From Paludibacter sp. (GTDB lineage Bacteria > Bacteroidota > Bacteroidia > Bacteroidales > Paludibacteraceae), in contig JAQTTH010000002.1 of assembly GCA_028710895.1 (NCBI GenBank), forward strand, positions 124,001 to 188,000: a stretch of DNA of 64,000 bases. Direction: 5' to 3'. How positions within the stretch are numbered: position 1 is the first letter of the stretch; each line of letters opens with the position of its first letter. Under the pieces are notes generated by a model, which saw only the letters and a program-made list of their open reading frames with translations, made no database searches and was not told the origin of the DNA. Below are positions 1 to 64,000 of this stretch, piece after piece. The position numbers and the translations under genes are program-made.

Positions 1-393
1 ACCATCTACCTGCTTAAAAATCATGAACTTTTTATTGAGCATGAAAATTGTTTTCTCCTTAATGTCTGAAGTTGCATAAGCAAATCGGGAAATATGGTTT
101 TTTACAATGTCAGTCACCATTGCCGTATCTTTTAAATCAACAGCTTCGAGCGAACTGTTGACCGGAGCCCACACAGTATACGTTTGTGGTTGATTTATAA
201 TCGTATCAAACCCGGCAATATCAATCATCTTCGAAAACTTACTCAGATCGGGTTGAGTTTTTATGTAATCGTATAAATTCAAGTCACTTTTCAGACCGGC
301 ACTTTTCCCATAGTGAGTATCCCATACATCCGAGCAGGATGTAAACGATACAAAGGCTATCAGTACACTGATTATAATATATTTATGTTTCAT
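1..393 (-). CDS. Fasciclin-domain lipoprotein, 3' part cut by window edge
   Basis: The first 131 codons of a minus-strand gene that runs off the left edge; no stop is seen. The ATG is at 393. The N-terminus is a hydrophobic signal ending in a lipobox (FTSC, Cys20), so it is probably an outer-membrane lipoprotein. After it come SDVWDTHY and a region resembling a FAS1 fold start (LYDYIKTQPDLSKFSKMI, then TYTVWAPVNSS), as in the two other fasciclin lipoproteins upstream. It is the last visible gene of the minus-strand operon fasciclin-susC-susD-fasciclin-fasciclin. By position it takes the place normally held by surface glycan-binding proteins in PULs; that role is inferred. Confidence 0.8.
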   Translation of the reverse strand, partial: MKHKYIIISVLIAFVSFTSCSDVWDTHYGKSAGLKSDLNLYDYIKTQPDLSKFSKMIDIAGFDTIINQPQTYTVWAPVNSSLEAVDLKDTAMVTDIVKNHISRFAYATSDIKEKTIFMLNKKFMIFKQVDG

Positions 394-440
394 TTTTTGA
401 ATAGAATTATTTTAGAAATAAACCGTTTATGACTTTGTTT

Positions 441-2342
441 TTACTCAACGTTTTCTGATTCGAGCATTTCAACGGGTACAAATTCAAGGAAATCGAGCAT
501 AAACTGCCCTTCACGCACTGCTTTCACGGTGAAAACATGAGTTCCTGATTTTTCAAATTTATATGTTCCCAAAATGCGGCGTAGCGATTGTGCACTGTTT
601 CTGGCAATCGTTAGCCCATACCAGCGTTCAATAGCATCTTTATATGTGCTGGGGCCTTTCATATAGCCACGATTGCGCAACATTTTGTCATTTTCGTATC
701 CGAATGTATCATCCGGATCCGAGCCAGGTTTAACCCAACCCACAAGCGGATTATTAGCCTCAATACGTAAATCCAATGGAATTCCACACGGTTTGTGATC
801 CCAGTATAACTGAGCAGCACCACGTGCCCCTGTAGGTTGATAACTGAAGCGAACTTCATACGTTCCGGCAGGTATAGCAGGTGTGGTTAACTCAAAATCG
901 TAAAGTCCGAGAAGGAAAATTTCATCACTCTGGTAATCAAGATAACCTCCATAAGCATTTGAATACGAGAAATATGAGCCTTCAGAGAATGTAAGACGTT
1001 TGATGTATCCCGGAGGATATACCCACGAACGAGGTACGGCACGGTCATAAATACGCATGTTGTTGTTTGTAAATTCAGGGAAAAAAGCTGCGGCATCGAT
1101 TCTGATACGTTTGCTCGACATTTCGCCCGCCACGCGGTAATCGTAAATAAGAATTTTATCTATTTCGTGGTAAACACCGTTTGTTGCATCTTTGTCTTTA
1201 TACGTACTTACTATTCTCACAGCTTCGCCGGTTTCCGGCGATTTGTTTATGAAGTCCAACCCACCGCTTGCTCTTTCTTTTTTTACCTCCATAAGCGTAT
1301 TGGGGTTCATTGTTTCAATATATTCATACATGTCATATGTTTTAATCATATTGTCTGTATCGTACATATCAATGAGTTTGATAAATGGCAATTTTTTATC
1401 TGTCAAATGGTAAGCAATAAACTTATTCAGACTATTGCGTGGGTCGGTAATGTCAGTAACCGATGCGTCAGCCGGGTTTTCGTGATACACGTGGGCTTCG
1501 GCATACGCCTTCAATTCTGCTACATTATGAATGTTATATACATTGATGTACGTTGAATCGCTTTCCATAAAGGCTGTGTAACCATATTTGCGTGATTCCG
1601 GAACCTCATCTTTGGAACCACTACCCTGATGATAATTTACATCAAGATACAGCCATTTTTTCCGATCATAAGTTTCATCCAGCAGTAGCTTGATTTTGTT
1701 GACAAGTCCGGTCTGTATTAATGCTTCATTGAAAATTGAAAAACGCTTATCGGCAGCAATAGCCTGTGGCAAAGTAAGCACTGAAGGAACAAGTACTTTA
1801 TTGATTTTATGTATAACCCCGTTACTTACCAATATATTCTGCTTCAGAATGGCTGAAGTTTGATTGACAAAGTATACGTAAGCTCCGTCCACGGCCTTTG
1901 ATGAGGTTTCTACGTAGCGCTCACTCATTGTTAGGTAAGGCATCAAACCGTCAGTAAATTTGTCGCTTGAAATTTTGTACCCCTTTATTAGGTGATCGTA
2001 CGCAATTTTCTTTAGTGCATCGAGTGGGAAGTCTTTTAAAGATGTTTTTCCCGATGCGGTATAGAATGTTTGCATGGCTTCATTGTCAGGAGCAAATAAA
2101 GTATATTCACCATAAGCATTTACAAGACCCAGCACCTGGGTTGTGTCGAGCAATTTGTAAAACTCTGAATATTCAGGTTTGTGATCATTAAGATATTCAC
2201 CCATCATTTCCTGAGTAAATGTACTTATAATGGCAGGCTCATCTTTAATACAAGAAGAGAATAATCCACTTACTCCGACGAGGATGACAAGAAAGAATGT
2301 CAACTTTCTGTTTAGCGATTTAGTTATAATATTTCGTTTCAT
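441..2342 (-). CDS. Fasciclin-domain lipoprotein with C-terminal beta-rich domain
   Basis: A 633-residue protein with a lipobox (LFSSC, Cys31). Two FAS1-like domains can be traced, about residues 40-188 (YTLFAPDNEAM, then GVIHKINKVLVP) and 190-400 (ending in GVYHEIDKILIYDYR). Residues about 410-630 form a separate beta-rich domain (AGTYEVRFSYQPTGARGAAQ, then GTHVFTVKAV) that looks like a sandwich fold and may bind glycan; I cannot name its family. It starts 14 bases after susD ends, so the two are cotranscribed. FAS1 domains usually mediate adhesion. Here the protein is probably an accessory surface binding protein of the SusCD importer. The domain call is fairly sure, the role inferred. Confidence 0.8.
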   Translation of the reverse strand: MKRNIITKSLNRKLTFFLVILVGVSGLFSSCIKDEPAIISTFTQEMMGEYLNDHKPEYSEFYKLLDTTQVLGLVNAYGEYTLFAPDNEAMQTFYTASGKTSLKDFPLDALKKIAYDHLIKGYKISSDKFTDGLMPYLTMSERYVETSSKAVDGAYVYFVNQTSAILKQNILVSNGVIHKINKVLVPSVLTLPQAIAADKRFSIFNEALIQTGLVNKIKLLLDETYDRKKWLYLDVNYHQGSGSKDEVPESRKYGYTAFMESDSTYINVYNIHNVAELKAYAEAHVYHENPADASVTDITDPRNSLNKFIAYHLTDKKLPFIKLIDMYDTDNMIKTYDMYEYIETMNPNTLMEVKKERASGGLDFINKSPETGEAVRIVSTYKDKDATNGVYHEIDKILIYDYRVAGEMSSKRIRIDAAAFFPEFTNNNMRIYDRAVPRSWVYPPGYIKRLTFSEGSYFSYSNAYGGYLDYQSDEIFLLGLYDFELTTPAIPAGTYEVRFSYQPTGARGAAQLYWDHKPCGIPLDLRIEANNPLVGWVKPGSDPDDTFGYENDKMLRNRGYMKGPSTYKDAIERWYGLTIARNSAQSLRRILGTYKFEKSGTHVFTVKAVREGQFMLDFLEFVPVEMLESENVE

Positions 2343-2356
2343 ATTAGAAATGTTTA

Positions 2357-3913
2357 TTAATTCGACGATGATAATTCAATGTCCTTGTAAAACGGATTTT
2401 GTTCAAGATTATGGTTAATGTCTATTTGTGATTGTTGTATAGGCATATATAGCGCGTCAATAATCGACATTTTCTTTATTTGAAGATTATCGCCTGTAAG
2501 TTTTGGACCAATATACTTCAAAATAGATGTTGCGTCTTTAGTTCTTTTCACTATTCTCATTAAATCAAACCAACGCTTACCTTCAAACATGAGCTCTCTG
2601 TGGCGTTCGCGCATCACAAGGTCCTGCATGGAGCCTTTGTCCGGATATTTATTGAACTTGAGCGAATCAGCCGTTAAATTTGAACGGAGATACGTTTGGT
2701 TGACTAAGCTGAGAGCCGATTTTAAATCTGTTTCATCTCTGTTTAACTGAACCAACGCTTCTGCTTTCATAAGCATTACATCAGACAAACGATACAGAAT
2801 CCAGTTTGGGGTAATGCTTGGATTTCGGGGTATCACCATCTGAATATTATTTATCAACGTATAATCCATTAAACCATATTTCACAATATTATATCCTTTA
2901 CCATTGGGAGTGTAATCTACCGATGTAATTTCACGAATATCAGTGGCACTTTCATTCAGAGTGGCTGGTTGATATCTAAAGGGGGTGTAACTTCCTGTTG
3001 GAATTAAAAATGCAGGATAGCTCCAGGTTCCATCATTTGAGTAATAAAATCCGTAAAGATTCTTAACTGAATTGTTATATTGGGTATTTCTATCAAACTG
3101 CAATTCGAAAATACTTTCGGTAGAGTTGCCGGCATAAAACACTTCCTTCACTACATTGTTACCTTTCACAAGTTCAAGCGATTTGTCGGCCAAAATTAAG
3201 TCACATTCTGCTGCACAGTTTGCGTATTGTTGATCCCACAAATATACATCAGCTAAAATTGCATCTACGGCATTTCGGGTTACACGCCCTTTGGTAAATG
3301 CTTCTGTGGCAAAGCTTGGCTTTGCATATTGTTTAGCGATAATGAGGTCTTTAATAATCTGATCCAATATATCACGTTCGGCAGATTTTGGCACATTGAA
3401 GTTTGTTTCGTCGCTAATGCTTGGGGTTGTTATCAGCGGTACATCCCTAAATGTTCTTACCAGATAAAAATAACAAAGTGCACGAATTGTCAATGCTTCT
3501 GCTTCGAGTGTATGTAGTTTCGATTCGGTGAAATTTGGATCTTTCGTTACCACTAATGGCGCATAATGCAAAAATGTATTACAATCGTTGATTACGGAAT
3601 AAAATGATCCCCAATCGGCGTAACCATTTGTTGGAGTAATATTAATTGAGAGAATTCTTTTCATATCCTCATTCATGCTGTTACCTTCAGCTACGTTGTC
3701 GGAACGTAACTCACCCCAAACCATCATTCGCTCAACGCAACCATCTTTGATAAGCCCCCGATAGCACCCGGCAAGCACATCGGTAGCTTGAGATTCCGAT
3801 TGCCAGTAATCTTCAAGTATAGTTTCACTTTCGGGTTTCAGGTCAAGCCAATCGTTACAACTTGTGAGTCCCAGTAACAAAAGAGCCGATATATATAGTG
3901 TTATTTTATTCAT
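2357..3913 (-). CDS. susD: SusD/RagB-family nutrient-binding outer-membrane lipoprotein
   Basis: A 518-residue lipoprotein (lipobox LTSC, Cys19; mature N-terminus CNDWLDLKPES, typical of SusD). It keeps the usual helical TPR-like core and C-terminal signatures: RLSDVMLMKAEAL, RERHRELMFEGKRWFDLMR and a final NPFY segment. SusD acts as the lid over the SusC barrel and captures oligosaccharides at the cell surface. It follows susC by 44 bases in one operon. The surrounding GH76/GH92/GH125/GH38 set suggests that the ligand is an alpha-manno-oligosaccharide, which is an inference from context. The symbol is used in the family sense. Confidence 0.95.
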   Translation of the reverse strand: MNKITLYISALLLLGLTSCNDWLDLKPESETILEDYWQSESQATDVLAGCYRGLIKDGCVERMMVWGELRSDNVAEGNSMNEDMKRILSINITPTNGYADWGSFYSVINDCNTFLHYAPLVVTKDPNFTESKLHTLEAEALTIRALCYFYLVRTFRDVPLITTPSISDETNFNVPKSAERDILDQIIKDLIIAKQYAKPSFATEAFTKGRVTRNAVDAILADVYLWDQQYANCAAECDLILADKSLELVKGNNVVKEVFYAGNSTESIFELQFDRNTQYNNSVKNLYGFYYSNDGTWSYPAFLIPTGSYTPFRYQPATLNESATDIREITSVDYTPNGKGYNIVKYGLMDYTLINNIQMVIPRNPSITPNWILYRLSDVMLMKAEALVQLNRDETDLKSALSLVNQTYLRSNLTADSLKFNKYPDKGSMQDLVMRERHRELMFEGKRWFDLMRIVKRTKDATSILKYIGPKLTGDNLQIKKMSIIDALYMPIQQSQIDINHNLEQNPFYKDIELSSSN

Positions 3914-3957
3914 ATTTATATAATTAGAATGCAGTTTTAAAAATCTATCGCTATTAA

Positions 3958-6900
3958 TTAAAGACCAACTGTTATACCCAACGTTAGATCTTTTGAACGT
4001 GGAGTTTGTCCAAAATCCTTACTTACTCCAAACGAGCCGTAGCCTATTTCAGGATCTACTCCAGAGTATTTTGTAAGTACGAACAGGTTATTGAGTGTAA
4101 GATAAAAATTTACTTTGTCGATACTTAGCTTCCGCAAACTTTGCTTTGGAACTGAATAGTTGAAAGTCAGGTATTTTAATCTAAGGAATGATCCATCTTC
4201 AACAAACCGATCGCTTCCCAACCAGTTATAACCATAATCGAACAAGGCTCTTGGAATTGAAGTTATGTCTCCATCTTTTCTCCAACGCCAGTTTACTACT
4301 GTACTTTGGTTATTAGTCGAATACATGTTTTCGGATAACATACGGGCTGCATTTACAATTTTATTTCCATATCTGAAATTGAATGAAAAGTTACATGAAA
4401 GGTTTTTGTAGCGCAATGTAGTTCCAAAACCTCCATTCATAAGTGGATTCGAATTTCCCAGATAAACAATATCCAACTCGTCAATATTTCCATCATGATT
4501 CACATCTTCGTATTTTGCATCGCCACCTCTGAAAACATACTGTGGCCCACCATTGCGTCTTCCATAATTGAAATACATAGGAACAGTTTCCCCTTTTTCA
4601 TTGAGAAGAACCTGCCCTTTTTTATTGCGTGCAATGGGTGCATCTTCTTGGGATCCGGCTACGTATTTGTCATATTGATACACTCCGAGGTACTTAAATC
4701 CATAAATTGATCCATATGAATTGCCTTCCTGAATACGAGTCAGGTACGAACCATTTGAATAATCGTATTTTACATTGTAGGTATCAAGAATTTTTTGATC
4801 AAGTTGAACAATCTTATTCATAGAGTTAGAAAAATTCAATCTGAAATCAACACTAAAGTCTCCAACTTTGATAACTTTATTAGCATACAGGTTTATTTCC
4901 CAACCATTATTATCCATTGAACCCGCATTCTGATAGTTAAGTACCCCAAACCCTGATGAGTTAGGGATGCCAACAAATTTAAAGAGCATATCATTTGTAC
5001 GCTTGTAATACAGGTTCATGTCAGCTTGAATCTTATCGCCAAACAATCCTAAATCGCAGCCATAATTAAATGATGATGTAGTTTCCCAACGAAGGTTTTT
5101 TAATTGCAACGTTATAGGAACCTGAACAGGCATACCGGCATAACTGCCATCGTTACCATACCGACTAAAGTGAAGATATTCAAATTCCGGCTGATTTCCG
5201 GCAAGTCCCCAACCCGGACGGAATGCAAGCATACTCAACCAATTAGAGGTTGTTTTCATAAATGGTTCATCTGATACAATCCATTTTACCGAAATACCCG
5301 GGAAATTACCCCACTTATTTCCATTACCGAATTTAGTACTACCATCTCTACGGAATGTTCCATCGAATATGTATCGACCTTTAAACGAATAGTGCATACG
5401 GGCGAGTAAACCCATTGAGCGCCAGTGCGATCGTCCGGTTTCTTCGTAAGTAAGATATGCAGCATTTGAGGCATCTGTGGCCTGATTCGAAATTAAGCCA
5501 TAAGAATTTATACCCTGATAGTTAGACCTTCCCTCGGTCGTTTGTAACGAAGCGTATAGCAGAATGTTATGATCTTCGTTGTCGAACTTTGGACTCCAGG
5601 CAATATTATTGTCGGTTTGTATTGATACAGATTCGTGGTCACCACTTTCAGCACGGTTAAAGTGCTTGTCAGTCCAACTATAATTCACAATTTCTGAAGG
5701 TAAGAACCTGGATGTTTTATCGTTGTTTATGTCGAACGATACAAACATGCTATACCGTAGGGTTTGTACCGCCGGGTCGGTAAAATCGTACTGAAGTCTG
5801 AAAGTAGGCAATGTACGATAGTTTTTTACATTATTCTTGGCTTTCATTGCTAGCGCTACCGGATTGACAAGGTATTTTTGATCCCAGTTGAGTGTAGTTG
5901 TACTTGGAGTTTTGAAATAGCTGTCCGTGTTAACCCCATCTGCATCTTGTTTATAAATGCTAACATTGGGCATTTTTTTATAAGCAATCCCCAAAATAGA
6001 TAAATCCTCGTTAGGGCTATCGCCATTGCCAAAATCAAAGTTAAAACTTCTGTTGTAATTTGAGTAGGTATACGAAAGTTCGGCAGTGAATTTTAAACGA
6101 TCCGATACCCTGTATTCAAGATAAGATCTGGAAGATATACGGCTGTTACTTTGACCAATGATGGTTCCGTTTTGCGATAAAAATCCTCCGGAAATACGAT
6201 ATGTTGCTCTATCACCACCACCAGACAATGTCAGATAATGATCACTGATATTCCCAATTTGTGTTACTTCCTTCACCCAATCGGTGTTGTTGTTGTAGTT
6301 TTCGTAATTTGGGAATGATTTGTCGTAATTGAATTCAACCACATTGGAAGCAGAGCTGCTTTGTGCCGGATTAAAGAACTCCTGTTTCATCAACATGGTA
6401 TAGTCATCACCATTCAGAATTTTTCTACCCTGAGGTTGAACTGTGCCTGTATAGCGGTATGAATATTCTACTTTAGTAGGACCTGAGCGTCCTTTTTTAG
6501 TTGTAATCATAATTACACCGTTTGCTCCCTTCGAACCCCATACGGCCGAAGCTGCGGCATCTTTTAATACCGAGATATCCTGAATGTCGTCGGGATTGAT
6601 ACTTAAAAGGTTTGCAAACTGCTCCGAATTTGAGTTGGCATAGTCGAAACTTGGATCAACCTGCATTTCGTAAGGAACACCGTTGAGTACAATGAGGGGC
6701 TGGTTGCTCCCGTTAATTGAACTTGCTCCACGTATACGCATTGAAGTTCCGCTACCGGCATCACCCGAGTTCGCTACAATATCTAAACCGGCTATTCGTC
6801 CCTGAAGTGCTTCGTCGACAGAAGAAACCTGAAGGCCTTCAATCTCTTTCATGTCAAGAGTTTGCATAGCGGTTGATATTTCTCGTTTCGGAATACTGAA

Positions 6901-7278
6901 GCCACCTTCACTGTGTTTGACAGATGCTACCACTTCTACCGTGGTGAGGGTTTGTGTGTTTTCTAATAAAACAAAGTTTATTGTTTTATTCGTTCCAATT
7001 TTTCGTGTTTGTTTTACATACCCGGTATAACTGATAGATATATGGTTTTCAGGATTTCTAAGCCTGAGAACGTAATGTCCATTCAGGTCGGTTATACAAC
7101 CGCCTACAACCCTGTTGTTTGCATCTATTTCTGTAACACTGGCACCAATAATAGGTCCATCGGGAGTTGAACTTACTGTACCTTGTATAGTTAAACCATC
7201 ACCCGGCTTTTGGCTGAATGCTAAAGCTGGAAATAATAGTAAAATGAAAAGAAAGGTTATCGCAAAATTTGATTTCAT
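3958..7278 (-). CDS. susC: SusC/RagA-family TonB-dependent outer-membrane transporter
   Basis: A 1106-residue protein. Residues 1-22 are a signal peptide, about 28-110 a carboxypeptidase-regulatory-like beta domain (IQGTVSSTPDGPIIGASVTE), about 125-265 the plug (MRIRGASSINGSNQPLIVLN, then VLKDAAASAVWGSKGANGVI), and the rest a 22-strand barrel ending in LTLGITVGL. Between extension and plug the usual VVVGYG linker is replaced by TVEVVAS. No STN domain is present, so anti-sigma-type signalling is unlikely; the hybrid two-component regulator at 27833 is the probable controller. It imports oligosaccharides using TonB energy. It lies between a fasciclin lipoprotein gene and susD. Length is usual for the family. 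Confidence 0.96.
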   Translation of the reverse strand: MKSNFAITFLFILLLFPALAFSQKPGDGLTIQGTVSSTPDGPIIGASVTEIDANNRVVGGCITDLNGHYVLRLRNPENHISISYTGYVKQTRKIGTNKTINFVLLENTQTLTTVEVVASVKHSEGGFSIPKREISTAMQTLDMKEIEGLQVSSVDEALQGRIAGLDIVANSGDAGSGTSMRIRGASSINGSNQPLIVLNGVPYEMQVDPSFDYANSNSEQFANLLSINPDDIQDISVLKDAAASAVWGSKGANGVIMITTKKGRSGPTKVEYSYRYTGTVQPQGRKILNGDDYTMLMKQEFFNPAQSSSASNVVEFNYDKSFPNYENYNNNTDWVKEVTQIGNISDHYLTLSGGGDRATYRISGGFLSQNGTIIGQSNSRISSRSYLEYRVSDRLKFTAELSYTYSNYNRSFNFDFGNGDSPNEDLSILGIAYKKMPNVSIYKQDADGVNTDSYFKTPSTTTLNWDQKYLVNPVALAMKAKNNVKNYRTLPTFRLQYDFTDPAVQTLRYSMFVSFDINNDKTSRFLPSEIVNYSWTDKHFNRAESGDHESVSIQTDNNIAWSPKFDNEDHNILLYASLQTTEGRSNYQGINSYGLISNQATDASNAAYLTYEETGRSHWRSMGLLARMHYSFKGRYIFDGTFRRDGSTKFGNGNKWGNFPGISVKWIVSDEPFMKTTSNWLSMLAFRPGWGLAGNQPEFEYLHFSRYGNDGSYAGMPVQVPITLQLKNLRWETTSSFNYGCDLGLFGDKIQADMNLYYKRTNDMLFKFVGIPNSSGFGVLNYQNAGSMDNNGWEINLYANKVIKVGDFSVDFRLNFSNSMNKIVQLDQKILDTYNVKYDYSNGSYLTRIQEGNSYGSIYGFKYLGVYQYDKYVAGSQEDAPIARNKKGQVLLNEKGETVPMYFNYGRRNGGPQYVFRGGDAKYEDVNHDGNIDELDIVYLGNSNPLMNGGFGTTLRYKNLSCNFSFNFRYGNKIVNAARMLSENMYSTNNQSTVVNWRWRKDGDITSIPRALFDYGYNWLGSDRFVEDGSFLRLKYLTFNYSVPKQSLRKLSIDKVNFYLTLNNLFVLTKYSGVDPEIGYGSFGVSKDFGQTPRSKDLTLGITVGL

Positions 7279-7383
7279 CCGTAAATAATTTAATGTTTGA
7301 TGTAGGTTTTGAATCTCATTTAATTTTTTTAGACTTCAATTAGCTATTGCCAACAAGTCAAAATTGATTCTTTCCCTTGTTTC

Positions 7384-9966
7384 TTATTTGAAATTAAGAA
7401 CTTCATCGATTTGATGTATTACTGCTGTTGATGATGTGTAAATGCTTGAATAGGAGAAATCTGTACCTGCTCCCGTACCATCGATGTTTTTAAAGCTTGA
7501 TGGTTTGTTGTTGAATACAAAATCCCGGGTCATTATATTATATAATCCTGTTTCAGTCATCACTCTGGCAGATTTATTTGTTTCTGTAGTCAGAGTTAAG
7601 TTTGTTCCGTTACCATTTACACCAATTTTATAGTATTTATTTTTAAAAGTACCAAAGTTGGAAGTCGCATCATCCAGTTTCATTGTTGCCGATTGATATT
7701 CGTTTTGTACAGCCTTACCATCAATGAATACTGAATTGTCTTGGAAATGATATCTCAGGAAACGTTCGAGTTTGACAATTTCGGCAGCTTGCTCACTGAC
7801 AGGTAAATCGTTTATACCTACAATTGGTCCCTGTGAATCCCAAGGTTTTATTATTCCATCTACAAATGCTTTTTGAATAGCCGCGTTTGTAGGAACATAA
7901 ACCGTGTAATTGAAAGTGTTGAAGAACTTTATATTGTAGTCGATACCGTAATAATTGCTTTTGTTTACAAAAATAATAGGTAGTTTATTTAATGGATCTA
8001 ATGGGAAACCACTCATCAAATCAAAGAAAGATTTGAATTCAGGTGTTTGACTTAACACTTTGAATACTGATTGTAAAGGTGACTGAATTGGCTTATCAAT
8101 AAAGTATGTAGTACCATTAGATTGTGTATACGCTTTGGTAACTTTTACTGTCTGATTTAAGGCAATGTTTCCACCTCCCTGAATTTCAAGGTTTTCGCCG
8201 CTACCACTCACTTTCAACGCTACATTACCTTTGGTTAGGTAGAAGTTTTTGCCGGTTTCAACACCATCAACCACAATGTGCATATTTAGCAGGTCTTCTA
8301 ACCTGTTGGATATAAAGGTGACATTTGTAATTAATGACAATGAATCGCCTACTGTACCTGTTGCTTTATCGTATTTGTAAACGGTTGCATTCACAGATGC
8401 TGATTTGGTGTTATACCAGTATTTTAATGCAGCCGGAACGTCTTTACTATAAGCTATAGGATCAATATAATTTGTAAAATACTCATCAGTTGGAACAAAG
8501 AAACTGTATCGGCTTACCATAGAGTTAAGGTATAACCTAAAGTCCTTTTGGGTTATTGCCCATTTCCATATTTTTGTTTTTAATGTTTGAGAAGCATCGT
8601 TAGCACTTAACAATACGGGACCGTAAACAGAGCTGTAATCGTCGGGTGGGTAAGCCTTATTTGTTTCGAATACTACTCCGTTGCTACCTAAGAAAACCTT
8701 CACAATATCTTCCTGCTTTACTGGTAATGATGAGTTATCTTCATCAACCATTTTGTAAAATCTGCTTGGTACCGACTCAACCAACGAGTTGCGCATGTGT
8801 CGTTTTATAAACAGAGGTAGAACTTCTGTTGGAATATCATCCCATGAACCAAATCGGTCTTTAAGCACTTTCCCCGAGCCTGAGTTGAGAAAAGTATTCA
8901 TTGCCTCATCGTTTGGTACAAACATAGCAGCCATGTCCGATTCTAAAGCAGCTCCAACAGAGTTTCGGGTGTAGCTATTCCATCCCGGATCGAAAGGAAG
9001 CAGCAGATCCGCATTTACATTTAATGCGTTAGGATATTTTAAACTACCTCCAATTTTGGCGAAATATTTCTTTACAAAAATTGAGTCATTGAATAGAACA
9101 TTCGTCTGTTTATTGAGCAATGTATTTGCTTCGTCGAAAAACGGGGCACAGAATCTGTCAAGTATTTTCGAGAAAACTGTCATTTTTGGATTATGCGAAA
9201 TGTATTGAGCCATGTTTACCGGTGGAATCAATACTTTGTCAAGCACATTTAAATATCCGTTTTTACAGGTAATATCACGTTTTATCACTTTTATGCCAAA
9301 AATGTGAGCATCTTTATTTACACGTGTTGTTCCGGTAATAAAGCTAAAGTCATTATTGGTAATCTGAGCCTGGTCAAGATGTTTCTGGGTGAAATACATT
9401 GTGGTCCATAACGTATTATCTTGCAGTAGATACATACCTTTCCCCCGATAATAGTCCCAGTATGAGCTTTTGGGTAGATTTGAACCTGTCACAAAAGGCA
9501 GGCTATCCAGTACCGATACGGCAGTTACTTTACGCATACCTGCACCTTCTTTCAGAACCCCGGCATTGTAGTTTGATAACATTTCAACCAAATAGGCGTC
9601 GTTTATCATTCCATAATTGAGAATTAATTTTTTTTGAGAAAGAGTTAACTGATCGTAACTGCTAACTCCCCACTCGTTACTTTTATAAAATTCATTGAAT
9701 GCAGAATCGTTTGCTACAAAAAGAGTTTTACTTCCTGTTTTGGAAAGAACTTCGGTATATTTCAAATCTTCGATTAATCGTACATAATTATTGAAATGAC
9801 CATCGGTTTTCAGATAGTCGTAAATACTGGCTCCTAACCATACAGGTTCATGATTTGCCAGCTCGTCGATAGGATTACTGCACGAAGCAAGCAAAAAGCT
9901 ACCTATCAAAAAGCCTACAATCAGTTTGCTATAGTAGTTAAGTGAACGTTTAAAATACTTCTTCAT
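7384..9966 (-). CDS. Four-domain fasciclin lipoprotein, first gene of the SusCD operon
   Basis: The ATG at 9966 is chosen because MKKYFKRSLN leads into a clean lipoprotein signal (LLASC, Cys29); the frame continues 25 codons further up without adding anything signal-like. The product is 860 residues. I can follow four FAS1-like repeats: about 45-255 (TLFVANDSAFNEFY, then LNVLDKVLIPP), 260-455 (MAAMFVPNDEAMNTFL), 465-640 (YSFFVPTDEYFTNYI) and 650-860 (YTVYVPTNAAIQKAF, ending VIHQIDEVLNF). It lies 105 bases upstream of susC and leads the operon. Having a fasciclin array ahead of SusC is less common than having binding proteins after SusD. Adhesion or glycan binding at the surface is inferred. 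Confidence 0.82.
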   Translation of the reverse strand: MKKYFKRSLNYYSKLIVGFLIGSFLLASCSNPIDELANHEPVWLGASIYDYLKTDGHFNNYVRLIEDLKYTEVLSKTGSKTLFVANDSAFNEFYKSNEWGVSSYDQLTLSQKKLILNYGMINDAYLVEMLSNYNAGVLKEGAGMRKVTAVSVLDSLPFVTGSNLPKSSYWDYYRGKGMYLLQDNTLWTTMYFTQKHLDQAQITNNDFSFITGTTRVNKDAHIFGIKVIKRDITCKNGYLNVLDKVLIPPVNMAQYISHNPKMTVFSKILDRFCAPFFDEANTLLNKQTNVLFNDSIFVKKYFAKIGGSLKYPNALNVNADLLLPFDPGWNSYTRNSVGAALESDMAAMFVPNDEAMNTFLNSGSGKVLKDRFGSWDDIPTEVLPLFIKRHMRNSLVESVPSRFYKMVDEDNSSLPVKQEDIVKVFLGSNGVVFETNKAYPPDDYSSVYGPVLLSANDASQTLKTKIWKWAITQKDFRLYLNSMVSRYSFFVPTDEYFTNYIDPIAYSKDVPAALKYWYNTKSASVNATVYKYDKATGTVGDSLSLITNVTFISNRLEDLLNMHIVVDGVETGKNFYLTKGNVALKVSGSGENLEIQGGGNIALNQTVKVTKAYTQSNGTTYFIDKPIQSPLQSVFKVLSQTPEFKSFFDLMSGFPLDPLNKLPIIFVNKSNYYGIDYNIKFFNTFNYTVYVPTNAAIQKAFVDGIIKPWDSQGPIVGINDLPVSEQAAEIVKLERFLRYHFQDNSVFIDGKAVQNEYQSATMKLDDATSNFGTFKNKYYKIGVNGNGTNLTLTTETNKSARVMTETGLYNIMTRDFVFNNKPSSFKNIDGTGAGTDFSYSSIYTSSTAVIHQIDEVLNFK

Positions 9967-10375
9967 TATTTTATATGTTTTTTTGTTATAGTTGCATGTT
10001 GAGAACGCGAAAATCCTCTTAGTAAGGTGATTGCCTGACAAGAGTTATGTTTTTTCTGAATTGGTTTATGATTTAAGAACTTTATTAAACCAATGCAAGA
10101 TAGTTATTAATCTGTTAGTGTGAGAGTTTGTTTTATCGATCGTGTAACGGGAAACAAAGGAAGGATAAATCTGTGTGAAATTGATTCTTTTATTGTACAA
10201 GGCTGTATCAATTGTAAAGAAGCGTGAAGGGTGTGATAAAATAAATGAGTTATTCATATATTATTGATAATTACTGCTGTTGAACAGATTCAAAAACAGA
10301 TGCTTAATACGTATTTGTCTAAGGTTGAAAGAAGCCGCGATATTTATATTATCCAGCCGTATTTTGTCGAAAATT
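9967..10375. other. Non-coding stretch upstream of the fasciclin/SusCD operon
   Basis: 409 bases between the fasciclin gene start and the terminator of the LamG gene. It must hold the promoter of the minus-strand uptake operon, but I find no exact TAnnTTTG box on that strand. A short block, AAATTGATTCTTT near 10179-10191, recurs just upstream of susC near 7362-7374. It could be a shared regulatory site or chance in AT-rich DNA. Short open frames here have no convincing coding character. Confidence 0.5.
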
Positions 10376-10409
10376 ATGACAGAGTCGTCTTTTGAGACGG
10401 CTCTGTCAT
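10376..10409 (-). terminator. Rho-independent terminator after the LamG/T9SS gene
   Basis: Two 14-base arms (10376-10389 and 10396-10409) around a 6-base loop pair fully with one G-T wobble. On the minus strand the hairpin starts 7 bases after the stop codon at 10417 and is followed by AATTTTC, a weak T-run. It isolates the LamG gene from the fasciclin/SusCD operon downstream. Confidence 0.75.
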
Positions 10410-10416
10410 ATTGATT

Positions 10417-12897
10417 TTAGTTCTTGAGTTTTCTATAAGACGACTCACCATTTTGAGTAAGTCTTACAATGAATATTCCCTTAGGAAGGGTAGCATTCAT
10501 TACTTTCATATTATGGCCTGCAGTAGCTTGTAGTTTTTCATCAGCAATTAAAGCTCCTTGCATGTTGTAAACCGAAAGTTGAGCATGTGAAGCATAATCT
10601 GCATCAAACTCAGCAACAATTCTGCCGTTGTTGATATAAAGCTTTTCAAATTTATCGCTAACTTTGTTAACGGCACTGATAGTGTCTTTTACAAAAAGCT
10701 GCCAGTTGTCAAGATATGCAATTTTACCAACCTGATGATCGTTGTTGAAGAAGATTACCTGACTTGTGTTCAATGAGTCACCTGTCGAGAATTCGAAAGT
10801 AAGCTCTTTCCATTGACCTGCAGTATTAATACTATCGATATAATCTTTAGGGTACGAAGGATCTATACCGGCACTAAAGAATTTGTCAAAACCATTAATA
10901 CCCATACGGAATGCACCACCAATTGTACGAACCATTGCTTTTGATACATAACTATGTCTGGGTTTAAGCAAACCTGTCAATGCTACTTCAATGTCACCTC
11001 TGTTGGTGATTTTAGCACAGTGACTACCACAATAGATTGAATCAGACTCAGCCAGTGAAATTATCTGCCAATTTTCCCAACCGCGGAAGTTATTCTTGTC
11101 ATTCATGTATGGATCAGGAATTAAATTCTGACGATCTGAATAAATAGGAGCGAAGCAGCTGTTGCTAGCACTTTTTACAGCTACAGTTGTTGTAACATTT
11201 CCGCTGGCGATTGAAATAACTCCATTTACAGCAGTCGTTCCGTTGTAAGTAACGCTAACCGGAGTTGAAACTGCAGCTGCAGGTATTGTCGAAGGTTGAA
11301 CTGTAATTCCGGCAGGTGCTGTAATTACGATATCCTGACTCAAGTTGTTGCCAGTAACTGTAAAGTTATCAGAAGTAAACAATTCGTCAAATGCCAATCC
11401 TGTTTTTGTTGCACTCACAACAGCGTCAGGCACGATATACATTTCCCAGTTGTCAACAAAGGCTAAAGTTCCTGCACCGCCATCACCTGGCCAGTTATTG
11501 ATATACATTACAGGATTGTCAGGAACTGTTTCTCCGGTAGTGAATACAAAGTCAAGTACTTGCCATTGCTCATTCGCTTCAAGTGGTTTCAGGATTTTTG
11601 TACCGTTTCCATCAATGCGTTCAACGCCAAGATTAAAACGTCCGTTAGTTTTATAAACTACTTTTACACGGTATGTAGTGCTTGGCATAAGCATTCCATT
11701 CAATGGAAGGTCAAGTGAGCCGGTGTTTGCTTTCTCACCATCACCAATACGAATTGAAGAAGCTCCACAAAATACGTTGGTTGGATCTGTAGTTATTTTG
11801 ACAACTGCTTTGTCGCCCCAGCCTTTAAATGTAGTAAGACTGTTTAATCCCGGATCCGAAATCATATTTACACTTTCTGTATAAAGCGGAACAAAGCAAG
11901 TAGCATCCGAAACAGCTTTTACAGGAATTTTCGTTACTGTGGTTCCACTTGTCAATGTAATATTTCCATCAACCACTGTACTACCATCATAACTAACTAC
12001 AATTTCTGTATTTAGTGCATTGGCTGGTAAGGTTTTTGGATCTACAGTAATACCAGCGGGAGCTGTAATAGTAATAGGATTATTCAAATTAGCTGCTGTT
12101 ATTGTACTAATTTCAGCATCGTAGTTTGAGTCAAATGCAAATGAACTAGTTGCTGAACTTATTACAGGTTGAGCTTCAGCACCTTTCTGAAATAGATATG
12201 CTACATTTTCATCAGTTAATGCAACATCGTACATGCTGATTTTGTGAATTTTACCTTTCCATGTTGGATCTGCTCTATAGCCACCTTTTGCAAAATAAGC
12301 AAATTGTGTTCCAATACCAGCCAATGAGTTTGTGCCCGATAAGTCAGCCGATCCCATATTTATACCATCTATATAGAATACAATTGTTGTAGCATTAATT
12401 GTACAAACCATATGGTGCAGAATACCATCGTCATATTCTGGTCCGTTTACACCATTTTCAGCCCCGGAACCACCAGTTCCGGTTGAAAGCATCGCACGGC
12501 TAACATTATTACCACGGGCAGGAGTGATACAGGTGTAATTTTCTCCACCTCCACCTGCGTTTGTGTTACCAAAATAGTAGAGCATATGGTAGCTACCATT
12601 TGCTCCCGGAGCTGATGTAAACCAAACCTCCATTGAAAGTTCTGTATAAGCATTGATAGCTAAATCGGAACCGCTTAGATTAACATAACCACCGTTTGTT
12701 GTATTTAAAGCTTTGTCCGTAATTGTTGCTCCACCTTCGAGGGTGCCATTTAATGTCCCTTTCGAGTCATTTGCAGTACCATCATCAAATGTCCATTGAT
12801 GTTTCAGATTGGCATCTGCCGGGGCCGTTTGAGCCGAGGTCAGCGCACTTATGCCAAATAAGAATGACAGGCATAAGGATAAGTAAGTTTTTTTCAT
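10417..12897 (-). CDS. T9SS-secreted LamG protein with duplicated sandwich/CBM-like modules
   Basis: Start set at the ATG at 12897, where MKKTYLSLCLSFLFGISA is a good signal peptide; 25 upstream in-frame codons are discarded. The product is 826 residues. About 28-235 is a LamG/concanavalin-like domain (WTFDDGTANDSKG, later KIHKISMYDVALTDENV). Then a module occurs twice: a small beta-sandwich containing ITAPAGITV, followed by a CBM4/9-like jelly roll that ends with AFVDNWEMYIV in the first copy and AYLDNWQLFVK in the second. The last 70 or so residues are a T9SS sorting domain (QLSVYNMQGALI, then GIFIVRLTQNGESSYRKLK). No catalytic domain is visible, so it is probably a surface glycan-binding protein. 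It forms its own unit between a large intergenic region and a terminator. Confidence 0.8.
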   Translation of the reverse strand: MKKTYLSLCLSFLFGISALTSAQTAPADANLKHQWTFDDGTANDSKGTLNGTLEGGATITDKALNTTNGGYVNLSGSDLAINAYTELSMEVWFTSAPGANGSYHMLYYFGNTNAGGGGENYTCITPARGNNVSRAMLSTGTGGSGAENGVNGPEYDDGILHHMVCTINATTIVFYIDGINMGSADLSGTNSLAGIGTQFAYFAKGGYRADPTWKGKIHKISMYDVALTDENVAYLFQKGAEAQPVISSATSSFAFDSNYDAEISTITAANLNNPITITAPAGITVDPKTLPANALNTEIVVSYDGSTVVDGNITLTSGTTVTKIPVKAVSDATCFVPLYTESVNMISDPGLNSLTTFKGWGDKAVVKITTDPTNVFCGASSIRIGDGEKANTGSLDLPLNGMLMPSTTYRVKVVYKTNGRFNLGVERIDGNGTKILKPLEANEQWQVLDFVFTTGETVPDNPVMYINNWPGDGGAGTLAFVDNWEMYIVPDAVVSATKTGLAFDELFTSDNFTVTGNNLSQDIVITAPAGITVQPSTIPAAAVSTPVSVTYNGTTAVNGVISIASGNVTTTVAVKSASNSCFAPIYSDRQNLIPDPYMNDKNNFRGWENWQIISLAESDSIYCGSHCAKITNRGDIEVALTGLLKPRHSYVSKAMVRTIGGAFRMGINGFDKFFSAGIDPSYPKDYIDSINTAGQWKELTFEFSTGDSLNTSQVIFFNNDHQVGKIAYLDNWQLFVKDTISAVNKVSDKFEKLYINNGRIVAEFDADYASHAQLSVYNMQGALIADEKLQATAGHNMKVMNATLPKGIFIVRLTQNGESSYRKLKN

Positions 12898-13072
12898 AAA
12901 ATAATAAATTAAAGTAAATAATAAAACTTGTATTAAATAATTAGTGTATTGGTAAGTTTTTTGCTCCCTCAAAATACTGAAGCTATCTGACTTTTGTTGT
13001 GATTTAAATGTTTTTAAATTGAGAACTTATAATATAAAAATATGCAATGCCAAGAATGTGTTTTGGATAAGG

Positions 13073-13080
13073 CAAAGATA
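13073..13080 (-). promoter_or_regulatory. Candidate -7 box for the LamG gene
   Basis: On the minus strand this reads TATCTTTG, matching the Bacteroidota -7 consensus TAnnTTTG. It lies within a small inverted repeat (GGCAAAG ... CTTTTGCC, 13072-13093). No TTTG -33 box is at the usual spacing, and the leader would be about 170 bases. Confidence 0.3.
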
Positions 13081-13773
13081 ATTGCTTTTGCCATGAAGTT
13101 TTTGATACTGTTCAATCAAAAAAGGATATATTCTGACCAAAAAGCATCTCAAATTAGCCTGTAATTTGATTTTGTTGGTTTGAATTAAGCTTTTGAATAG
13201 GCGTAATTATCATATATATAGATATTTACAGAATGGTTGTTTGCGGTAAATTCGAAATCATGTCATTTTGAAATATTGATAGAGTTGTAAAACAATATAT
13301 AGCTTGTGCATAGATTGTGCTTGTCTGTCTTATATAATGCAGGAATATCTCCGGAAAATTTATTTTTTTTATTTCCCGAAAATGTTGTTGAGGATTATTG
13401 TGTGGTTTGAATGTGTTGGTTGAACATGGTAGTGGATGTCTGGTTTTAGTATAAAGGATGTGTATCTGAATCAATATTCAAATTGCAGTTGGAGGTTTGG
13501 GGGTTAAACCAAAATAGTTAATTTCTATTGTTCTTAATATAGTTTGTGCAAAATTGCATATCGGAACTTTTCAAATCATGAGATTCCCAACTGAAATTCT
13601 CACATGTTTTCAAACAAAAATCACATATAATAAAGTATAGCATCATGGTCTCTAATATGTCCTCTGTGAGCCTCTGGGTTTGTATTTGTCTATTTCTCAA
13701 TTTAATCTGGTCAATTTGTCTTCAAATTTGAATAGCTTTTCTTCTTCTACTATAAAAAAAAGAAGTTTCTTTG

Positions 13774-13831
13774 CATATAGAAATTATCTACTCGGAAAAT
13801 GTAAGAAAACAATTTCTATATGATATTTTTG
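13774..13831 (+). promoter_or_regulatory. Perfect 12-bp inverted repeat next to a -7 box, upstream of GH43
   Basis: Arms CATATAGAAATT (13774-13785) and AATTTCTATATG (13811-13822) are exact reverse complements separated by 25 bases. Two bases further is TATTTTTG (13824-13831), which fits the TAnnTTTG -7 box, and the GH43 ATG follows at 13865. This is a plausible operator-promoter for the first plus-strand transcript, perhaps bound by the PUL regulator. No T-run follows, so it is unlikely to be a terminator. Confidence 0.5.
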
Positions 13832-13864
13832 TAAATTGAAAAACACACTCGAAAATATATTGTG

Positions 13865-14959
13865 ATGAAAATCCAATCAATTGTCTATATAGGTTTGCTC
13901 ATTTTGCTTTGTGCTTGCCAGAAGCTGGGTAAGAATACAGCGTCGATAGTGAATGTTCAGGAAAAAACATACACTAATCCGATATTGCCTGTTGGAAATA
14001 AGCCATGGGCCATTTATCAAAATGGGTTCTATTACTACACACAGGAAACAGGTAATAATGTTGTAATCTGGAAAACGAAAGATTTGACAGATTTGCGTAA
14101 CGCTCCTCATAAAGAAGTTTGGCTGCCTACTGATCCGAAATCATCTCACGATTTGTGGGCACCGGAGATTCACTACATTCAGGGTAAATGGTATATTTAC
14201 TTTGAAGCCGATGATGGAAACAGTGATAACCATCAAATATATGTTGTGGAAAATACAGCAAAAGATCCTCTAGAGGGTAAATTTACTTTTAAGGGAAGAA
14301 TAAGCACCGATAAGGATAATAATTGGGGGATACACCCAACAGTTCTTCAACATAAAGGTAGTTTGTATATGGCATGGTCTGGTTGGCAGTCGCGCCGTGT
14401 AAAGGTAGAGACTCAATGTATCTATATAGCTAAAATGAAAAATCCATGGACGTTGGAATCCGACAGAGTTTTACTCTCAAAACCGGAGTATGAGTGGGAG
14501 CGACAATGGATTAACCCTGATGGAAGTAAAACGGCCTATACCATTTACGTGAATGAGGCTCCGCAATTCTTCCACAGTAAAAATAGCGATAAAATATACA
14601 TATTCTACAGTGCAAGTGGATTGTGGACACCGTTTTATGCTATAGGAAAGCTGACGGCAAATGCCAAAAATGATTTGCTGAATCCGGCATCGTGGACTAA
14701 GTCTGAACGGCCTGTCTTTAAGCAAGTTCCACAAGACAGCATTTTCTCTACGGGCAACTGTAGTTTTGTGCCATCGCCGGACGGAAAGGAGTATTACATG
14801 CTTTATCACGCGCGAAAAATACCTAACGAGCCACCCGGGGCGCTGGACTCCCGCTCTCCACGATTACAAAAAATTGAGTGGAGCGATGACGGAACCCCTT
14901 ATCTCGGTGTGCCAATACCTGCATCGGTTCGGCTACCAAAGCCGTCGGGGACCAAATAA
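13865..14959 (+). CDS. GH43-fold lipoprotein lacking two of three catalytic carboxylates
   Basis: A 364-residue protein from the ATG at 13865; a GTG one codon earlier is less likely. Signal with lipobox (LLCAC, Cys18). The five-bladed propeller signatures of GH43 are clear: TNPILPVGNKPWAIYQNGFY, LWAPEIHYIQGKWYIYF, TVLQHKGSLYMAWSGW and YVNEAPQFF. In active relatives the base Asp sits in a G-x-D-P-W motif and the second Asp in an I-D-x-T-V motif. Here these read GNKPW (Lys46) and GIHPTV (His157). The Glu of NEAPQ (Glu231) remains. It may be a binding protein or use an unusual mechanism; some GH43 exo-beta-1,3-galactanases are known to lack the usual base. It begins the plus-strand cluster. Confidence 0.82.
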   Translation: MKIQSIVYIGLLILLCACQKLGKNTASIVNVQEKTYTNPILPVGNKPWAIYQNGFYYYTQETGNNVVIWKTKDLTDLRNAPHKEVWLPTDPKSSHDLWAPEIHYIQGKWYIYFEADDGNSDNHQIYVVENTAKDPLEGKFTFKGRISTDKDNNWGIHPTVLQHKGSLYMAWSGWQSRRVKVETQCIYIAKMKNPWTLESDRVLLSKPEYEWERQWINPDGSKTAYTIYVNEAPQFFHSKNSDKIYIFYSASGLWTPFYAIGKLTANAKNDLLNPASWTKSERPVFKQVPQDSIFSTGNCSFVPSPDGKEYYMLYHARKIPNEPPGALDSRSPRLQKIEWSDDGTPYLGVPIPASVRLPKPSGTK

Positions 14960-15098
14960 TCGATAAAATTATATAACTAATTCTTTTATAGTTCTATATA
15001 TTGCTATAAAGGTTGAAGCCTGGGGTTGTAAAAGCTCTATTCAGGACTTACTTTGTCTAATAATTCTCAAAATAAATATTAATTTTTAGGAAATTCTT

Positions 15099-17615
15099 AT
15101 GAAAAAACCATTGTTGTTGTTGATGTTATCATTATCAATGTTGGCTGTTAATGCCAAGAAGCCTGTCGCGCAGATCGAGGCAAAGCCCTTGCGTGCACCA
15201 GCCGTCCCGTTACTTACTTCCGACCCTTATTTCAGTGTATGGTCAGCTTCTGATCAGTTGTCAGAAACTGCTACAACTCACTGGACAGGAAAAGTGCAGT
15301 CGTTGATTGGTGCTTTGCGTGTCGACGGAAAAACCTATCGTTTTCTGGGTCAGGAAGTAGCTTCCTACACTCCAGTTCTACCAAGTGGTGAATGGGAAGG
15401 ACAATTTACCGAACAAAAACCGGCAGCCAATTGGGCCGATGTGAATTTTGCTGATGGAGCCTGGAAAACAGGCAAAGGATCGTTTGGAAATAACGATGCT
15501 CCCCGCCATTCTACTAATTGGGAAAGCAAAGATATCTGGATTCGTCGCACGTTCGATTTGAAAGAAAATATTAGCGCAGAGCCATTGTTCATCGAGTATT
15601 CTCACGATGATATCTTCGAGCTTTTTGTAAATGGAGTAAAATTGGTTGACACCGGATATACCTGGAGAAACAATGTATATGTGGAACTTGATGCAAAGAT
15701 AAAAAGTTTGCTAAAACCGGGTAAAAATGTGATTGCAGCTCATTGTCACAATGAGGTGGGTGGAGCGTTTGTTGATTTTGGCTTGATGAAAAAAGACAAT
15801 GTAGGTGACGGATTTGCAACGAAAGCAATTCAGAAATCGGTGAAAGTATTGCCAACAAACAGCGTTTATTCTTTTGTTTGTGGCCCGGTACAACTCGAAG
15901 TTACCTTTACAGCTCCAGTGCTGTTGGAAGATCTGGATTTGGTAAGTACTCCTATCAACTACGTGAGCTACAAGGCTACTTCGTTAGATAAAAAAGCGCA
16001 CGATGTTCAAATTTATTTTGAAGCAACTCCGCAATTGGCTGTAAATTTTGATAATCAGCCAATTAAATTTGAGAAGATTACCAAGAATAACTTTACTTAC
16101 CTCAAAACGGGAACCATTAACCAACCAATTTTGGGTCAGGTGGGCGACGATATGCGTATTGACTGGGGTTATTTGTACTTCGGAGGTCAACTATCGGGAC
16201 AAGAGAATTTGTCGTTGGCTGACTATTACGCAGCTAAAAAATCGTTTATCGAAACAGGTAAATCGTGTGCAGACGTTTGTCCTAAAACGCTATCTGCCAA
16301 TATGAAAGAAAAAATGAGTGTTTTGGCTTATACCAATAACCTTGGCGCCGTATCGAAAGACGGTATTAGTGGTCACTTGATGGTAGGTTACGATGACCTT
16401 TACTCAATACAATATTTCTACGAAAACCTGATGCCATATTGGAAACACAACGGTAAAGTTGATATTTTCCAGGCATTTGAAAAAGCAGAGAAATCATACA
16501 CGACTTTGATGAGCAGATGTACCGATTTTGATAAAAAGATGTTAGCAGATGCCGAAAAAGTAGGTGGTAAAGAATATGCTGAACTTTGTGCATTGGCTTA
16601 CCGTCAGGCAATTGTAGCTCATAAACTGGTTCAGGACAAAGACGGTAACTTGCTTTTCCTTTCGAAAGAAAATAACAGCAACGGTTGTATTAATACTGTC
16701 GATGTAACTTATCCATCGGCTCCGCTGTTCTTGCTTTACAATCCGGAATTGATGAAAGGTATGTTGACCTCAATTTTCCATTACAGCGAAAGTGGTCGTT
16801 GGACAAAACCTTTCCCTGCGCACGATTTGGGAACTTATCCAATTGCTAACGGACAACTTTACGGTGGCGATATGCCGGTAGAAGAAGGTGGAAATATGTT
16901 ACTTTTGACTACCGCTGTTGCCTATGCTGAAGGTAATGCTGAATATGCCCGCAAACATTGGGATGTATTGACTGTTTGGGCCGATTATTTGATTAAAGCA
17001 GGTTTGGATCCTGAAAGTCAGCTTTGTACCGACGACTTTGCCGGTCACTTGGCCCATAACACCAACCTGTCGGTAAAAGCAATTCTTGGTATTGCCGGAT
17101 TTGGTAAAATGGCCGCTATGCTGGGCAAAGACGATATCGCAAATAAATACATTAGCACAGCAAAAGAAATGGCTTCGAAATGGATTTCGATGGCAAATGA
17201 TGGTGATCACTACCGTTTAACGTTCGACAGAACCGGAACATGGAGTCAGAAATACAATCTGGTGTGGGATAAAGTGTTGGATATGGGCATTTTCCCAAAA
17301 GAAGTTGCTCAAAAAGAAATCGCTTTCTATTTGACTAAACAAAATAAATTTGGGTTACCACTTGATAGCCGTAAAACTTACACCAAATCCGACTGGATTA
17401 TATGGACAGCTACATTGGCCGATTCGCCGGCCGATTTCAATAAAATTGTTGCACCGGTTTACACCTATGTGAATGAAACTACTTCGCGTGTTCCATTGTG
17501 CGACTGGCACGAAACAACAACCGGTTCGGCTGTAGGTTTCAAAGCACGTTCAGTTGTGGGTGGATATTTCATGAAAATGCTTGAAGCAAAAATGAAAACG
17601 ACTCCAGCCAAATAA
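15099..17615 (+). CDS. DUF4965/glutaminase-like family secreted protein
   Basis: An 838-residue protein with an Sec signal (residues 1-19). It starts with the typical PLRAPAVPLLTSDPYFSVWS segment of the DUF4964/DUF5127/DUF4965/DUF1793 family, often annotated glutaminase A in Bacteroidota. The C-terminal half is an alpha/alpha-barrel-like region (DDLYSIQYFYENLMPYWK, NTVDVTYPSAPLFL, CTDDFAGHLAHNTNLSVKA, GYFMKMLEAK). Between about residues 105 and 235 lies a jelly-roll insert (NWADVNFADGAWKTGKGSFG, DIWIRRTFDL) like the sugar-binding domain of GH2 enzymes; the GH2 at 35347 carries a similar one. Glutaminase activity is a database label for the family and unproven. The barrel fold and PUL setting make a glycosidase-like role equally possible. 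No T9SS domain. Confidence 0.8.
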   Translation: MKKPLLLLMLSLSMLAVNAKKPVAQIEAKPLRAPAVPLLTSDPYFSVWSASDQLSETATTHWTGKVQSLIGALRVDGKTYRFLGQEVASYTPVLPSGEWEGQFTEQKPAANWADVNFADGAWKTGKGSFGNNDAPRHSTNWESKDIWIRRTFDLKENISAEPLFIEYSHDDIFELFVNGVKLVDTGYTWRNNVYVELDAKIKSLLKPGKNVIAAHCHNEVGGAFVDFGLMKKDNVGDGFATKAIQKSVKVLPTNSVYSFVCGPVQLEVTFTAPVLLEDLDLVSTPINYVSYKATSLDKKAHDVQIYFEATPQLAVNFDNQPIKFEKITKNNFTYLKTGTINQPILGQVGDDMRIDWGYLYFGGQLSGQENLSLADYYAAKKSFIETGKSCADVCPKTLSANMKEKMSVLAYTNNLGAVSKDGISGHLMVGYDDLYSIQYFYENLMPYWKHNGKVDIFQAFEKAEKSYTTLMSRCTDFDKKMLADAEKVGGKEYAELCALAYRQAIVAHKLVQDKDGNLLFLSKENNSNGCINTVDVTYPSAPLFLLYNPELMKGMLTSIFHYSESGRWTKPFPAHDLGTYPIANGQLYGGDMPVEEGGNMLLLTTAVAYAEGNAEYARKHWDVLTVWADYLIKAGLDPESQLCTDDFAGHLAHNTNLSVKAILGIAGFGKMAAMLGKDDIANKYISTAKEMASKWISMANDGDHYRLTFDRTGTWSQKYNLVWDKVLDMGIFPKEVAQKEIAFYLTKQNKFGLPLDSRKTYTKSDWIIWTATLADSPADFNKIVAPVYTYVNETTSRVPLCDWHETTTGSAVGFKARSVVGGYFMKMLEAKMKTTPAK

Positions 17616-17629
17616 ACAAAATCTTTTTT

Positions 17630-17695
17630 CTCAAGCAATTCATTTGTATCGATAATTTAAATTTCGAACAAGTGAGTTGCTTGAGTATTTTTTCT
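17630..17695 (+). terminator. Long-loop hairpin with T-run between DUF4965 gene and GH92
   Basis: Arms 17630-17646 and 17669-17685 pair over 17 bases with two G-T wobbles, the outer nine (CTCAAGCAA/TTGCTTGAG) perfectly, and are followed by TATTTTTTCT. It begins 14 bases after the stop at 17615 and lies 45 bases before the GH92 ATG. It can act as a terminator or a partial attenuator that lowers expression of the downstream genes. Confidence 0.65.
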
Positions 17696-17730
17696 ACACA
17701 CATTTTTTCTATTTATTATAAGCAACTTAT

Positions 17731-20010
17731 ATGCGATTTTCTAAATTCATTCTGTCATTGGTTTTTCTCGGTTTTGTTACTGGTATTTTTGCTGCCAATA
17801 ATCTGGTAGATCTGGTCAATACATTGCAAGGAACAAACTCAACGTTCGAACTTAGTAGAGGAAATACCTACCCCACATTGGCCATGCCCTGGGGAATGAA
17901 TTTCTGGACCCCACAAACCGGCGAAAATCGCAATGGTTGGATTTACCAATACAAAGCCACCACCATCAGGGGTTTCCGCCAGACACACCAGTGTAGCCCG
18001 TGGACAAACGACTATGCAGCATTTTCGCTTATGCCAGTTTCGGGTAAATTGCAAGTGAGCCAAAACAGCCGTGCTCTATCGTTCAGTCACGCCAATGAAA
18101 TAGCGAAACCGCACTACTACAAGGTACAATTCGACAATAAAATTACAGCCGAAATGTCGCCAACTGAACGTGGCGTTTTCATGCGATTTACTTTCCCTCA
18201 AAATGATGATTCCTATGTTGTTATAGATGGCAACAGCGGAGGAAGCATGGTGAAAATCATTCCCGCCGAACATAAAATTGTTGGTTATTGCAAAAATGGC
18301 AATCCTTCCGTTACAAAAGATTTTGCCAATTACTTCGTCATTGTTTTCGACCAGCCGTTTGAAAATAGCGGTACGTGGCAAAATAACTCGGGCGACCTAT
18401 TGCCCAATAATTTACAGGCCGAAGGCGACTATGTTGGTGCCTATGCCGGATTCAAAAAAGGAGCTGTGGTCAATGCTAAAGTCATATCCTCATTTATCAG
18501 CATTGAACAAGCAGAACGAAATTTCAACAACGAATTGGCCTCAGCCGGATCGTTGGAAGTAATTAAAAATAATGCCGGGCAAGCCTGGAACAAACAACTT
18601 GGCAAAGTGGAAGTTGAAGGTGGAACCGCCGAGGAAAAGGCAACGTTCTATTCATGCTTTTTTCGCTCCATGCTTTTCCCTCGTCAGTTTTTCGAGTACG
18701 ACCAAAACAAAAAGCCAATCTATTATAGCCCATACGATTACAAAGTTCATGAAGGATATATGTACACCGACGATGGATTTTGGGATACTTTCAGGGCTCA
18801 ATTCCCGCTTAATGCCATTCTTCATCCCGAAATGCACGGTCGCTACATGAAATCGCTCCTCGATGCGTACGACCAAAGTGGTTGGTTGCCTTCGTGGTCG
18901 TTTCCGGGTCACAGCGGTGGTATGATTGGTAATCACGCATTTTCGCTATTGGCCGATGCTTATGTGAAAGGAATTCGCACCTTTGATGCGAAACATGCGT
19001 TGGAAGCCATGCGCCACGATGCCATGAACAAAGGCCCACGTGGCCCATCCATTGGTCGCGACGCTGCTGCCGAATATCAACAAATTGGCTATGTGTCCGC
19101 ACCAAATCATGGCGAAGCAACCGCTAAAACCTTGGAATATTGCTACGACGATTTTTGTGCCATGCAAGTGGCTAAATTGGCTGGCGAAAAGACCGATGAG
19201 GCATTTTTTGCTAAAACTATTTTCAATTATAAAAATGTGTACGATGCTTCCACCCGCTTTATGCGTGGACGGAAAAGTGACGGAAGTTGGATGCCAAATT
19301 TTGATCCAACAGCCTGGGGTGGTGCATTTATCGAAGGTTGTGCCTGGCATTATCACTGGTCGGTTTTCCATGATGTTCAGGGACTTATAAACCTGATGGG
19401 AGGCGACAAAAACTTTACTGCAAAGTTGGATTCGGTTTTTACGGCTACCAACAAATTCAATGTAGGAACTTACGGACGCGAAATACATGAAATGACCGAA
19501 ATGTCGATGATAAATATGGGGCAGTATGCACATGGAAATCAACCTATTCAGCACATGCCGTTTCTATACGATTATGCCGGTGAGCCCTGGAAAACCCAAC
19601 AATGGTCGCGCACTATCATGGATAAGTTGTACAATTCGGGGCCTGACGGATATTGTGGCGACGAAGACCAGGGACAAACGTCGTCGTGGTACGTCATTAG
19701 TGCCATGGGTTTGTATTCCGTTTGCCCGGGAACCGACCAATACGTGATTGGAAGCCCCGTTTTTCCTAAAATGAAAATTCATTTGGAAAATGGAAAAACA
19801 GTGACTATCATTGCGCAAGATAATAAACTAAGTAATCCGTATATTCAGTCGGCAACATTAAACGGAAAGCCGTATACAAAAAACTGGATTAGCTATTCCG
19901 ACCTTATGAAAGGTGCTGTTATTCAATATAAAATGAGCAACAAGCCTAATTTCAAAAGAGGAATTTTGCCCGGAGACAGACCATTTTCTGTTTCAAGTTT
20001 CGAGAAATAA
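17731..20010 (+). CDS. GH92 alpha-mannosidase (first copy)
   Basis: A 759-residue exported protein (signal 1-22), normal length for GH92. These are calcium-dependent inverting exo-alpha-mannosidases. The N-terminal sandwich domain shows VDLVNTLQGTNS and NTYPTLAMPWGMNFWTPQTG; the (alpha/alpha)6 domain carries the catalytic motifs. Glu535 in IEGCAWHYHW is at the general-acid position, and Asp644 and Asp646 in CGDEDQGQTSSWY are the base pair. They match Glu533, Asp642 and Asp644 of the characterised BT3990 with constant offset. The substrate-site motif is GNQPIQHM (602-609). No T9SS tail, so probably periplasmic. It is followed 27 bases later by GH125, whose exo-alpha-1,6-mannosidase activity would act on the same glycan. 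The exact linkage cannot be read from sequence. Confidence 0.95.
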   Translation: MRFSKFILSLVFLGFVTGIFAANNLVDLVNTLQGTNSTFELSRGNTYPTLAMPWGMNFWTPQTGENRNGWIYQYKATTIRGFRQTHQCSPWTNDYAAFSLMPVSGKLQVSQNSRALSFSHANEIAKPHYYKVQFDNKITAEMSPTERGVFMRFTFPQNDDSYVVIDGNSGGSMVKIIPAEHKIVGYCKNGNPSVTKDFANYFVIVFDQPFENSGTWQNNSGDLLPNNLQAEGDYVGAYAGFKKGAVVNAKVISSFISIEQAERNFNNELASAGSLEVIKNNAGQAWNKQLGKVEVEGGTAEEKATFYSCFFRSMLFPRQFFEYDQNKKPIYYSPYDYKVHEGYMYTDDGFWDTFRAQFPLNAILHPEMHGRYMKSLLDAYDQSGWLPSWSFPGHSGGMIGNHAFSLLADAYVKGIRTFDAKHALEAMRHDAMNKGPRGPSIGRDAAAEYQQIGYVSAPNHGEATAKTLEYCYDDFCAMQVAKLAGEKTDEAFFAKTIFNYKNVYDASTRFMRGRKSDGSWMPNFDPTAWGGAFIEGCAWHYHWSVFHDVQGLINLMGGDKNFTAKLDSVFTATNKFNVGTYGREIHEMTEMSMINMGQYAHGNQPIQHMPFLYDYAGEPWKTQQWSRTIMDKLYNSGPDGYCGDEDQGQTSSWYVISAMGLYSVCPGTDQYVIGSPVFPKMKIHLENGKTVTIIAQDNKLSNPYIQSATLNGKPYTKNWISYSDLMKGAVIQYKMSNKPNFKRGILPGDRPFSVSSFEK

Positions 20011-20037
20011 CCATTTGTAAATCAATATATCAGAAAA

Positions 20038-21450
20038 ATGAACAACAATCGCAAACTAACTACTGTATTACTTTTAGCAGGAGCTTTTTTTCTGCAAAAC
20101 TTACAAGCACAGGAATTTCCAAAAGTCAGAATAGATAAGTCCGAACGTGGATTCAGCAGCACGACCGTTGACCAAAAGATAGAGCAAATGCAACAAACCA
20201 TCAAGGACAAAGAACTGGCCTGGATGTTTGGCAATTGCTTCCCGAACACATTGGACCGCACCGTTCGGGTTGGAACTAAAAACGGAAAACCAGACACTTT
20301 TGTGATTACCGGCGATATTTATGCCATGTGGTTGCGCGACTGTTCGGCTCAGGTTTGGCCATATATGCCTTACATGAAGGAAGATAAAAGCCTGCAAAAC
20401 CTGATTGCCGGAGTTATCAATCGTCAGGTGGAATGTGTATTGATTGATCCGTATGCAAATGCGTTCAACTTTGGTAAAGAAGGTGGCGAATGGATGACCG
20501 ACAACACTACTATGCGCCCCGAACTGCACGAGCGCAAATGGGAAGTAGACGGACTTTGTTATGTTATTCGCTTGGGTTATAACTATTGGAAGTTAACCGG
20601 CGACAAAAGCTGTTTCGATGCTAACTGGCACAAAGCCATGCAAACTATCGTGAAAACGTTTAAGGAGCAACAACGCAAAACGTCGCAAGGACCCTATAAA
20701 TTCACCCGGAAAACTGAGAAAGCTTCCGACACGCAATTTGGCGATGGTTACGGAAATCCGGTTCGACCAACTGGCATGATTTGCTCCACTTTTCGCCCAT
20801 CGGACGATGCAACTACTTACGGTTATCTTGTGCCATCTAACTGTTTTGCCGTAGTTTCATTGCGTCAACTTGCCGAAATGGAAACAGCTATCCGTGCCGA
20901 TAAAACTTTTGCTGACGAATGTTCGGCACTGGCTTCCGAAGTGGATGCGGCCATCAAAAAATACGCTATTGTCAATCACCCAAAATATGGTAAAATAATG
21001 GCTTTTGAAGTAGATGGATATGGAAATTACCTGATGATGGACGATGCTAACGTGCCTTCGTTGCTTTCGTTGCCATACCTTGGTTATGTGTCGGCTAAAG
21101 ATAAAATCTACCAAAACACCCGCAAATTTGTATTGAGCACCGACAATCCATATTATTACAAAGGAACAGCCGGCGAGGGAGTTGGCGGCCCGCACGTAGG
21201 TGTTGACATGATATGGCCAATGGCTATCACTATGCGCGCACTGACTTCGAGCGACGAAAAAGAAATTGCTGAGTGCCTGAAAATGTTGAAAAATACCCAT
21301 GCCGGTACCGGGTTTATGCACGAAACATTCAATAAAGATAATCCGGCAAAGTTCTCACGCTCGTGGTTTGCATGGGCTAATACGCTTTTTGGCGAATTGC
21401 TTGTTAAAGTGGAAAAAGAGCACCCGGCATTGCTTGAAAAAACATATTGA
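20038..21450 (+). CDS. GH125 exo-alpha-1,6-mannosidase
   Basis: A 470-residue protein with signal peptide ending near LQAQ; mature length about 445, right for GH125 (formerly DUF1237). Characteristic stretches: TFVITGDIYAMWLRDCSAQV, EWMTDNTTMRPELHERKWEV, GMICSTFRPSDDATTYGYLV and GFMHETFNKDNPAKFSRSWF. GH125 enzymes invert and use an Asp acid and Glu base; Asp256/Asp257 in RPSDDA and Glu429 in MHETF are the candidates. The family removes terminal alpha-1,6-linked mannose from N-glycans and mannan backbones. It sits directly after GH92, a pairing seen in mannan PULs. No sorting tail, so probably periplasmic. Confidence 0.96.
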   Translation: MNNNRKLTTVLLLAGAFFLQNLQAQEFPKVRIDKSERGFSSTTVDQKIEQMQQTIKDKELAWMFGNCFPNTLDRTVRVGTKNGKPDTFVITGDIYAMWLRDCSAQVWPYMPYMKEDKSLQNLIAGVINRQVECVLIDPYANAFNFGKEGGEWMTDNTTMRPELHERKWEVDGLCYVIRLGYNYWKLTGDKSCFDANWHKAMQTIVKTFKEQQRKTSQGPYKFTRKTEKASDTQFGDGYGNPVRPTGMICSTFRPSDDATTYGYLVPSNCFAVVSLRQLAEMETAIRADKTFADECSALASEVDAAIKKYAIVNHPKYGKIMAFEVDGYGNYLMMDDANVPSLLSLPYLGYVSAKDKIYQNTRKFVLSTDNPYYYKGTAGEGVGGPHVGVDMIWPMAITMRALTSSDEKEIAECLKMLKNTHAGTGFMHETFNKDNPAKFSRSWFAWANTLFGELLVKVEKEHPALLEKTY

Positions 21451-21468
21451 TAATAATTCTCAAACTTC

Positions 21469-21512
21469 TACATACAATTTCAGCGTTATAGGCTCTGAAG
21501 TTGTATGTATTA
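21469..21512 (+). terminator. Hairpin after GH125
   Basis: Arms 21469-21483 and 21495-21509 pair over 15 bases with one G-T wobble around an 11-base loop. The run behind it (TTATAATTTC) is only moderately T-rich, so it may be a weak terminator or an mRNA-processing/stability hairpin between GH125 and the GH78-like gene. Confidence 0.5.
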
Positions 21513-21550
21513 TAATTTCGGTTGTAAATTTCAGGAAAAAATCACAAACC

Positions 21551-24500
21551 ATGAATCAACAATATTCTATTTTACTCAGGCTTGCAAAGACAATGATTTT
21601 GTTCTGTTTAATGGTGTGTGCCCAATCAGCACATGCTCAGGATAAAAAATGGTCAGCAAACTGGATATGGACATCTGATCAGGGTCCAAACAACACTTGG
21701 GTTGACTTCAGAAAAAAAGTGATTCTGAATAGCAAACCCACAGTTGCTATTACCCGAATTGCTGCCGAAAATAAGTATTGGCTTTATATCAACGATGTGC
21801 TTGTGGTGAATGATGGAGGTCTGGAAACTCGTCCTAACTTGCATGATACCTACTACGATGAAATTGATATTGCACCGTATCTGAAAAAAGGGGAAAATAT
21901 TATTTGTGCGTTGGTTTGGCATAAAGGTGGCCATGAAGGTTATACCCAACGAGCATTGCCCGATGGTGGTTTTTTGTTTGAGTCACAGCTGATGGGCAGT
22001 AATATTCCATCAGTAATATCTGATAACACGTGGAAAGTAAAGGTGGATTCAGCTTTTGTAAGAGGAATTTACTTGTATAAATACGGAGTATCCGGAGCTA
22101 TTAAGTTCGATAATACGACATTTGGTGGTGAACCAATTGCTGAAGTAACTAAATTCGGATATTACAGACCCGCAGGTAGTTCAGCGCCTTTTATTCGCTG
22201 TGCTAACGAAAATGAGTCATTCTCTCTGCCAGGTAAATGCGATGTGGCTTATGGAACGATGGATAATCAGTTAAAGATAATGGCTGATTATAAATGGATT
22301 GCCTATCCGGTTAGTTATGATGCCCGCAACGAAAAACAAGGATGGCATAAATATAACTACAGTGAATCTTCTTGGAAAAATGCAATTACGAAAGGCATAC
22401 CACCCGTTGCTCCCTGGAATAAGCTAGTGCATCGTACTATTCCATTTTGGAAAAATTATGGTTTGACTACTTACATAAATCAAGCAGAACTTCCCAAATC
22501 AATTTCAGAAAACACTACAATTTCCGGGAATCTCGGGATAAATATACAGGGAACTCCATACTTAAAACTCAATGCTCCTGCCGGTGTGCATGTGCGGATT
22601 GTTCTGAACGACTTTTATTATCAGGAATACATTACCAAAAATGGCGAACAGGAATTTGAATGTTACGCATGGCAAAACTCCAGCAGTCACACAGTTAAAT
22701 ATCAGTTCACCAATGTAACAGGACCTGTTCAAATTCTGGATTTAAAATTCAGACAAACGAGCTATAATACAGAAATAATCGGTTCTTTTAATTCAAATGA
22801 TAATGAATTAAATACCTTGTGGACAAAATGTAAGAATACGTCATTTGTGTGTATGCGCGATTATTTTTACGATTGTCCGAACCGCGAACGGGGACAATGG
22901 TGGGGCGACGTATCCGAACAAATTCTTTATTCATTCTATTTGTATGACCAATCCAGTGCCAAATTAGCACAAAAGGCTTTTAGAGAACTATTGAATACTC
23001 AAAAGGCTGATGGATCGCTTTACACCACTGCTCCGGGCAAAGCATTTAATCTTCCTGATCAAAATATGGCAGCTGTGTCAATGCTTTGGAATTACTATAT
23101 GTACACAGTTGACAAAGCGTTACTCGAAGAGTTATATCCTTTTGCTAAAAAATTTATCCAGCAATGTGCCTCAACAGCAAATAATGATGGGATATTGATT
23201 ATGCAACCCACACAGGGTTGGGATCTTTGGAACTGGATTGACTGGGGAAGCAATATGGATATTCAGGCCGGAAGTGCCAATACCGTTTGTAATGGTTTGT
23301 ATGTTGTGTTGTTGAATAATGTGATAAATATGGCAAAGACACTTGGAGCTAATGCTGACATTCCTTATTATCAAGCTTTACAAGCTAAAGTAAAAAGCAA
23401 GTTTAATGATTATTTTTGGAACGGAAAAGCGTACGCGTTTAATAATAAAAACGGTGTAATGTCAGCTACGGTTGATGATCGCAGTGGTGCTTGGGCTGTA
23501 TTGGCCGGAATGGTCGACGACGCAAAGAAACAATTGGTTCTAAACACATTGAAAACTAGGAACGATGCAAGTCCATATCAGGAAATGTATATAGAACTAG
23601 CTATGTCACAGCTCGATCCAATAGCAACACTTCACAGAACACGCACAAGGTTCTCAGCTATGATCAACAGTTGGTCGTCAACGCTGTGGGAAGAATTTCC
23701 GGCAAATAATAGTAATAATCATGCTTGGTCGGTTGGACCAATGTATTATTTGAGTGCCTATTTTCTGGGTATACGACCGCTAAAACCTGCTTTTACGGAA
23801 TTCGCATTTCTTCCGCTCATGGGCGATTTAAAACAAATTTCAGGCAATGTACCTTCTCCGCAAGGAACAATAACAGCGTCTTGTTCCATTGATAGTACAA
23901 TTTCCACATTGACACAAAAGATAACTTCTCCGGCAAATACTATTTGCATTGTGGGGATTCCGAAGCAGGCTTTTGGAAAAGGCGTTACATTTAAAGAAAT
24001 AAAAGCAGGCTCGGATATTATCTGGCAAAATGGGTCAGCAAAAGGAAATGTGGCAGGCATAGAATTTTACGAAGAAGATGCTCAGTTCATTAAATTCAGA
24101 GTTCAAGCTGGAAATTGGGAGTTTAAATCTGTTGCCAATGATCCCGCCAATGTTGGAATTACTTCTATTATTTCACCTATCAGCCAAGTTAGACTTAATA
24201 AAACAGAACCTGTAAAAATAAGAGTGTTCAACGAGAATAAAACGGAACAGGTTAATGTCCCGGTTTCATACACTATCAATAACGAATCAGCAGTAACCGA
24301 ACTGATACCTTCAATCCCAGCACTATCAAGCATTGATTATACGTTTACCAAAACAGCCAATCTTTCGGCGCTGAAAAATTATCAAATAGCTGTAAGAACC
24401 CAGGCTGCTGTTGATCTTTATAGCGCTGACGACACGCTTTCAACTTCCATTACAAATTATGCTAAAGGACTTGATTGGGCGATGATGTTTACCGGAACCG

Positions 24501-25141
24501 GTAGTGGGAAAATTGAAATTCCTGACGCTCCGGATTTAATGTTAAACCATTCTTTTACACTTTCAGCATGGGTTTATCCAATGGGATTCAGAACAAACTA
24601 TTGGGAAAATACGATTGTAAGCACAGAAACTAATGCAAGCGGTTATGCTCTTGATCTGGGAGGTAATGGCCAAGGTCGCATAGTTGTATACAGCGATGGT
24701 TGGAAAGAAGCTGTGGCACCTGTAGGTTCTATTGTTTTAAATAAATGGCAGCACATTACAGGTACATACGATGGTTCAACAATAAAATTTTATGTAGATG
24801 GCATTTTGAAAGCCACAACACAGGTTGGAGCACTTGCCACATCAACCGGTCCGCTTTATATTGGCGAAACCAGCGCCTGGGGTGGACGCGAATTTAATGG
24901 AGGCATTGATGAAGTGCAAATTTGGAATAAAGTGCTTTCGGATAAAGAAGTGCAAGATATGAAAACAAAAAAGCAGACCGGAAAAGAAAGTGGTTTAGTA
25001 GCTTATTATAACTTCAATGAAGGCATTAACTCAACAATCATAAAAGACCAAACATCCAATAATCACAATGGCTCATTTTTAAATCTCGATACACATACAT
25101 CGTGGATGTACGGGATGAATGTTCCTCAAAATAATAAATAA
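21551..25141 (+). CDS. GH78-like (alpha-L-rhamnosidase-related) protein with C-terminal LamG
   Basis: Start placed at the ATG at 21551, where MNQQYSILLRLAK leads a signal peptide ending in AHAQ; the open frame upstream overlaps GH125. 1196 residues. Two N-terminal sandwich domains (KWSANWIWTSDQGPNN, WVDFRKKV) precede a six-hairpin barrel with the GH78 signature DCPNRERGQWWGD (Glu446) and a second acid in STLWEEF (Glu714). About 870-975 is a CARDB-like linker domain and about 976-1190 a LamG domain (HSFTLSAWVYP, GGIDEVQIWNKVLSDKE). No sorting tail. GH78 members normally release L-rhamnose, which yeast mannan lacks. This divergent member may act on a different sugar, or the locus may serve a mixed heteroglycan. 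The family-level call is firm, the substrate unknown. Confidence 0.8.
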   Translation: MNQQYSILLRLAKTMILFCLMVCAQSAHAQDKKWSANWIWTSDQGPNNTWVDFRKKVILNSKPTVAITRIAAENKYWLYINDVLVVNDGGLETRPNLHDTYYDEIDIAPYLKKGENIICALVWHKGGHEGYTQRALPDGGFLFESQLMGSNIPSVISDNTWKVKVDSAFVRGIYLYKYGVSGAIKFDNTTFGGEPIAEVTKFGYYRPAGSSAPFIRCANENESFSLPGKCDVAYGTMDNQLKIMADYKWIAYPVSYDARNEKQGWHKYNYSESSWKNAITKGIPPVAPWNKLVHRTIPFWKNYGLTTYINQAELPKSISENTTISGNLGINIQGTPYLKLNAPAGVHVRIVLNDFYYQEYITKNGEQEFECYAWQNSSSHTVKYQFTNVTGPVQILDLKFRQTSYNTEIIGSFNSNDNELNTLWTKCKNTSFVCMRDYFYDCPNRERGQWWGDVSEQILYSFYLYDQSSAKLAQKAFRELLNTQKADGSLYTTAPGKAFNLPDQNMAAVSMLWNYYMYTVDKALLEELYPFAKKFIQQCASTANNDGILIMQPTQGWDLWNWIDWGSNMDIQAGSANTVCNGLYVVLLNNVINMAKTLGANADIPYYQALQAKVKSKFNDYFWNGKAYAFNNKNGVMSATVDDRSGAWAVLAGMVDDAKKQLVLNTLKTRNDASPYQEMYIELAMSQLDPIATLHRTRTRFSAMINSWSSTLWEEFPANNSNNHAWSVGPMYYLSAYFLGIRPLKPAFTEFAFLPLMGDLKQISGNVPSPQGTITASCSIDSTISTLTQKITSPANTICIVGIPKQAFGKGVTFKEIKAGSDIIWQNGSAKGNVAGIEFYEEDAQFIKFRVQAGNWEFKSVANDPANVGITSIISPISQVRLNKTEPVKIRVFNENKTEQVNVPVSYTINNESAVTELIPSIPALSSIDYTFTKTANLSALKNYQIAVRTQAAVDLYSADDTLSTSITNYAKGLDWAMMFTGTGSGKIEIPDAPDLMLNHSFTLSAWVYPMGFRTNYWENTIVSTETNASGYALDLGGNGQGRIVVYSDGWKEAVAPVGSIVLNKWQHITGTYDGSTIKFYVDGILKATTQVGALATSTGPLYIGETSAWGGREFNGGIDEVQIWNKVLSDKEVQDMKTKKQTGKESGLVAYYNFNEGINSTIIKDQTSNNHNGSFLNLDTHTSWMYGMNVPQNNK

Positions 25142-25200
25142 CAACAAAGCATTCAATTGTTTCAACTTTTAAATATTCACATCTTATTATCTTGATTATA

Positions 25201-27486
25201 ATGAAACACCTATTTTTTCTAATCTCATTTGCGTTTATTCAACTAGCTGTGCAGGCCGAAACTGCAACCACTAGTTTTGTCGATTTTGTAAACCCACTCA
25301 TAGGCTCACAATCCAACCATGAGTTATCCAACGGTAATACCTACCCAGCCATTGCTCGTCCGTGGGGAATGAATTTCTGGGTTCCTCAAACCAATGTTAT
25401 GGGCGACGGCTGGGTATACAATTACACCGATACGCATATCCGTGGTTTCAAGCAAACACACCAGCCAAGCCCTTGGATAAACGACTATGGACAATTTTCA
25501 TTAATGCCGATGAAGGGTATTATCATTAACGAGAATAAACGTGCCAGTTGGTTTTCGCATAAGGCAGAAATAGCCAAACCGTATTACTACAGCGTTTACC
25601 TGGCCGATTACGATATTACAACTGAAATAACGCCGACTGAACGTGCTGCTTTTTTCCGCTTTACTTTTTCGGAGTCTGATTCTTCGGCAGTTGTTATTGA
25701 TGCGTTTGACCGTGGATCGTACATTAAGATTATTCCTGAAGAAAATAAAATTATTGGCTACACAACCCGCAATAGTGGGGGAGTACCCGACAACTTCAAG
25801 AACTACTTTGTGGTACAGTTCGATAAAAAGGTGAAATTTATTTCCACCTGGAAAAACGAATCGTTGAGTGCAGAAAAAGAACTTACCGATAACCACGTTG
25901 GTGCTGTAGTAGGTTTTAAAACTCGCCGTGGTGAAGTTGTTCAGGCTAAAGTAGCATCCTCGTTTATCAGTTTTGAACAAGCCGAACGTAATTTGAACGA
26001 AATAGGAACAAAAACTTTCGACCAAGTGAAAGTTGAAGGGCGTAATAAATGGAACGAAACATTGGGCGTAGTTGATATCAAAGCCAATGTAGACCAAATG
26101 CGTACTTTCTACTCTTGCCTATATCGTTCAACCCTGTTTCCACGCATGTTCTACGAAATTGATGTAGCCGGAAAGCCCTATCATTACAGTCCGTATAACG
26201 GAAAAGTATTACCCGGTTATATGTTTACTGATAATGGTTTTTGGGATACTTTCCGGGCTCAATTTCCGCTTATAAACCTATTTTACCCTTCCTTGAATGC
26301 TAAAATTCAGGAAGGCTTGCTAAATACTTATAAAGAAAGCGGATTCTTGCCCGAGTGGGCATCACCCGGGCATCGCGATTGTATGGTTGGCAACAACTCA
26401 GCTTCTATTGTTTCCGATGCTATCCTGAAAGGAATTACTCCTAAAGAACTGCAACTTCCGCTTTACGAAGCCATGAAAACTTCGGCCAACAGCAATCATC
26501 CACAGATTCGTTCCACCGGACGCCGGGGAGTTGATTATTACAACAAATTAGGTTATGTGCCTTACAACGTGGGTATTAATGAAAGCGCTGCGCGCACCTT
26601 GGAATATGCGTATGACGACTGGTGTATTTATCAGGTTGGATTGAAGTTGAATCGTCCCAAAGAGGAAATTGAAGTGTACAAAAACAGAAGTCGTAATTTC
26701 CAGAATTTATTTGATCCAAGTCATAATCTGATGCGTGGCAAAAATGAAGATGGCACTTTCCAATCGCCTTACAACCCACTGAAATGGGGCGATGCTTTCA
26801 CCGAAGGAAACGGTTGGCATTATACCTGGTCGGTTTTTCATGATATCAATAAGCTGAAAAGTCTTATGGGTGGCGAAAAAGTATTTGCAGGTATGTTAGA
26901 TTCTGTGTTTGCTTTGCCGCCAATTTTCGATAACAGTTATTATGGCGGAACTATTCATGAAATTCGCGAAATGCAGATTATGAATATGGGAAATTATGCT
27001 CATGGAAATCAGCCTATCCAGCATATGATTTATCTTTATGATTATGCCCGTCAACCATGGAAAACCCAGTATTGGGCGCGCGAAGTAATGGACAAACTTT
27101 ATCTCCCAACTCCGGATGGATATTGTGGAGATGAAGACAACGGTCAAACTTCGGCATGGTACATTTTCTCGAGTCTTGGATTTTATCCTGTGTGTCCGGG
27201 TACTAATCAGTACATTGTGGGTTCGCCGATGGTACAAAAAGCCACCATTTCATTAGAAAATGGAAAGAAAATCGTAATTGATGCTTTTGGAAATAATAAG
27301 GACAACCGGTACATACAATCACTGCTTGTGAATAAGAAACCATATACGCTCAATTATCTCGATTTTTCTGAAATGCAGAAGGGACAAACGCTATTGTTCA
27401 ATATGGATAATAAACCGAATATGAGTAGAGGTATTTCATTGAGAGATTTGCCTTATTCTTACAGTGCTGTTGAAACAGAAAAATAA
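25201..27486 (+). CDS. GH92 alpha-mannosidase (second copy)
   Basis: Start taken at the ATG at 25201, which gives MKHLFFLISFAFIQLAVQA; a TTG three codons earlier is less likely. 761 residues. It closely resembles the GH92 at 17731 (FVDFVNPLIGSQSNHELSNG, PWGMNFWVPQTN, GNQPIQHM). Catalytic residues fall at the same numbers: Glu535 in TEGNGWHYTW, Asp644 and Asp646 in CGDEDNGQTSAWY. The two look like ancient duplicates with related specificity, separated by GH125 and the GH78-like gene. Exported, no sorting tail, presumably periplasmic. It is the last gene before a strong terminator and the regulator gene. Confidence 0.95.
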   Translation: MKHLFFLISFAFIQLAVQAETATTSFVDFVNPLIGSQSNHELSNGNTYPAIARPWGMNFWVPQTNVMGDGWVYNYTDTHIRGFKQTHQPSPWINDYGQFSLMPMKGIIINENKRASWFSHKAEIAKPYYYSVYLADYDITTEITPTERAAFFRFTFSESDSSAVVIDAFDRGSYIKIIPEENKIIGYTTRNSGGVPDNFKNYFVVQFDKKVKFISTWKNESLSAEKELTDNHVGAVVGFKTRRGEVVQAKVASSFISFEQAERNLNEIGTKTFDQVKVEGRNKWNETLGVVDIKANVDQMRTFYSCLYRSTLFPRMFYEIDVAGKPYHYSPYNGKVLPGYMFTDNGFWDTFRAQFPLINLFYPSLNAKIQEGLLNTYKESGFLPEWASPGHRDCMVGNNSASIVSDAILKGITPKELQLPLYEAMKTSANSNHPQIRSTGRRGVDYYNKLGYVPYNVGINESAARTLEYAYDDWCIYQVGLKLNRPKEEIEVYKNRSRNFQNLFDPSHNLMRGKNEDGTFQSPYNPLKWGDAFTEGNGWHYTWSVFHDINKLKSLMGGEKVFAGMLDSVFALPPIFDNSYYGGTIHEIREMQIMNMGNYAHGNQPIQHMIYLYDYARQPWKTQYWAREVMDKLYLPTPDGYCGDEDNGQTSAWYIFSSLGFYPVCPGTNQYIVGSPMVQKATISLENGKKIVIDAFGNNKDNRYIQSLLVNKKPYTLNYLDFSEMQKGQTLLFNMDNKPNMSRGISLRDLPYSYSAVETEK

Positions 27487-27506
27487 GTCAAATATATAGA
27501 AATAAG

Positions 27507-27555
27507 ATAGCAACAGAGTGAATAGGGAAGCGCTTTTTACTCTGTTGCTATTTTG
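27507..27555 (+). terminator. Rho-independent terminator after second GH92
   Basis: ATAGCAACAGAGT (27507-27519) and ACTCTGTTGCTAT (27539-27551) are perfect 13-base complements with a 19-base loop, followed by TTTTG. It begins 20 bases after the GH92 stop and separates the enzyme operon from the regulator. Confidence 0.8.
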
Positions 27556-27762
27556 GGAAAATCAAGTAAGAGCAATATTTTTGAAAATTTGTCTGCAATC
27601 ATTCAAGTAACAATATTGTTAGTAACTGAAATAATAACCATCGTCTCTGATATATTTCGTACCTTTGAACCGAAATTTAAATCGTGTCAGTTGGACACTT
27701 TAGTGAGCAATAATTGATGCTTTTTGAACAGATATTGATTAATACTGTAGGCTACAAATCGT

Positions 27763-27770
27763 TATATTTG
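27763..27770 (+). promoter_or_regulatory. Candidate -7 box for the hybrid two-component regulator
   Basis: TATATTTG exactly fits TAnnTTTG and ends 62 bases before the ATG at 27833. The only TTG near the -33 position is 25 bases upstream, longer than usual, so the call rests on the -7 box. Confidence 0.45.
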
Positions 27771-27832
27771 CACAGACTTTTAAATTGAACTGCAACCTTA
27801 AATCTTATCAGGGAATTTAACCCATTGAATTA

Positions 27833-30800
27833 ATGACCATACAGCAAATGAAAAAAGCTTTATTAGCACTATTAATCATTATCTGTGTTTTTGAGACCAA
27901 AGCTTCACGAACGTTACCTTTCGTGAAGTATCAGGTTGAGAATGGCTTGTCGCACAACACAGTTTGGTGTGTTATGCAGGATAGTTACGATTTCATGTGG
28001 TTTGGTACCAGCGATGGGTTGAACTGTTTTGATGGGAAGAATTTCAGAATTTTTCGGAGTAATTCGCAGGATAAAAGTTCGATAGGAAATAATTTTATTC
28101 AGTCGTTGTACGAAGATGAACAACATGATATCTGGGTTGGCACCAATAGAGGATTGTACTTGTTTGATAGAAAGAGTGAGTCTTTCTCATACTTTAATCA
28201 AAAAACGGAAGACGGTGTACTTATCAGTAGTAATGTCAGCAAAATTATAAAAAGTAATAGCGGAACCATTTGGATTGCTACACTTGGTCAGGGCATATTT
28301 ATTTATAATCCTAAAACCAAAACGCTTGTTCAAAATAGTACATTCACTTCATTTGTAATGAGTTTATTAGAAACTCCAAACGGTAATATTTTCGCCACAT
28401 CGCGTCTGAGTGGATTGATTTGCTTTGACAAAAACGGTAAATATCTTCGTTCCTATGTTCCTGCTGATAGCAAAAATGGTCTGAACAACATCGAAATCAG
28501 CACGCTATGCTTTCAAAATAATGCGCTGTGGTTTAATGTTGGAACCTTTGGATTCTACAAATTAGATTTCAAAACAGGGCAGATGAAAGCGATTGCGAGC
28601 GAAAATAATTTGCCTGTGGTATCGAATATCCGCAAGATTTTTGCATACTCAACTAATCAACTTTGGGTGGGTGGAGATAATGGACTATATCTTTTTGATA
28701 TTCAAAATGAACACTTTAGTAGAATTGACGATCCTTCGAACCCCAAAAGTTTAAATGATCAGTCGGTGTACGACATTACCCGCGATCGGGAAGGGGGCAT
28801 GTGGGTTTCTACTTACTTCGGTGGTGTAAACTATCTCCCCAAAAACTTAAAACCATTTGAACATTACTTTCCCAAATACCAGTCGGGCTCTATTTCAGGC
28901 AAGGCTATCAGTCAGTTTTGTGAAGATCCATTAGGCAACATCTGGATTGCCACTGAGGATGGAGGCTTAAATTACCTCGATACAAAGACGCAACAAGCAC
29001 GGATTTATAAGCCTGCAGGTGCTAAAAACAGCATAAGCTATCACAATATTCATTCCCTGTTGCTTGACCAAAATAAATTGTGGATTGGTACTTTCTCGAG
29101 AGGAATTGACATTTTTGATATTCGGAATAAAACTTTCAAGAACTACCAACATCGTCGTGATGATTCGAAGAGTATTTGTGATAATGCAATTTATTCGATT
29201 TTCAGAGATAGCGAGGGTGATATTTTTGTTGGAACAGCCTGGGGGGTAAGTAAATACAACAGGGCTTCAGATTCATTTGCGATTATAGACGAGATTGGGC
29301 CAATGGTTCATGTTTTCAATATGCTTGAGGACAGTCACGGGTATTTATGGGTGGCAACTTATAATGCCGGTGTTTTTCGCATGAATATGAAAACAAAAAA
29401 ATGGAGTCATTATGTTCACAATGCTGATGATCCAAATTCCGTTTCTGGAAATAGCGTCATCTCATTATTCGAAGATAATCGTCACACAATTTGGCTCGGT
29501 ACAGAGGGTGGAGGGCTATGTTCGTTCAATAATAAATCGGAAACATTTACATCTTTTGATGCCGAAAACAAGTTGTTGCCTAACCCGGTAATTTATGCTA
29601 TCCAGCAGGATGAGTTTGGCAATTTTTGGATTGCCTGTAATGCCGGACTTGTGCGCATTAATCCTTATACTAAAAAGAACCGGTTGATCTTTACGAAGGC
29701 AGATGGACTCCAAAGTAATCAGTTTAACTTTAGATCATCCTTGCGTGCACACGATGGTAAAATGTACTTTGGTGGTATTAATGGGTTTAATGCATTCTAT
29801 CCTAAAGATTTTACTGAGAATAGATATATTCCAAAAGTAAGAATTGTTGATTTTAAGCTTTTCAATAAACGGGTTGCAGTTACAGATGAAGGATCTCCCT
29901 TATCTGAACCGATTTACGACTTAGATAAGTTGCAACTTCAATACAATCAGAATACATTTAGTCTTTCGTTTGCCGCATTAAGTTTTCAGGCTCCTGAAAA
30001 AAATCAATATTCCTACATGCTGGAAGGCATTGATAAGAACTGGATGGAGCTAGACAATGGAAACAATACAGCTTCTTATACAAACTTGCAGCCCGGAACT
30101 TATACATTACATGTAAAAGGTTCAAACAATGATGGTCTTTGGAATCAAAAGGAAGCTACATTGGTTATAACAATTCTGCCTCCATTCTGGAAATCGGGAT
30201 TTGCCTATTTCCTTTATCTTATCATTTTCTTGTCAGCAATGTATTGGTTGTACCGGAATTGGATTCGCCGTTTGAGCCACCAAAACGAAGAACGGTTAAA
30301 AGGTTTCCGCGAAAAACAAGAACGGGAAAGTTATTTGTCCAAGATTAATTTCTTTACCAATATTTCACACGAAATCCGCACACCACTAAGTCTTATCAAA
30401 TTGCCATTAGAGCGCATTATAAATTCAGGTGATGGTAATGAAAAAACAAAGGACTTTCTGTCCACCATTAATAAAAATACAGATTATTTGCTCAATCTGA
30501 TTAATCAGTTACTCGATTTTAGAAAAACGGAAGAAACTGAATTTCAATTGCATATAAGGACTCATGATGTAAAAGCACTTTTGCAGGATCTATTCATACG
30601 TTTTAAACACGGTGCTGATATTCAAAATATTGAGCTGACAATAAACTTACCACACGATGATTTATTGGTAGGCGTTGACAGAGAGGCATTTAATAAGATA
30701 GTAAGTAATTTATTGAGTAATGCGCTTAAATATGCTAATTCAAAATCAGAAATGAAGCTGGAGGTTTTCGAGCGGCATTTTGAAGTACGTATTTCGGACG

Positions 30801-31894
30801 ATGGAAAAGGGATTTCTGAATCAGAGATAAAGAAAATTTTTGATATATTTTACCAGTCCGACAACAGCGAAATGGGAACCGGAATTGGATTGGCATTGGC
30901 AAAAGCACTTGTTGAAAAACATAATGGTACGTTGAAGTATGAACAAAATGAGGCGGGTGGATCAACTTTTGTGATTTCAATCCCCAACATGATAGCGAAG
31001 CAATCGAATGCCACAAAACAGGATGGCGATATTGTATTGGCTGACACAGAGTATAATAAGCATTTGCGTAACACAGAAACCGATGCCGTAAAAGAAGAGA
31101 GAAATGTAAAGCTCCTGCTGGTCGAGGATAATGTTGAACTGATAAAATTAACTGCGGAATATCTTAGTGATTATTATCAAATATTTACGGCTACTAATGG
31201 TGAAGAAGCGTTGCAACTAATGGCAGAAGAGAATATTGACATAGTTGTAAGTGACATAATGATGCCGATTATGGATGGTTATCAACTATGTGAGGCAATA
31301 AAAACCGATACACAAAATTGTCATATCCCGATTATTTTATTGACAGCAAAAACAAATGTTGAATCGAAAATAATGGGACTCGAATATGGCTCAGATGCGT
31401 ATCTGGAAAAACCATTCTCGTTGGAACATTTAAGAATGCAGATAAATAATCTACTGAATAGTCGTCAGCGCTTGCGGGAGTTATTTGCATCTTCGCCGGC
31501 ATTATCACCGGTAGAAATTGCTGTATCCAAGAAAGATCAGGCTTATATCGAAAGACTTAACAGCGAAATAGAGAAACATTTACTGGATGTAAATTTCTCA
31601 ATCGACACGTTATCAGACTTTATGAATATGAGTCGCTCCAATTTTTATAGAAAAATTAAGAGTATTTCGGGTATGTCGCCAAACGATTACCTTAAAACAA
31701 TTCGATTGAAAAAAGCGGCCGAGTTACTTCTGAGTCAGGATTACCGGATAAACGAAGTATATGAGCAAGCCGGATTTAGCTCATCTTCCTACTTTGCTAA
31801 ATGTTTCAAAGAACAATTTGGCATGCTTCCACGCGAATTTGTTACCAAAGCCACTAAAGGAATTAATCCGAAAGAAGCAGATATAGAGGAATAA
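27833..31894 (+). CDS. Hybrid two-component system sensor/regulator (HTCS)
   Basis: A 1353-residue one-protein signalling system; the ATG at 27848 would give a tighter signal peptide. Residues about 25-690 are a two-bladed-propeller sensor made of repeats such as NGLSHNTVWCVMQDSYDFMW and IWVGTNRGLYLFD, followed by a Y_Y_Y domain (about 715-780), a membrane helix (785-808), a HisKA domain with His846 in NISHEIRTP, a HATPase domain (about 944-1055), a receiver domain with Asp1141 in VVSDIMMP, and an AraC-type HTH (about 1250-1335). In PULs of this type the periplasmic propeller binds a released oligosaccharide and the HTH activates susCD and enzyme operons. It sits between the two enzyme clusters and is the only regulator in the PUL, so it probably controls both strands. 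Confidence 0.97.
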   Translation: MTIQQMKKALLALLIIICVFETKASRTLPFVKYQVENGLSHNTVWCVMQDSYDFMWFGTSDGLNCFDGKNFRIFRSNSQDKSSIGNNFIQSLYEDEQHDIWVGTNRGLYLFDRKSESFSYFNQKTEDGVLISSNVSKIIKSNSGTIWIATLGQGIFIYNPKTKTLVQNSTFTSFVMSLLETPNGNIFATSRLSGLICFDKNGKYLRSYVPADSKNGLNNIEISTLCFQNNALWFNVGTFGFYKLDFKTGQMKAIASENNLPVVSNIRKIFAYSTNQLWVGGDNGLYLFDIQNEHFSRIDDPSNPKSLNDQSVYDITRDREGGMWVSTYFGGVNYLPKNLKPFEHYFPKYQSGSISGKAISQFCEDPLGNIWIATEDGGLNYLDTKTQQARIYKPAGAKNSISYHNIHSLLLDQNKLWIGTFSRGIDIFDIRNKTFKNYQHRRDDSKSICDNAIYSIFRDSEGDIFVGTAWGVSKYNRASDSFAIIDEIGPMVHVFNMLEDSHGYLWVATYNAGVFRMNMKTKKWSHYVHNADDPNSVSGNSVISLFEDNRHTIWLGTEGGGLCSFNNKSETFTSFDAENKLLPNPVIYAIQQDEFGNFWIACNAGLVRINPYTKKNRLIFTKADGLQSNQFNFRSSLRAHDGKMYFGGINGFNAFYPKDFTENRYIPKVRIVDFKLFNKRVAVTDEGSPLSEPIYDLDKLQLQYNQNTFSLSFAALSFQAPEKNQYSYMLEGIDKNWMELDNGNNTASYTNLQPGTYTLHVKGSNNDGLWNQKEATLVITILPPFWKSGFAYFLYLIIFLSAMYWLYRNWIRRLSHQNEERLKGFREKQERESYLSKINFFTNISHEIRTPLSLIKLPLERIINSGDGNEKTKDFLSTINKNTDYLLNLINQLLDFRKTEETEFQLHIRTHDVKALLQDLFIRFKHGADIQNIELTINLPHDDLLVGVDREAFNKIVSNLLSNALKYANSKSEMKLEVFERHFEVRISDDGKGISESEIKKIFDIFYQSDNSEMGTGIGLALAKALVEKHNGTLKYEQNEAGGSTFVISIPNMIAKQSNATKQDGDIVLADTEYNKHLRNTETDAVKEERNVKLLLVEDNVELIKLTAEYLSDYYQIFTATNGEEALQLMAEENIDIVVSDIMMPIMDGYQLCEAIKTDTQNCHIPIILLTAKTNVESKIMGLEYGSDAYLEKPFSLEHLRMQINNLLNSRQRLRELFASSPALSPVEIAVSKKDQAYIERLNSEIEKHLLDVNFSIDTLSDFMNMSRSNFYRKIKSISGMSPNDYLKTIRLKKAAELLLSQDYRINEVYEQAGFSSSSYFAKCFKEQFGMLPREFVTKATKGINPKEADIEE

Positions 31895-31946
31895 TACCGA
31901 TATCTGTTTTCAAAACCTTTGTCAATTCTAATCACAATTATCATCA

Positions 31947-34900
31947 ATGAAAAAAATCTTTTTTTTATTCTTATTCTTTTCCTTATCATTCGTTACAATA
32001 GCTCAACAAACTATTCAACGCGTTGAGGGTAGTCCTTATCCTTACTCCTCAGCACCGGATAAACTCTATCTGACTTCCGAAACTGCCTATACATATTCTC
32101 AAAAAATAGCCGTTCAGTCGTTACAGGGGATTTTGGCCAAAACAAAGCCCGAAATCCTGAGAGACGCTCATGGTCATCGGGCTGTGGTTGGAAAATATGT
32201 TCCGATTGATGTCACTTATTATTCCAATTTTCAGGGATTACTTACCAAATATGCAAGCCGTCTGAGTGGTTATATTTTGTGCGATGCTAAGCAAAGTTCG
32301 ACTAATGTAGCGTTTTCGTTGGGTGGAATTCTAAATGCAGTAGCGATTCCTGCCGATATTGAAGCTTCGGCCATTGCTGCAGGACTGACATTGAAACTCG
32401 ATGTGCGTGGAAAAGATGAAACTTGGGCATTGGCGAATTATGGTACACAATTCAGTAAAACAATTGCTTCTTACCAAAATGTTTTTGACGATCGTGGCTT
32501 GTATTTGGGCGATTTCAGCACGTTTGCCGGAGCTTTCCAGTTTTGGGACGATAGCTCTACCGGAACATTGGCAACCAGCGTTTACAACAGAATGAATGCA
32601 GGGGCAACCTTTTTTGGATGGGGTGCCGGCGAATATGCCACAGTGGAACAATTGTCGAAAAAATCGATGTTGATTCATCCTTCCGATTTTAGTCCAAATT
32701 TGTCGACTCTTTGTAATGTACCTGTGGCAGTGCCCAGGCAGAAAGACCCCGTAACTCCATATAAAGTCGTTCCAAATGTACATACAGTGTGTTTTGTTAT
32801 GTCGGATGGGGATAATATTCAATGGCTTTCGGGTGCATCCGATGATGTTAATACATGGGTTAATCCGAACCGTGCCCGATTAAATTTGGGTTGGACTATT
32901 TCTCCCGCTTTAGTTGAATTGGCTCCGGCTATGTATCGTAAATATGTTGAAAATGCATTAACCACTTCTGAGTGTCGAAATGTTTTGGTGGCAGCACCGT
33001 CGGGAGTTGGCTATCATTTTCCCGGCATTTTCCCCAATTTAGCCAATGAGTGTGATTTGCTGAACAGATATATGAAAAAAGCCGATCTGGGCATTGTCAA
33101 CATTATTGATGTAGATTTAGGCGCACATAATCCGAATCAGTATTTACGTCAAAGTAATATCGACGCATTGTTTTATTATACTTACGGAGCAAACTATACC
33201 GGTATGAACGGTAAAATTTCGTGGTACAAGGACAAACCTTCTATTGGTGGTCGATATACTTTGTGGGGAACCCTTTCGGCTCCTGATGCATTGGCGGCTA
33301 AACTCAATGCGGCTTCCACCAACATTTACACCGAAGGGGGATATAGTTTGATTCCCGTTCATGTGTGGTCGCGCAATGTAACCGATGTAATGGAGTGTAT
33401 CAGGCAGTTGGGTCCCAATGTTCGTGTTGTAGCTCCCGATGAATTTGTATGGTTGATACGCAAAAATATCAAAGGGCTGAATTTGGGCAACGGAAATGGT
33501 TTGAAAGGCGAATATTATAAAGGGGCCGACTTTGACACATTGAAATACACACAAAATGACAGTCGTATAAATTTTGAATGGGGAACATTGTCGCCCAATA
33601 CTACTAGTTTGGGCAATGATAACTTCTCGGTGCGTTGGTCGGGACAGGTACAACCCGTTTATTCGGAGAAATATACATTTTATAGTACTGTCGACGATGG
33701 TGTGAAACTAACAATTAATGGTCGTACTCTCGTTGATACACTCAATGCTGTAGGTGGGGGTGTTTATTCGGATACGATTACACTTAAATCGGGTCAGAAA
33801 TATGACATCACGGTGGAATATAAAGAAAAAACAGGCAATGCCACTTGTGGATTGGAATGGGAAAGTGCCTCGCAGGTACGTCAATACGTTCCACGAACCC
33901 AACTCTATAGCCGTGCACAGTCGACAACGGGATTAATTACCGCTTATTCCGATTGCAATTTCGCAGGTTTTTCGGTAGGTTTGAAAGTGGGCGATTATAA
34001 TCAGGCTGCTCTAAACGCGCTGGGTATGTACGACAAAGACATTGCATCGTTGAAAGTACCAATGGGATATAAGGTTGTGCTATACGAAAATGACAATTTT
34101 GGTGGAGCATCTGCTGAAATCACAACAGATTCAACCTGTTTGAATGATTGGACTGACAGAGTTTCATCGTTGAAAGTGAAATCTAATGGACTAACAAATC
34201 TGGATGGTGTTTATTTTCTCAAGAATAAAGGCAGCAACATGAATATGGAAGTAACCGGAACGTATGAGGCTTTGGCTGACGGTGTAAATGTGGACCAAAA
34301 TACTCCAACTTCAACTATTAATCAGCAGTTTAAGCTTACTCATTTAGGTGATGGCACATACAGTATTTTGGCCATGAATAGTAAAAAATCACTTGATATA
34401 GATGGCTTTAGTATGCTCGATGGTGGCAATGTGCAGCAATGGAGTTATTATGGTTCTGCCAATCAGCAATTCATTTTGGTAAATGGCTCTGCCGGATACT
34501 ATAAAATTATTGCTAAGCATAGTGCTAAAGTTATTGAGGCCGCATCTACAGTTAGTTTGGCAAATGTTCGTCAGTATTATGATTACAATCAGTCCAAAGC
34601 CCAATGGAAGCTTGCGCCTGTAACACCTTTTGTAAATAGTACAGGCACCGGACTGAGTGCAGAATACTTCAACGGAATGAATTTCGAAACTTCGAAATAT
34701 GCAACTGTTGATACCACCATAAATTTCGATTGGGGTACCGGAGCACCATACTCAAAAACAACTGTCGATCAGTTTTCAGCCCGCTGGGAAGGTAAAATTC
34801 AACCAAGATTTACAGGCAACTATATTTTTTACATCAACAGCGATAATGGCAGAAGGTTGTGGATTAATGATCAGCTTATTATTGATAAATGGCTAAGTGA

Positions 34901-35336
34901 CTACGGCATCGAGTATTCAGGAGCAATATCATTGGTGGCTAATCAAAAATACAATATCAAACTTGAATATTTCGAAGATGCCGGAGGTGCAGGATGTAAA
35001 CTGGAATGGATGAGTAGCATGCAGCCGCGTGAAGTTGTACCGAAAAGCCAGCTGTTTCCTAAAAGTCTTTCAGGTGTAGAAAATCAATATGCCGATAATG
35101 GCATAAACATTTATCCAAACCCCGTTACTAACGGGGTTATGTATGTAAATACAGGCAATGTAACTCCTGGCAGCTCTCTCAAAATTACCATTTATGATAC
35201 ACTGGGAAAAGTTGTATTGAATACATCATTAAGTAATTCTGAAAGTATCAATACGTCTGGTTTACAGCCAGGGATGTATGTTGCCACATTCGTCAATAAT
35301 GAAGTCTCAGTAAATAAACGAATTATTATCCGCTAA
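31947..35336 (+). CDS. GxGYxYP-family putative glycosidase with PA14, crystallin, ricin modules and T9SS tail
   Basis: 1129 residues with signal peptide (cleavage near TIAQQ). Residues about 25-505 match the GxGYxYP family of putative glycoside hydrolases; the name motif appears as SGVGYHFPG near 351. Then follow PA14 (about 515-655, GLKGEYYKGADFDTLKY), a beta/gamma-crystallin-like domain (about 660-748, YSDCNFAGFSVGLKVGDYNQ and VVLYENDNFGG), a ricin/CBM13-like trefoil (about 750-890, with repeated QQF and QQW-type elements), a second PA14 (about 900-1038) and a T9SS sorting domain (NGINIYPNPVTNG to the end). The enzyme activity of the family is not established as far as I know. It heads the second plus-strand operon, 10 bases before GH2. 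The four extra domains suggest tethering to polymer at the cell surface. Confidence 0.88.
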   Translation: MKKIFFLFLFFSLSFVTIAQQTIQRVEGSPYPYSSAPDKLYLTSETAYTYSQKIAVQSLQGILAKTKPEILRDAHGHRAVVGKYVPIDVTYYSNFQGLLTKYASRLSGYILCDAKQSSTNVAFSLGGILNAVAIPADIEASAIAAGLTLKLDVRGKDETWALANYGTQFSKTIASYQNVFDDRGLYLGDFSTFAGAFQFWDDSSTGTLATSVYNRMNAGATFFGWGAGEYATVEQLSKKSMLIHPSDFSPNLSTLCNVPVAVPRQKDPVTPYKVVPNVHTVCFVMSDGDNIQWLSGASDDVNTWVNPNRARLNLGWTISPALVELAPAMYRKYVENALTTSECRNVLVAAPSGVGYHFPGIFPNLANECDLLNRYMKKADLGIVNIIDVDLGAHNPNQYLRQSNIDALFYYTYGANYTGMNGKISWYKDKPSIGGRYTLWGTLSAPDALAAKLNAASTNIYTEGGYSLIPVHVWSRNVTDVMECIRQLGPNVRVVAPDEFVWLIRKNIKGLNLGNGNGLKGEYYKGADFDTLKYTQNDSRINFEWGTLSPNTTSLGNDNFSVRWSGQVQPVYSEKYTFYSTVDDGVKLTINGRTLVDTLNAVGGGVYSDTITLKSGQKYDITVEYKEKTGNATCGLEWESASQVRQYVPRTQLYSRAQSTTGLITAYSDCNFAGFSVGLKVGDYNQAALNALGMYDKDIASLKVPMGYKVVLYENDNFGGASAEITTDSTCLNDWTDRVSSLKVKSNGLTNLDGVYFLKNKGSNMNMEVTGTYEALADGVNVDQNTPTSTINQQFKLTHLGDGTYSILAMNSKKSLDIDGFSMLDGGNVQQWSYYGSANQQFILVNGSAGYYKIIAKHSAKVIEAASTVSLANVRQYYDYNQSKAQWKLAPVTPFVNSTGTGLSAEYFNGMNFETSKYATVDTTINFDWGTGAPYSKTTVDQFSARWEGKIQPRFTGNYIFYINSDNGRRLWINDQLIIDKWLSDYGIEYSGAISLVANQKYNIKLEYFEDAGGAGCKLEWMSSMQPREVVPKSQLFPKSLSGVENQYADNGINIYPNPVTNGVMYVNTGNVTPGSSLKITIYDTLGKVVLNTSLSNSESINTSGLQPGMYVATFVNNEVSVNKRIIIR

Positions 35337-35346
35337 AATTTAATCA

Positions 35347-38157
35347 ATGAAAATATCCGCTCTTTACATAAAATTCATGCTTTTATTGCTATTGCCTGTT
35401 TCCGTAATGGCTCAATGGACTCCTACGCTTACGCCTATCCGCTCTCAATGGGGACGAACAGTAGATGTAAACAATCCGTTACCCGAATATCCACGTCCTC
35501 AAATGGTGCGTACCGACTGGTTGAGTTTGAACGGTTATTGGCAGTACAAAAGTGGCTTGAGCTCCGACACTGTTCCCCGCAATCAAACTTTATCCGGCAA
35601 AATAGTTGTTCCATTCCCAATTGAAGCAACGCTATCGGGTGTTGTGAAACATTACGACCGCCTTTGGTATCGTCGCACATTTACTGTTCCGACAGCCTGG
35701 ACAGGTAAACGCATTTTGATGCATTTTGGAGCTGTTGATTGGGAATCGGAAGTATTTATCAACGGTGTAAGCAAGGGAATTCACAAAGGCGGATATGATG
35801 CTTTTTATTATGATATTACCAATCAACTTATAGGCACAGGTCCTCAGGAAGTTATTGTGCGGGTATTTGACCCAACCCGCGATTACGGGCAGCCGCGTGG
35901 AAAACAAACCACCGCTCCAAGTGGAGCCATGTACACCTGTGTTACCGGAATATGGCAAACAGTTTGGCTGGAACCTGTAGCTAACAAAAGTATTGGTAGT
36001 CTGAAAATGATTCCGAACATTGATAAAAGCCAGCTAGCTGTCACTGTCTATAATGCTGACTCAACCGGATTGACCCTAACCGCTACAGCCAGGGATGGCG
36101 AAACGGTGATTGGAACAATTACCTCAAAGTTGAACAAAGAATTTACAATTCCGGTACCCAATGCCAAATTGTGGTCGCCCGAAAGCCCATTCTTATATGA
36201 TTTAACAGTAGTAGTAAAACGCGGAACTGAAACCATTGATTCTGTATCGAGTTATTTCGGTATGCGAAAAATATCACGCGTGACGGTTGGTAGTGCTACC
36301 AAACTGTATCTTAACAATAAGTTTGTTTTTCAAATGGGTCCATTGGATCAGGGCTTTTGGCCCGAAGGAATTTATACTGCACCGACCGATGCAGCTTTAA
36401 AATCGGATATTGAACAAGAAAAAGCGCTTGGATTTAATATGGTGCGCAAGCATATAAAAGTTGAGCCTCAGCGCTGGTATTATTGGGCAGATAAATTAGG
36501 AATTCTGGTTTGGCAGGATATGCCTTCGGCAAATTCGTACGACACTCCAACAGGTGTAACAACCGACGAAGCAGCACATACTCTGGAAATGACACGCATG
36601 ATAAACTCACATATCAGCAGTCCGTCTATTATAATGTGGGTGCTATTCAACGAAGGTTGTGGGCAGTTCGATACCAAAGGCCGCGTAGATTTGGCTCATG
36701 CACTTGACCCATCGCGACTCATAAATCAGGGAAGCGGTGGTATGGTGGCAACACCAACAAGTGCCGGCGATGTAATTGATGCACACCGTTATCCGGCTCC
36801 GCTATGTGAAATAAAACCAAATCAGGCCTCAGTGAGTGGTGAATATGGAGGTGTGTTTTACAATGTGGCAAACCATCAATGGGGCTCTCCAGGGACAAAT
36901 AGCGACCATGCGCTCAGTACTGCTGAGTTAGTGAAAATGTACTCGAGTCTGGCCGATCAGGTGACTTATTACAAAACATATTGGAATTTGAGTGCTGCCA
37001 TTTATACTCAAATAACCGATGTTGAAACTGAGATTAATGGTCTGCTGACTTACGACCGCATTCCCAAAGTGGATGTGAATCAGTTTCGGGCTATCAACGA
37101 GAGAATTATCAATCAAAATGTAATTTCAACAGTTGACGTTGTTCCTACTTCTCAAAAAACTGCACAAACATGGAAATATACAACCACTCAACCAGCAACT
37201 ACCTGGGCGAATACAGCTTTCGACGATAGTGCCTGGAAAACGGCTCCGGGTGGTTTTGGAACAGCAGGAACTCCGGGTGGAGTTGTTCGCACAACTTGGG
37301 CTACTACCGATATTTGGATGCGTCAGCAATTTACATTAAGCGATTGTAAGCGCGATGAGTTACCGAAGCTAGCTTTAAATATTCATCACGATGAAGATTG
37401 TGATGTGTATATAAATGGTGTTTTGGCAGGCTCTTTCAATGGTTATACATCAAACTATGAGCTTGATTACATAAAAAAAGAGGCTCGAAATGTGTTAGTA
37501 GTAAATGGAAAAAATACAATAGCTATCCATTGTATTCAAAAAAGTGGTGGACAGTATATTGATGGAGGAATAGTGAAAATTGTTAATTCAAATGATACAA
37601 CTTTGGCTTTCAGTCCTAAGCCCATATTGGGAACTATGAATCAACTAACCGAACTGAAACTTCAATGGCGTCCGGGAAATTTGGCAACATCGCACAAAGT
37701 GTATCTGGGCACCAACAGTATTTTGCCGGATTCCACTTTGATTAGTACTCAAAGCGACACAACATTAATTGTCAGTAATTTAAAAGAGGGGACAACATAC
37801 TATTGGAGAGTGGATGAAGTGAACAATTCAAACACAAAAACCGGATATGTTTGGAGTTTTACGACCAAAACCAGTACTGGAGTTAGTGCCCCAACAATTA
37901 AACTATCTCGAATTTTCCCCAATCCGTTGAAAAAGAATGAACTTTTGCAGCTCGAATTAGGTGAAGATGCCAATAAATTTGATTATGTAGGAATCTGGTC
38001 AACAAGCGGTGTTTTACTATTTCAACAACCTGTAAACGGGATGAAGAAGATAAATATGAGCTTGCAAGATCACAACCTATCTGCCGGGATATATTTTGTC
38101 AGACTCGAGGGTGCTGGTACTTCAAGCGTTTCGCAAAAACTGGTGTATATCAGATAA
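35347..38157 (+). CDS. GH2 beta-glycosidase with jelly-roll and fibronectin-like domains, T9SS tail
   Basis: 936 residues with signal peptide ending VMAQ. The sugar-binding, sandwich and TIM-barrel domains of GH2 fill about 25-600. Glu436 in LFNEGCGQF is the acid/base and Glu499 in VSGEYGGVF the nucleophile, with YDRLWYRRTFTVP and NGVSKGIHKGGYDAFYYDIT as family markers. About 610-750 is a second jelly roll (TTWANTAFDDSAWKT, DIWMRQQFTL), about 760-850 a fibronectin-type domain (GTTYYWRVDEVNNS), and the last 75 residues a T9SS sorting domain (LSRIFPNPLKKNELLQLELG, AGIYFVRLEGAG). GH2 covers beta-galactosidase, beta-mannosidase and beta-glucuronidase; I cannot choose from the residues seen. The tail places it at the cell surface. 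Confidence 0.92.
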   Translation: MKISALYIKFMLLLLLPVSVMAQWTPTLTPIRSQWGRTVDVNNPLPEYPRPQMVRTDWLSLNGYWQYKSGLSSDTVPRNQTLSGKIVVPFPIEATLSGVVKHYDRLWYRRTFTVPTAWTGKRILMHFGAVDWESEVFINGVSKGIHKGGYDAFYYDITNQLIGTGPQEVIVRVFDPTRDYGQPRGKQTTAPSGAMYTCVTGIWQTVWLEPVANKSIGSLKMIPNIDKSQLAVTVYNADSTGLTLTATARDGETVIGTITSKLNKEFTIPVPNAKLWSPESPFLYDLTVVVKRGTETIDSVSSYFGMRKISRVTVGSATKLYLNNKFVFQMGPLDQGFWPEGIYTAPTDAALKSDIEQEKALGFNMVRKHIKVEPQRWYYWADKLGILVWQDMPSANSYDTPTGVTTDEAAHTLEMTRMINSHISSPSIIMWVLFNEGCGQFDTKGRVDLAHALDPSRLINQGSGGMVATPTSAGDVIDAHRYPAPLCEIKPNQASVSGEYGGVFYNVANHQWGSPGTNSDHALSTAELVKMYSSLADQVTYYKTYWNLSAAIYTQITDVETEINGLLTYDRIPKVDVNQFRAINERIINQNVISTVDVVPTSQKTAQTWKYTTTQPATTWANTAFDDSAWKTAPGGFGTAGTPGGVVRTTWATTDIWMRQQFTLSDCKRDELPKLALNIHHDEDCDVYINGVLAGSFNGYTSNYELDYIKKEARNVLVVNGKNTIAIHCIQKSGGQYIDGGIVKIVNSNDTTLAFSPKPILGTMNQLTELKLQWRPGNLATSHKVYLGTNSILPDSTLISTQSDTTLIVSNLKEGTTYYWRVDEVNNSNTKTGYVWSFTTKTSTGVSAPTIKLSRIFPNPLKKNELLQLELGEDANKFDYVGIWSTSGVLLFQQPVNGMKKINMSLQDHNLSAGIYFVRLEGAGTSSVSQKLVYIR

Positions 38158-38211
38158 AATGAACTCAGACTGAATATATAAGTACTTATTCAACCTTATT
38201 CCCAATTAAAT

Positions 38212-39204
38212 ATGAAAAAACAACAGCTAAGTTTTCTGATTATTCTCTCTTTTTTAATTTTTGGTTATCAACCGATTACTATTATTGCTCAAAAGGCAGG
38301 AAATCCGGTTTTTCAAGGATGGTACGCTGACCCCGAAGGTACTGTTCTGAATAATGCATATTGGATTTATCCCACTTATTCTGCACCCTATGAGAAACAG
38401 GTTTTTATGGATGCATTTTCTTCGAAAGACCTTGTACATTGGACTAAACATAGCCACATAGTTGATACATTGCACATAAAATGGGCCAAGAAGGCTATGT
38501 GGGCACCAGCTATTGTAAAAAAGGCAGATAAGTACTTTTTGTTTTTTAGTGCCAACGATATTCAAAATAACAATTCGGTAGGTGGAATAGGTGTTGCGGT
38601 TTCAAGTAAACCCGAGGGTCCATTCAAAGATTATCTCGGAAAGCCTTTGCTCGATAAATTCTATAACGGTGCACAGCCCATAGATCAATTTGTTTTTCAG
38701 GATAAAAATGGTCAGTACTATATGATTTACGGAGGTTGGAGACACTGTAATATAGTCAAACTTCAAAGCGATTTTAAAGCGTTTATGCCATTTTCGGATG
38801 GAACTACTTTCAAAGAAATTACTCCCGAAGGCTATGTTGAAGGTCCGGTAATGTTTTGCCGGAATAATAAATATTACTTTATGTGGTCGGAGGGTGGATG
38901 GACCGGGCCTGATTATAGGGTAGCTTATGCCATCAGCGATTCGCCTTTTGGCCCATTTACCCGAATAGGATTGGTGTTGCAGCAAGATGCCCGAATTGCA
39001 ACAGGGGCAGGACATCATTCGGTGATTAATGTTCCGGGAACAGATGAATGGTATATTGTTTATCATCGCCGCCCGTTGACTGAAACGGATGGAAACTCCC
39101 GTGTAACCTGTGTGGATAAGATGTATTTTGATACTGATGGAAAAATTAAACCCGTGGTAATGACATTTGAAGGCGTGAATCCCAGACCTCTGAAAAATAG
39201 ATAG
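38212..39204 (+). CDS. GH43 glycosidase with complete catalytic triad
   Basis: 330 residues, signal peptide ending near IIAQ. A single five-bladed propeller with all three GH43 carboxylates: Asp40 in WYADPEG, Asp158 in PIDQFVFQD and Glu210 in YVEGPVMF; WAPAIVKKADKYFLFF and GAGHHSV are also typical. GH43 enzymes are inverting arabinofuranosidases, xylosidases or galactosidases. The role in an alpha-mannan PUL is unclear: it may trim side chains on fungal heteroglycans. No sorting tail. Its stop is one base before the ATG of the following GH92, so the two are translationally coupled. It makes a useful contrast with the degenerate GH43 at 13865. Confidence 0.92.
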   Translation: MKKQQLSFLIILSFLIFGYQPITIIAQKAGNPVFQGWYADPEGTVLNNAYWIYPTYSAPYEKQVFMDAFSSKDLVHWTKHSHIVDTLHIKWAKKAMWAPAIVKKADKYFLFFSANDIQNNNSVGGIGVAVSSKPEGPFKDYLGKPLLDKFYNGAQPIDQFVFQDKNGQYYMIYGGWRHCNIVKLQSDFKAFMPFSDGTTFKEITPEGYVEGPVMFCRNNKYYFMWSEGGWTGPDYRVAYAISDSPFGPFTRIGLVLQQDARIATGAGHHSVINVPGTDEWYIVYHRRPLTETDGNSRVTCVDKMYFDTDGKIKPVVMTFEGVNPRPLKNR

Positions 39205-39205
39205 A

Positions 39206-41212
39206 ATGAAGATTTTCAGATTATTTTTACTTTTTTCGATACTGATTTTTACGGCTACTATAGAAGCTTCAAACGGCTCAAAAGTGAATCTTTTTATCGG
39301 AACTTCGGGCGACAATGGGCAGGTTGACCCGGGAGCTGCTGTGCCGTTTGGCATGGTTCGCGTTTGTCCCGATAGCGACCCCCGAAGTCATGCCGGTTAC
39401 GATTATAGTGTTGATAAAATCTCGGGAATCTCTGTCAATCGCATGTCGGGAGTTGGTTGTAGCGGGGCAGGTGGCAATTTTAGTTTGAAACCTGCTGCTG
39501 CAAATTATGATTTGCGGATTTTAAAAAACACAGAAAAAGCATGTCCGGGCTATTATAAGACCACGCTAAGCAATTCCGTAAAAGTTCAACTTACAGCAAC
39601 CAATAACATTGCTGTGGAGCAATACACGTTTCCGAATGATGTTGCTCCATTGTTTGTCTTCAATGTCGGTTCTTCGTTTGAACGCACATTGGACGCACAA
39701 CATAGTTTTGTCTCGAATAAGGAGCTGGAGGGCTATGTTGTTTGTGCAAATGTGTGTGGACGAGGGCGGTATCGTCTTTATTTCAATTTGAATACGAACA
39801 AACCATTTGAAATAAAGAAAGACGAAGATCAACAACTGGAATTGTCGTTTGCTAAAAATGAATCAGCACCAATAGAATTTCGCATTGCAGTTTCGTCGGT
39901 GAGTATCGATGCTGCCCGAAACGAAAATCGAATAAAAGAGGCACAAACATTTGATCACATAAAATCGGATGCCGCAAAATTATGGGACGAAAAGCTTTCA
40001 AAAGTGAGTGTTGAAGGAGGCTCGATCGATGATCGGGCTATCTTTTACACTTCGCTTTACAGGGTTTATTTGAGTCCGGCAAATGTCACTACTTCTACCG
40101 GACAATACCTTGCAACTGACGGAAAAATTAGGGATGCCGGCAATTCAACTTATTATAGCTCGTGGTCGCTTTGGGATACATACAGAACGAAATTCCCGTT
40201 GCTTGTACTGCTGGAACCTCAGGCCATGAGCAACATGTCGCAATCATTGGTAAGGCTTTATCAGAGCGGTAAAACTAACTGGTCAACCGATTCGGAAGCC
40301 ACGCCAACAGTAAGAACCGAACATGCTGTCATTCTATTGCTCGATGCTTACAGGAAAGGAATAACCGGTATTGATTTCAATACTTGTTACCCTCAATTGT
40401 GCAAGGAGGCAAGCGAATTAGCACAGAACTCACCGGATCAAAAATTGGAAGCAGCGTCGGATTTATGGGCATTGGCACAAATTGCAACTATCATTGGACA
40501 CAAGGATGATGCAGATAAATACCGAAGAGTGTCCGAAACGCTTTTTGCAAATACATGGAAGCAAGAGTTTATGACAATAACTCCGACATTTAGCAAAATG
40601 GGTGGTAATGGCTTGTACCAAGGTACCCGGTGGCAGTATAGATGGGGTGCACCTCAGTTCCTGAATAACATGATTGAGTGGTGCGGCAAAGATTCTTTGC
40701 TTAGCCAGTTGAATTATTTTTTCGAAAATCACCAGTTCAATCAGGGGAATGAGCCGGATATTCATGTGCCATTTTTGTTTAATCGGTTGGGTGCTCCGCA
40801 AAAAACACAGCAGGTTGTACGGGAACTGCTGACAAAAGGAATTATTCATAAATACGGTGGTAATGCCGAATTTCGTACGCCTTACGTTGGGCGTGCTTTC
40901 AAGAATAACGTTGAAGGATTTATGCCCGAAATGGATGAAGATGATGGTACTATGGGCGCTTGGTACATATTTAGTTCGATGGGAATTTATCCGCTGGTTG
41001 TGGGAGAGCCGGTTTATGAGCTTGCCTCGCCATTGTTCGATAAAATTTCTATTAAGTTGGAGAATAATAAAACGTTGATTATTAGAACAAAGAACAGGCT
41101 GTATGCAGATGATACTGTAAAGCAAGTGTTGTTGAACGGTAAACCAATATCGAACCGGCAATTAGCTCATGCCGATATAATGTCTGGCTCTGTTGTTGAG
41201 TTTGTCTATTGA
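39206..41212 (+). CDS. GH92-family protein with Gln at the general-acid position
   Basis: 668 residues, about 90 shorter than the other two GH92 here, with signal peptide (1-21). The family is clear from VNLFIGTSGDNGQVDPGAAV, PFGMVRVCPDSD, GNEPDIHVPFLFN and EMDEDDGTMGAWYIFSSMGI. The base pair is Asp577/Asp579. Where the paralogues have Glu in EGCAWHY or EGNGWHY, this one reads YQGTRWQYRW, so the acid is replaced by Gln472; spacing to the base pair (105 against 109) supports the alignment. From memory, the GH92 CcMan5, which cleaves mannose from mannose-1-phospho-6-mannose, shows this same Glu-to-Gln change, since phosphate leaves without acid help. This protein may therefore uncap phosphorylated mannan. 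Alternatively it is inactive. It is the last gene of the GxGYxYP-GH2-GH43 operon. Confidence 0.9.
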   Translation: MKIFRLFLLFSILIFTATIEASNGSKVNLFIGTSGDNGQVDPGAAVPFGMVRVCPDSDPRSHAGYDYSVDKISGISVNRMSGVGCSGAGGNFSLKPAAANYDLRILKNTEKACPGYYKTTLSNSVKVQLTATNNIAVEQYTFPNDVAPLFVFNVGSSFERTLDAQHSFVSNKELEGYVVCANVCGRGRYRLYFNLNTNKPFEIKKDEDQQLELSFAKNESAPIEFRIAVSSVSIDAARNENRIKEAQTFDHIKSDAAKLWDEKLSKVSVEGGSIDDRAIFYTSLYRVYLSPANVTTSTGQYLATDGKIRDAGNSTYYSSWSLWDTYRTKFPLLVLLEPQAMSNMSQSLVRLYQSGKTNWSTDSEATPTVRTEHAVILLLDAYRKGITGIDFNTCYPQLCKEASELAQNSPDQKLEAASDLWALAQIATIIGHKDDADKYRRVSETLFANTWKQEFMTITPTFSKMGGNGLYQGTRWQYRWGAPQFLNNMIEWCGKDSLLSQLNYFFENHQFNQGNEPDIHVPFLFNRLGAPQKTQQVVRELLTKGIIHKYGGNAEFRTPYVGRAFKNNVEGFMPEMDEDDGTMGAWYIFSSMGIYPLVVGEPVYELASPLFDKISIKLENNKTLIIRTKNRLYADDTVKQVLLNGKPISNRQLAHADIMSGSVVEFVY

Positions 41213-41374
41213 TTTATGTCTTGGAGTTGGTCTGTCATAGCTGGAAATTAGAAGACATTGGTCATATTGTATTATAAATTGGACATTTTGTATTCTTAAA
41301 ATGTATAAATAAAGACTTATTTTGCATTAGAAACGATGTGTTGTCTAATTTGATTTGATATTAATCTGATATTT

Positions 41375-42529
41375 ATGAATTCTTCCTCTTCTCATTTAAA
41401 TCACAGTCGCATAGTATGGGCTGATGTGCTCCGTTTTATTGCCATGTTTATGGTTATTGCCGTTCACTGCACCGACCCTTTTAATATTTCGCCGGCTGCC
41501 CGTCTGAATCCCGATTATAACTTTTGGGGAACAATATATGGATCCGTTCTGCGTCCTTGCGTGCCACTTTTTGTAATGCTCACCGGTATGTTATTGCTGC
41601 CCGTGAAAATGGAAACCGGGCCGTTTTATAAAAAACGATTGATGCGGGTAGTTTTTCCATTCCTTATTTGGTCGGTTTTATACGATATGTTTCCCTGGTT
41701 TACCGGTGTGATTGGCTGCGAACCGTCTGTTATAACCCGATTTTTTGTGTATGCTGGCAATTCTCCTTCACAAGCTTTTTCCGATAGTATTCATAACGTG
41801 TTGATGATTCCGTTTAACTTCACATCAATGTGTACACATATGTGGTACATTTATATGTTGATAGGACTTTATCTTTTTATGCCTGTTTTTTCAGCATGGA
41901 TTGAGCGTGCTACCGACAAGCAAAAACGGTTGTATCTGTACATGTGGGGACTAACACTTTTTCTGCCTTATGTATACGAATATGTTTCAAAATACATTCT
42001 GGGTTCTTGCCCCTGGAATGGTCGTTTCGATTTGTTTTATTATTTCGCCGGCTTTAATGGATACTTGCTTTTAGGGCATTATTTGTCTAAAGGAAATAGT
42101 TGGAGTATCCTCAAAACAGTGCTTATTAGTGCCTCCCTTTTTGCAGTTGGTTATGCTGTAACCTACATTGGTTTCGGACAGAAAGTGGCCGACCCAAAGT
42201 CAACCGAAGAGCAAATTGAGCTTTTCTTTTTGTATTGCACGCCTAATGTGGTCCTGATGACTATTGCGGTCTTCTTGCTTGTGCAAAAAATAAAAATAAC
42301 CAGCACATTCTGGGTGAATATTTTTGCTAATCTCACAAAATGTGGCTTTGGAATTTACATGGTTCACTATTTTCTGGTAGGACCAAGTTTCATGCTGGTG
42401 AATGCGCTTCAAATACCCATTCCCGTTCAAATTCCGGCTGCTACCGGATTTACATTTGGCTTTGCATGGATATTTACAGTCATCATGTACAAATTGATGC
42501 CTACTAAAGCGAAGTGGATAATGGGCTAA
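41375..42529 (+). CDS. Acyltransferase-3 family integral membrane protein
   Basis: 384 residues with about ten hydrophobic segments and no signal peptide. The N-terminus ADVLRFIAMFMVIAVHCTDP holds the conserved Arg and His of acyltransferase family 3 (OatA/NodX-like), and GFGIYMVHYFLVG is the usual late motif. These inner-membrane proteins move acetyl or other acyl groups to sugars, usually during envelope or exopolysaccharide synthesis. Inside a degradation locus this is unusual. It lies 162 bases after GH92 and 52 before the esterase-GH76 gene, all same strand. It may protect the cell's own glycans, or be a passenger. The family call is firm, the substrate unknown. Confidence 0.9.
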   Translation: MNSSSSHLNHSRIVWADVLRFIAMFMVIAVHCTDPFNISPAARLNPDYNFWGTIYGSVLRPCVPLFVMLTGMLLLPVKMETGPFYKKRLMRVVFPFLIWSVLYDMFPWFTGVIGCEPSVITRFFVYAGNSPSQAFSDSIHNVLMIPFNFTSMCTHMWYIYMLIGLYLFMPVFSAWIERATDKQKRLYLYMWGLTLFLPYVYEYVSKYILGSCPWNGRFDLFYYFAGFNGYLLLGHYLSKGNSWSILKTVLISASLFAVGYAVTYIGFGQKVADPKSTEEQIELFFLYCTPNVVLMTIAVFLLVQKIKITSTFWVNIFANLTKCGFGIYMVHYFLVGPSFMLVNALQIPIPVQIPAATGFTFGFAWIFTVIMYKLMPTKAKWIMG

Positions 42530-42581
42530 GCGTAAGTGTAAATAGTAACTGAAATCTAATCACAAATAATATAAATTATAC

Positions 42582-45500
42582 ATGAAAAAGTCAACAATTC
42601 TGACAGTTATAGTCGTACTAAACCTGTTTTTTTCGGTGAATCTATCATCGCAGGTTCGTGTGGCTTGTGTTGGAAATAGCATTACAGCCGGTTACGGCAC
42701 CTCAGATGCAACTACTAAAGCCTGGCCGGCTCAGCTTGGCACTATGCTCGGAAGTGGATACACTGTTCTAAACTGCGGTGTAAGTGGAACAACCATGCTT
42801 AAAAAAGGTGATAGTCCGTATTGGAATACAACCAAATTTACAGACGCTAAGAATTTTGATCCGCAAATTCTCATTATCTCGTTGGGAGTAAATGATACGA
42901 AACCCCTAAATTGGGTTTATAAAAGCGAGTTTAAAGCGGATTATATTGCCATGATTAATGAATTTCGGGCAAACGGAAAAACTCCGGCTATTTATGTTTG
43001 TTATCCTGCACCGTATTTTGGCAATACTACTCAAAACAACATCATAACCAACGAAATGTTGGCCATTATAAAGTCAGTCAGTGATTCGATGCAAACATCA
43101 ATTATTGATTTAAACAGCCAATTAAAACCGTATTCAAACTTGTTTTTGGATGGACTTCACCCAAATGATTTGGGCTCAGGAATTTTGGCTCAGTTTGTAC
43201 ATAATGCTATCATGCAGGCTACTACTATCAATTCCGGCAGTATTTATAAAATTCTCTCCAGGGTATCAAACAAAACATTACAGGTCGCAAATTCGTCGAT
43301 GGATAACAGTGCCAATGTAGAAACCTGGACTGACACACAGTGTGATGCTCAACGCTGGCTTGTCACTTCGTTGGGTAATGATTTATACACACTCACCAAT
43401 GTAGCCAGCGGAAAACTCCTGCACTTGACAGCCACAGCTCCTTCAAATACCACCAATGTAGACCAGTATGACAATTTGAACAACAATACAGTAAAGTGGA
43501 AAATTGTAAATCAGGGAAATGGTTATTTCACACTCCAAAGTGCAGCCAATAATACATATGTGCTTGATTTGGCTGGCGCCGGCACTGCTGATGGGACAAA
43601 TGTGGATGTGTATCAGGCTAATGGTGCAGATGCGCAGTCGTGGTCATTCCATTTACAAACGGCCAGGGAAGCTGCACCAACAGCTGCCATTGCCGATAAA
43701 ATGTTTACTGCATGGCGGGCAAAATACTATGACCGAAACAGAACAGGTAACGAAGTGATTGCCAAGGAGGGTTTTTGGGGTGTTGCCGAAATGATGGAGA
43801 TTGTAGACGATGCGTACGAAGTTACAGGAAACACAAAATATGTTAGTCTTTTTAATACCATGTACAGCCTCTTTCTGAATAAAGAAGGTTCAGATTGGAT
43901 GTGGAATGAATACAACGATGACATAACCTGGATGGCAATTGCCTGTACCCGTGCTTCGCTGCTTACAGGAAACACAACCTATCAGGTAAAAGCCAAGGAG
44001 CAATTTGACAAAATGTGGGCAAGAGCCTACAGTACTACATACGGTGGCGGACTTTTGTGGAAACAGGGATTGGTTACAAAAAATTCATGTATAAATGGTC
44101 CGGCGATGGTGGCATGTTGTTATTTGGCTCAGGCTACCGGCGATAATACGTATTACGACAAAGCGATTGAATTGTATAACTGGTCCAAACTTTATCTGTT
44201 CAATGCCACAACCGGAAAAGTGAATGATGCGTATGACGGAACTGTTCATGACTGGAGCTCAACGTATAATCAGGGCACTTATTTAGGTGCAGCTGTGATG
44301 CTCTATAATTACACCAAAAATCCGAATTACCTGCTTGAGGCGCAACGAATAGCTCAGTTTACGAAAGTGAATATGTTCGCATCCAAAGCCATTGATGGCG
44401 AAACGGGAACAGATTTGAATGGATTTAAAGGAATATATATGCGTTATGCGCGCCGTTATGTGGTAGATTGTAATCGCACAGATTATATCCCATGGTTGCA
44501 ACTAAACGCCAAAGTGGCCTATAACAATCGGAATGCAGAGAATCTGATTTTTACAAGGTGGGGAACAAAAACTGCCGAGACAATTACACTTCCTGCCGAT
44601 ACGACGATTAAGCGGATTCCGGCTTTTGCAGCATCTACAGCTGTTTCACTTTTGATGAATTGTCCATATTCAACCGTTTTGAATAAAAATGCTTTCAATA
44701 CAATTGAGGCAGAAGATTTCGATTACTTTAAAGGTATCACTGTTGAACCTTGTCCGGACGGAACATCGAATATTGGAGGTGTAAAGCCGGGATATTACAC
44801 AGCTTATTATAATGTTGACTTTGGGTTTAAAGGTGCTTCGTCGGCACAAATACGACTTGCGGGAATTGCTGCCGGCAATACAATTGAAATTCGTCTTGGT
44901 GGCGTAACCGGAACGATTATTGGCACTGCAACTGTTCCAAACAATGGAAACTGGTCTACGTATTCAACAATTACTTGTCCGGTAACAAACGTTAAGGGCT
45001 TGCAAAACATTTACCTCGTTTATAAAGGAACAGGCTACGTGTGTAACGTAAATAACTTCAAATTTATTGAAGCTGATGTAGCCGGAGAAACTCATGGGTT
45101 GCTTGGAAGTTACTTCAATGCAACGACGTTGGTAAATCCGATTTTGCAGCGAATTGACAGCAACATAAATTTTGACTGGGCTGAGTTTTCTCCTGCAGCT
45201 TCCGTCAATACGAATCTTTTCTCGGCTCGTTGGACCGGGAAAATACAGCCACTTTATACAGATACTTATACATTTTATATCACATCTGATAATGGCCGCA
45301 GGCTATGGGTGAATAATCAGGCAATTGTAGACCGTTGGGTAAACGATGCTGGTATTACCTATTCAGGAACTATTGATTTAGTTGCTGGCCAGAAATACGA
45401 TATTAAAGTGGATTATTACGATCTTACCGGGAATGCTAACATTAAACTGGAATGGGGCAGTGCGCAACAAATTCGGGAAGTAGTTCCAAATGCTCAACTG

Positions 45501-45785
45501 TATTTGCCGGATGAGTTGCCTTCAGCCGTAGTGGAAAATAAGGTATTGACTGATAACTTGAAAATATATCCAGTTCCAGTTATAAATAAACTTACAATTG
45601 ATTCGGGAAATGTGGATGCCTGCCAGATTCGCATTACAGATGTTAATGGCCGACTATTAATTCAAAACAATGAGAAATTCGTTGGTAAGAAATCAGTTGA
45701 TGTTGCGGCGTTGTCTCGCGGCGTTTATGTTGTTTCTGTTTTATCTGGCAATGGATTAATAAGAAACCGATCATTTGTAAAATAA
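42582..45785 (+). CDS. SGNH esterase - ricin - GH76 alpha-1,6-mannanase - CBM6 - PA14 fusion, T9SS-secreted
   Basis: 1067 residues, signal peptide (1-24). Residues about 25-212 form an SGNH/GDSL hydrolase: Ser33 in CVGNSITAGYG, SLGVND for the oxyanion hole, Asp190 and His193 in DGLHPND. About 220-358 is a ricin/CBM13-like trefoil. About 363-650 is GH76, with the paired catalytic Asp446-Asp447 in YNDDITWMAIA. About 707-828 is CBM6 (IEAEDFDYFKGITVEPC), about 836-975 PA14 (GLLGSYFNATTL), and the rest a T9SS domain. GH76 cuts alpha-1,6-mannan backbones internally, so this is probably the surface endo-acting enzyme starting degradation. The esterase could remove O-acyl groups that block the mannanase. 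Next come the M6 protease and GH38. Confidence 0.92.
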   Translation: MKKSTILTVIVVLNLFFSVNLSSQVRVACVGNSITAGYGTSDATTKAWPAQLGTMLGSGYTVLNCGVSGTTMLKKGDSPYWNTTKFTDAKNFDPQILIISLGVNDTKPLNWVYKSEFKADYIAMINEFRANGKTPAIYVCYPAPYFGNTTQNNIITNEMLAIIKSVSDSMQTSIIDLNSQLKPYSNLFLDGLHPNDLGSGILAQFVHNAIMQATTINSGSIYKILSRVSNKTLQVANSSMDNSANVETWTDTQCDAQRWLVTSLGNDLYTLTNVASGKLLHLTATAPSNTTNVDQYDNLNNNTVKWKIVNQGNGYFTLQSAANNTYVLDLAGAGTADGTNVDVYQANGADAQSWSFHLQTAREAAPTAAIADKMFTAWRAKYYDRNRTGNEVIAKEGFWGVAEMMEIVDDAYEVTGNTKYVSLFNTMYSLFLNKEGSDWMWNEYNDDITWMAIACTRASLLTGNTTYQVKAKEQFDKMWARAYSTTYGGGLLWKQGLVTKNSCINGPAMVACCYLAQATGDNTYYDKAIELYNWSKLYLFNATTGKVNDAYDGTVHDWSSTYNQGTYLGAAVMLYNYTKNPNYLLEAQRIAQFTKVNMFASKAIDGETGTDLNGFKGIYMRYARRYVVDCNRTDYIPWLQLNAKVAYNNRNAENLIFTRWGTKTAETITLPADTTIKRIPAFAASTAVSLLMNCPYSTVLNKNAFNTIEAEDFDYFKGITVEPCPDGTSNIGGVKPGYYTAYYNVDFGFKGASSAQIRLAGIAAGNTIEIRLGGVTGTIIGTATVPNNGNWSTYSTITCPVTNVKGLQNIYLVYKGTGYVCNVNNFKFIEADVAGETHGLLGSYFNATTLVNPILQRIDSNINFDWAEFSPAASVNTNLFSARWTGKIQPLYTDTYTFYITSDNGRRLWVNNQAIVDRWVNDAGITYSGTIDLVAGQKYDIKVDYYDLTGNANIKLEWGSAQQIREVVPNAQLYLPDELPSAVVENKVLTDNLKIYPVPVINKLTIDSGNVDACQIRITDVNGRLLIQNNEKFVGKKSVDVAALSRGVYVVSVLSGNGLIRNRSFVK

Positions 45786-45846
45786 GTCGCGTTGCCAAAA
45801 TCATTGTCAGAACAAAGTACATTCACTTCCCACTTTCCTACACTAT

Positions 45847-48021
45847 ATGAATATAAAATTACGTTTTACTGTGCTACTCATTGTTTTGCTCTGTGGCGTG
45901 GGAGTTTTTGCCCGACAGTTAGAACCTGGCGCTGCACAAAAATCAAAAAAAACAGAAGCAGCTACTACCGGAAAAATTGAAGCTTTGGTAATTCTCATTG
46001 AGTTTGCCGATCGAACAGCTTACTTTTCGCGCAACGAAGTCGATAGTTTTTTCAACCAGGTTGGTTTTAATAAGTTTCACGACAATGGGTCGGTTCGCGA
46101 TTACTGGGCAGCCGTATCGCAAAATCGGATTGATGTTCATACCAATGTCTCTGAAGCCTATTATAAAGCCCCTAAAAATTTCGCTTATTACGACACAGAT
46201 GGTGGAACCGGTCATACACATGAATTGTTAGACTCTGCTTTGAACTGGTTGGATAAACAGGGTTTCGATTTCTCAAAACTTACTGTCGATGCAAACAATA
46301 ATATCAAAGCATTGAGCTTTCAGTTTGTAGGCAATTCCGGAGCAAGCGGTCTTTGGGGACATTCAAGCTATCACGGACGCACATTTGATGGTGTAAATAC
46401 AGCATCATATCAAATTTCAGAACTTGGAACCACCGAAATGCATTTGGGTGGCATTTGTCACGAGCAAGGACATATGCTTTTTGGTTGGCCGGACACTTAC
46501 GATATCGATGCCAGTAATGGTGGCTCAAGTGGATGCGGAAAATTTGATTTAATGGCAGCCGGAAATTCGGATAATACCGGAGCGCCGAGTGGAAATCCAA
46601 TGCCACCAAATCCATATTTTCGATACCTGGCTGGTTGGAATGATTTGATTCCGATGAATCGGTTTCCAAATGATACAATAATTAAAATCATAGCCAATAG
46701 CGCCAACACGTATGTTTACCGAAATCCTGACAAGGCAGGGGAAATGTATATTGTAGAGGCACGGAAAAAACCTTATCGCAATGTGGATATGCCGGGCGAA
46801 GGTATTTTGGTTTGGCACATCGATAGTGTTATTCCGAACAATGCCAACCAGCAACATACCGAACTACAGCATTATAAAGTTTCTGTTGTTCAGGCAGATA
46901 ATCGCTATGAACTTGAGGCAGGAACTAATATTGGTGATGCCAATGATTATTTTAAACTCGGAAACGTAGCAGCCGTGACGTATTTACGCACCTCTTGGTG
47001 GAATTCGGCCTACTCGGGATTACAGTTGAGAAATATCAGATCGGTAAGCGATACAATGGCTGTGAGCTTCGGTAGTGCGAATGCAACTGATGTTGGTATA
47101 ACTTCTACACGTACACTTGGAGGTGCTATAAGTCCCTTCGGGTTGAAATATTACACAAAGAATAGCTCCGGAACTTATATTGCAACGCCATTGAAAGGCT
47201 TTGATGTGGCTGATTGTTTGGTGGATGGACTCTCTCAGGGTGCAATCTCTACCTATACATTTACCGAACTTGCTGCATCGCATAAAATCGATTTCTCCTT
47301 TATACACAAGGCTGTCAATCTGAAAGATGTTTCGTCCGTTGTCAATTACAGCTATTACGAAGGCGCTTGGACTTCTGTTCCGGATTTCAGTAAACTTATT
47401 CCGATAAAAACAGGCAAGTTGCTTTCCCTCACGCTCACTATTGCAGGTCGTGCTTCCGATAATTTTGGTGTTCATTATTCCGGGTTTATCAAAGCCCCCA
47501 CAGATGGAGAATATACGTTTTATCTAACTTCTGATGATGGCAGTAAATTCCTGATTGATGGCATTGAAATAGTCTCAAATCAGTGTGAACCGGAGAAATC
47601 AGGGAAAATTAAGCTGAAAGCTGGTTATCATGCCTTTACTCTCGATTTCTTCGAAGGCCAGATTACCGAATCTCTTTCATTGAAATGGAGCGGTCCGGGT
47701 CTTACAAAAAGAGTGTTGACAGGTATTGTTACCGGAACAATTGATGAATCTACTGCCGTGGAAAATATAACTGATATATCCGGGGCCAAAATGTGTGTTA
47801 CTTCTGACGAATTTAAATTCACGTGCCCTGATACGGAAAGTATTCAGGTTGAAATTTATAGTTTGTCAGGGCAATTGGTCGAAAGGCAAGCTCTTAATAC
47901 AACTCTCGGAATTGCAACACTGCCTGTCACAAATCTGAAATCAGGTTTGTATATTGTGAGGGTTAGCAACAGCGGAAAGGTTTTAATCCGACAAAAAGTA
48001 AGTGTTTTGCATTCAAATTAA
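45847..48021 (+). CDS. M6-family (immune inhibitor A-like) metalloprotease, T9SS-secreted
   Basis: 724 residues with signal peptide ending VFAR. The zinc site is CHEQGHMLFGWPD: His205, Glu206, His209 and Asp216, the HExxHxxGxPD form of M6 peptidases; GKFDLMAAGN, the M6 Met-turn region, follows. About residues 500-620 is a PA14-like domain (GFIKAPTDGEYTFYLTSDDG) and the final 75 a T9SS domain (VEIYSLSGQLV, SGLYIVRVSNSGKVLIRQK). M6 proteases degrade extracellular proteins. Placed between GH76 and GH38, it fits a substrate that is a glycoprotein or cell-wall mannoprotein whose protein part must also be cut. That reading is inferred. Confidence 0.93.
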   Translation: MNIKLRFTVLLIVLLCGVGVFARQLEPGAAQKSKKTEAATTGKIEALVILIEFADRTAYFSRNEVDSFFNQVGFNKFHDNGSVRDYWAAVSQNRIDVHTNVSEAYYKAPKNFAYYDTDGGTGHTHELLDSALNWLDKQGFDFSKLTVDANNNIKALSFQFVGNSGASGLWGHSSYHGRTFDGVNTASYQISELGTTEMHLGGICHEQGHMLFGWPDTYDIDASNGGSSGCGKFDLMAAGNSDNTGAPSGNPMPPNPYFRYLAGWNDLIPMNRFPNDTIIKIIANSANTYVYRNPDKAGEMYIVEARKKPYRNVDMPGEGILVWHIDSVIPNNANQQHTELQHYKVSVVQADNRYELEAGTNIGDANDYFKLGNVAAVTYLRTSWWNSAYSGLQLRNIRSVSDTMAVSFGSANATDVGITSTRTLGGAISPFGLKYYTKNSSGTYIATPLKGFDVADCLVDGLSQGAISTYTFTELAASHKIDFSFIHKAVNLKDVSSVVNYSYYEGAWTSVPDFSKLIPIKTGKLLSLTLTIAGRASDNFGVHYSGFIKAPTDGEYTFYLTSDDGSKFLIDGIEIVSNQCEPEKSGKIKLKAGYHAFTLDFFEGQITESLSLKWSGPGLTKRVLTGIVTGTIDESTAVENITDISGAKMCVTSDEFKFTCPDTESIQVEIYSLSGQLVERQALNTTLGIATLPVTNLKSGLYIVRVSNSGKVLIRQKVSVLHSN

Positions 48022-48051
48022 TGATAGTAAACTACAATTAATCAAATATAT

Positions 48052-51000
48052 ATGAAGAAACTATTTTTATTTATGTTACCGGGACTATTGCTGTCTCAGT
48101 TTAGCTCTGCACAGGTTCAGCCAAAGAAGGTGGAATACGACATTAGCAAAGACCGCGTGCTTTACACAGTTGGATATGCTCATCTCGACACAGAATGGAA
48201 CTGGGATTACCCAACTACCATCAACGAGTATATTCTCAATACAATGACTGAGAATTTCCGTCTTTTCGAAAAATATCCGGATTATACGTTCAATTTTACA
48301 GGCTCTCGCCGGTATAATATGATGAAAGAATACTATCCGGAGCAGTATAAAAAAGTGAAGGAGTATATTAAGCAAGGACGTTGGCATGTTTCAGGATCAT
48401 CTGTTGATGAGGGGGAAGCAAATATATCTTCGTCCGAATCGCTTGTGCGCCAAATTTTGTACGGAAACGATTTTTTTCACAAAGAATTTGGCAAACAGAG
48501 TGCCGATTATATGTTGCCCGATTGTTTTGGATTTTTGTGCAATCTGCCTACTGTGTTTAACCATTGCGGTCTTTTGGGATTTTCAACTCAAAAGCTTACA
48601 TGGCATTCAGCTGCAGGCGTTCCGTTTAACGTGGGTGTGTGGAATGGACCTGATGGAAAAGGCGTTATTGCCGCACTCAATGCAACCGATTATGGTGGTC
48701 AGGTAGAGAATCGTTTGGATAAAGATACCAAATGGGTTGAGCGCCTCAATGCAGATCAACAAAAAACGGGGTATGCTTTCGATTATCGGTACTACGGTGT
48801 AGGCGATCAGGGTGGTGCTCCCCGTGAAGGAGATGTAAAGAGGGCTCTTGGTAGTATAAATAATGCTGATGGCAATTTCAAAGTTGTACTTTCTTCATCC
48901 GATCAGATGTACAAAGATGTAACTCCTGAAATTCGAAAAAAACTTCCGGTATATTCCGGCGATTTGTTGTTGACCGAGCACAGTGCCGGATCAATGACTT
49001 CGCAGGCCTTTATGAAGCGATTGAATCGGAAGAATGAACTGTTGGCACAATCGGCAGAGCAAATATCGGTTGTTGCCGACTGGTTGGGTGGTGCAGCATA
49101 TCCATTGCAAAAACTGAATAGCGCATGGGATTTGGTATTGGGAAGCCAGTTTCACGATATCCTCCCCGGAACAAGTATTCCTAAAGCTTATGAATATGCC
49201 TGGAACGACGAATTTATTGCTGCCAATGGTTTTGCCGAAGTGTTGAAAAACGGCGTTTCTGCTGTTTCGTCGAAATTAAACACACAAACTCAGGGGAAAT
49301 CAGTAGTTGTTTATAATCCGGTTGCGCACCAGCGTGAGGATGTAGTGACTGCTGAATTGGAATATCCAACAATACCTGCTGCAGTTGCAGTCTTTGATAA
49401 AAATGGAAAAGAGGTGCCATCTCAGGTATTGGAGCGTACTGGCAATAAAATAAAGTTTATATTCTTAGCTCAGTTGCCCTCAGCCGGACTGGCAGTGTAC
49501 GATGTACGTGAATCTGCTACAACAAAATCTGCATCAGCTTTGACTGTAACAAACAATAGTTTGGATAATGCTTTCTATCATGTTAAGTTAGCAGCCAACG
49601 GCGATGTATTAAGTATTTTCGATAAAAAAGCATCCAAAGAGTTGCTGTCTAAACCAGCGCGTCTTGAGTTTTTGCAAGAGCAACCGCAGGCATGGCCGGC
49701 TTGGAACATGGACTGGAACGACCGTCAGAAGGCGGCTGTTGATTTTATGGATAAAGATGCCGTGATATCAATTGAAGAACAGGGACCGGTGCGCATTACA
49801 CTTAAAGTAAAACGCAAAGGGCAAAACTCGGAAATTGTTCAGTATTACAGTCTATCCGCCGGACAAGCCGGTAAACGACTGGAAGTATCCAATAAAATTG
49901 ACTGGCAATCGCGCGAAGTATGTTTGAAGGCTTCATTCCCACTAGCTGTTTCAAACGAAAAAGCGACGTATAATTTAGGAGTGGGCACCATAGCTCGTGG
50001 AAATAATGATGAGAAGAAATTCGAAGTGCCATCAAAAGAATGGTTTGACTTAACCGATAAATCAGGGAAATATGGGGTGTCAATTCTCGAAGATTGTAAA
50101 TATGGTTCTGATAAGCCCGATAACAATACCCTTCGTTTGACTTTACTTTATACCCCAAAAGCTACGGCTCACGGAGGTTGGTTTATTTATCAAAGCACTC
50201 AGGACTGGGGAATTCATGATGTAAAATACGCTGTGTACGGTCATAGTGGCGACTGGGCAAAAGCCGAATCACCGTGGCAAGCCAAGTTTTTTAATCAACC
50301 GCTTATTGCTTTTGAAACACCAAAGCATACCGGTGAACTGGGTCAATCATTCTCAACTATTAGCATTGACAATCCGCAAGCGGGTTTAATGGCATTTAAG
50401 AAAATGGAAAATACCGATTATTATGTAGTTCGATTCAATGAGCTCTCGGGTAAAGACCTTAAAGGAGTGAAAGTCTCTTTCCCTGCCGCGATTGCTGATG
50501 CTTATGAAGTAAATGGTCAGGAGCAACGCATTGGAAATGCTCTTGTGGGCAACGGTCAACTTCAGTTCGATTTAAGTCATTATACCCTTCGTAGTTTTGC
50601 TGTGAAATTGAAAAGTGCAGTTGCTCAAACGCTTGTTAATCAATCTCAGGTTGTATTGCCATACAATGTTGATGTAACCTCGTTTGATAGCAACCGAAAC
50701 GATGGCATTTTTGGAAACGGACAGTCAATTCCGGCTGAATTACTTCCTGAAGTGGTTCAAAGCGAAGATATTCGTTTTATTATCGGACAGAAAACAGATG
50801 AAGCAAAAAATGCCGTAAACTGTGCGGGCCAAACTATTCAGTTACCGGTAGGAAAATACAATAAGCTATATATCCTTGCTGCGGCAAGTAACGACACAAA
50901 AGCTAATTTTGTAGTTGATGGTAAATCAACTAATTTAAATATACAGGGTTGGACAGGTTACGTTGGTCAGTTTTATAATCGAATTCTGAGTCGCGATCGA

Positions 51001-51288
51001 AATTCAGTTGTAGATATGGATAGGCCATTTACTAAAACCGATAATATCGCCTGGTTTGCCTCACATTGCCACAACGAATATCCAATGAAAAACGAAGCTT
51101 ATCAGTATTGTTATTTGTATAAATACGAAATCCAGGTTCCAGTTGGTGCAACAACCATTACTTTACCAAAGGAAAACGGTATTAAAATATTGGCTATGAC
51201 AGTTGCTAGTCATGCCGATAATGTTATGCCGCTGCAACCGCTTTACGACAATTTAAATACAAATCCTGAATTTAAATTGCGGAAATAA
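48052..51288 (+). CDS. GH38 alpha-mannosidase
   Basis: 1078 residues with signal peptide ending SSAQ, normal length for GH38. The family is retaining and zinc-dependent. Zinc ligands are His44 and Asp46 in YAHLDTEWNW and His368 in SQFHDILPGT; Asp157 in MLPDCFGF is the nucleophile and fourth ligand. The C-terminal sandwich regions continue to about 1050 (LEVSNKIDW, LRSFAVKLKS). GH38 enzymes cleave alpha-1,2, -1,3 or -1,6 mannose and act on N-glycans and mannan. No sorting tail, so it is probably periplasmic and completes breakdown of imported fragments. It is the last PUL gene, 30 bases after the M6 protease and followed by a strong terminator. Confidence 0.95.
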   Translation: MKKLFLFMLPGLLLSQFSSAQVQPKKVEYDISKDRVLYTVGYAHLDTEWNWDYPTTINEYILNTMTENFRLFEKYPDYTFNFTGSRRYNMMKEYYPEQYKKVKEYIKQGRWHVSGSSVDEGEANISSSESLVRQILYGNDFFHKEFGKQSADYMLPDCFGFLCNLPTVFNHCGLLGFSTQKLTWHSAAGVPFNVGVWNGPDGKGVIAALNATDYGGQVENRLDKDTKWVERLNADQQKTGYAFDYRYYGVGDQGGAPREGDVKRALGSINNADGNFKVVLSSSDQMYKDVTPEIRKKLPVYSGDLLLTEHSAGSMTSQAFMKRLNRKNELLAQSAEQISVVADWLGGAAYPLQKLNSAWDLVLGSQFHDILPGTSIPKAYEYAWNDEFIAANGFAEVLKNGVSAVSSKLNTQTQGKSVVVYNPVAHQREDVVTAELEYPTIPAAVAVFDKNGKEVPSQVLERTGNKIKFIFLAQLPSAGLAVYDVRESATTKSASALTVTNNSLDNAFYHVKLAANGDVLSIFDKKASKELLSKPARLEFLQEQPQAWPAWNMDWNDRQKAAVDFMDKDAVISIEEQGPVRITLKVKRKGQNSEIVQYYSLSAGQAGKRLEVSNKIDWQSREVCLKASFPLAVSNEKATYNLGVGTIARGNNDEKKFEVPSKEWFDLTDKSGKYGVSILEDCKYGSDKPDNNTLRLTLLYTPKATAHGGWFIYQSTQDWGIHDVKYAVYGHSGDWAKAESPWQAKFFNQPLIAFETPKHTGELGQSFSTISIDNPQAGLMAFKKMENTDYYVVRFNELSGKDLKGVKVSFPAAIADAYEVNGQEQRIGNALVGNGQLQFDLSHYTLRSFAVKLKSAVAQTLVNQSQVVLPYNVDVTSFDSNRNDGIFGNGQSIPAELLPEVVQSEDIRFIIGQKTDEAKNAVNCAGQTIQLPVGKYNKLYILAAASNDTKANFVVDGKSTNLNIQGWTGYVGQFYNRILSRDRNSVVDMDRPFTKTDNIAWFASHCHNEYPMKNEAYQYCYLYKYEIQVPVGATTITLPKENGIKILAMTVASHADNVMPLQPLYDNLNTNPEFKLRK

Positions 51289-51320
51289 AAAGTCTCAAAC
51301 TATCAGATTATATTCAACAA

Positions 51321-51354
51321 AAAACCCTTGTCAATATTTCGACAAGGGTTTTTT
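51321..51354 (+). terminator. Bidirectional rho-independent terminator closing the PUL
   Basis: AAAACCCTTGTC (51321-51332) and GACAAGGGTTTT (51341-51352) are perfect 12-base complements around an 8-base loop, with a T-run on the plus strand and an A-run on the other side. It serves both convergent transcripts: GH38 (ends 51288) and the POT gene on the minus strand (ends 51374). Confidence 0.93.
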
Positions 51355-51373
51355 AATTGTTTTTGTGGGTTGA

Positions 51374-53086
51374 TTATTTTACTCCGCCCATTAGTTTCTG
51401 CAACTTTTTGGATAGGAAAAATAGGATTAGGGAAGCAATACCTGACATCACAACAAATAATATAAAGAAATCGTATAAATTTGTCATTGTATATCCAAGA
51501 AACGAAGTTGGTTTTTTGTCGGGATATAATGAGCTTAATGTGCCTGCCAAATAATTAGCAAAGGAATTTGCAAGAAACCATACAGCCATAAGCAAAGATC
51601 CAAACTTAATAGGTGCCATTTTATTTACAAGCGAAAGGCCGATCGGAGATAAACACAACTCACCCCAAGTGTGCAAAGCATACATACCTATCAGCCAAAT
51701 CATACTTACTTTTATGCCGGGAGCAACATCTTTTACGCCAAAAGCAATCCACAAATAGCCTAACGAAAGTAGAAAAAGTCCAATAGCCATCTTAGTTGGT
51801 GCTGCAGGTTCGTATTTCCCAAGTCTCAACCATAGCCATGCAAATATAGGAGCACAACTCACAACTATGATAGAATTAAGGGATTGGAAGGTGCTTGCAG
51901 GTAATTCATTTAACGAGAACTGGTTATTTCCTCCTGTCAACACTGTAACAATACCATACAAAATAGCAGTTGTTACTGCTGAAAGTAGTAGGTAAACTGT
52001 GTTTCTTAGTTTGGCATCTTCTTTAGACTCCATCCCCAATTTTGTTGCTTTGAATAATTTTGCAATGAAAAATAAGGCAATAGCACCCAATGGATAAATA
52101 ATCCAGGTTGGTATAGTCAATCCTAGATGTCGGTTAGTTTGCTCATCGGCAAAAAAGGTTAGCGAAGCACCTGCTTGTTCGAATGCACTCCAGAAAAATA
52201 TGACAAAGAATGCGACTATAAAAATAACTGAAACTCTCTGCTTTTCAACCTTGCTTAACGATTTGTCTGTTAGAATAATCACTGCAATAAATATTGTTGC
52301 CAATAAAAGCAAATAAGGTAGAAAACCAAAAACCTTAGCATCTACATAAAGCATACCTATAGCCAGAGTAGCAAAAGCAGCCAGTCCCAGAATTATAAAA
52401 ATAGGTTTTGACCAATAGGCATGCGTGCCCACAGGAGGTTGACCAAGCGTTTTATTATCCGGTCCAACAATGTATTGTTTTGCAAATGCCATTTGGATTA
52501 TTACGCTGAAAAGCATACCAATAGCACCGGCTAAAAATGCCCATTTGAAATCTCCCGGATGACCAGTGTCACCTACCAGTCCACAAACGAAAGGTCCTAA
52601 TGCCCCACCAACATTGATGCCCATATAGAAGATAGTATAGGCCGAATCAACACGACGATCGCCTTTCGGATATAACTGACCAACCAATGAAGAAATGTTC
52701 GGTTTAAAAAACCCGTTACCTGCTATCATGAGGCCCAATCCACTAAAAAAGAACATAGCTGAAATTGCCGGTGACGACTCGTAGGTGTGTCCACAGAGAA
52801 AAAGTAAAATTTCACCCAATGCCATTACCAAGCCTCCAGCAATAATCGATCGCTGATTACCCCAATATTTATCGGCTATAAATCCCCCAATGAGTGGAGT
52901 TAAATATACAAGGCTTGTATAACTCCCATATAAATTAGATGCAAAAGCTTTATCAAACAGTAGGGCTTTTGTCATGAATAACACTAAAATAGCACGCATG
53001 CCATAATAGTTAAAACGCTCCCACATCTCTGTGGCAAATAAAATATAAAGTCCCTTTGGATGATTTTTCGGTTCGTTTGTCGACAT
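51374..53086 (-). CDS. POT/PTR2-family proton-dependent oligopeptide transporter
   Basis: Start set at the ATG at 53086 (MSTNEPKNHPKGLYILF); an upstream extension from a TTG would run through a terminator hairpin and is rejected. 570 residues with about 14 hydrophobic segments. The family signature ATEMWERFNYYGMRAILVL carries the ExxER motif, and GNGFFKPNISSLVGQLYP and FYMGINVGGALGPFVCG are classic PTR2 stretches. These inner-membrane proteins import di- and tripeptides using the proton gradient. The M6 and S8 secreted proteases on either side could supply peptides, but the PUL terminator at 51321 and the leader hairpin suggest independent control. Confidence 0.95.
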   Translation of the reverse strand: MSTNEPKNHPKGLYILFATEMWERFNYYGMRAILVLFMTKALLFDKAFASNLYGSYTSLVYLTPLIGGFIADKYWGNQRSIIAGGLVMALGEILLFLCGHTYESSPAISAMFFFSGLGLMIAGNGFFKPNISSLVGQLYPKGDRRVDSAYTIFYMGINVGGALGPFVCGLVGDTGHPGDFKWAFLAGAIGMLFSVIIQMAFAKQYIVGPDNKTLGQPPVGTHAYWSKPIFIILGLAAFATLAIGMLYVDAKVFGFLPYLLLLATIFIAVIILTDKSLSKVEKQRVSVIFIVAFFVIFFWSAFEQAGASLTFFADEQTNRHLGLTIPTWIIYPLGAIALFFIAKLFKATKLGMESKEDAKLRNTVYLLLSAVTTAILYGIVTVLTGGNNQFSLNELPASTFQSLNSIIVVSCAPIFAWLWLRLGKYEPAAPTKMAIGLFLLSLGYLWIAFGVKDVAPGIKVSMIWLIGMYALHTWGELCLSPIGLSLVNKMAPIKFGSLLMAVWFLANSFANYLAGTLSSLYPDKKPTSFLGYTMTNLYDFFILFVVMSGIASLILFFLSKKLQKLMGGVK

Positions 53087-53110
53087 ATTGTATGTATTTC
53101 TTTTATATTC

Positions 53111-53142
53111 AAAAAAAAAGAACGCGGAAATTCTGCGTTCTT
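53111..53142 (-). terminator. Terminator hairpin just upstream of the POT gene (possible attenuator)
   Basis: On the minus strand AAGAACGC (53142-53135) pairs with GCGTTCTT (53125-53118), extended by a wobble and further pairs, and is followed by a run of T to 53111. It ends only 24 bases before the POT start codon. It may simply end the folB transcript. However, an exact -7 box lies upstream at 53184-53177, so the hairpin would fall inside the POT leader. Confidence 0.75.
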
Positions 53143-53176
53143 CGTAATAGTATGACTTTTTGCAAAAAGTTGAGTA

Positions 53177-53184
53177 CAAATGTA
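53177..53184 (-). promoter_or_regulatory. Candidate -7 box for the POT gene
   Basis: Minus-strand TACATTTG fits TAnnTTTG. A TTTG lies further upstream (53211-53208) but the spacer is 23 bases rather than about 19. If used, transcription starts near 53170 and runs through the hairpin at 53142-53111. Confidence 0.4.
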
Positions 53185-53265
53185 ATCATTTTGATTGGAA
53201 ATGCAGGCAAATCTCAATCACAAACCTACATATTTAAACAATATTTTTGCAAAAACACAATATTG

Positions 53266-53622
53266 TTATCGTTTTTTGCTGAGTTCTATGGTCACTCTGT
53301 CAACTTTTCCACCAAGAGGTGGGTTCAGTTTCGATAGATGAACATCCAATGAATGTATTTGAGGAAAATCGGTAAAAAGACTGTCAAGTATTCGTTGACC
53401 GGCATGCTCAATCAGTTTCGAAGGCAGCTCCATTTGTCCACGGATAACATCATAAACAAGTTGATAATTGAGCGTATGCGCCAGATCATCCGATTCACCT
53501 GCTTGTGTTGTGTCCAGTTCCATACTTACACTCACAATAAAGGTGTTGCCAAGTTGTTGTTCGTGTTCCAGGCAGCCATGAAAGGCGTGGAACTCCATAT
53601 TTTCAAGAATAATTTTTGCCAT
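53266..53622 (-). CDS. folB: Dihydroneopterin aldolase
   Basis: 118 residues, the normal FolB size. It turns 7,8-dihydroneopterin into 6-hydroxymethyl-dihydropterin and glycolaldehyde in folate synthesis, in the cytoplasm. Family signatures: ILENMEFHAFHGCLEHEQQL at the N-terminus (active-site Glu in the CLEHE segment), LNYQLVYDVI, LIEHAGQRILDSLF, and VHLSKLNPPLGG with the catalytic Lys. The gene starts 21 bases after xseA ends, so it is in the same transcript. A possible weak terminator (GCAAAAA ... TTTTTGC) overlaps its stop codon region. Confidence 0.95.
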   Translation of the reverse strand: MAKIILENMEFHAFHGCLEHEQQLGNTFIVSVSMELDTTQAGESDDLAHTLNYQLVYDVIRGQMELPSKLIEHAGQRILDSLFTDFPQIHSLDVHLSKLNPPLGGKVDRVTIELSKKR

Positions 53623-53643
53623 ATAATGTTTTATAATCGTGGA

Positions 53644-54873
53644 TTAGATCACTTTGCTTTCAAAATCACCATTGCTAACAAAAGTACGAATTTTATCGCC
53701 GGTTTTTATTTGTTCTGCTGATGTAATTCGCTTACCATTTACTGTTGTAATTGTGTATCCGTGTTTTAGTAAGTAGGCAGGTGAATGTGTTTCAATATTC
53801 TTTCCAAGTAAAAGCAGTCGGTTGCTTTCCCGCAACAATTGCATGCGAACTGCAGATTTCAATCTGTTTTTCTGCCTGTCAAGGGTGTGCGACCTCTGTA
53901 CAACCCAACTGCGCAAGGTTTGTTTAATGCGCATCTGTGTTTGGTCGACATACCTTAGTTCAGTATCAATTTTATTTCGAATCAGATTCTGAATATCTGC
54001 TACAAGGTTTATAGCCATGTCTTCGGCATGTTGCATTTTCGAAATCAGAAATTCTGCTGCTGCGGTGGGTGTTTTTACACTTGTATGCGCCACCATATCC
54101 AGAATAGAGATATCGCGTTGATGGCCAATACCGGAGACAATGGGCAACGGAAACTGCGCACAGTTTATGGCTAAATCATACGAATCGAAGCAAGCTAAAT
54201 CGGTTGTTGCTCCACCACCCCGAATAATCACCACCACATCAAAGAGCTCGATGTGCTCGTATATTTTTTCAAGGGCCGAAATGATGGATGCTTCGGCCTG
54301 ATCGCCCTGCATGATGGCGGGGAAGAGTTTGCTGTAGAATGCGAAATGCGACGGATCGTTTTTCAGTTGGTCGCTAAAATCGCCATAACCAGCAGCTGTG
54401 GGCGACGAAATAATCGCCAACCGTTGAGTTAATTCCGGCAATTCCAGTTGCTTGTTCATATCCACAACACCATCGGCTTCCAGTTGACGAATAATTTTCA
54501 ACCGCCGTGCAGCCATTTCGCCAATGGTAAAAGTCGGATCGATATCGCGCACATTCAAACTGAAACCATAAACACCATGAAATTCAACCGACACAGCCAC
54601 CAGTACTTGTAAACCGGCACGTAACGATTGTCCGGTGCTGCTCTCAAAATAGGGTTTCAGCATTCGGTAGGTAGAAGCCCAAATTGTTGCTTTCGTTTTG
54701 GCAAGCAAAGCATCCGACGCACTGTCTTTCTCTATAAATTCCAGGTAACAATGTCCACCCGGATTTTCACGAAGTTCACTTATCTCAGCGCGTATCCACA
54801 CCGATGAATCGAAACCCATGCGGATAGTTTCCTGAATGCGGGATGTAAGTTCTGAAAGCGTTATAGAGTTCAT
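53644..54873 (-). CDS. xseA: Exodeoxyribonuclease VII large subunit
   Basis: 409 residues, somewhat shorter than the 456 of E. coli. The N-terminal OB-fold (about 1-100, ITLSELTSRIQETI, WIRAEISELRENPGGHCYLE) is followed by the catalytic domain (LAIISSPTAAGYGDF, VVIIRGGGATTDLACFDSYD, PIVSGIGHQRDISILDMVAH, VKTPTAAAEFLI), a coiled-coil region (about 270-350) and a short C-terminal domain (ILKHGYTITTVNGKRI-like). It degrades single-stranded DNA with XseB. No xseB-like small gene is adjacent, since folB follows after 21 bases. Upstream lies the S8 protease gene with a palindromic repeat between. Confidence 0.96.
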   Translation of the reverse strand: MNSITLSELTSRIQETIRMGFDSSVWIRAEISELRENPGGHCYLEFIEKDSASDALLAKTKATIWASTYRMLKPYFESSTGQSLRAGLQVLVAVSVEFHGVYGFSLNVRDIDPTFTIGEMAARRLKIIRQLEADGVVDMNKQLELPELTQRLAIISSPTAAGYGDFSDQLKNDPSHFAFYSKLFPAIMQGDQAEASIISALEKIYEHIELFDVVVIIRGGGATTDLACFDSYDLAINCAQFPLPIVSGIGHQRDISILDMVAHTSVKTPTAAAEFLISKMQHAEDMAINLVADIQNLIRNKIDTELRYVDQTQMRIKQTLRSWVVQRSHTLDRQKNRLKSAVRMQLLRESNRLLLLGKNIETHSPAYLLKHGYTITTVNGKRITSAEQIKTGDKIRTFVSNGDFESKVI

Positions 54874-54886
54874 TGTTATTTATTGG

Positions 54887-54916
54887 TGTAGGGATAGGTC
54901 GTGACCTGTCCTTACA
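54887..54916. repeat. Short palindromic intergenic repeat unit
   Basis: TGTAGGGATAGGTC (54887-54900) and GACCTGTCCTTACA (54903-54916) pair over all 14 bases with two wobbles and a 2-base loop. It fills most of the 44-base gap between the S8 protease gene and xseA. Its form, a GGACAGGTC-type palindrome, resembles short interspersed palindromes found in many genomes; copy number cannot be seen from this window. No T-run follows on the minus strand. Confidence 0.6.
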
Positions 54917-54917
54917 T

Positions 54918-56564
54918 TTAATGTATGATTATCTTTCTGGTTTCATTCTTTCCATTGCCGGAAATAGAAACAAGGTAAATTCCAGTGGATAGGTTGTTTG
55001 CAGATAAAATCATGATTGCATCAGTCATTTGTTGGGTAGCCATTAAGTAACCCGTAGCTGAGTAAAGTCTGACTGTTTTGCCGGTTGTATCCTGGCGATT
55101 GAACATCAGAATATGAATGTTTCTTTCCTGAGCATTGTAAATTAGTTCGAAATTGGCAGCTTCCACTTTCTTTAAACTATCGAACATTGGGAACTTCAAT
55201 GCATATTCAAAATCAGGAATTCCATATCCCAATTGAGCCGTTGGTGTATTGAATAGACTTCCGCTGTGAATAAGTGCTATTCTTACTGCTTCAACGTTGT
55301 GGGGTGCATTTCGTTCTTTATATCCTTGCAGCAAACAGGCAATCATGCCAGTCATAACAGGAGAAGAGTAAGAAGTGCCATTACCATTGGAGGGAACGCC
55401 GTTGATGTTTACAAATGCCGTTAATGACCCCATGGCGCTTATATCCGGTTTTATGCGGTTGTCGGAACTGGGGCCGTATGAGGTAAATACGCTGGGAACT
55501 CCTGTTGAAGTTACAGCACCAATAGCCAGGATTCCATCGGCATCGGCAGGTGCGCCTATGTAATGCCAGGTTTTATTTCCATCGTTTCCGGCACTGTTGC
55601 ACACTATGATCCCTTTTTTCGAGGCCATATTGGCAGCCCGGCTTGCCCGCGAAACTTTACCGTTCATATCTGCATAGGTAAAATTCATGCTCGGGTCGTC
55701 ATATTCGGTATATCCAAGCGACGAATTGACTACATCGACACCCACGCTATCGGCAAACTCAATGCCCGAGGCCCAGAAATCATTTTCAACAAGGTATTCG
55801 GTTGGTGCGTATTCGGTGCGAATCAACCAAAAAGATGCATGTGGAGCAACGCCTAAAAACTGTCCGGGTAAATTACCAGTCATAATCGACAGTACGTTTG
55901 CACCATGAGCATCGAGGGTGTAAACATTGGAATTTGGTTCGGCAACATCTTTGGTTCCCAATAAACGTCCCTGAAGGCGTAAACTATCAAATGCCGGATT
56001 AATATTGGCATTATAAAATCCGGCATCCAACACACCCACTACAATGTTTCTACCGGTATAGCCGGCATTGTGCAGATAAGCCCCGTTTACCTGATTGATT
56101 TGTGTGGCAGCCGTCCCATAATTGAATGATGTTGTTTCAGCTTTCATTTTCTTTGAAACAGGCAATGCAGCCGCCCTCATTCCAGTATATTGAACTTTTG
56201 TAACAAACGGCAATACCCGAACAAGACTCATTTTGGTGGTATCGGCCAATAAAACAGTTGCACCATTCATCCATTTACTCACGCAATGAACGTGCATTCC
56301 CAGATTCTCAATCTGAGAAATATAAGCCGGATTTACTGGTAAATCGGTTGAATCAATGCTTATTCCGAAAGTTTGACGTCGGTCAATTGCCCGCTGCGAT
56401 AGGTATGCAGAAGGGTTTGACAACGAATAAGGTGAGTTGTTTTTATTGGCAAACTGCACATAGAAAAAATAACCAGTAGTTGCTGAAAGAAACGAAGCAG
56501 GAATAAAAGCCAACAATAGAAATGCAACTAAGCGGAGAGTATATGTGGTAATCGTTTTTTTCAT
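54918..56564 (-). CDS. Subtilisin-like S8 serine protease with T9SS sorting domain
   Basis: 548 residues with signal peptide (about 1-29). A short pro-like region (about 30-150, including PSAYLSQRAIDRRQ, usual in Bacteroidota S8 proteases) precedes the catalytic domain. Triad: Asp180 in VGVLDAGFYN, His220 in LDAHGANVLSIMTG, Ser398 in GNGTSYSSPVMTGM; Asn of NSAGND forms the oxyanion hole. Residues about 470-548 are a T9SS domain (GKTVRLYSATGYLM, STGIYLVSISGNGKNETRKI). It is probably secreted or surface bound and degrades proteins. It is first of the unit S8-xseA-folB. The pairing with housekeeping genes looks like chance positional linkage. Confidence 0.95.
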   Translation of the reverse strand: MKKTITTYTLRLVAFLLLAFIPASFLSATTGYFFYVQFANKNNSPYSLSNPSAYLSQRAIDRRQTFGISIDSTDLPVNPAYISQIENLGMHVHCVSKWMNGATVLLADTTKMSLVRVLPFVTKVQYTGMRAAALPVSKKMKAETTSFNYGTAATQINQVNGAYLHNAGYTGRNIVVGVLDAGFYNANINPAFDSLRLQGRLLGTKDVAEPNSNVYTLDAHGANVLSIMTGNLPGQFLGVAPHASFWLIRTEYAPTEYLVENDFWASGIEFADSVGVDVVNSSLGYTEYDDPSMNFTYADMNGKVSRASRAANMASKKGIIVCNSAGNDGNKTWHYIGAPADADGILAIGAVTSTGVPSVFTSYGPSSDNRIKPDISAMGSLTAFVNINGVPSNGNGTSYSSPVMTGMIACLLQGYKERNAPHNVEAVRIALIHSGSLFNTPTAQLGYGIPDFEYALKFPMFDSLKKVEAANFELIYNAQERNIHILMFNRQDTTGKTVRLYSATGYLMATQQMTDAIMILSANNLSTGIYLVSISGNGKNETRKIIIH

Positions 56565-56668
56565 GGGGTTTGCATTTAATGACTACAAAAATACAACAAT
56601 TTATTCAACGTCGGTTTTTGGCTAAATGTTTAAAAATATATAAAATAAATGCCTGAGAGAATATTTAT

Positions 56669-56702
56669 TACGAAATATTCGTAGATTTGCGAAAGTTTCG
56701 TA
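56669..56702 (+). promoter_or_regulatory. BlaI-type double operator flanking a -7 promoter box
   Basis: Two dyads of the same form: TACGAA-ATA-TTCGTA (56669-56683, perfect) and TGCGAA-AGT-TTCGTA (56688-56702, one mismatch), 19 bases centre to centre. Between and overlapping them is TAGATTTG (56682-56689), an exact TAnnTTTG -7 box. A repressor bound to both dyads would cover the promoter. The following gene encodes a BlaI/MecI repressor, so autoregulation is the natural reading. No -33 TTTG is visible at usual spacing. Confidence 0.75.
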
Positions 56703-56745
56703 ATAAAAAAGAAAACAATTCGTTATACAATAAAATGACATAGAT

Positions 56746-56858
56746 CCCCAAACCCAAATGGGGGCTTAATGAATAAGATTCATTATGTGTTTTGAAATAA
56801 TTATTGAGAATAAATTTCAAGGACTTCGTCTTAAAGCCCCCATTTTGGGGTTGGGGGG
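56746..56858. repeat. Inverted pair of a C/G-rich repeat in the BlaI leader
   Basis: The left arm (56746-56769, CCCCAAACCCAAATGGGGGC then TTAA) and the right arm (56831-56858, its reverse complement with one substitution and two one-base insertions) flank 61 AT-rich bases. Each arm can also form a small hairpin by itself. Such CCCCAACCCC/GGGGGC elements are scattered in Bacteroidota intergenic regions. It lies in the probable mRNA leader just before the blaI start codon. Confidence 0.6.
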
Positions 56859-56879
56859 TATAACAAAAAATAATTATAC

Positions 56880-57236
56880 ATGGAAAAACTAACTAAACAG
56901 GAAGAAGAACTTATGCTGATTATATTTCAGCAGGGCAAAGGCTTTATCAAAGATTTTATACAACGCATGGATGAGCCACAACCGCCTTACACCACGGTGG
57001 CATCCATTGTAAAGAATCTGGAACGGAAAGGCTATGTAAAAGGTACCCGTTACGGAAATACATCAGAGTATGCTCCGGTGCTGGACGAAAGCGAATACAA
57101 ATCGAAATTTATGTCGGGTGTTGTGCAAAATTATTTCGAGAATTCGTACAAGGAAATGGTGAGCTTTTTTGTTGAAAAACAGAAAATATCAGCCGAAGAT
57201 TTACAGGAAATTATTAAACTCATCGAAAAGAAATGA
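56880..57236 (+). CDS. BlaI/MecI-family transcriptional repressor
   Basis: 118 residues: an N-terminal winged helix (about 1-75: LTKQEEELMLIIFQQGKGFI, YTTVASIVKNLERKGYVKG) and a C-terminal dimerisation helix region. BlaI/MecI proteins repress their own operon and are cut by a partner M56 membrane protease when a signal arrives. That partner is the next gene, with a 4-base ATGA overlap that couples translation. Two matching dyads lie upstream at 56669-56702. Nothing here resembles a beta-lactamase, so the target genes are probably the TonB_C array downstream. The 'blaI' name is family-level only. Confidence 0.95.
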   Translation: MEKLTKQEEELMLIIFQQGKGFIKDFIQRMDEPQPPYTTVASIVKNLERKGYVKGTRYGNTSEYAPVLDESEYKSKFMSGVVQNYFENSYKEMVSFFVEKQKISAEDLQEIIKLIEKK

Positions 57237-58867
57237 ACGACGCACTCATCTATTTTCTAAAGGTAAACATTGCGATAGCGCTGTTCTACCTGTTCTACCG
57301 CTTGTTTTTTGCCGGTGATACGTTTTGGAAAACCCGCCGGTATTACCTGCTTTTCAGTGTATTTATCTCATTTGCCTATCCGTTGCTATCCATCGAAAAC
57401 TGGTTGGAGAGTCAGGAAACGGTAAGAGCAATCGTAGTGAATTATGCCATATTGCCCGAGATAACTGTAACGGCAGGTCAGCAAACAAGCTTTTTTAATT
57501 TCGAGAATGTAGCACTGGCAGTTTATGGTCTGGGTGTTTTTGTTTTGTTCGTTAGGTTGTTGGTGCAATTAGCTTCTATCCTTCGATTTGGGTTGCAGGG
57601 CAAGCGACAAGTTATTCAGGGTATTTCGGTCATTGTGTTGGAAAAGGAAATAACGCCGTTTTCGTTTTTCAATCTGGTATTTCTAAACCCGGCTTTGCAC
57701 AACGAGCACGAAACCCGCGAAATTCTGGCACACGAACTAACGCATGTACGGCAAGGGCATAGCCTGGACGTGATGACTGGCGAATTGCTTTCCATCCTTT
57801 TCTGGTTTAATCCGGCTACATGGCTGTTGAAACGCGAAATCCGTCAAAACCTCGAGTTTCTGGCCGACGATAAGGTGATTGAATCGGGTTTCGATTCAAA
57901 AATCTATCAATATCATTTACTGCAATTATCGTATCAAACGCCCGAAGTCAAACTCGGCAATAAATTTAATGTATCACCCCTTAAAAAACGTATTATTATG
58001 ATGAATCAACAAAAAACATCGAAAGCGCGACTATTGAAATACGCGCTTATCGTACCATTGGCATTGGCTTTGGTTATTTCGAGCAATGCACAAACTGTAG
58101 TGAACAAAGCAAAAAAAGCTTTATCGTCAACAAAAGAAGTTGTGACTGAAAAGAAATCCGAAGTGGACCAAACAACAAAAATTACGAAAACTACAGTTAA
58201 GTTTACGGCACCTGTAATGAAGAAAGATGAAAAAACAGGTGAAAAAGTATATGATATGGCAGAAAAAATGCCACAATATCAGGGTGGAGAGAGTGAATTA
58301 ATGAAATTCATTTCTCAAAATGTGAAATATCCTATCAAAGCACAAGAAAATAATGTTATGGGAGTCATAGTAGTAAGATTTATTGTCAATAAAGAAGGGA
58401 GGGTGGAACAAGCAGAAATAATTAAGGCTACCACGAATAAATCTACAAATTTGAAAGAGCTTAATGTTGTCGGTTATGGTAACACAACAGAAAAAACTGC
58501 AATTGAAGAACAGAACGCTTCGGTGAAACTACTAGAACAAGAGGCATTACGGGTAGTAAATGCTATGCCTCAATGGACGCCTGGTGAACAAAATGGAGAA
58601 AAAGTAAGTGTTTATTATATTTTGCCAATTAGTTTTAAATTGGAGGGTGATTCAAAAAATAAAGATAAAGAGATTTTAAATATAAGAAGTGCTAATGGAG
58701 AAAAGCCTTTGTATATCCTTGACGGAAAAGAAATAACCGAATCGGAATTCAAAGCGATTATGGCAGATAATATTCAATCGATAAATGTGTTGAAGAATGA
58801 GTCAGCCACAAAAGTGTATGGAGATAAAGGTAAAAACGGAGTGGTTCAGATTACTACCAAAAAATAA
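57233..58867 (+). CDS. BlaR1-like M56 sensor protease fused to TonB_C and plug-like domains
   Basis: 544 residues. The N-terminal part has three or four membrane helices (ALIYFLKVNIAIALFYLFYR, YYLLFSVFISFAYPLL, ALAVYGLGVFVLFVRLLV) and an M56 zinc site, His167-Glu168-His171 in AHELTHVRQGHSLD, with EFLADDKVI as the third-ligand region. About 263-282 is another helix (ALIVPLALALVISSNAQ). Then come a charged linker, a TonB_C domain (about 340-463, MPQYQGGESELMKF, QWTPGEQNGEKVSVYY) and a SusC-plug-like end (about 480-544, YILDGKEITESEF, VYGDKGKNGVVQITTKK). Within the TonB_C domain is an insert of some 30 residues with LKELNVVGYGN (407-417). No penicillin-binding domain exists, so the signal is not a beta-lactam through the usual sensor. 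Confidence 0.93.
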   Translation: MNDALIYFLKVNIAIALFYLFYRLFFAGDTFWKTRRYYLLFSVFISFAYPLLSIENWLESQETVRAIVVNYAILPEITVTAGQQTSFFNFENVALAVYGLGVFVLFVRLLVQLASILRFGLQGKRQVIQGISVIVLEKEITPFSFFNLVFLNPALHNEHETREILAHELTHVRQGHSLDVMTGELLSILFWFNPATWLLKREIRQNLEFLADDKVIESGFDSKIYQYHLLQLSYQTPEVKLGNKFNVSPLKKRIIMMNQQKTSKARLLKYALIVPLALALVISSNAQTVVNKAKKALSSTKEVVTEKKSEVDQTTKITKTTVKFTAPVMKKDEKTGEKVYDMAEKMPQYQGGESELMKFISQNVKYPIKAQENNVMGVIVVRFIVNKEGRVEQAEIIKATTNKSTNLKELNVVGYGNTTEKTAIEEQNASVKLLEQEALRVVNAMPQWTPGEQNGEKVSVYYILPISFKLEGDSKNKDKEILNIRSANGEKPLYILDGKEITESEFKAIMADNIQSINVLKNESATKVYGDKGKNGVVQITTKK

Positions 58868-58891
58868 ATTGTTTCCAGATATCATTTAATT

Positions 58892-58932
58892 GCGCAGCCG
58901 AAATGAAAATAATTTACATTTTGGCTGCGTTT
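58892..58932 (+). terminator. Terminator after the M56-TonB_C gene
   Basis: CGCAGCCGAAATG (58892-58904) and CATTTTGGCTGCG (58916-58928) pair over 13 bases with one G-T wobble, followed by TTTG. It starts 25 bases after the stop and precedes a separate promoter for the next gene. Confidence 0.7.
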
Positions 58933-58933
58933 G

Positions 58934-58964
58934 CTTTGTTAATGTTTAAATTATTAATATATTT
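58934..58964 (+). promoter_or_regulatory. Bacteroidota-type promoter for the TonB_C repeat genes
   Basis: TTTG (58934-58937), a 19-base spacer and TATATTTG (58957-58964) match the -33/-7 consensus of the Bacteroidota primary sigma factor exactly. The start would be near 58971, about 35 bases before the ATG at 59006. No TACGAA/TTCGTA dyad overlaps it, so the genes behind it may escape direct BlaI control. Confidence 0.8.
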
Positions 58965-59005
58965 GCAGATTATTAAAACACCCGTAAACTCACATTCCCG
59001 GAATT

Positions 59006-60841
59006 ATGCAAAAACCAACAAAAGTCAGCAAAAAGGCACTTTCATCTTTTTTTCTTCTTCTATCAATATGTTTATGCACTCTACAAGCGCAAACGGCAAA
59101 ATATATGCCGGTACAGGGGTCTATCGACTCGCTTAAACAAGTAGAGAATAACACTGACAAGAATCGTGTTTATGAACAAGTTGAAAAAATGCCTCAATTC
59201 CCCGGTGGTGAAAAGGCTTTATTAGATTATATCAGTCGAAATATGAGATATCCGACTGAGGCTTCAAGGTATGGGATTCAGGGAAAGATTGTTGTTGAAT
59301 TTATTATCAATGAACTAGGAAAGGTAAGTGATGTGTCGGTTTTGCATGGCATTGATCCCGACATTGACTATGAGGGTTTAAGAGTTATAAGCTCCTTGCC
59401 CGACTGGTTGCCCGGTGAGGAGAATGGTAAAAAGGTAAGTGTTCGTTACACGATACCTCTGACATTTCGACTTGAAGTGGATAAATCACTTAGACCTGCT
59501 GCTATTCTGGATGGCAAATTGTTACCAATTGATTTTGATATCAAGAAGTTAAATAAAGATAGTGTTGAATCTGTTTTTGTCATTAAACCGGATCAACGTG
59601 AAAAACTGGCTGAACTTGCAAAAAAATATAAAACAAATACTTCAAATGGAGTTTTTATTTTGGTTTCAAAAACCTTTGCTCGTCAACATGTTTCAGATAA
59701 AGTGCCAGCTTCAGATGAAAAAGTATTTGATATTGTAGAACAAATACCACAATTTCCTGGTGGTGAAAAAGCATTGTTGAGTTTTATTGCAAATAATTTG
59801 AAGTATCCGGTAGAGGCACAGACAAATGGTATTCAGGGAAAGGTCTTTCTTCGTTTTGTTATTTCAAGCTTAGGCAAAACAACAAAGATCGAAGTTGTAA
59901 AGAGCATAGATCCTGCTTTAGATAAAGAGGCAGTACGTGTTGTTGAATCACTTCCCGATTGGATACCCGGTAAGCAAAATGGTGTAAATGTAAATGTATA
60001 TTATACTTTACCCGTATCTTTTAAATTGAATAGCTCAAAGGAGAATAATCATAATAATGCAGATAGACCGGTATCAGTAATAATATTACCTCCAAAGTTT
60101 CCGGGTGGACCTGAAGCCTTAAACAATTTTGTGATGAAAAACATGCAGTACCCTGAAGATGCAAAACAATCAGGAATTCAGGGAACGGTTAATGTCCGAT
60201 TTGTGGTAAATGCCGAAGGTAAAGTTGAAAACCCACAAATTGATCATAGTATAAGTACTGGCTTAGACAAGGAAGCATTACGAATTACGAACCTTTTGCC
60301 TAATTTTACTCCCGGTACTCGCAATGGAGTAAATGCTAGTATTGATTATGTTTTGCCAATTGTTTTCAAACTTAATTATAAATTAAAATCGCAACGGGTA
60401 GATTCAACAAAGCAGGTTCGCTCAAATGCTTCACAAGAAGTTCAAATCAATAATATTAAACCAATACCTATTTCTGCCGACTCTATACGAAAAGAAAGGC
60501 AAAGTTTAGAAAAACCCGACAAGGATGGTATTTATCAAATGGCTGAAAAAATGCCTCAGTTTCCCGGTGGGGAGAAGGCTTTATTGGAGTATATAAATCA
60601 GCATCTGAAATATCCGAGAATTGCACAACGGAATGGTATTCAGGGGGTAGTTGTTATTCGATTTGTTGTCAGTGAAAATGGTAATGTGAAAAATGTAAAT
60701 GTTCTGCGGGGATTTGATGCCGACTGTGATTATGAGGCATTGAGGGTAATAACTAACTTACCCAATTTTATTCCTGCTGAGCAAAAAGGAGAAAAGGTGA
60801 GTGTGTATTTTACAATCCCAATCATGTTCCGGTTGAATTAA
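59006..60841 (+). CDS. Exported protein with four TonB_C domains and one plug-like module
   Basis: 611 residues. The signal peptide (about 1-29, LSSFFLLLSICLCTLQAQ) is followed by four TonB_C domains near 55-157, 240-345, 355-460 and 510-611. Each has the pattern MPQFPGGEKALL, YP..A...GIQG..VVRFVV, LPDW.PG..NG..V and YTLPV.F.L. Between the first and second lies a plug-like module (about 165-225, AILDGKLLPIDF, VESVFVIKPDQREKL, NGVFILVSK). There is no membrane anchor or TonB N-terminal proline linker, so this is a soluble periplasmic or secreted array. The function is unknown; possibly it binds TonB-box peptides or peptidoglycan. It is 36 bases before a shorter paralogue in the same transcript. 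Confidence 0.92.
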   Translation: MQKPTKVSKKALSSFFLLLSICLCTLQAQTAKYMPVQGSIDSLKQVENNTDKNRVYEQVEKMPQFPGGEKALLDYISRNMRYPTEASRYGIQGKIVVEFIINELGKVSDVSVLHGIDPDIDYEGLRVISSLPDWLPGEENGKKVSVRYTIPLTFRLEVDKSLRPAAILDGKLLPIDFDIKKLNKDSVESVFVIKPDQREKLAELAKKYKTNTSNGVFILVSKTFARQHVSDKVPASDEKVFDIVEQIPQFPGGEKALLSFIANNLKYPVEAQTNGIQGKVFLRFVISSLGKTTKIEVVKSIDPALDKEAVRVVESLPDWIPGKQNGVNVNVYYTLPVSFKLNSSKENNHNNADRPVSVIILPPKFPGGPEALNNFVMKNMQYPEDAKQSGIQGTVNVRFVVNAEGKVENPQIDHSISTGLDKEALRITNLLPNFTPGTRNGVNASIDYVLPIVFKLNYKLKSQRVDSTKQVRSNASQEVQINNIKPIPISADSIRKERQSLEKPDKDGIYQMAEKMPQFPGGEKALLEYINQHLKYPRIAQRNGIQGVVVIRFVVSENGNVKNVNVLRGFDADCDYEALRVITNLPNFIPAEQKGEKVSVYFTIPIMFRLN

Positions 60842-60877
60842 GAAAAAAATAATCATAAACTCATACACTCCACTATT

Positions 60878-61918
60878 ATGCAACAACTAAAATTATTGCT
60901 TTTCATCCCAATGCTATTTGTATGTATATGCTCTGCAAATGCACAAGCACCGGTATACAAGTCAGTGCCGGTTTCTACCGACTCTATTCGTAAAGCGAAA
61001 CCCGATTTAGATAGACCCGATAAAAATGGAATTTATCAGGTTATTGAAAAAATGCCTCAGTTCCCGGGCGGGGAAAAGGCCTTATTAGATTTTATAAGCC
61101 ATAATTTGAAGTATCCGATAGATGCTCAGGAAAAAGGTATTCAGGGACGTATAGTAGTTCGATTTGTGGTAACAAAGACCGGAAAAGTTGAGAATGTCGA
61201 AACTGTTCGTGCATTGTATCCAAGTCTCGACAAAGAAGGTGTCAGGGTAGTAAGCACCTTGCCCGACTGGATTCCCGGGGAGCAAAAAGGGGAAAAAGTA
61301 AGCGTATATTATGTTCTGCCTATTACATACAAATTGGATGGAAACTCAAAGTCTCAAGCACTTGATCAGGCCAAAAAGCCCTTAATAATTTTGGATGGTG
61401 AGATTGTTGCCAAAGACTTTAGCTTCGCAACATTAAATAAAGATAGTATTTCGTCGGTAGATGTTATACGGGCAGATAAAAAGGAAAAGTTGGAAGAATT
61501 AGCCACGAAATTCTCAGCGAATACCGAAAATGGTGCTATAATCATCGTTACAAAAAAGCAGGCACGTCTCAAAGGTTTAGGAAAATCTCCTGCCACAAAT
61601 GAGCTAACGTATGATGTTGTAGAACAAATGCCCCGATATCCCGGAGGCGAAGAAGCGCTCATGAATTACATCGCTAAAAATCTGAAATATCCTGTTGAGG
61701 CACAACAGAAAGGAATTCAGGGACGGGTAATACTTCGCTTTGTGGTTTCAAATACTGGTAAAACAACAAAAGTAGAAGTCATTAGGAGCGTTTCTCCTGC
61801 TTTGGATGCCGAGGCAGTTCGTGTTGTTGAGTCACTTCCCGATTGGATACCGGGCAAACAAAATGGAGTAAAAGTGAATGTGTATTATACTTTGCCGGTA
61901 AGCTTTCGGCTAAAATAA
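60878..61918 (+). CDS. Exported protein with two TonB_C domains and one plug-like module
   Basis: 346 residues. Signal peptide (about 1-23, LLLFIPMLFVCICSANAQ), then TonB_C (about 48-152), plug-like module (about 165-228, LIILDGEIVAKDF, SVDVIRADKKEKLEELATKF, NGAIIIVTKK) and TonB_C (about 240-346). Its order TonB_C-plug-TonB_C matches the first half of the 611-residue neighbour, and the lead-in ADSIRKERQSLEKPDKDGIY-like segment is also shared with that protein's fourth repeat. The two therefore arose by duplication. Same operon as 59006, followed by a terminator. Confidence 0.92.
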   Translation: MQQLKLLLFIPMLFVCICSANAQAPVYKSVPVSTDSIRKAKPDLDRPDKNGIYQVIEKMPQFPGGEKALLDFISHNLKYPIDAQEKGIQGRIVVRFVVTKTGKVENVETVRALYPSLDKEGVRVVSTLPDWIPGEQKGEKVSVYYVLPITYKLDGNSKSQALDQAKKPLIILDGEIVAKDFSFATLNKDSISSVDVIRADKKEKLEELATKFSANTENGAIIIVTKKQARLKGLGKSPATNELTYDVVEQMPRYPGGEEALMNYIAKNLKYPVEAQQKGIQGRVILRFVVSNTGKTTKVEVIRSVSPALDAEAVRVVESLPDWIPGKQNGVKVNVYYTLPVSFRLK

Positions 61919-61941
61919 GTCAGAAAATAAACTCTTCTCTC

Positions 61942-61975
61942 AAAGCAGAAATGAATTTCCTCATTTCTGCTTTTG
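61942..61975 (+). terminator. Rho-independent terminator after the second TonB_C repeat gene
   Basis: AAAGCAGAAATGA (61942-61954) and TCATTTCTGCTTT (61961-61973) are perfect 13-base complements around a 6-base loop, ending in TTTT. It lies 23 bases after the stop at 61918. Confidence 0.88.
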
Positions 61976-62002
61976 GTTTAGTTAAGAATCAAAAGATATT
62001 AG

Positions 62003-62010
62003 TACATTTG
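62003..62010 (+). promoter_or_regulatory. Candidate -7 box for the last TonB_C repeat gene
   Basis: TACATTTG matches TAnnTTTG; it lies between the terminator and the ATG at 62077. No TTTG is at the normal -33 spacing. Confidence 0.5.
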
Positions 62011-62076
62011 CTTTCGGTTTGGGAAAATGCTTTTCCGGGCCGGTTTTCAGTTCATCATACCTAATTTTTTCATACA

Positions 62077-63309
62077 ATGAATTTCTTCAAAACTAACACA
62101 CCCCGTTTTATAAAACTGACAATGGTCTTGTTTTTGACCTTTTCAGGAAATGCATACGCTTCGCAATCTTATCAAACTTTGATGGCCGATACGCTCACGG
62201 TGCAGGATTCGGTGCTTACCGTTGTGGATAAAATGCCCGAATTCCCGGGTGGCGAAAAAGCCCTGTTTGGCTTTATGAATGAAAATGTGGTCTATCCGAA
62301 AGAAGCCATTAAAAAGAAAGAACAGGGCAAAGTAATTATTCGGTTCGTGGTGGGACGCTCCGGAAAGGTTGAAAATGTCAGCATCCTAAAAGGCGTTTCA
62401 ACTCTTCTCGATAAGGAAGCATTGCGTGTTGTAGGGCTGTTGCCCGACTGGGCACCCGGCGAACAAAATGGTGTGAAGGTGCCCGTTTATCAGATAATCC
62501 CCGTTGTTTTCAAAATTCCAACTGAGGAAGAAGCCTGGACCGTAAACGATAAAACGGTGGTTGTAATAGATAATGTGACTATGCCCGAAGGATTTGATAC
62601 CCGTATTTTAAGCCCGACAAGCCTGGCATCCGTTGCCGTTTTAAAACCATTCCCCAAAGAAGAAAAGTCGAGATTGATGGCTAAATATGGTCGTGAAGCG
62701 GCTAATGGCGTGATTCTGATTACGAGCAAAAACGACGATCCCGAATATGCACTGGCCGATACACTCAAAGTAAAAGCCGAGTGCAACGAACCCGCTGTGA
62801 TGCCGCAGTTCCCAGGTGGTAAAAACGAGATGGCGCGATTCCTCACCGATAGCATTCAGTATCCGTTTGTATCGAAACAACTGAAAACACAGGGCAAGGT
62901 AACAGTGCGTTTTAAAGTGGACACTGCCGGTAAAGTAAGCGATGTGCAGGTGGTGAAACATGCCGATTATTATTTAGACCGCGAAGCATTACGGGTAATC
63001 AGCATCATGCCCGACTGGATTCCCGGCGCAAAATGCAGCGAAAAGCTCAGCATTTATGTAACTATGCCCGTTACGTTTAAATTAGACGTGCCTGCCAACG
63101 AAAAGGTTTGGGAGAAAAACGACAAAACCATTGTGTTGCTCAATGGCAAACGTATGCCGTCAAGCTTCGACCTGAAATTGTTGAACTTCACAAGCCTTGC
63201 TTCATACAAAGTACTGCAGCCAACAACGAAAGAAATAACCAAAAAACTCATGTCGCAATATGGGAAAGATGCCGCCAACGGTGTGGTATTAATCACAACG
63301 GCGAAGTAA
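62077..63309 (+). CDS. Exported protein with two TonB_C and two plug-like modules
   Basis: 410 residues, signal peptide (about 1-28, MVLFLTFSGNAYAS). The order is TonB_C (about 48-150, MPEFPGGEKALF, LLPDWAPGEQNGVKV), plug-like (about 155-218, VVVIDNVTMPEGF, KYGREAANGVILITSKN), TonB_C (about 232-330) and plug-like (about 340-410, TIVLLNGKRMPSSF, QYGKDAANGVVLITTAK). Base composition is clearly richer in G and C than in the two paralogues upstream, so it may have a different history or expression level. It has its own promoter and terminator. No membrane anchor besides the signal. Function unknown. Confidence 0.92.
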   Translation: MNFFKTNTPRFIKLTMVLFLTFSGNAYASQSYQTLMADTLTVQDSVLTVVDKMPEFPGGEKALFGFMNENVVYPKEAIKKKEQGKVIIRFVVGRSGKVENVSILKGVSTLLDKEALRVVGLLPDWAPGEQNGVKVPVYQIIPVVFKIPTEEEAWTVNDKTVVVIDNVTMPEGFDTRILSPTSLASVAVLKPFPKEEKSRLMAKYGREAANGVILITSKNDDPEYALADTLKVKAECNEPAVMPQFPGGKNEMARFLTDSIQYPFVSKQLKTQGKVTVRFKVDTAGKVSDVQVVKHADYYLDREALRVISIMPDWIPGAKCSEKLSIYVTMPVTFKLDVPANEKVWEKNDKTIVLLNGKRMPSSFDLKLLNFTSLASYKVLQPTTKEITKKLMSQYGKDAANGVVLITTAK

Positions 63310-63326
63310 AACTTACCCTGACTTTT

Positions 63327-63369
63327 TTAAACAGCCGGAATAAATTGATAATTTATTCCGGCTGTTTTT
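63327..63369 (+). terminator. Strong rho-independent terminator closing the TonB_C array
   Basis: ACAGCCGGAATAAATT (63331-63346) and AATTTATTCCGGCTGT (63350-63365) are perfect 16-base complements with a 3-base loop, followed by TTTT. An A-run precedes it, so it may work in both directions. Confidence 0.95.
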
Positions 63370-63590
63370 GAATTTGTTCATTTTTTACATTATATATAAT
63401 TAAAAGTGATTGTAATTAATGTAAATATATAATATTCTTATATATAATTGATTTTAATAAATGTATAATGAAATTTATTTGAGATATTAATTTATCTAAT
63501 TAGATTTATTATACTCTATATTGATATTAAAAATAGAATGATAAAATATATAATGAATTTATTAGATACATATTATGACATATAATAATA

Positions 63591-63610
63591 TTTTATACAT
63601 TTGTATAAAA
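63591..63610 (+). promoter_or_regulatory. Perfect palindrome overlapping a -7 box
   Basis: TTTTATACA-TT-TGTATAAAA is a perfect 9-base inverted repeat with a 2-base centre. It contains TACATTTG (63596-63603), an exact TAnnTTTG box, 62 bases upstream of the last gene's ATG. It is a possible repressor site on the promoter. Confidence 0.45.
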
Positions 63611-63672
63611 TTATTTGTATTATACTGAATGTAAATAAGAATGTTGATAAACAGACTCAAACAGACTTAATC

Positions 63673-64000
63673 ATGAAGATCACTTTATCCCGCCTGAGTG
63701 TTGCTAGCCTCGACTGGCTTGCCGGAATAACAATTGAAGAGTCGATGACTGAAAAGTATGGTGTGGCCAAGGACCATCCTTTGTTGGCAATGCTTCAGAC
63801 AGAGTACGACCGTTACGCCGAAGTATTTGATAAAAAAGCTTACAGCGGTATGGGTAAGCTGGTGGCAAAGGCCGATGTACGACGAAACGAAACATTTGTG
63901 GGACTGAAATTTTGTATTTACGGTCTCTCAAAAGTGGAGGGGAGCAATGCGCAACAAGATGCAGTGGATTTGTACAGTATAATTAAATGGCACGGACTGG
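63673..64000 (+). CDS. Uncharacterised protein, 3' end beyond window (possibly DUF6261)
   Basis: The first 109 codons of a plus-strand gene open to the right edge. It starts MKITLSRLSVASLDWLAGIT and continues with helical, charged sequence (YDRYAEVFDKKAYSGM, KADVRRNETFVGLKFCIYGL, AVDLYSIIKWHG). No signal peptide or membrane segment, so it is probably cytoplasmic. The pattern of short helices resembles the DUF6261 proteins of Bacteroidota, but from memory and with modest certainty. No function can be given. Confidence 0.65.
   Translation, partial: MKITLSRLSVASLDWLAGITIEESMTEKYGVAKDHPLLAMLQTEYDRYAEVFDKKAYSGMGKLVAKADVRRNETFVGLKFCIYGLSKVEGSNAQQDAVDLYSIIKWHGL

Follow-up and report, generated by a model that had tools for sequence, protein, structure and literature searches.

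The window, by which we mean the whole stretch of DNA analysed here (64,000 nucleotides from Paludibacter sp.), carries 15 plus-strand genes in one run from 13862 to 51288. The first half of the run reads GH43, GtaA-type, GH92, GH125, GH78-like, GH92, hybrid two-component regulator and GxGYxYP; the second half reads GH2, GH43, GH92, acyltransferase, GDSL-GH76, M6 metalloprotease-PA14 and GH38. The product of the third GH92 gene is referred to below as GH92-Gln.

2357..7278, minus strand: SusD-like and SusC-like outer-membrane pair, on the opposite strand to the cluster and outside the 15-gene run
17731..20010, plus strand: BT3990-like GH92; acid Glu535, alpha-1,2 triad present (Pfam, alignment)
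20038..21450, plus strand: GH125, an alpha-mannosidase family (Pfam)
25192..27486, plus strand: GH92; acid Glu (residue 535 when counted from ATG), alpha-1,2 triad present (Pfam, alignment)
27833..31894, plus strand: hybrid two-component regulator (Pfam)
38212..39204, plus strand: GH43-family protein (Pfam), its stop 1 base before the start of GH92-Gln
39206..41212, plus strand: GH92-Gln, 668 amino acids, of the clade that contains CcMan5 (ORF reading, Pfam, trees)
42582..45785, plus strand: GDSL lipase/esterase, three ricin-type lectin stretches, GH76, CBM6, PA14 and a T9SS tail
45847-48021, plus strand: M6 metalloprotease with PA14 and a T9SS tail
48052..51288, plus strand: GH38 alpha-mannosidase family

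GH92-Gln matches PF17678 with 149 bits and PF07971 with 314 bits, and fold comparison also places it in GH92. Its N-terminus was judged by eye to be signal-like, so that the protein is predicted to be exported, and no lipobox pattern was found in the N-terminal stretch. In the predicted model, the active-site loops have a pLDDT below 50. The host genome encodes nine GH92s, and the clade marks described below are found in GH92-Gln only.

In B. thetaiotaomicron, yeast alpha-mannan is broken down with the GH76, GH125, GH38 and GH92 families (PMC9213526), and the window cluster holds all four together with a regulator; the GH76 match in 42582-45785 is the sole one in the genome. In the alpha-mannan PUL of Salegentibacter sp. 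Hel_I_6, which contains six GH92s, GH92, GH125, GH76, GH43 and GH2 occur together, as in the window cluster (PMC9213526). Yeast mannan use is listed as requiring sugar phosphatases as well (PMC5798181). The proposal, made from the sequence alone, that the locus fits yeast mannan is thus borne out by GH76, GH125, GH38 and the two BT3990-like GH92s, but not by the expected sugar phosphatase, since Pfam found no phosphatase family at an E-value of 0.001 in any of the 15 genes from 13862 to 51288. Elsewhere in the genome, PF03372 has six matches, five of them above the curated cut-off.

The acid position, the base pair and the alpha-1,2 triad

GH92-Gln was aligned with the sequences of solved structures, with chain numbering restored. 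Gln472 aligns with CcMan5 Gln536 and BT3990 Glu533, and Asp577/579 align with CcMan5 Asp660/662 and BT3990 Asp642/644. In BT3990, Glu533 is named as the general acid and Asp642/644 are named as the bases (PMC10167667).

40619..40621, plus strand: CAA codon of Gln472, which occupies the general-acid position (alignment to CcMan5 Gln536 and BT3990 Glu533)
40934..40942, plus strand: Asp577 and Asp579, the retained base pair (alignment)

Gln472 lies in the motif YQGTRWQY and the base pair in DEDDG. The CAA codon is a single base away from a Glu codon, and GAA (Glu) stands at the acid position of both other cluster GH92s, as residue 535 in 17731-20010 and, in 25192-27486, as residue 538 from the TTG start or 535 from an in-frame ATG three codons on. 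The sequence-only reading had described Gln472 in YQGTRWQY, Glu535 in the two other GH92s (for the second, as counted from ATG) and a kept base pair at 577/579, and had ascribed the same change to CcMan5. These points were confirmed, the last in the deposited 2XSG sequence, and alignment with the CcMan5 and BT3990 sequences puts Gln472 in the acid column. GH92-Gln therefore does not have the general-acid Glu of the family; this is no bar to membership, because CcMan5, a recognised GH92, also has Gln there.

We take the alpha-1,2 triad to be Trp88, His584 and Glu585 in BT3990, which the alignment letters fit. At these positions, both Glu-bearing cluster GH92s have Trp, His and Glu, while GH92-Gln has Cys85 and two gaps and CcMan5 has Gly and two gaps. 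Since a Trp/Glu/His triad is described for the +1 subsite of alpha-1,2-mannosidases (PMC9522356), GH92-Gln does not have the make-up of a BT3990-type alpha-1,2-mannosidase. It shares the family and the base pair with the alpha-1,2-mannosidases BT3990 and BT2199, but these have Glu as the general acid, the triad and a longer loop; the two other cluster GH92s are of the BT3990/BT2199 type.

The best single PDB match of GH92-Gln is the alpha-1,3-mannosidase BT3130 (6F8Z), whose acid is Glu535 (PMC5930347). BT3130 likewise has no alpha-1,2 triad, but has neither Arg370 nor the insert described below; it scores slightly above CcMan5 by sequence and profile, and the two tie by fold. CcMan5 (also CcGH92_5; 2XSG, 4AQ0) of Cellulosimicrobium cellulans has about 25% identity to GH92-Gln, with which it shares the GH92 fold, the Gln in the acid column, the base Asp pair, the Arg370/Asp36/Tyr471 signature, the insert before the base pair and the lack of the triad. 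Some CcMan5-like relatives (P0123, P0128) carry a CBM6, whereas Pfam found none in GH92-Gln.

The Gln is conserved among close relatives. The motif GLYQG[TS]RWQY was found in 119 of 120 homologues (the best 120 of 4108 matches), and the searched slice of the remaining one did not show it. The homologues among these best 120 include named proteins of Labilibaculum, which, together with the SusC/SusD-like pair and the T9SS tails of the window, indicate a host in the Bacteroidota. One of them, P0107, which belongs to B. thetaiotaomicron according to its source name, is 56% identical to GH92-Gln. A genome scan found relatives encoded at 164 places, of which the best 80 were kept; these loci were chosen by two other motifs and not by the acid motif. 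An ORF could be read in 78 of the 80, with Gln in 77 and Glu in one (L037). Because Gln recurs in 119 of 120 homologues and 77 of 78 loci, Gln472 is no sequencing accident. Among the CcMan5-like proteins P0121-P0144, all 17 readable sequences have Gln, and seven of the 24 are too partial to read.

A clade shared with CcMan5 and its acid column

GH92-Gln, CcMan5 and their relatives form a clade apart from the other sampled GH92s, with support of 99.9/100 in an IQ-TREE analysis of 55 sequences, 1.0 in a FastTree analysis of 153 sequences and an SH-aLRT of 100 under LG+C20 with 82 rows. The columns surrounding the acid were stripped from all trees. The search that opened the wider clade was seeded with two Glu-bearing proteins (P0145 and L037), and the best 120 of its 1649 matches were listed. 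The 153-sequence alignment leaves out those proteins of P0153-P0265 with 620 amino acids or fewer and 12 near-identical Bacteroides proteins, and long proteins in it were cut at 1000 residues. The 82-row tree holds 76 clade members and six others, left after dereplication at 72% identity among sequences of one state. A sequence counted as a clade member if it had Met576, which occurs together with an insert before the base pair in 110 of the 153 aligned sequences. Three further residues mark the clade.

39311..39313, plus strand: Asp36, present in all 110 clade members sampled
40313..40315, plus strand: Arg370, present in all 110 clade members sampled and in none of the 43 other GH92s
40616..40618, plus strand: Tyr471, adjoining the acid position, present in all 110 clade members sampled; Tyr is also found in two of the 43 others

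By alignment, Arg370 stands two residues past the position of BT3990 Cys393, which has been placed at the -1/+1 boundary (PMC5930347), and it may be a ligand of the phosphate. Judging by source names, clade members come from Bacteroidota, actinobacteria, gamma-proteobacteria, and Sedimentisphaera-like and Opitutales bacteria. The precomputed domains of two clade GH92s (P0153 and P0212) include PF01120 (a fucosidase family) and PF07470 (GH88), which suggests that these proteins are fusions.

An inactive or binding-only paralogue, in which loss of the acid has produced a lectin-like or dead GH92, is very improbable. Glu-to-Gln changes at this site have indeed served to disable GH92s: according to its entry title, a PDB structure shows the E494Q mutant of an Enterococcus GH92 with a ligand, and E944Q of NnGH92 was made as an inactive variant (PMC10167667). 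However, the core residues are kept clade-wide (in the dereplicated set, column 577 is acidic throughout, and column 579 is acidic in every Gln member and in 97% of the Glu members), the Gln is retained in 77 of the 78 loci readable from the best 80 of 164, and CcMan5, which has this Gln too, is active.

At the acid column, the 110 sampled clade members split into 71 with Gln and 39 with Glu, a ratio that is a property of the sample and not a frequency in nature, because it draws on the best 120 of 1649 matches. Outside the clade, all 43 sequences of the same alignment have Glu. The two larger trees, of 153 sequences and of 82 rows, each require at least 10 changes between Gln and Glu, and on the 153-sequence tree shuffled labels require at least 26. 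Well-supported branches of the 82-row tree alone force eight changes of the Gln label. A single Gln clade was also considered as a topology and was rejected, since this constraint lowers the log-likelihood by 1049 units (AU p 1.9e-46). The natural Glu forms L037:4357-6402 and P0155 branch basally to the Gln group of Bacteroidota, and because Glu-bearing lineages stand between CcMan5 and GH92-Gln in the clade, the Gln of the two need not share one origin.

Since the 43 non-clade sequences come mostly from the same searches as the clade, a separate sample of 61 genomes of the window's phylum, including its own genome, was taken as a control. It gave 61 GH92 matches in 26 of the 61 genomes, one of them a short fragment under the cut-off, and the other 60 were read as ORFs. 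Apart from GH92-Gln itself, 58 of the remaining 59 have Glu. The exception, L114, is a GH92-Pfam ORF in which neither the acid nor the base motif could be aligned, perhaps a non-hydrolytic offshoot. A scan of 295 genomes gave 36 matches, of which 30 were given loci and read: the three clade members (GH92-Gln, L138 and L139) all have Gln, and the 27 others, two of which were already among the 60, all have Glu. Within the samples taken, the acid column varies in this clade only. The GH92 literature passages available to us, a set that does not extend to Tiels 2012 and Cuskin 2015, hold no description of these swaps.

Because relatives in the same clade have Glu and the states have interchanged many times, Gln alone is not a marker of specificity; the clade, rather than the Gln, may be one. 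The proposal that GH92-Gln is a candidate uncapping enzyme consequently keeps its ground in the shared Gln of CcMan5, the CcMan5 subclade, the lost triad and the mannan cluster, and gives up the Gln by itself as diagnostic.

Proposed function and gene neighbourhoods

To our knowledge, CcMan5 is the sole characterised member of the clade. It targets Man-P-Man phosphodiester linkages (PMC5930347), and mannose-6-phosphate glycans intended for lysosomal enzyme therapy have been produced with its uncapping activity (PMC9246025). By comparison at the sequence level, we consider it probable that GH92-Gln, as a member of the CcMan5 clade, is exported and acts as an inverting exo-hydrolase on the mannose-1-phospho-6-mannose of fungal mannan. 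It would remove alpha-mannose from this structure, leaving mannose-6-phosphate ends, and would thereby have a place in the yeast-mannan pathway; other alpha-mannosyl phosphodiesters are perhaps also substrates. As in other GH92s, the Asp577/579 pair would activate water, while protonation of the leaving group would be unnecessary. The acid position could then be Gln because a phosphate monoester leaves readily and requires no protonation. Mannosyl-phosphate caps are lost in mild acid, even in an acidic MALDI matrix (PMC5992200), which argues that phosphate is an easy leaving group. Changing Glu533 of BT3990 to Gln or Ala strongly lowered the activity on alpha-1,2-mannobiose without abolishing it (PMC10167667).

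The swaps have recurred in nature within one clade, so the substrate of this clade may do without an acid. Taken together, these results suggest, as the simplest reading, a phosphodiester-cutting clade in which the acid is dispensable; the Gln would be a by-product of this, and the better marker would probably be the signature with Arg370, close to the -1/+1 boundary. It is about an even question whether this extends to the whole subclade, that is, whether all its members are dedicated alpha-mannosyl-1-phosphodiester hydrolases, with the Glu-bearing ones uncapping too and Arg370 and its signature marking the specificity. On that reading, Glu and Gln would interchange almost neutrally (at least 8-10 swaps) because the general acid is dispensable. 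Some Glu-bearing clade members now carry the name alpha-1,2-mannosidase.

The acid could instead have been relocated: Glu372 or Asp36 would protonate the leaving group, position 472 would be free to vary, and ordinary alpha-mannosides of unusual linkage would be cut. Columns 36 and 372 are indeed acidic in 47 of 47 Gln and 29 of 29 Glu members of the dereplicated set; column 372 has Glu in 106 and Asp in four of the 110 clade members and is mostly Tyr or Asn in the 43 others, and Glu372 lies four residues past the Cys393 position, at the -1/+1 boundary. However, CcMan5 has both residues (Glu407 and Asp22) and is nevertheless reported to act on phosphodiester linkages (PMC5930347), and we regard a relocated acid as rather improbable.

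The neighbourhoods of the relatives bear on the substrate. An alpha-mannan enzyme was found in the read flank, whose length differs between loci, at 17 of the 80 loci (the best 80 of 164), and several of the recurrent neighbour families scanned are housekeeping genes. In several Bacteroides genomes, Gln-type relatives lie beside GH76, GH125 or a Glu-bearing GH92, and one order recurs in Bacteroides with variations: GH76, U721, GtaA, (Glu-bearing GH92), GH125, epimerase, Gln-type GH92 and GH127. Within the same 80 loci, relatives adjoin GH127, GH106 and GH88 in 8, 5 and 4 cases, respectively.

The same chemistry may thus serve another substrate, mannosyl-phosphate groups on glycans or glycolipids that come not from yeast but, for example, from algae, protists or bacteria. 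The window cluster also holds two GH43s, a GH2, a GH78-like protein and a GxGYxYP protein, and relatives stand beside GH127, GH106, GH88 or PIG-L, all of which would suit such a substrate. Against this, GH76, GH125, GH38 and BT3990-like GH92s are the usual set for fungal alpha-mannan, and we think a non-yeast substrate unlikely for GH92-Gln, for which fungal mannan is the preferred assignment.

Several other neighbours were recorded. A family of 721 amino acids (L020:3966-6128 and nine further loci, 10 of the best 80 of 164) had no Pfam, NCBIfam or convincing PDB match and no match in the window; in nine loci listed, it lies near a Gln-type GH92 together with GH76, GtaA or a Glu-bearing GH92. 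At L167 and L168, distant Gln-type GH92s of the clade lie near an SSF sodium symporter and a PIG-L deacetylase, with DUF2911 in L167, and neither locus matched the alpha-mannan enzymes used as probes; their substrate is perhaps a glycolipid or GPI-like rather than mannan. L010:7803-9977, a 67% homologue of the window's M6 metalloprotease, stands directly before a Gln-type GH92. At L014:3974-4978, a Metallophos gene flanked by GH38 and mannitol dehydrogenase is a possible partner phosphatase; the cluster there holds both Glu- and Gln-type GH92s.

GH92-Gln is a new, distant relative of the known CcMan5 kind, and the finding beyond this is a clade with many Glu/Gln swaps. If the proposed function is true, uncapping, so far characterised in one actinobacterial enzyme, would also be carried out by mannan-degrading Bacteroidota, gut Bacteroides among them. 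Five B. thetaiotaomicron GH92s have no assigned specificity on simple disaccharides (PMC5930347), and a phosphodiester substrate could explain such orphan enzymes. The recurrent swaps amount to a natural experiment that may show under what conditions a glycosidase can dispense with its acid.
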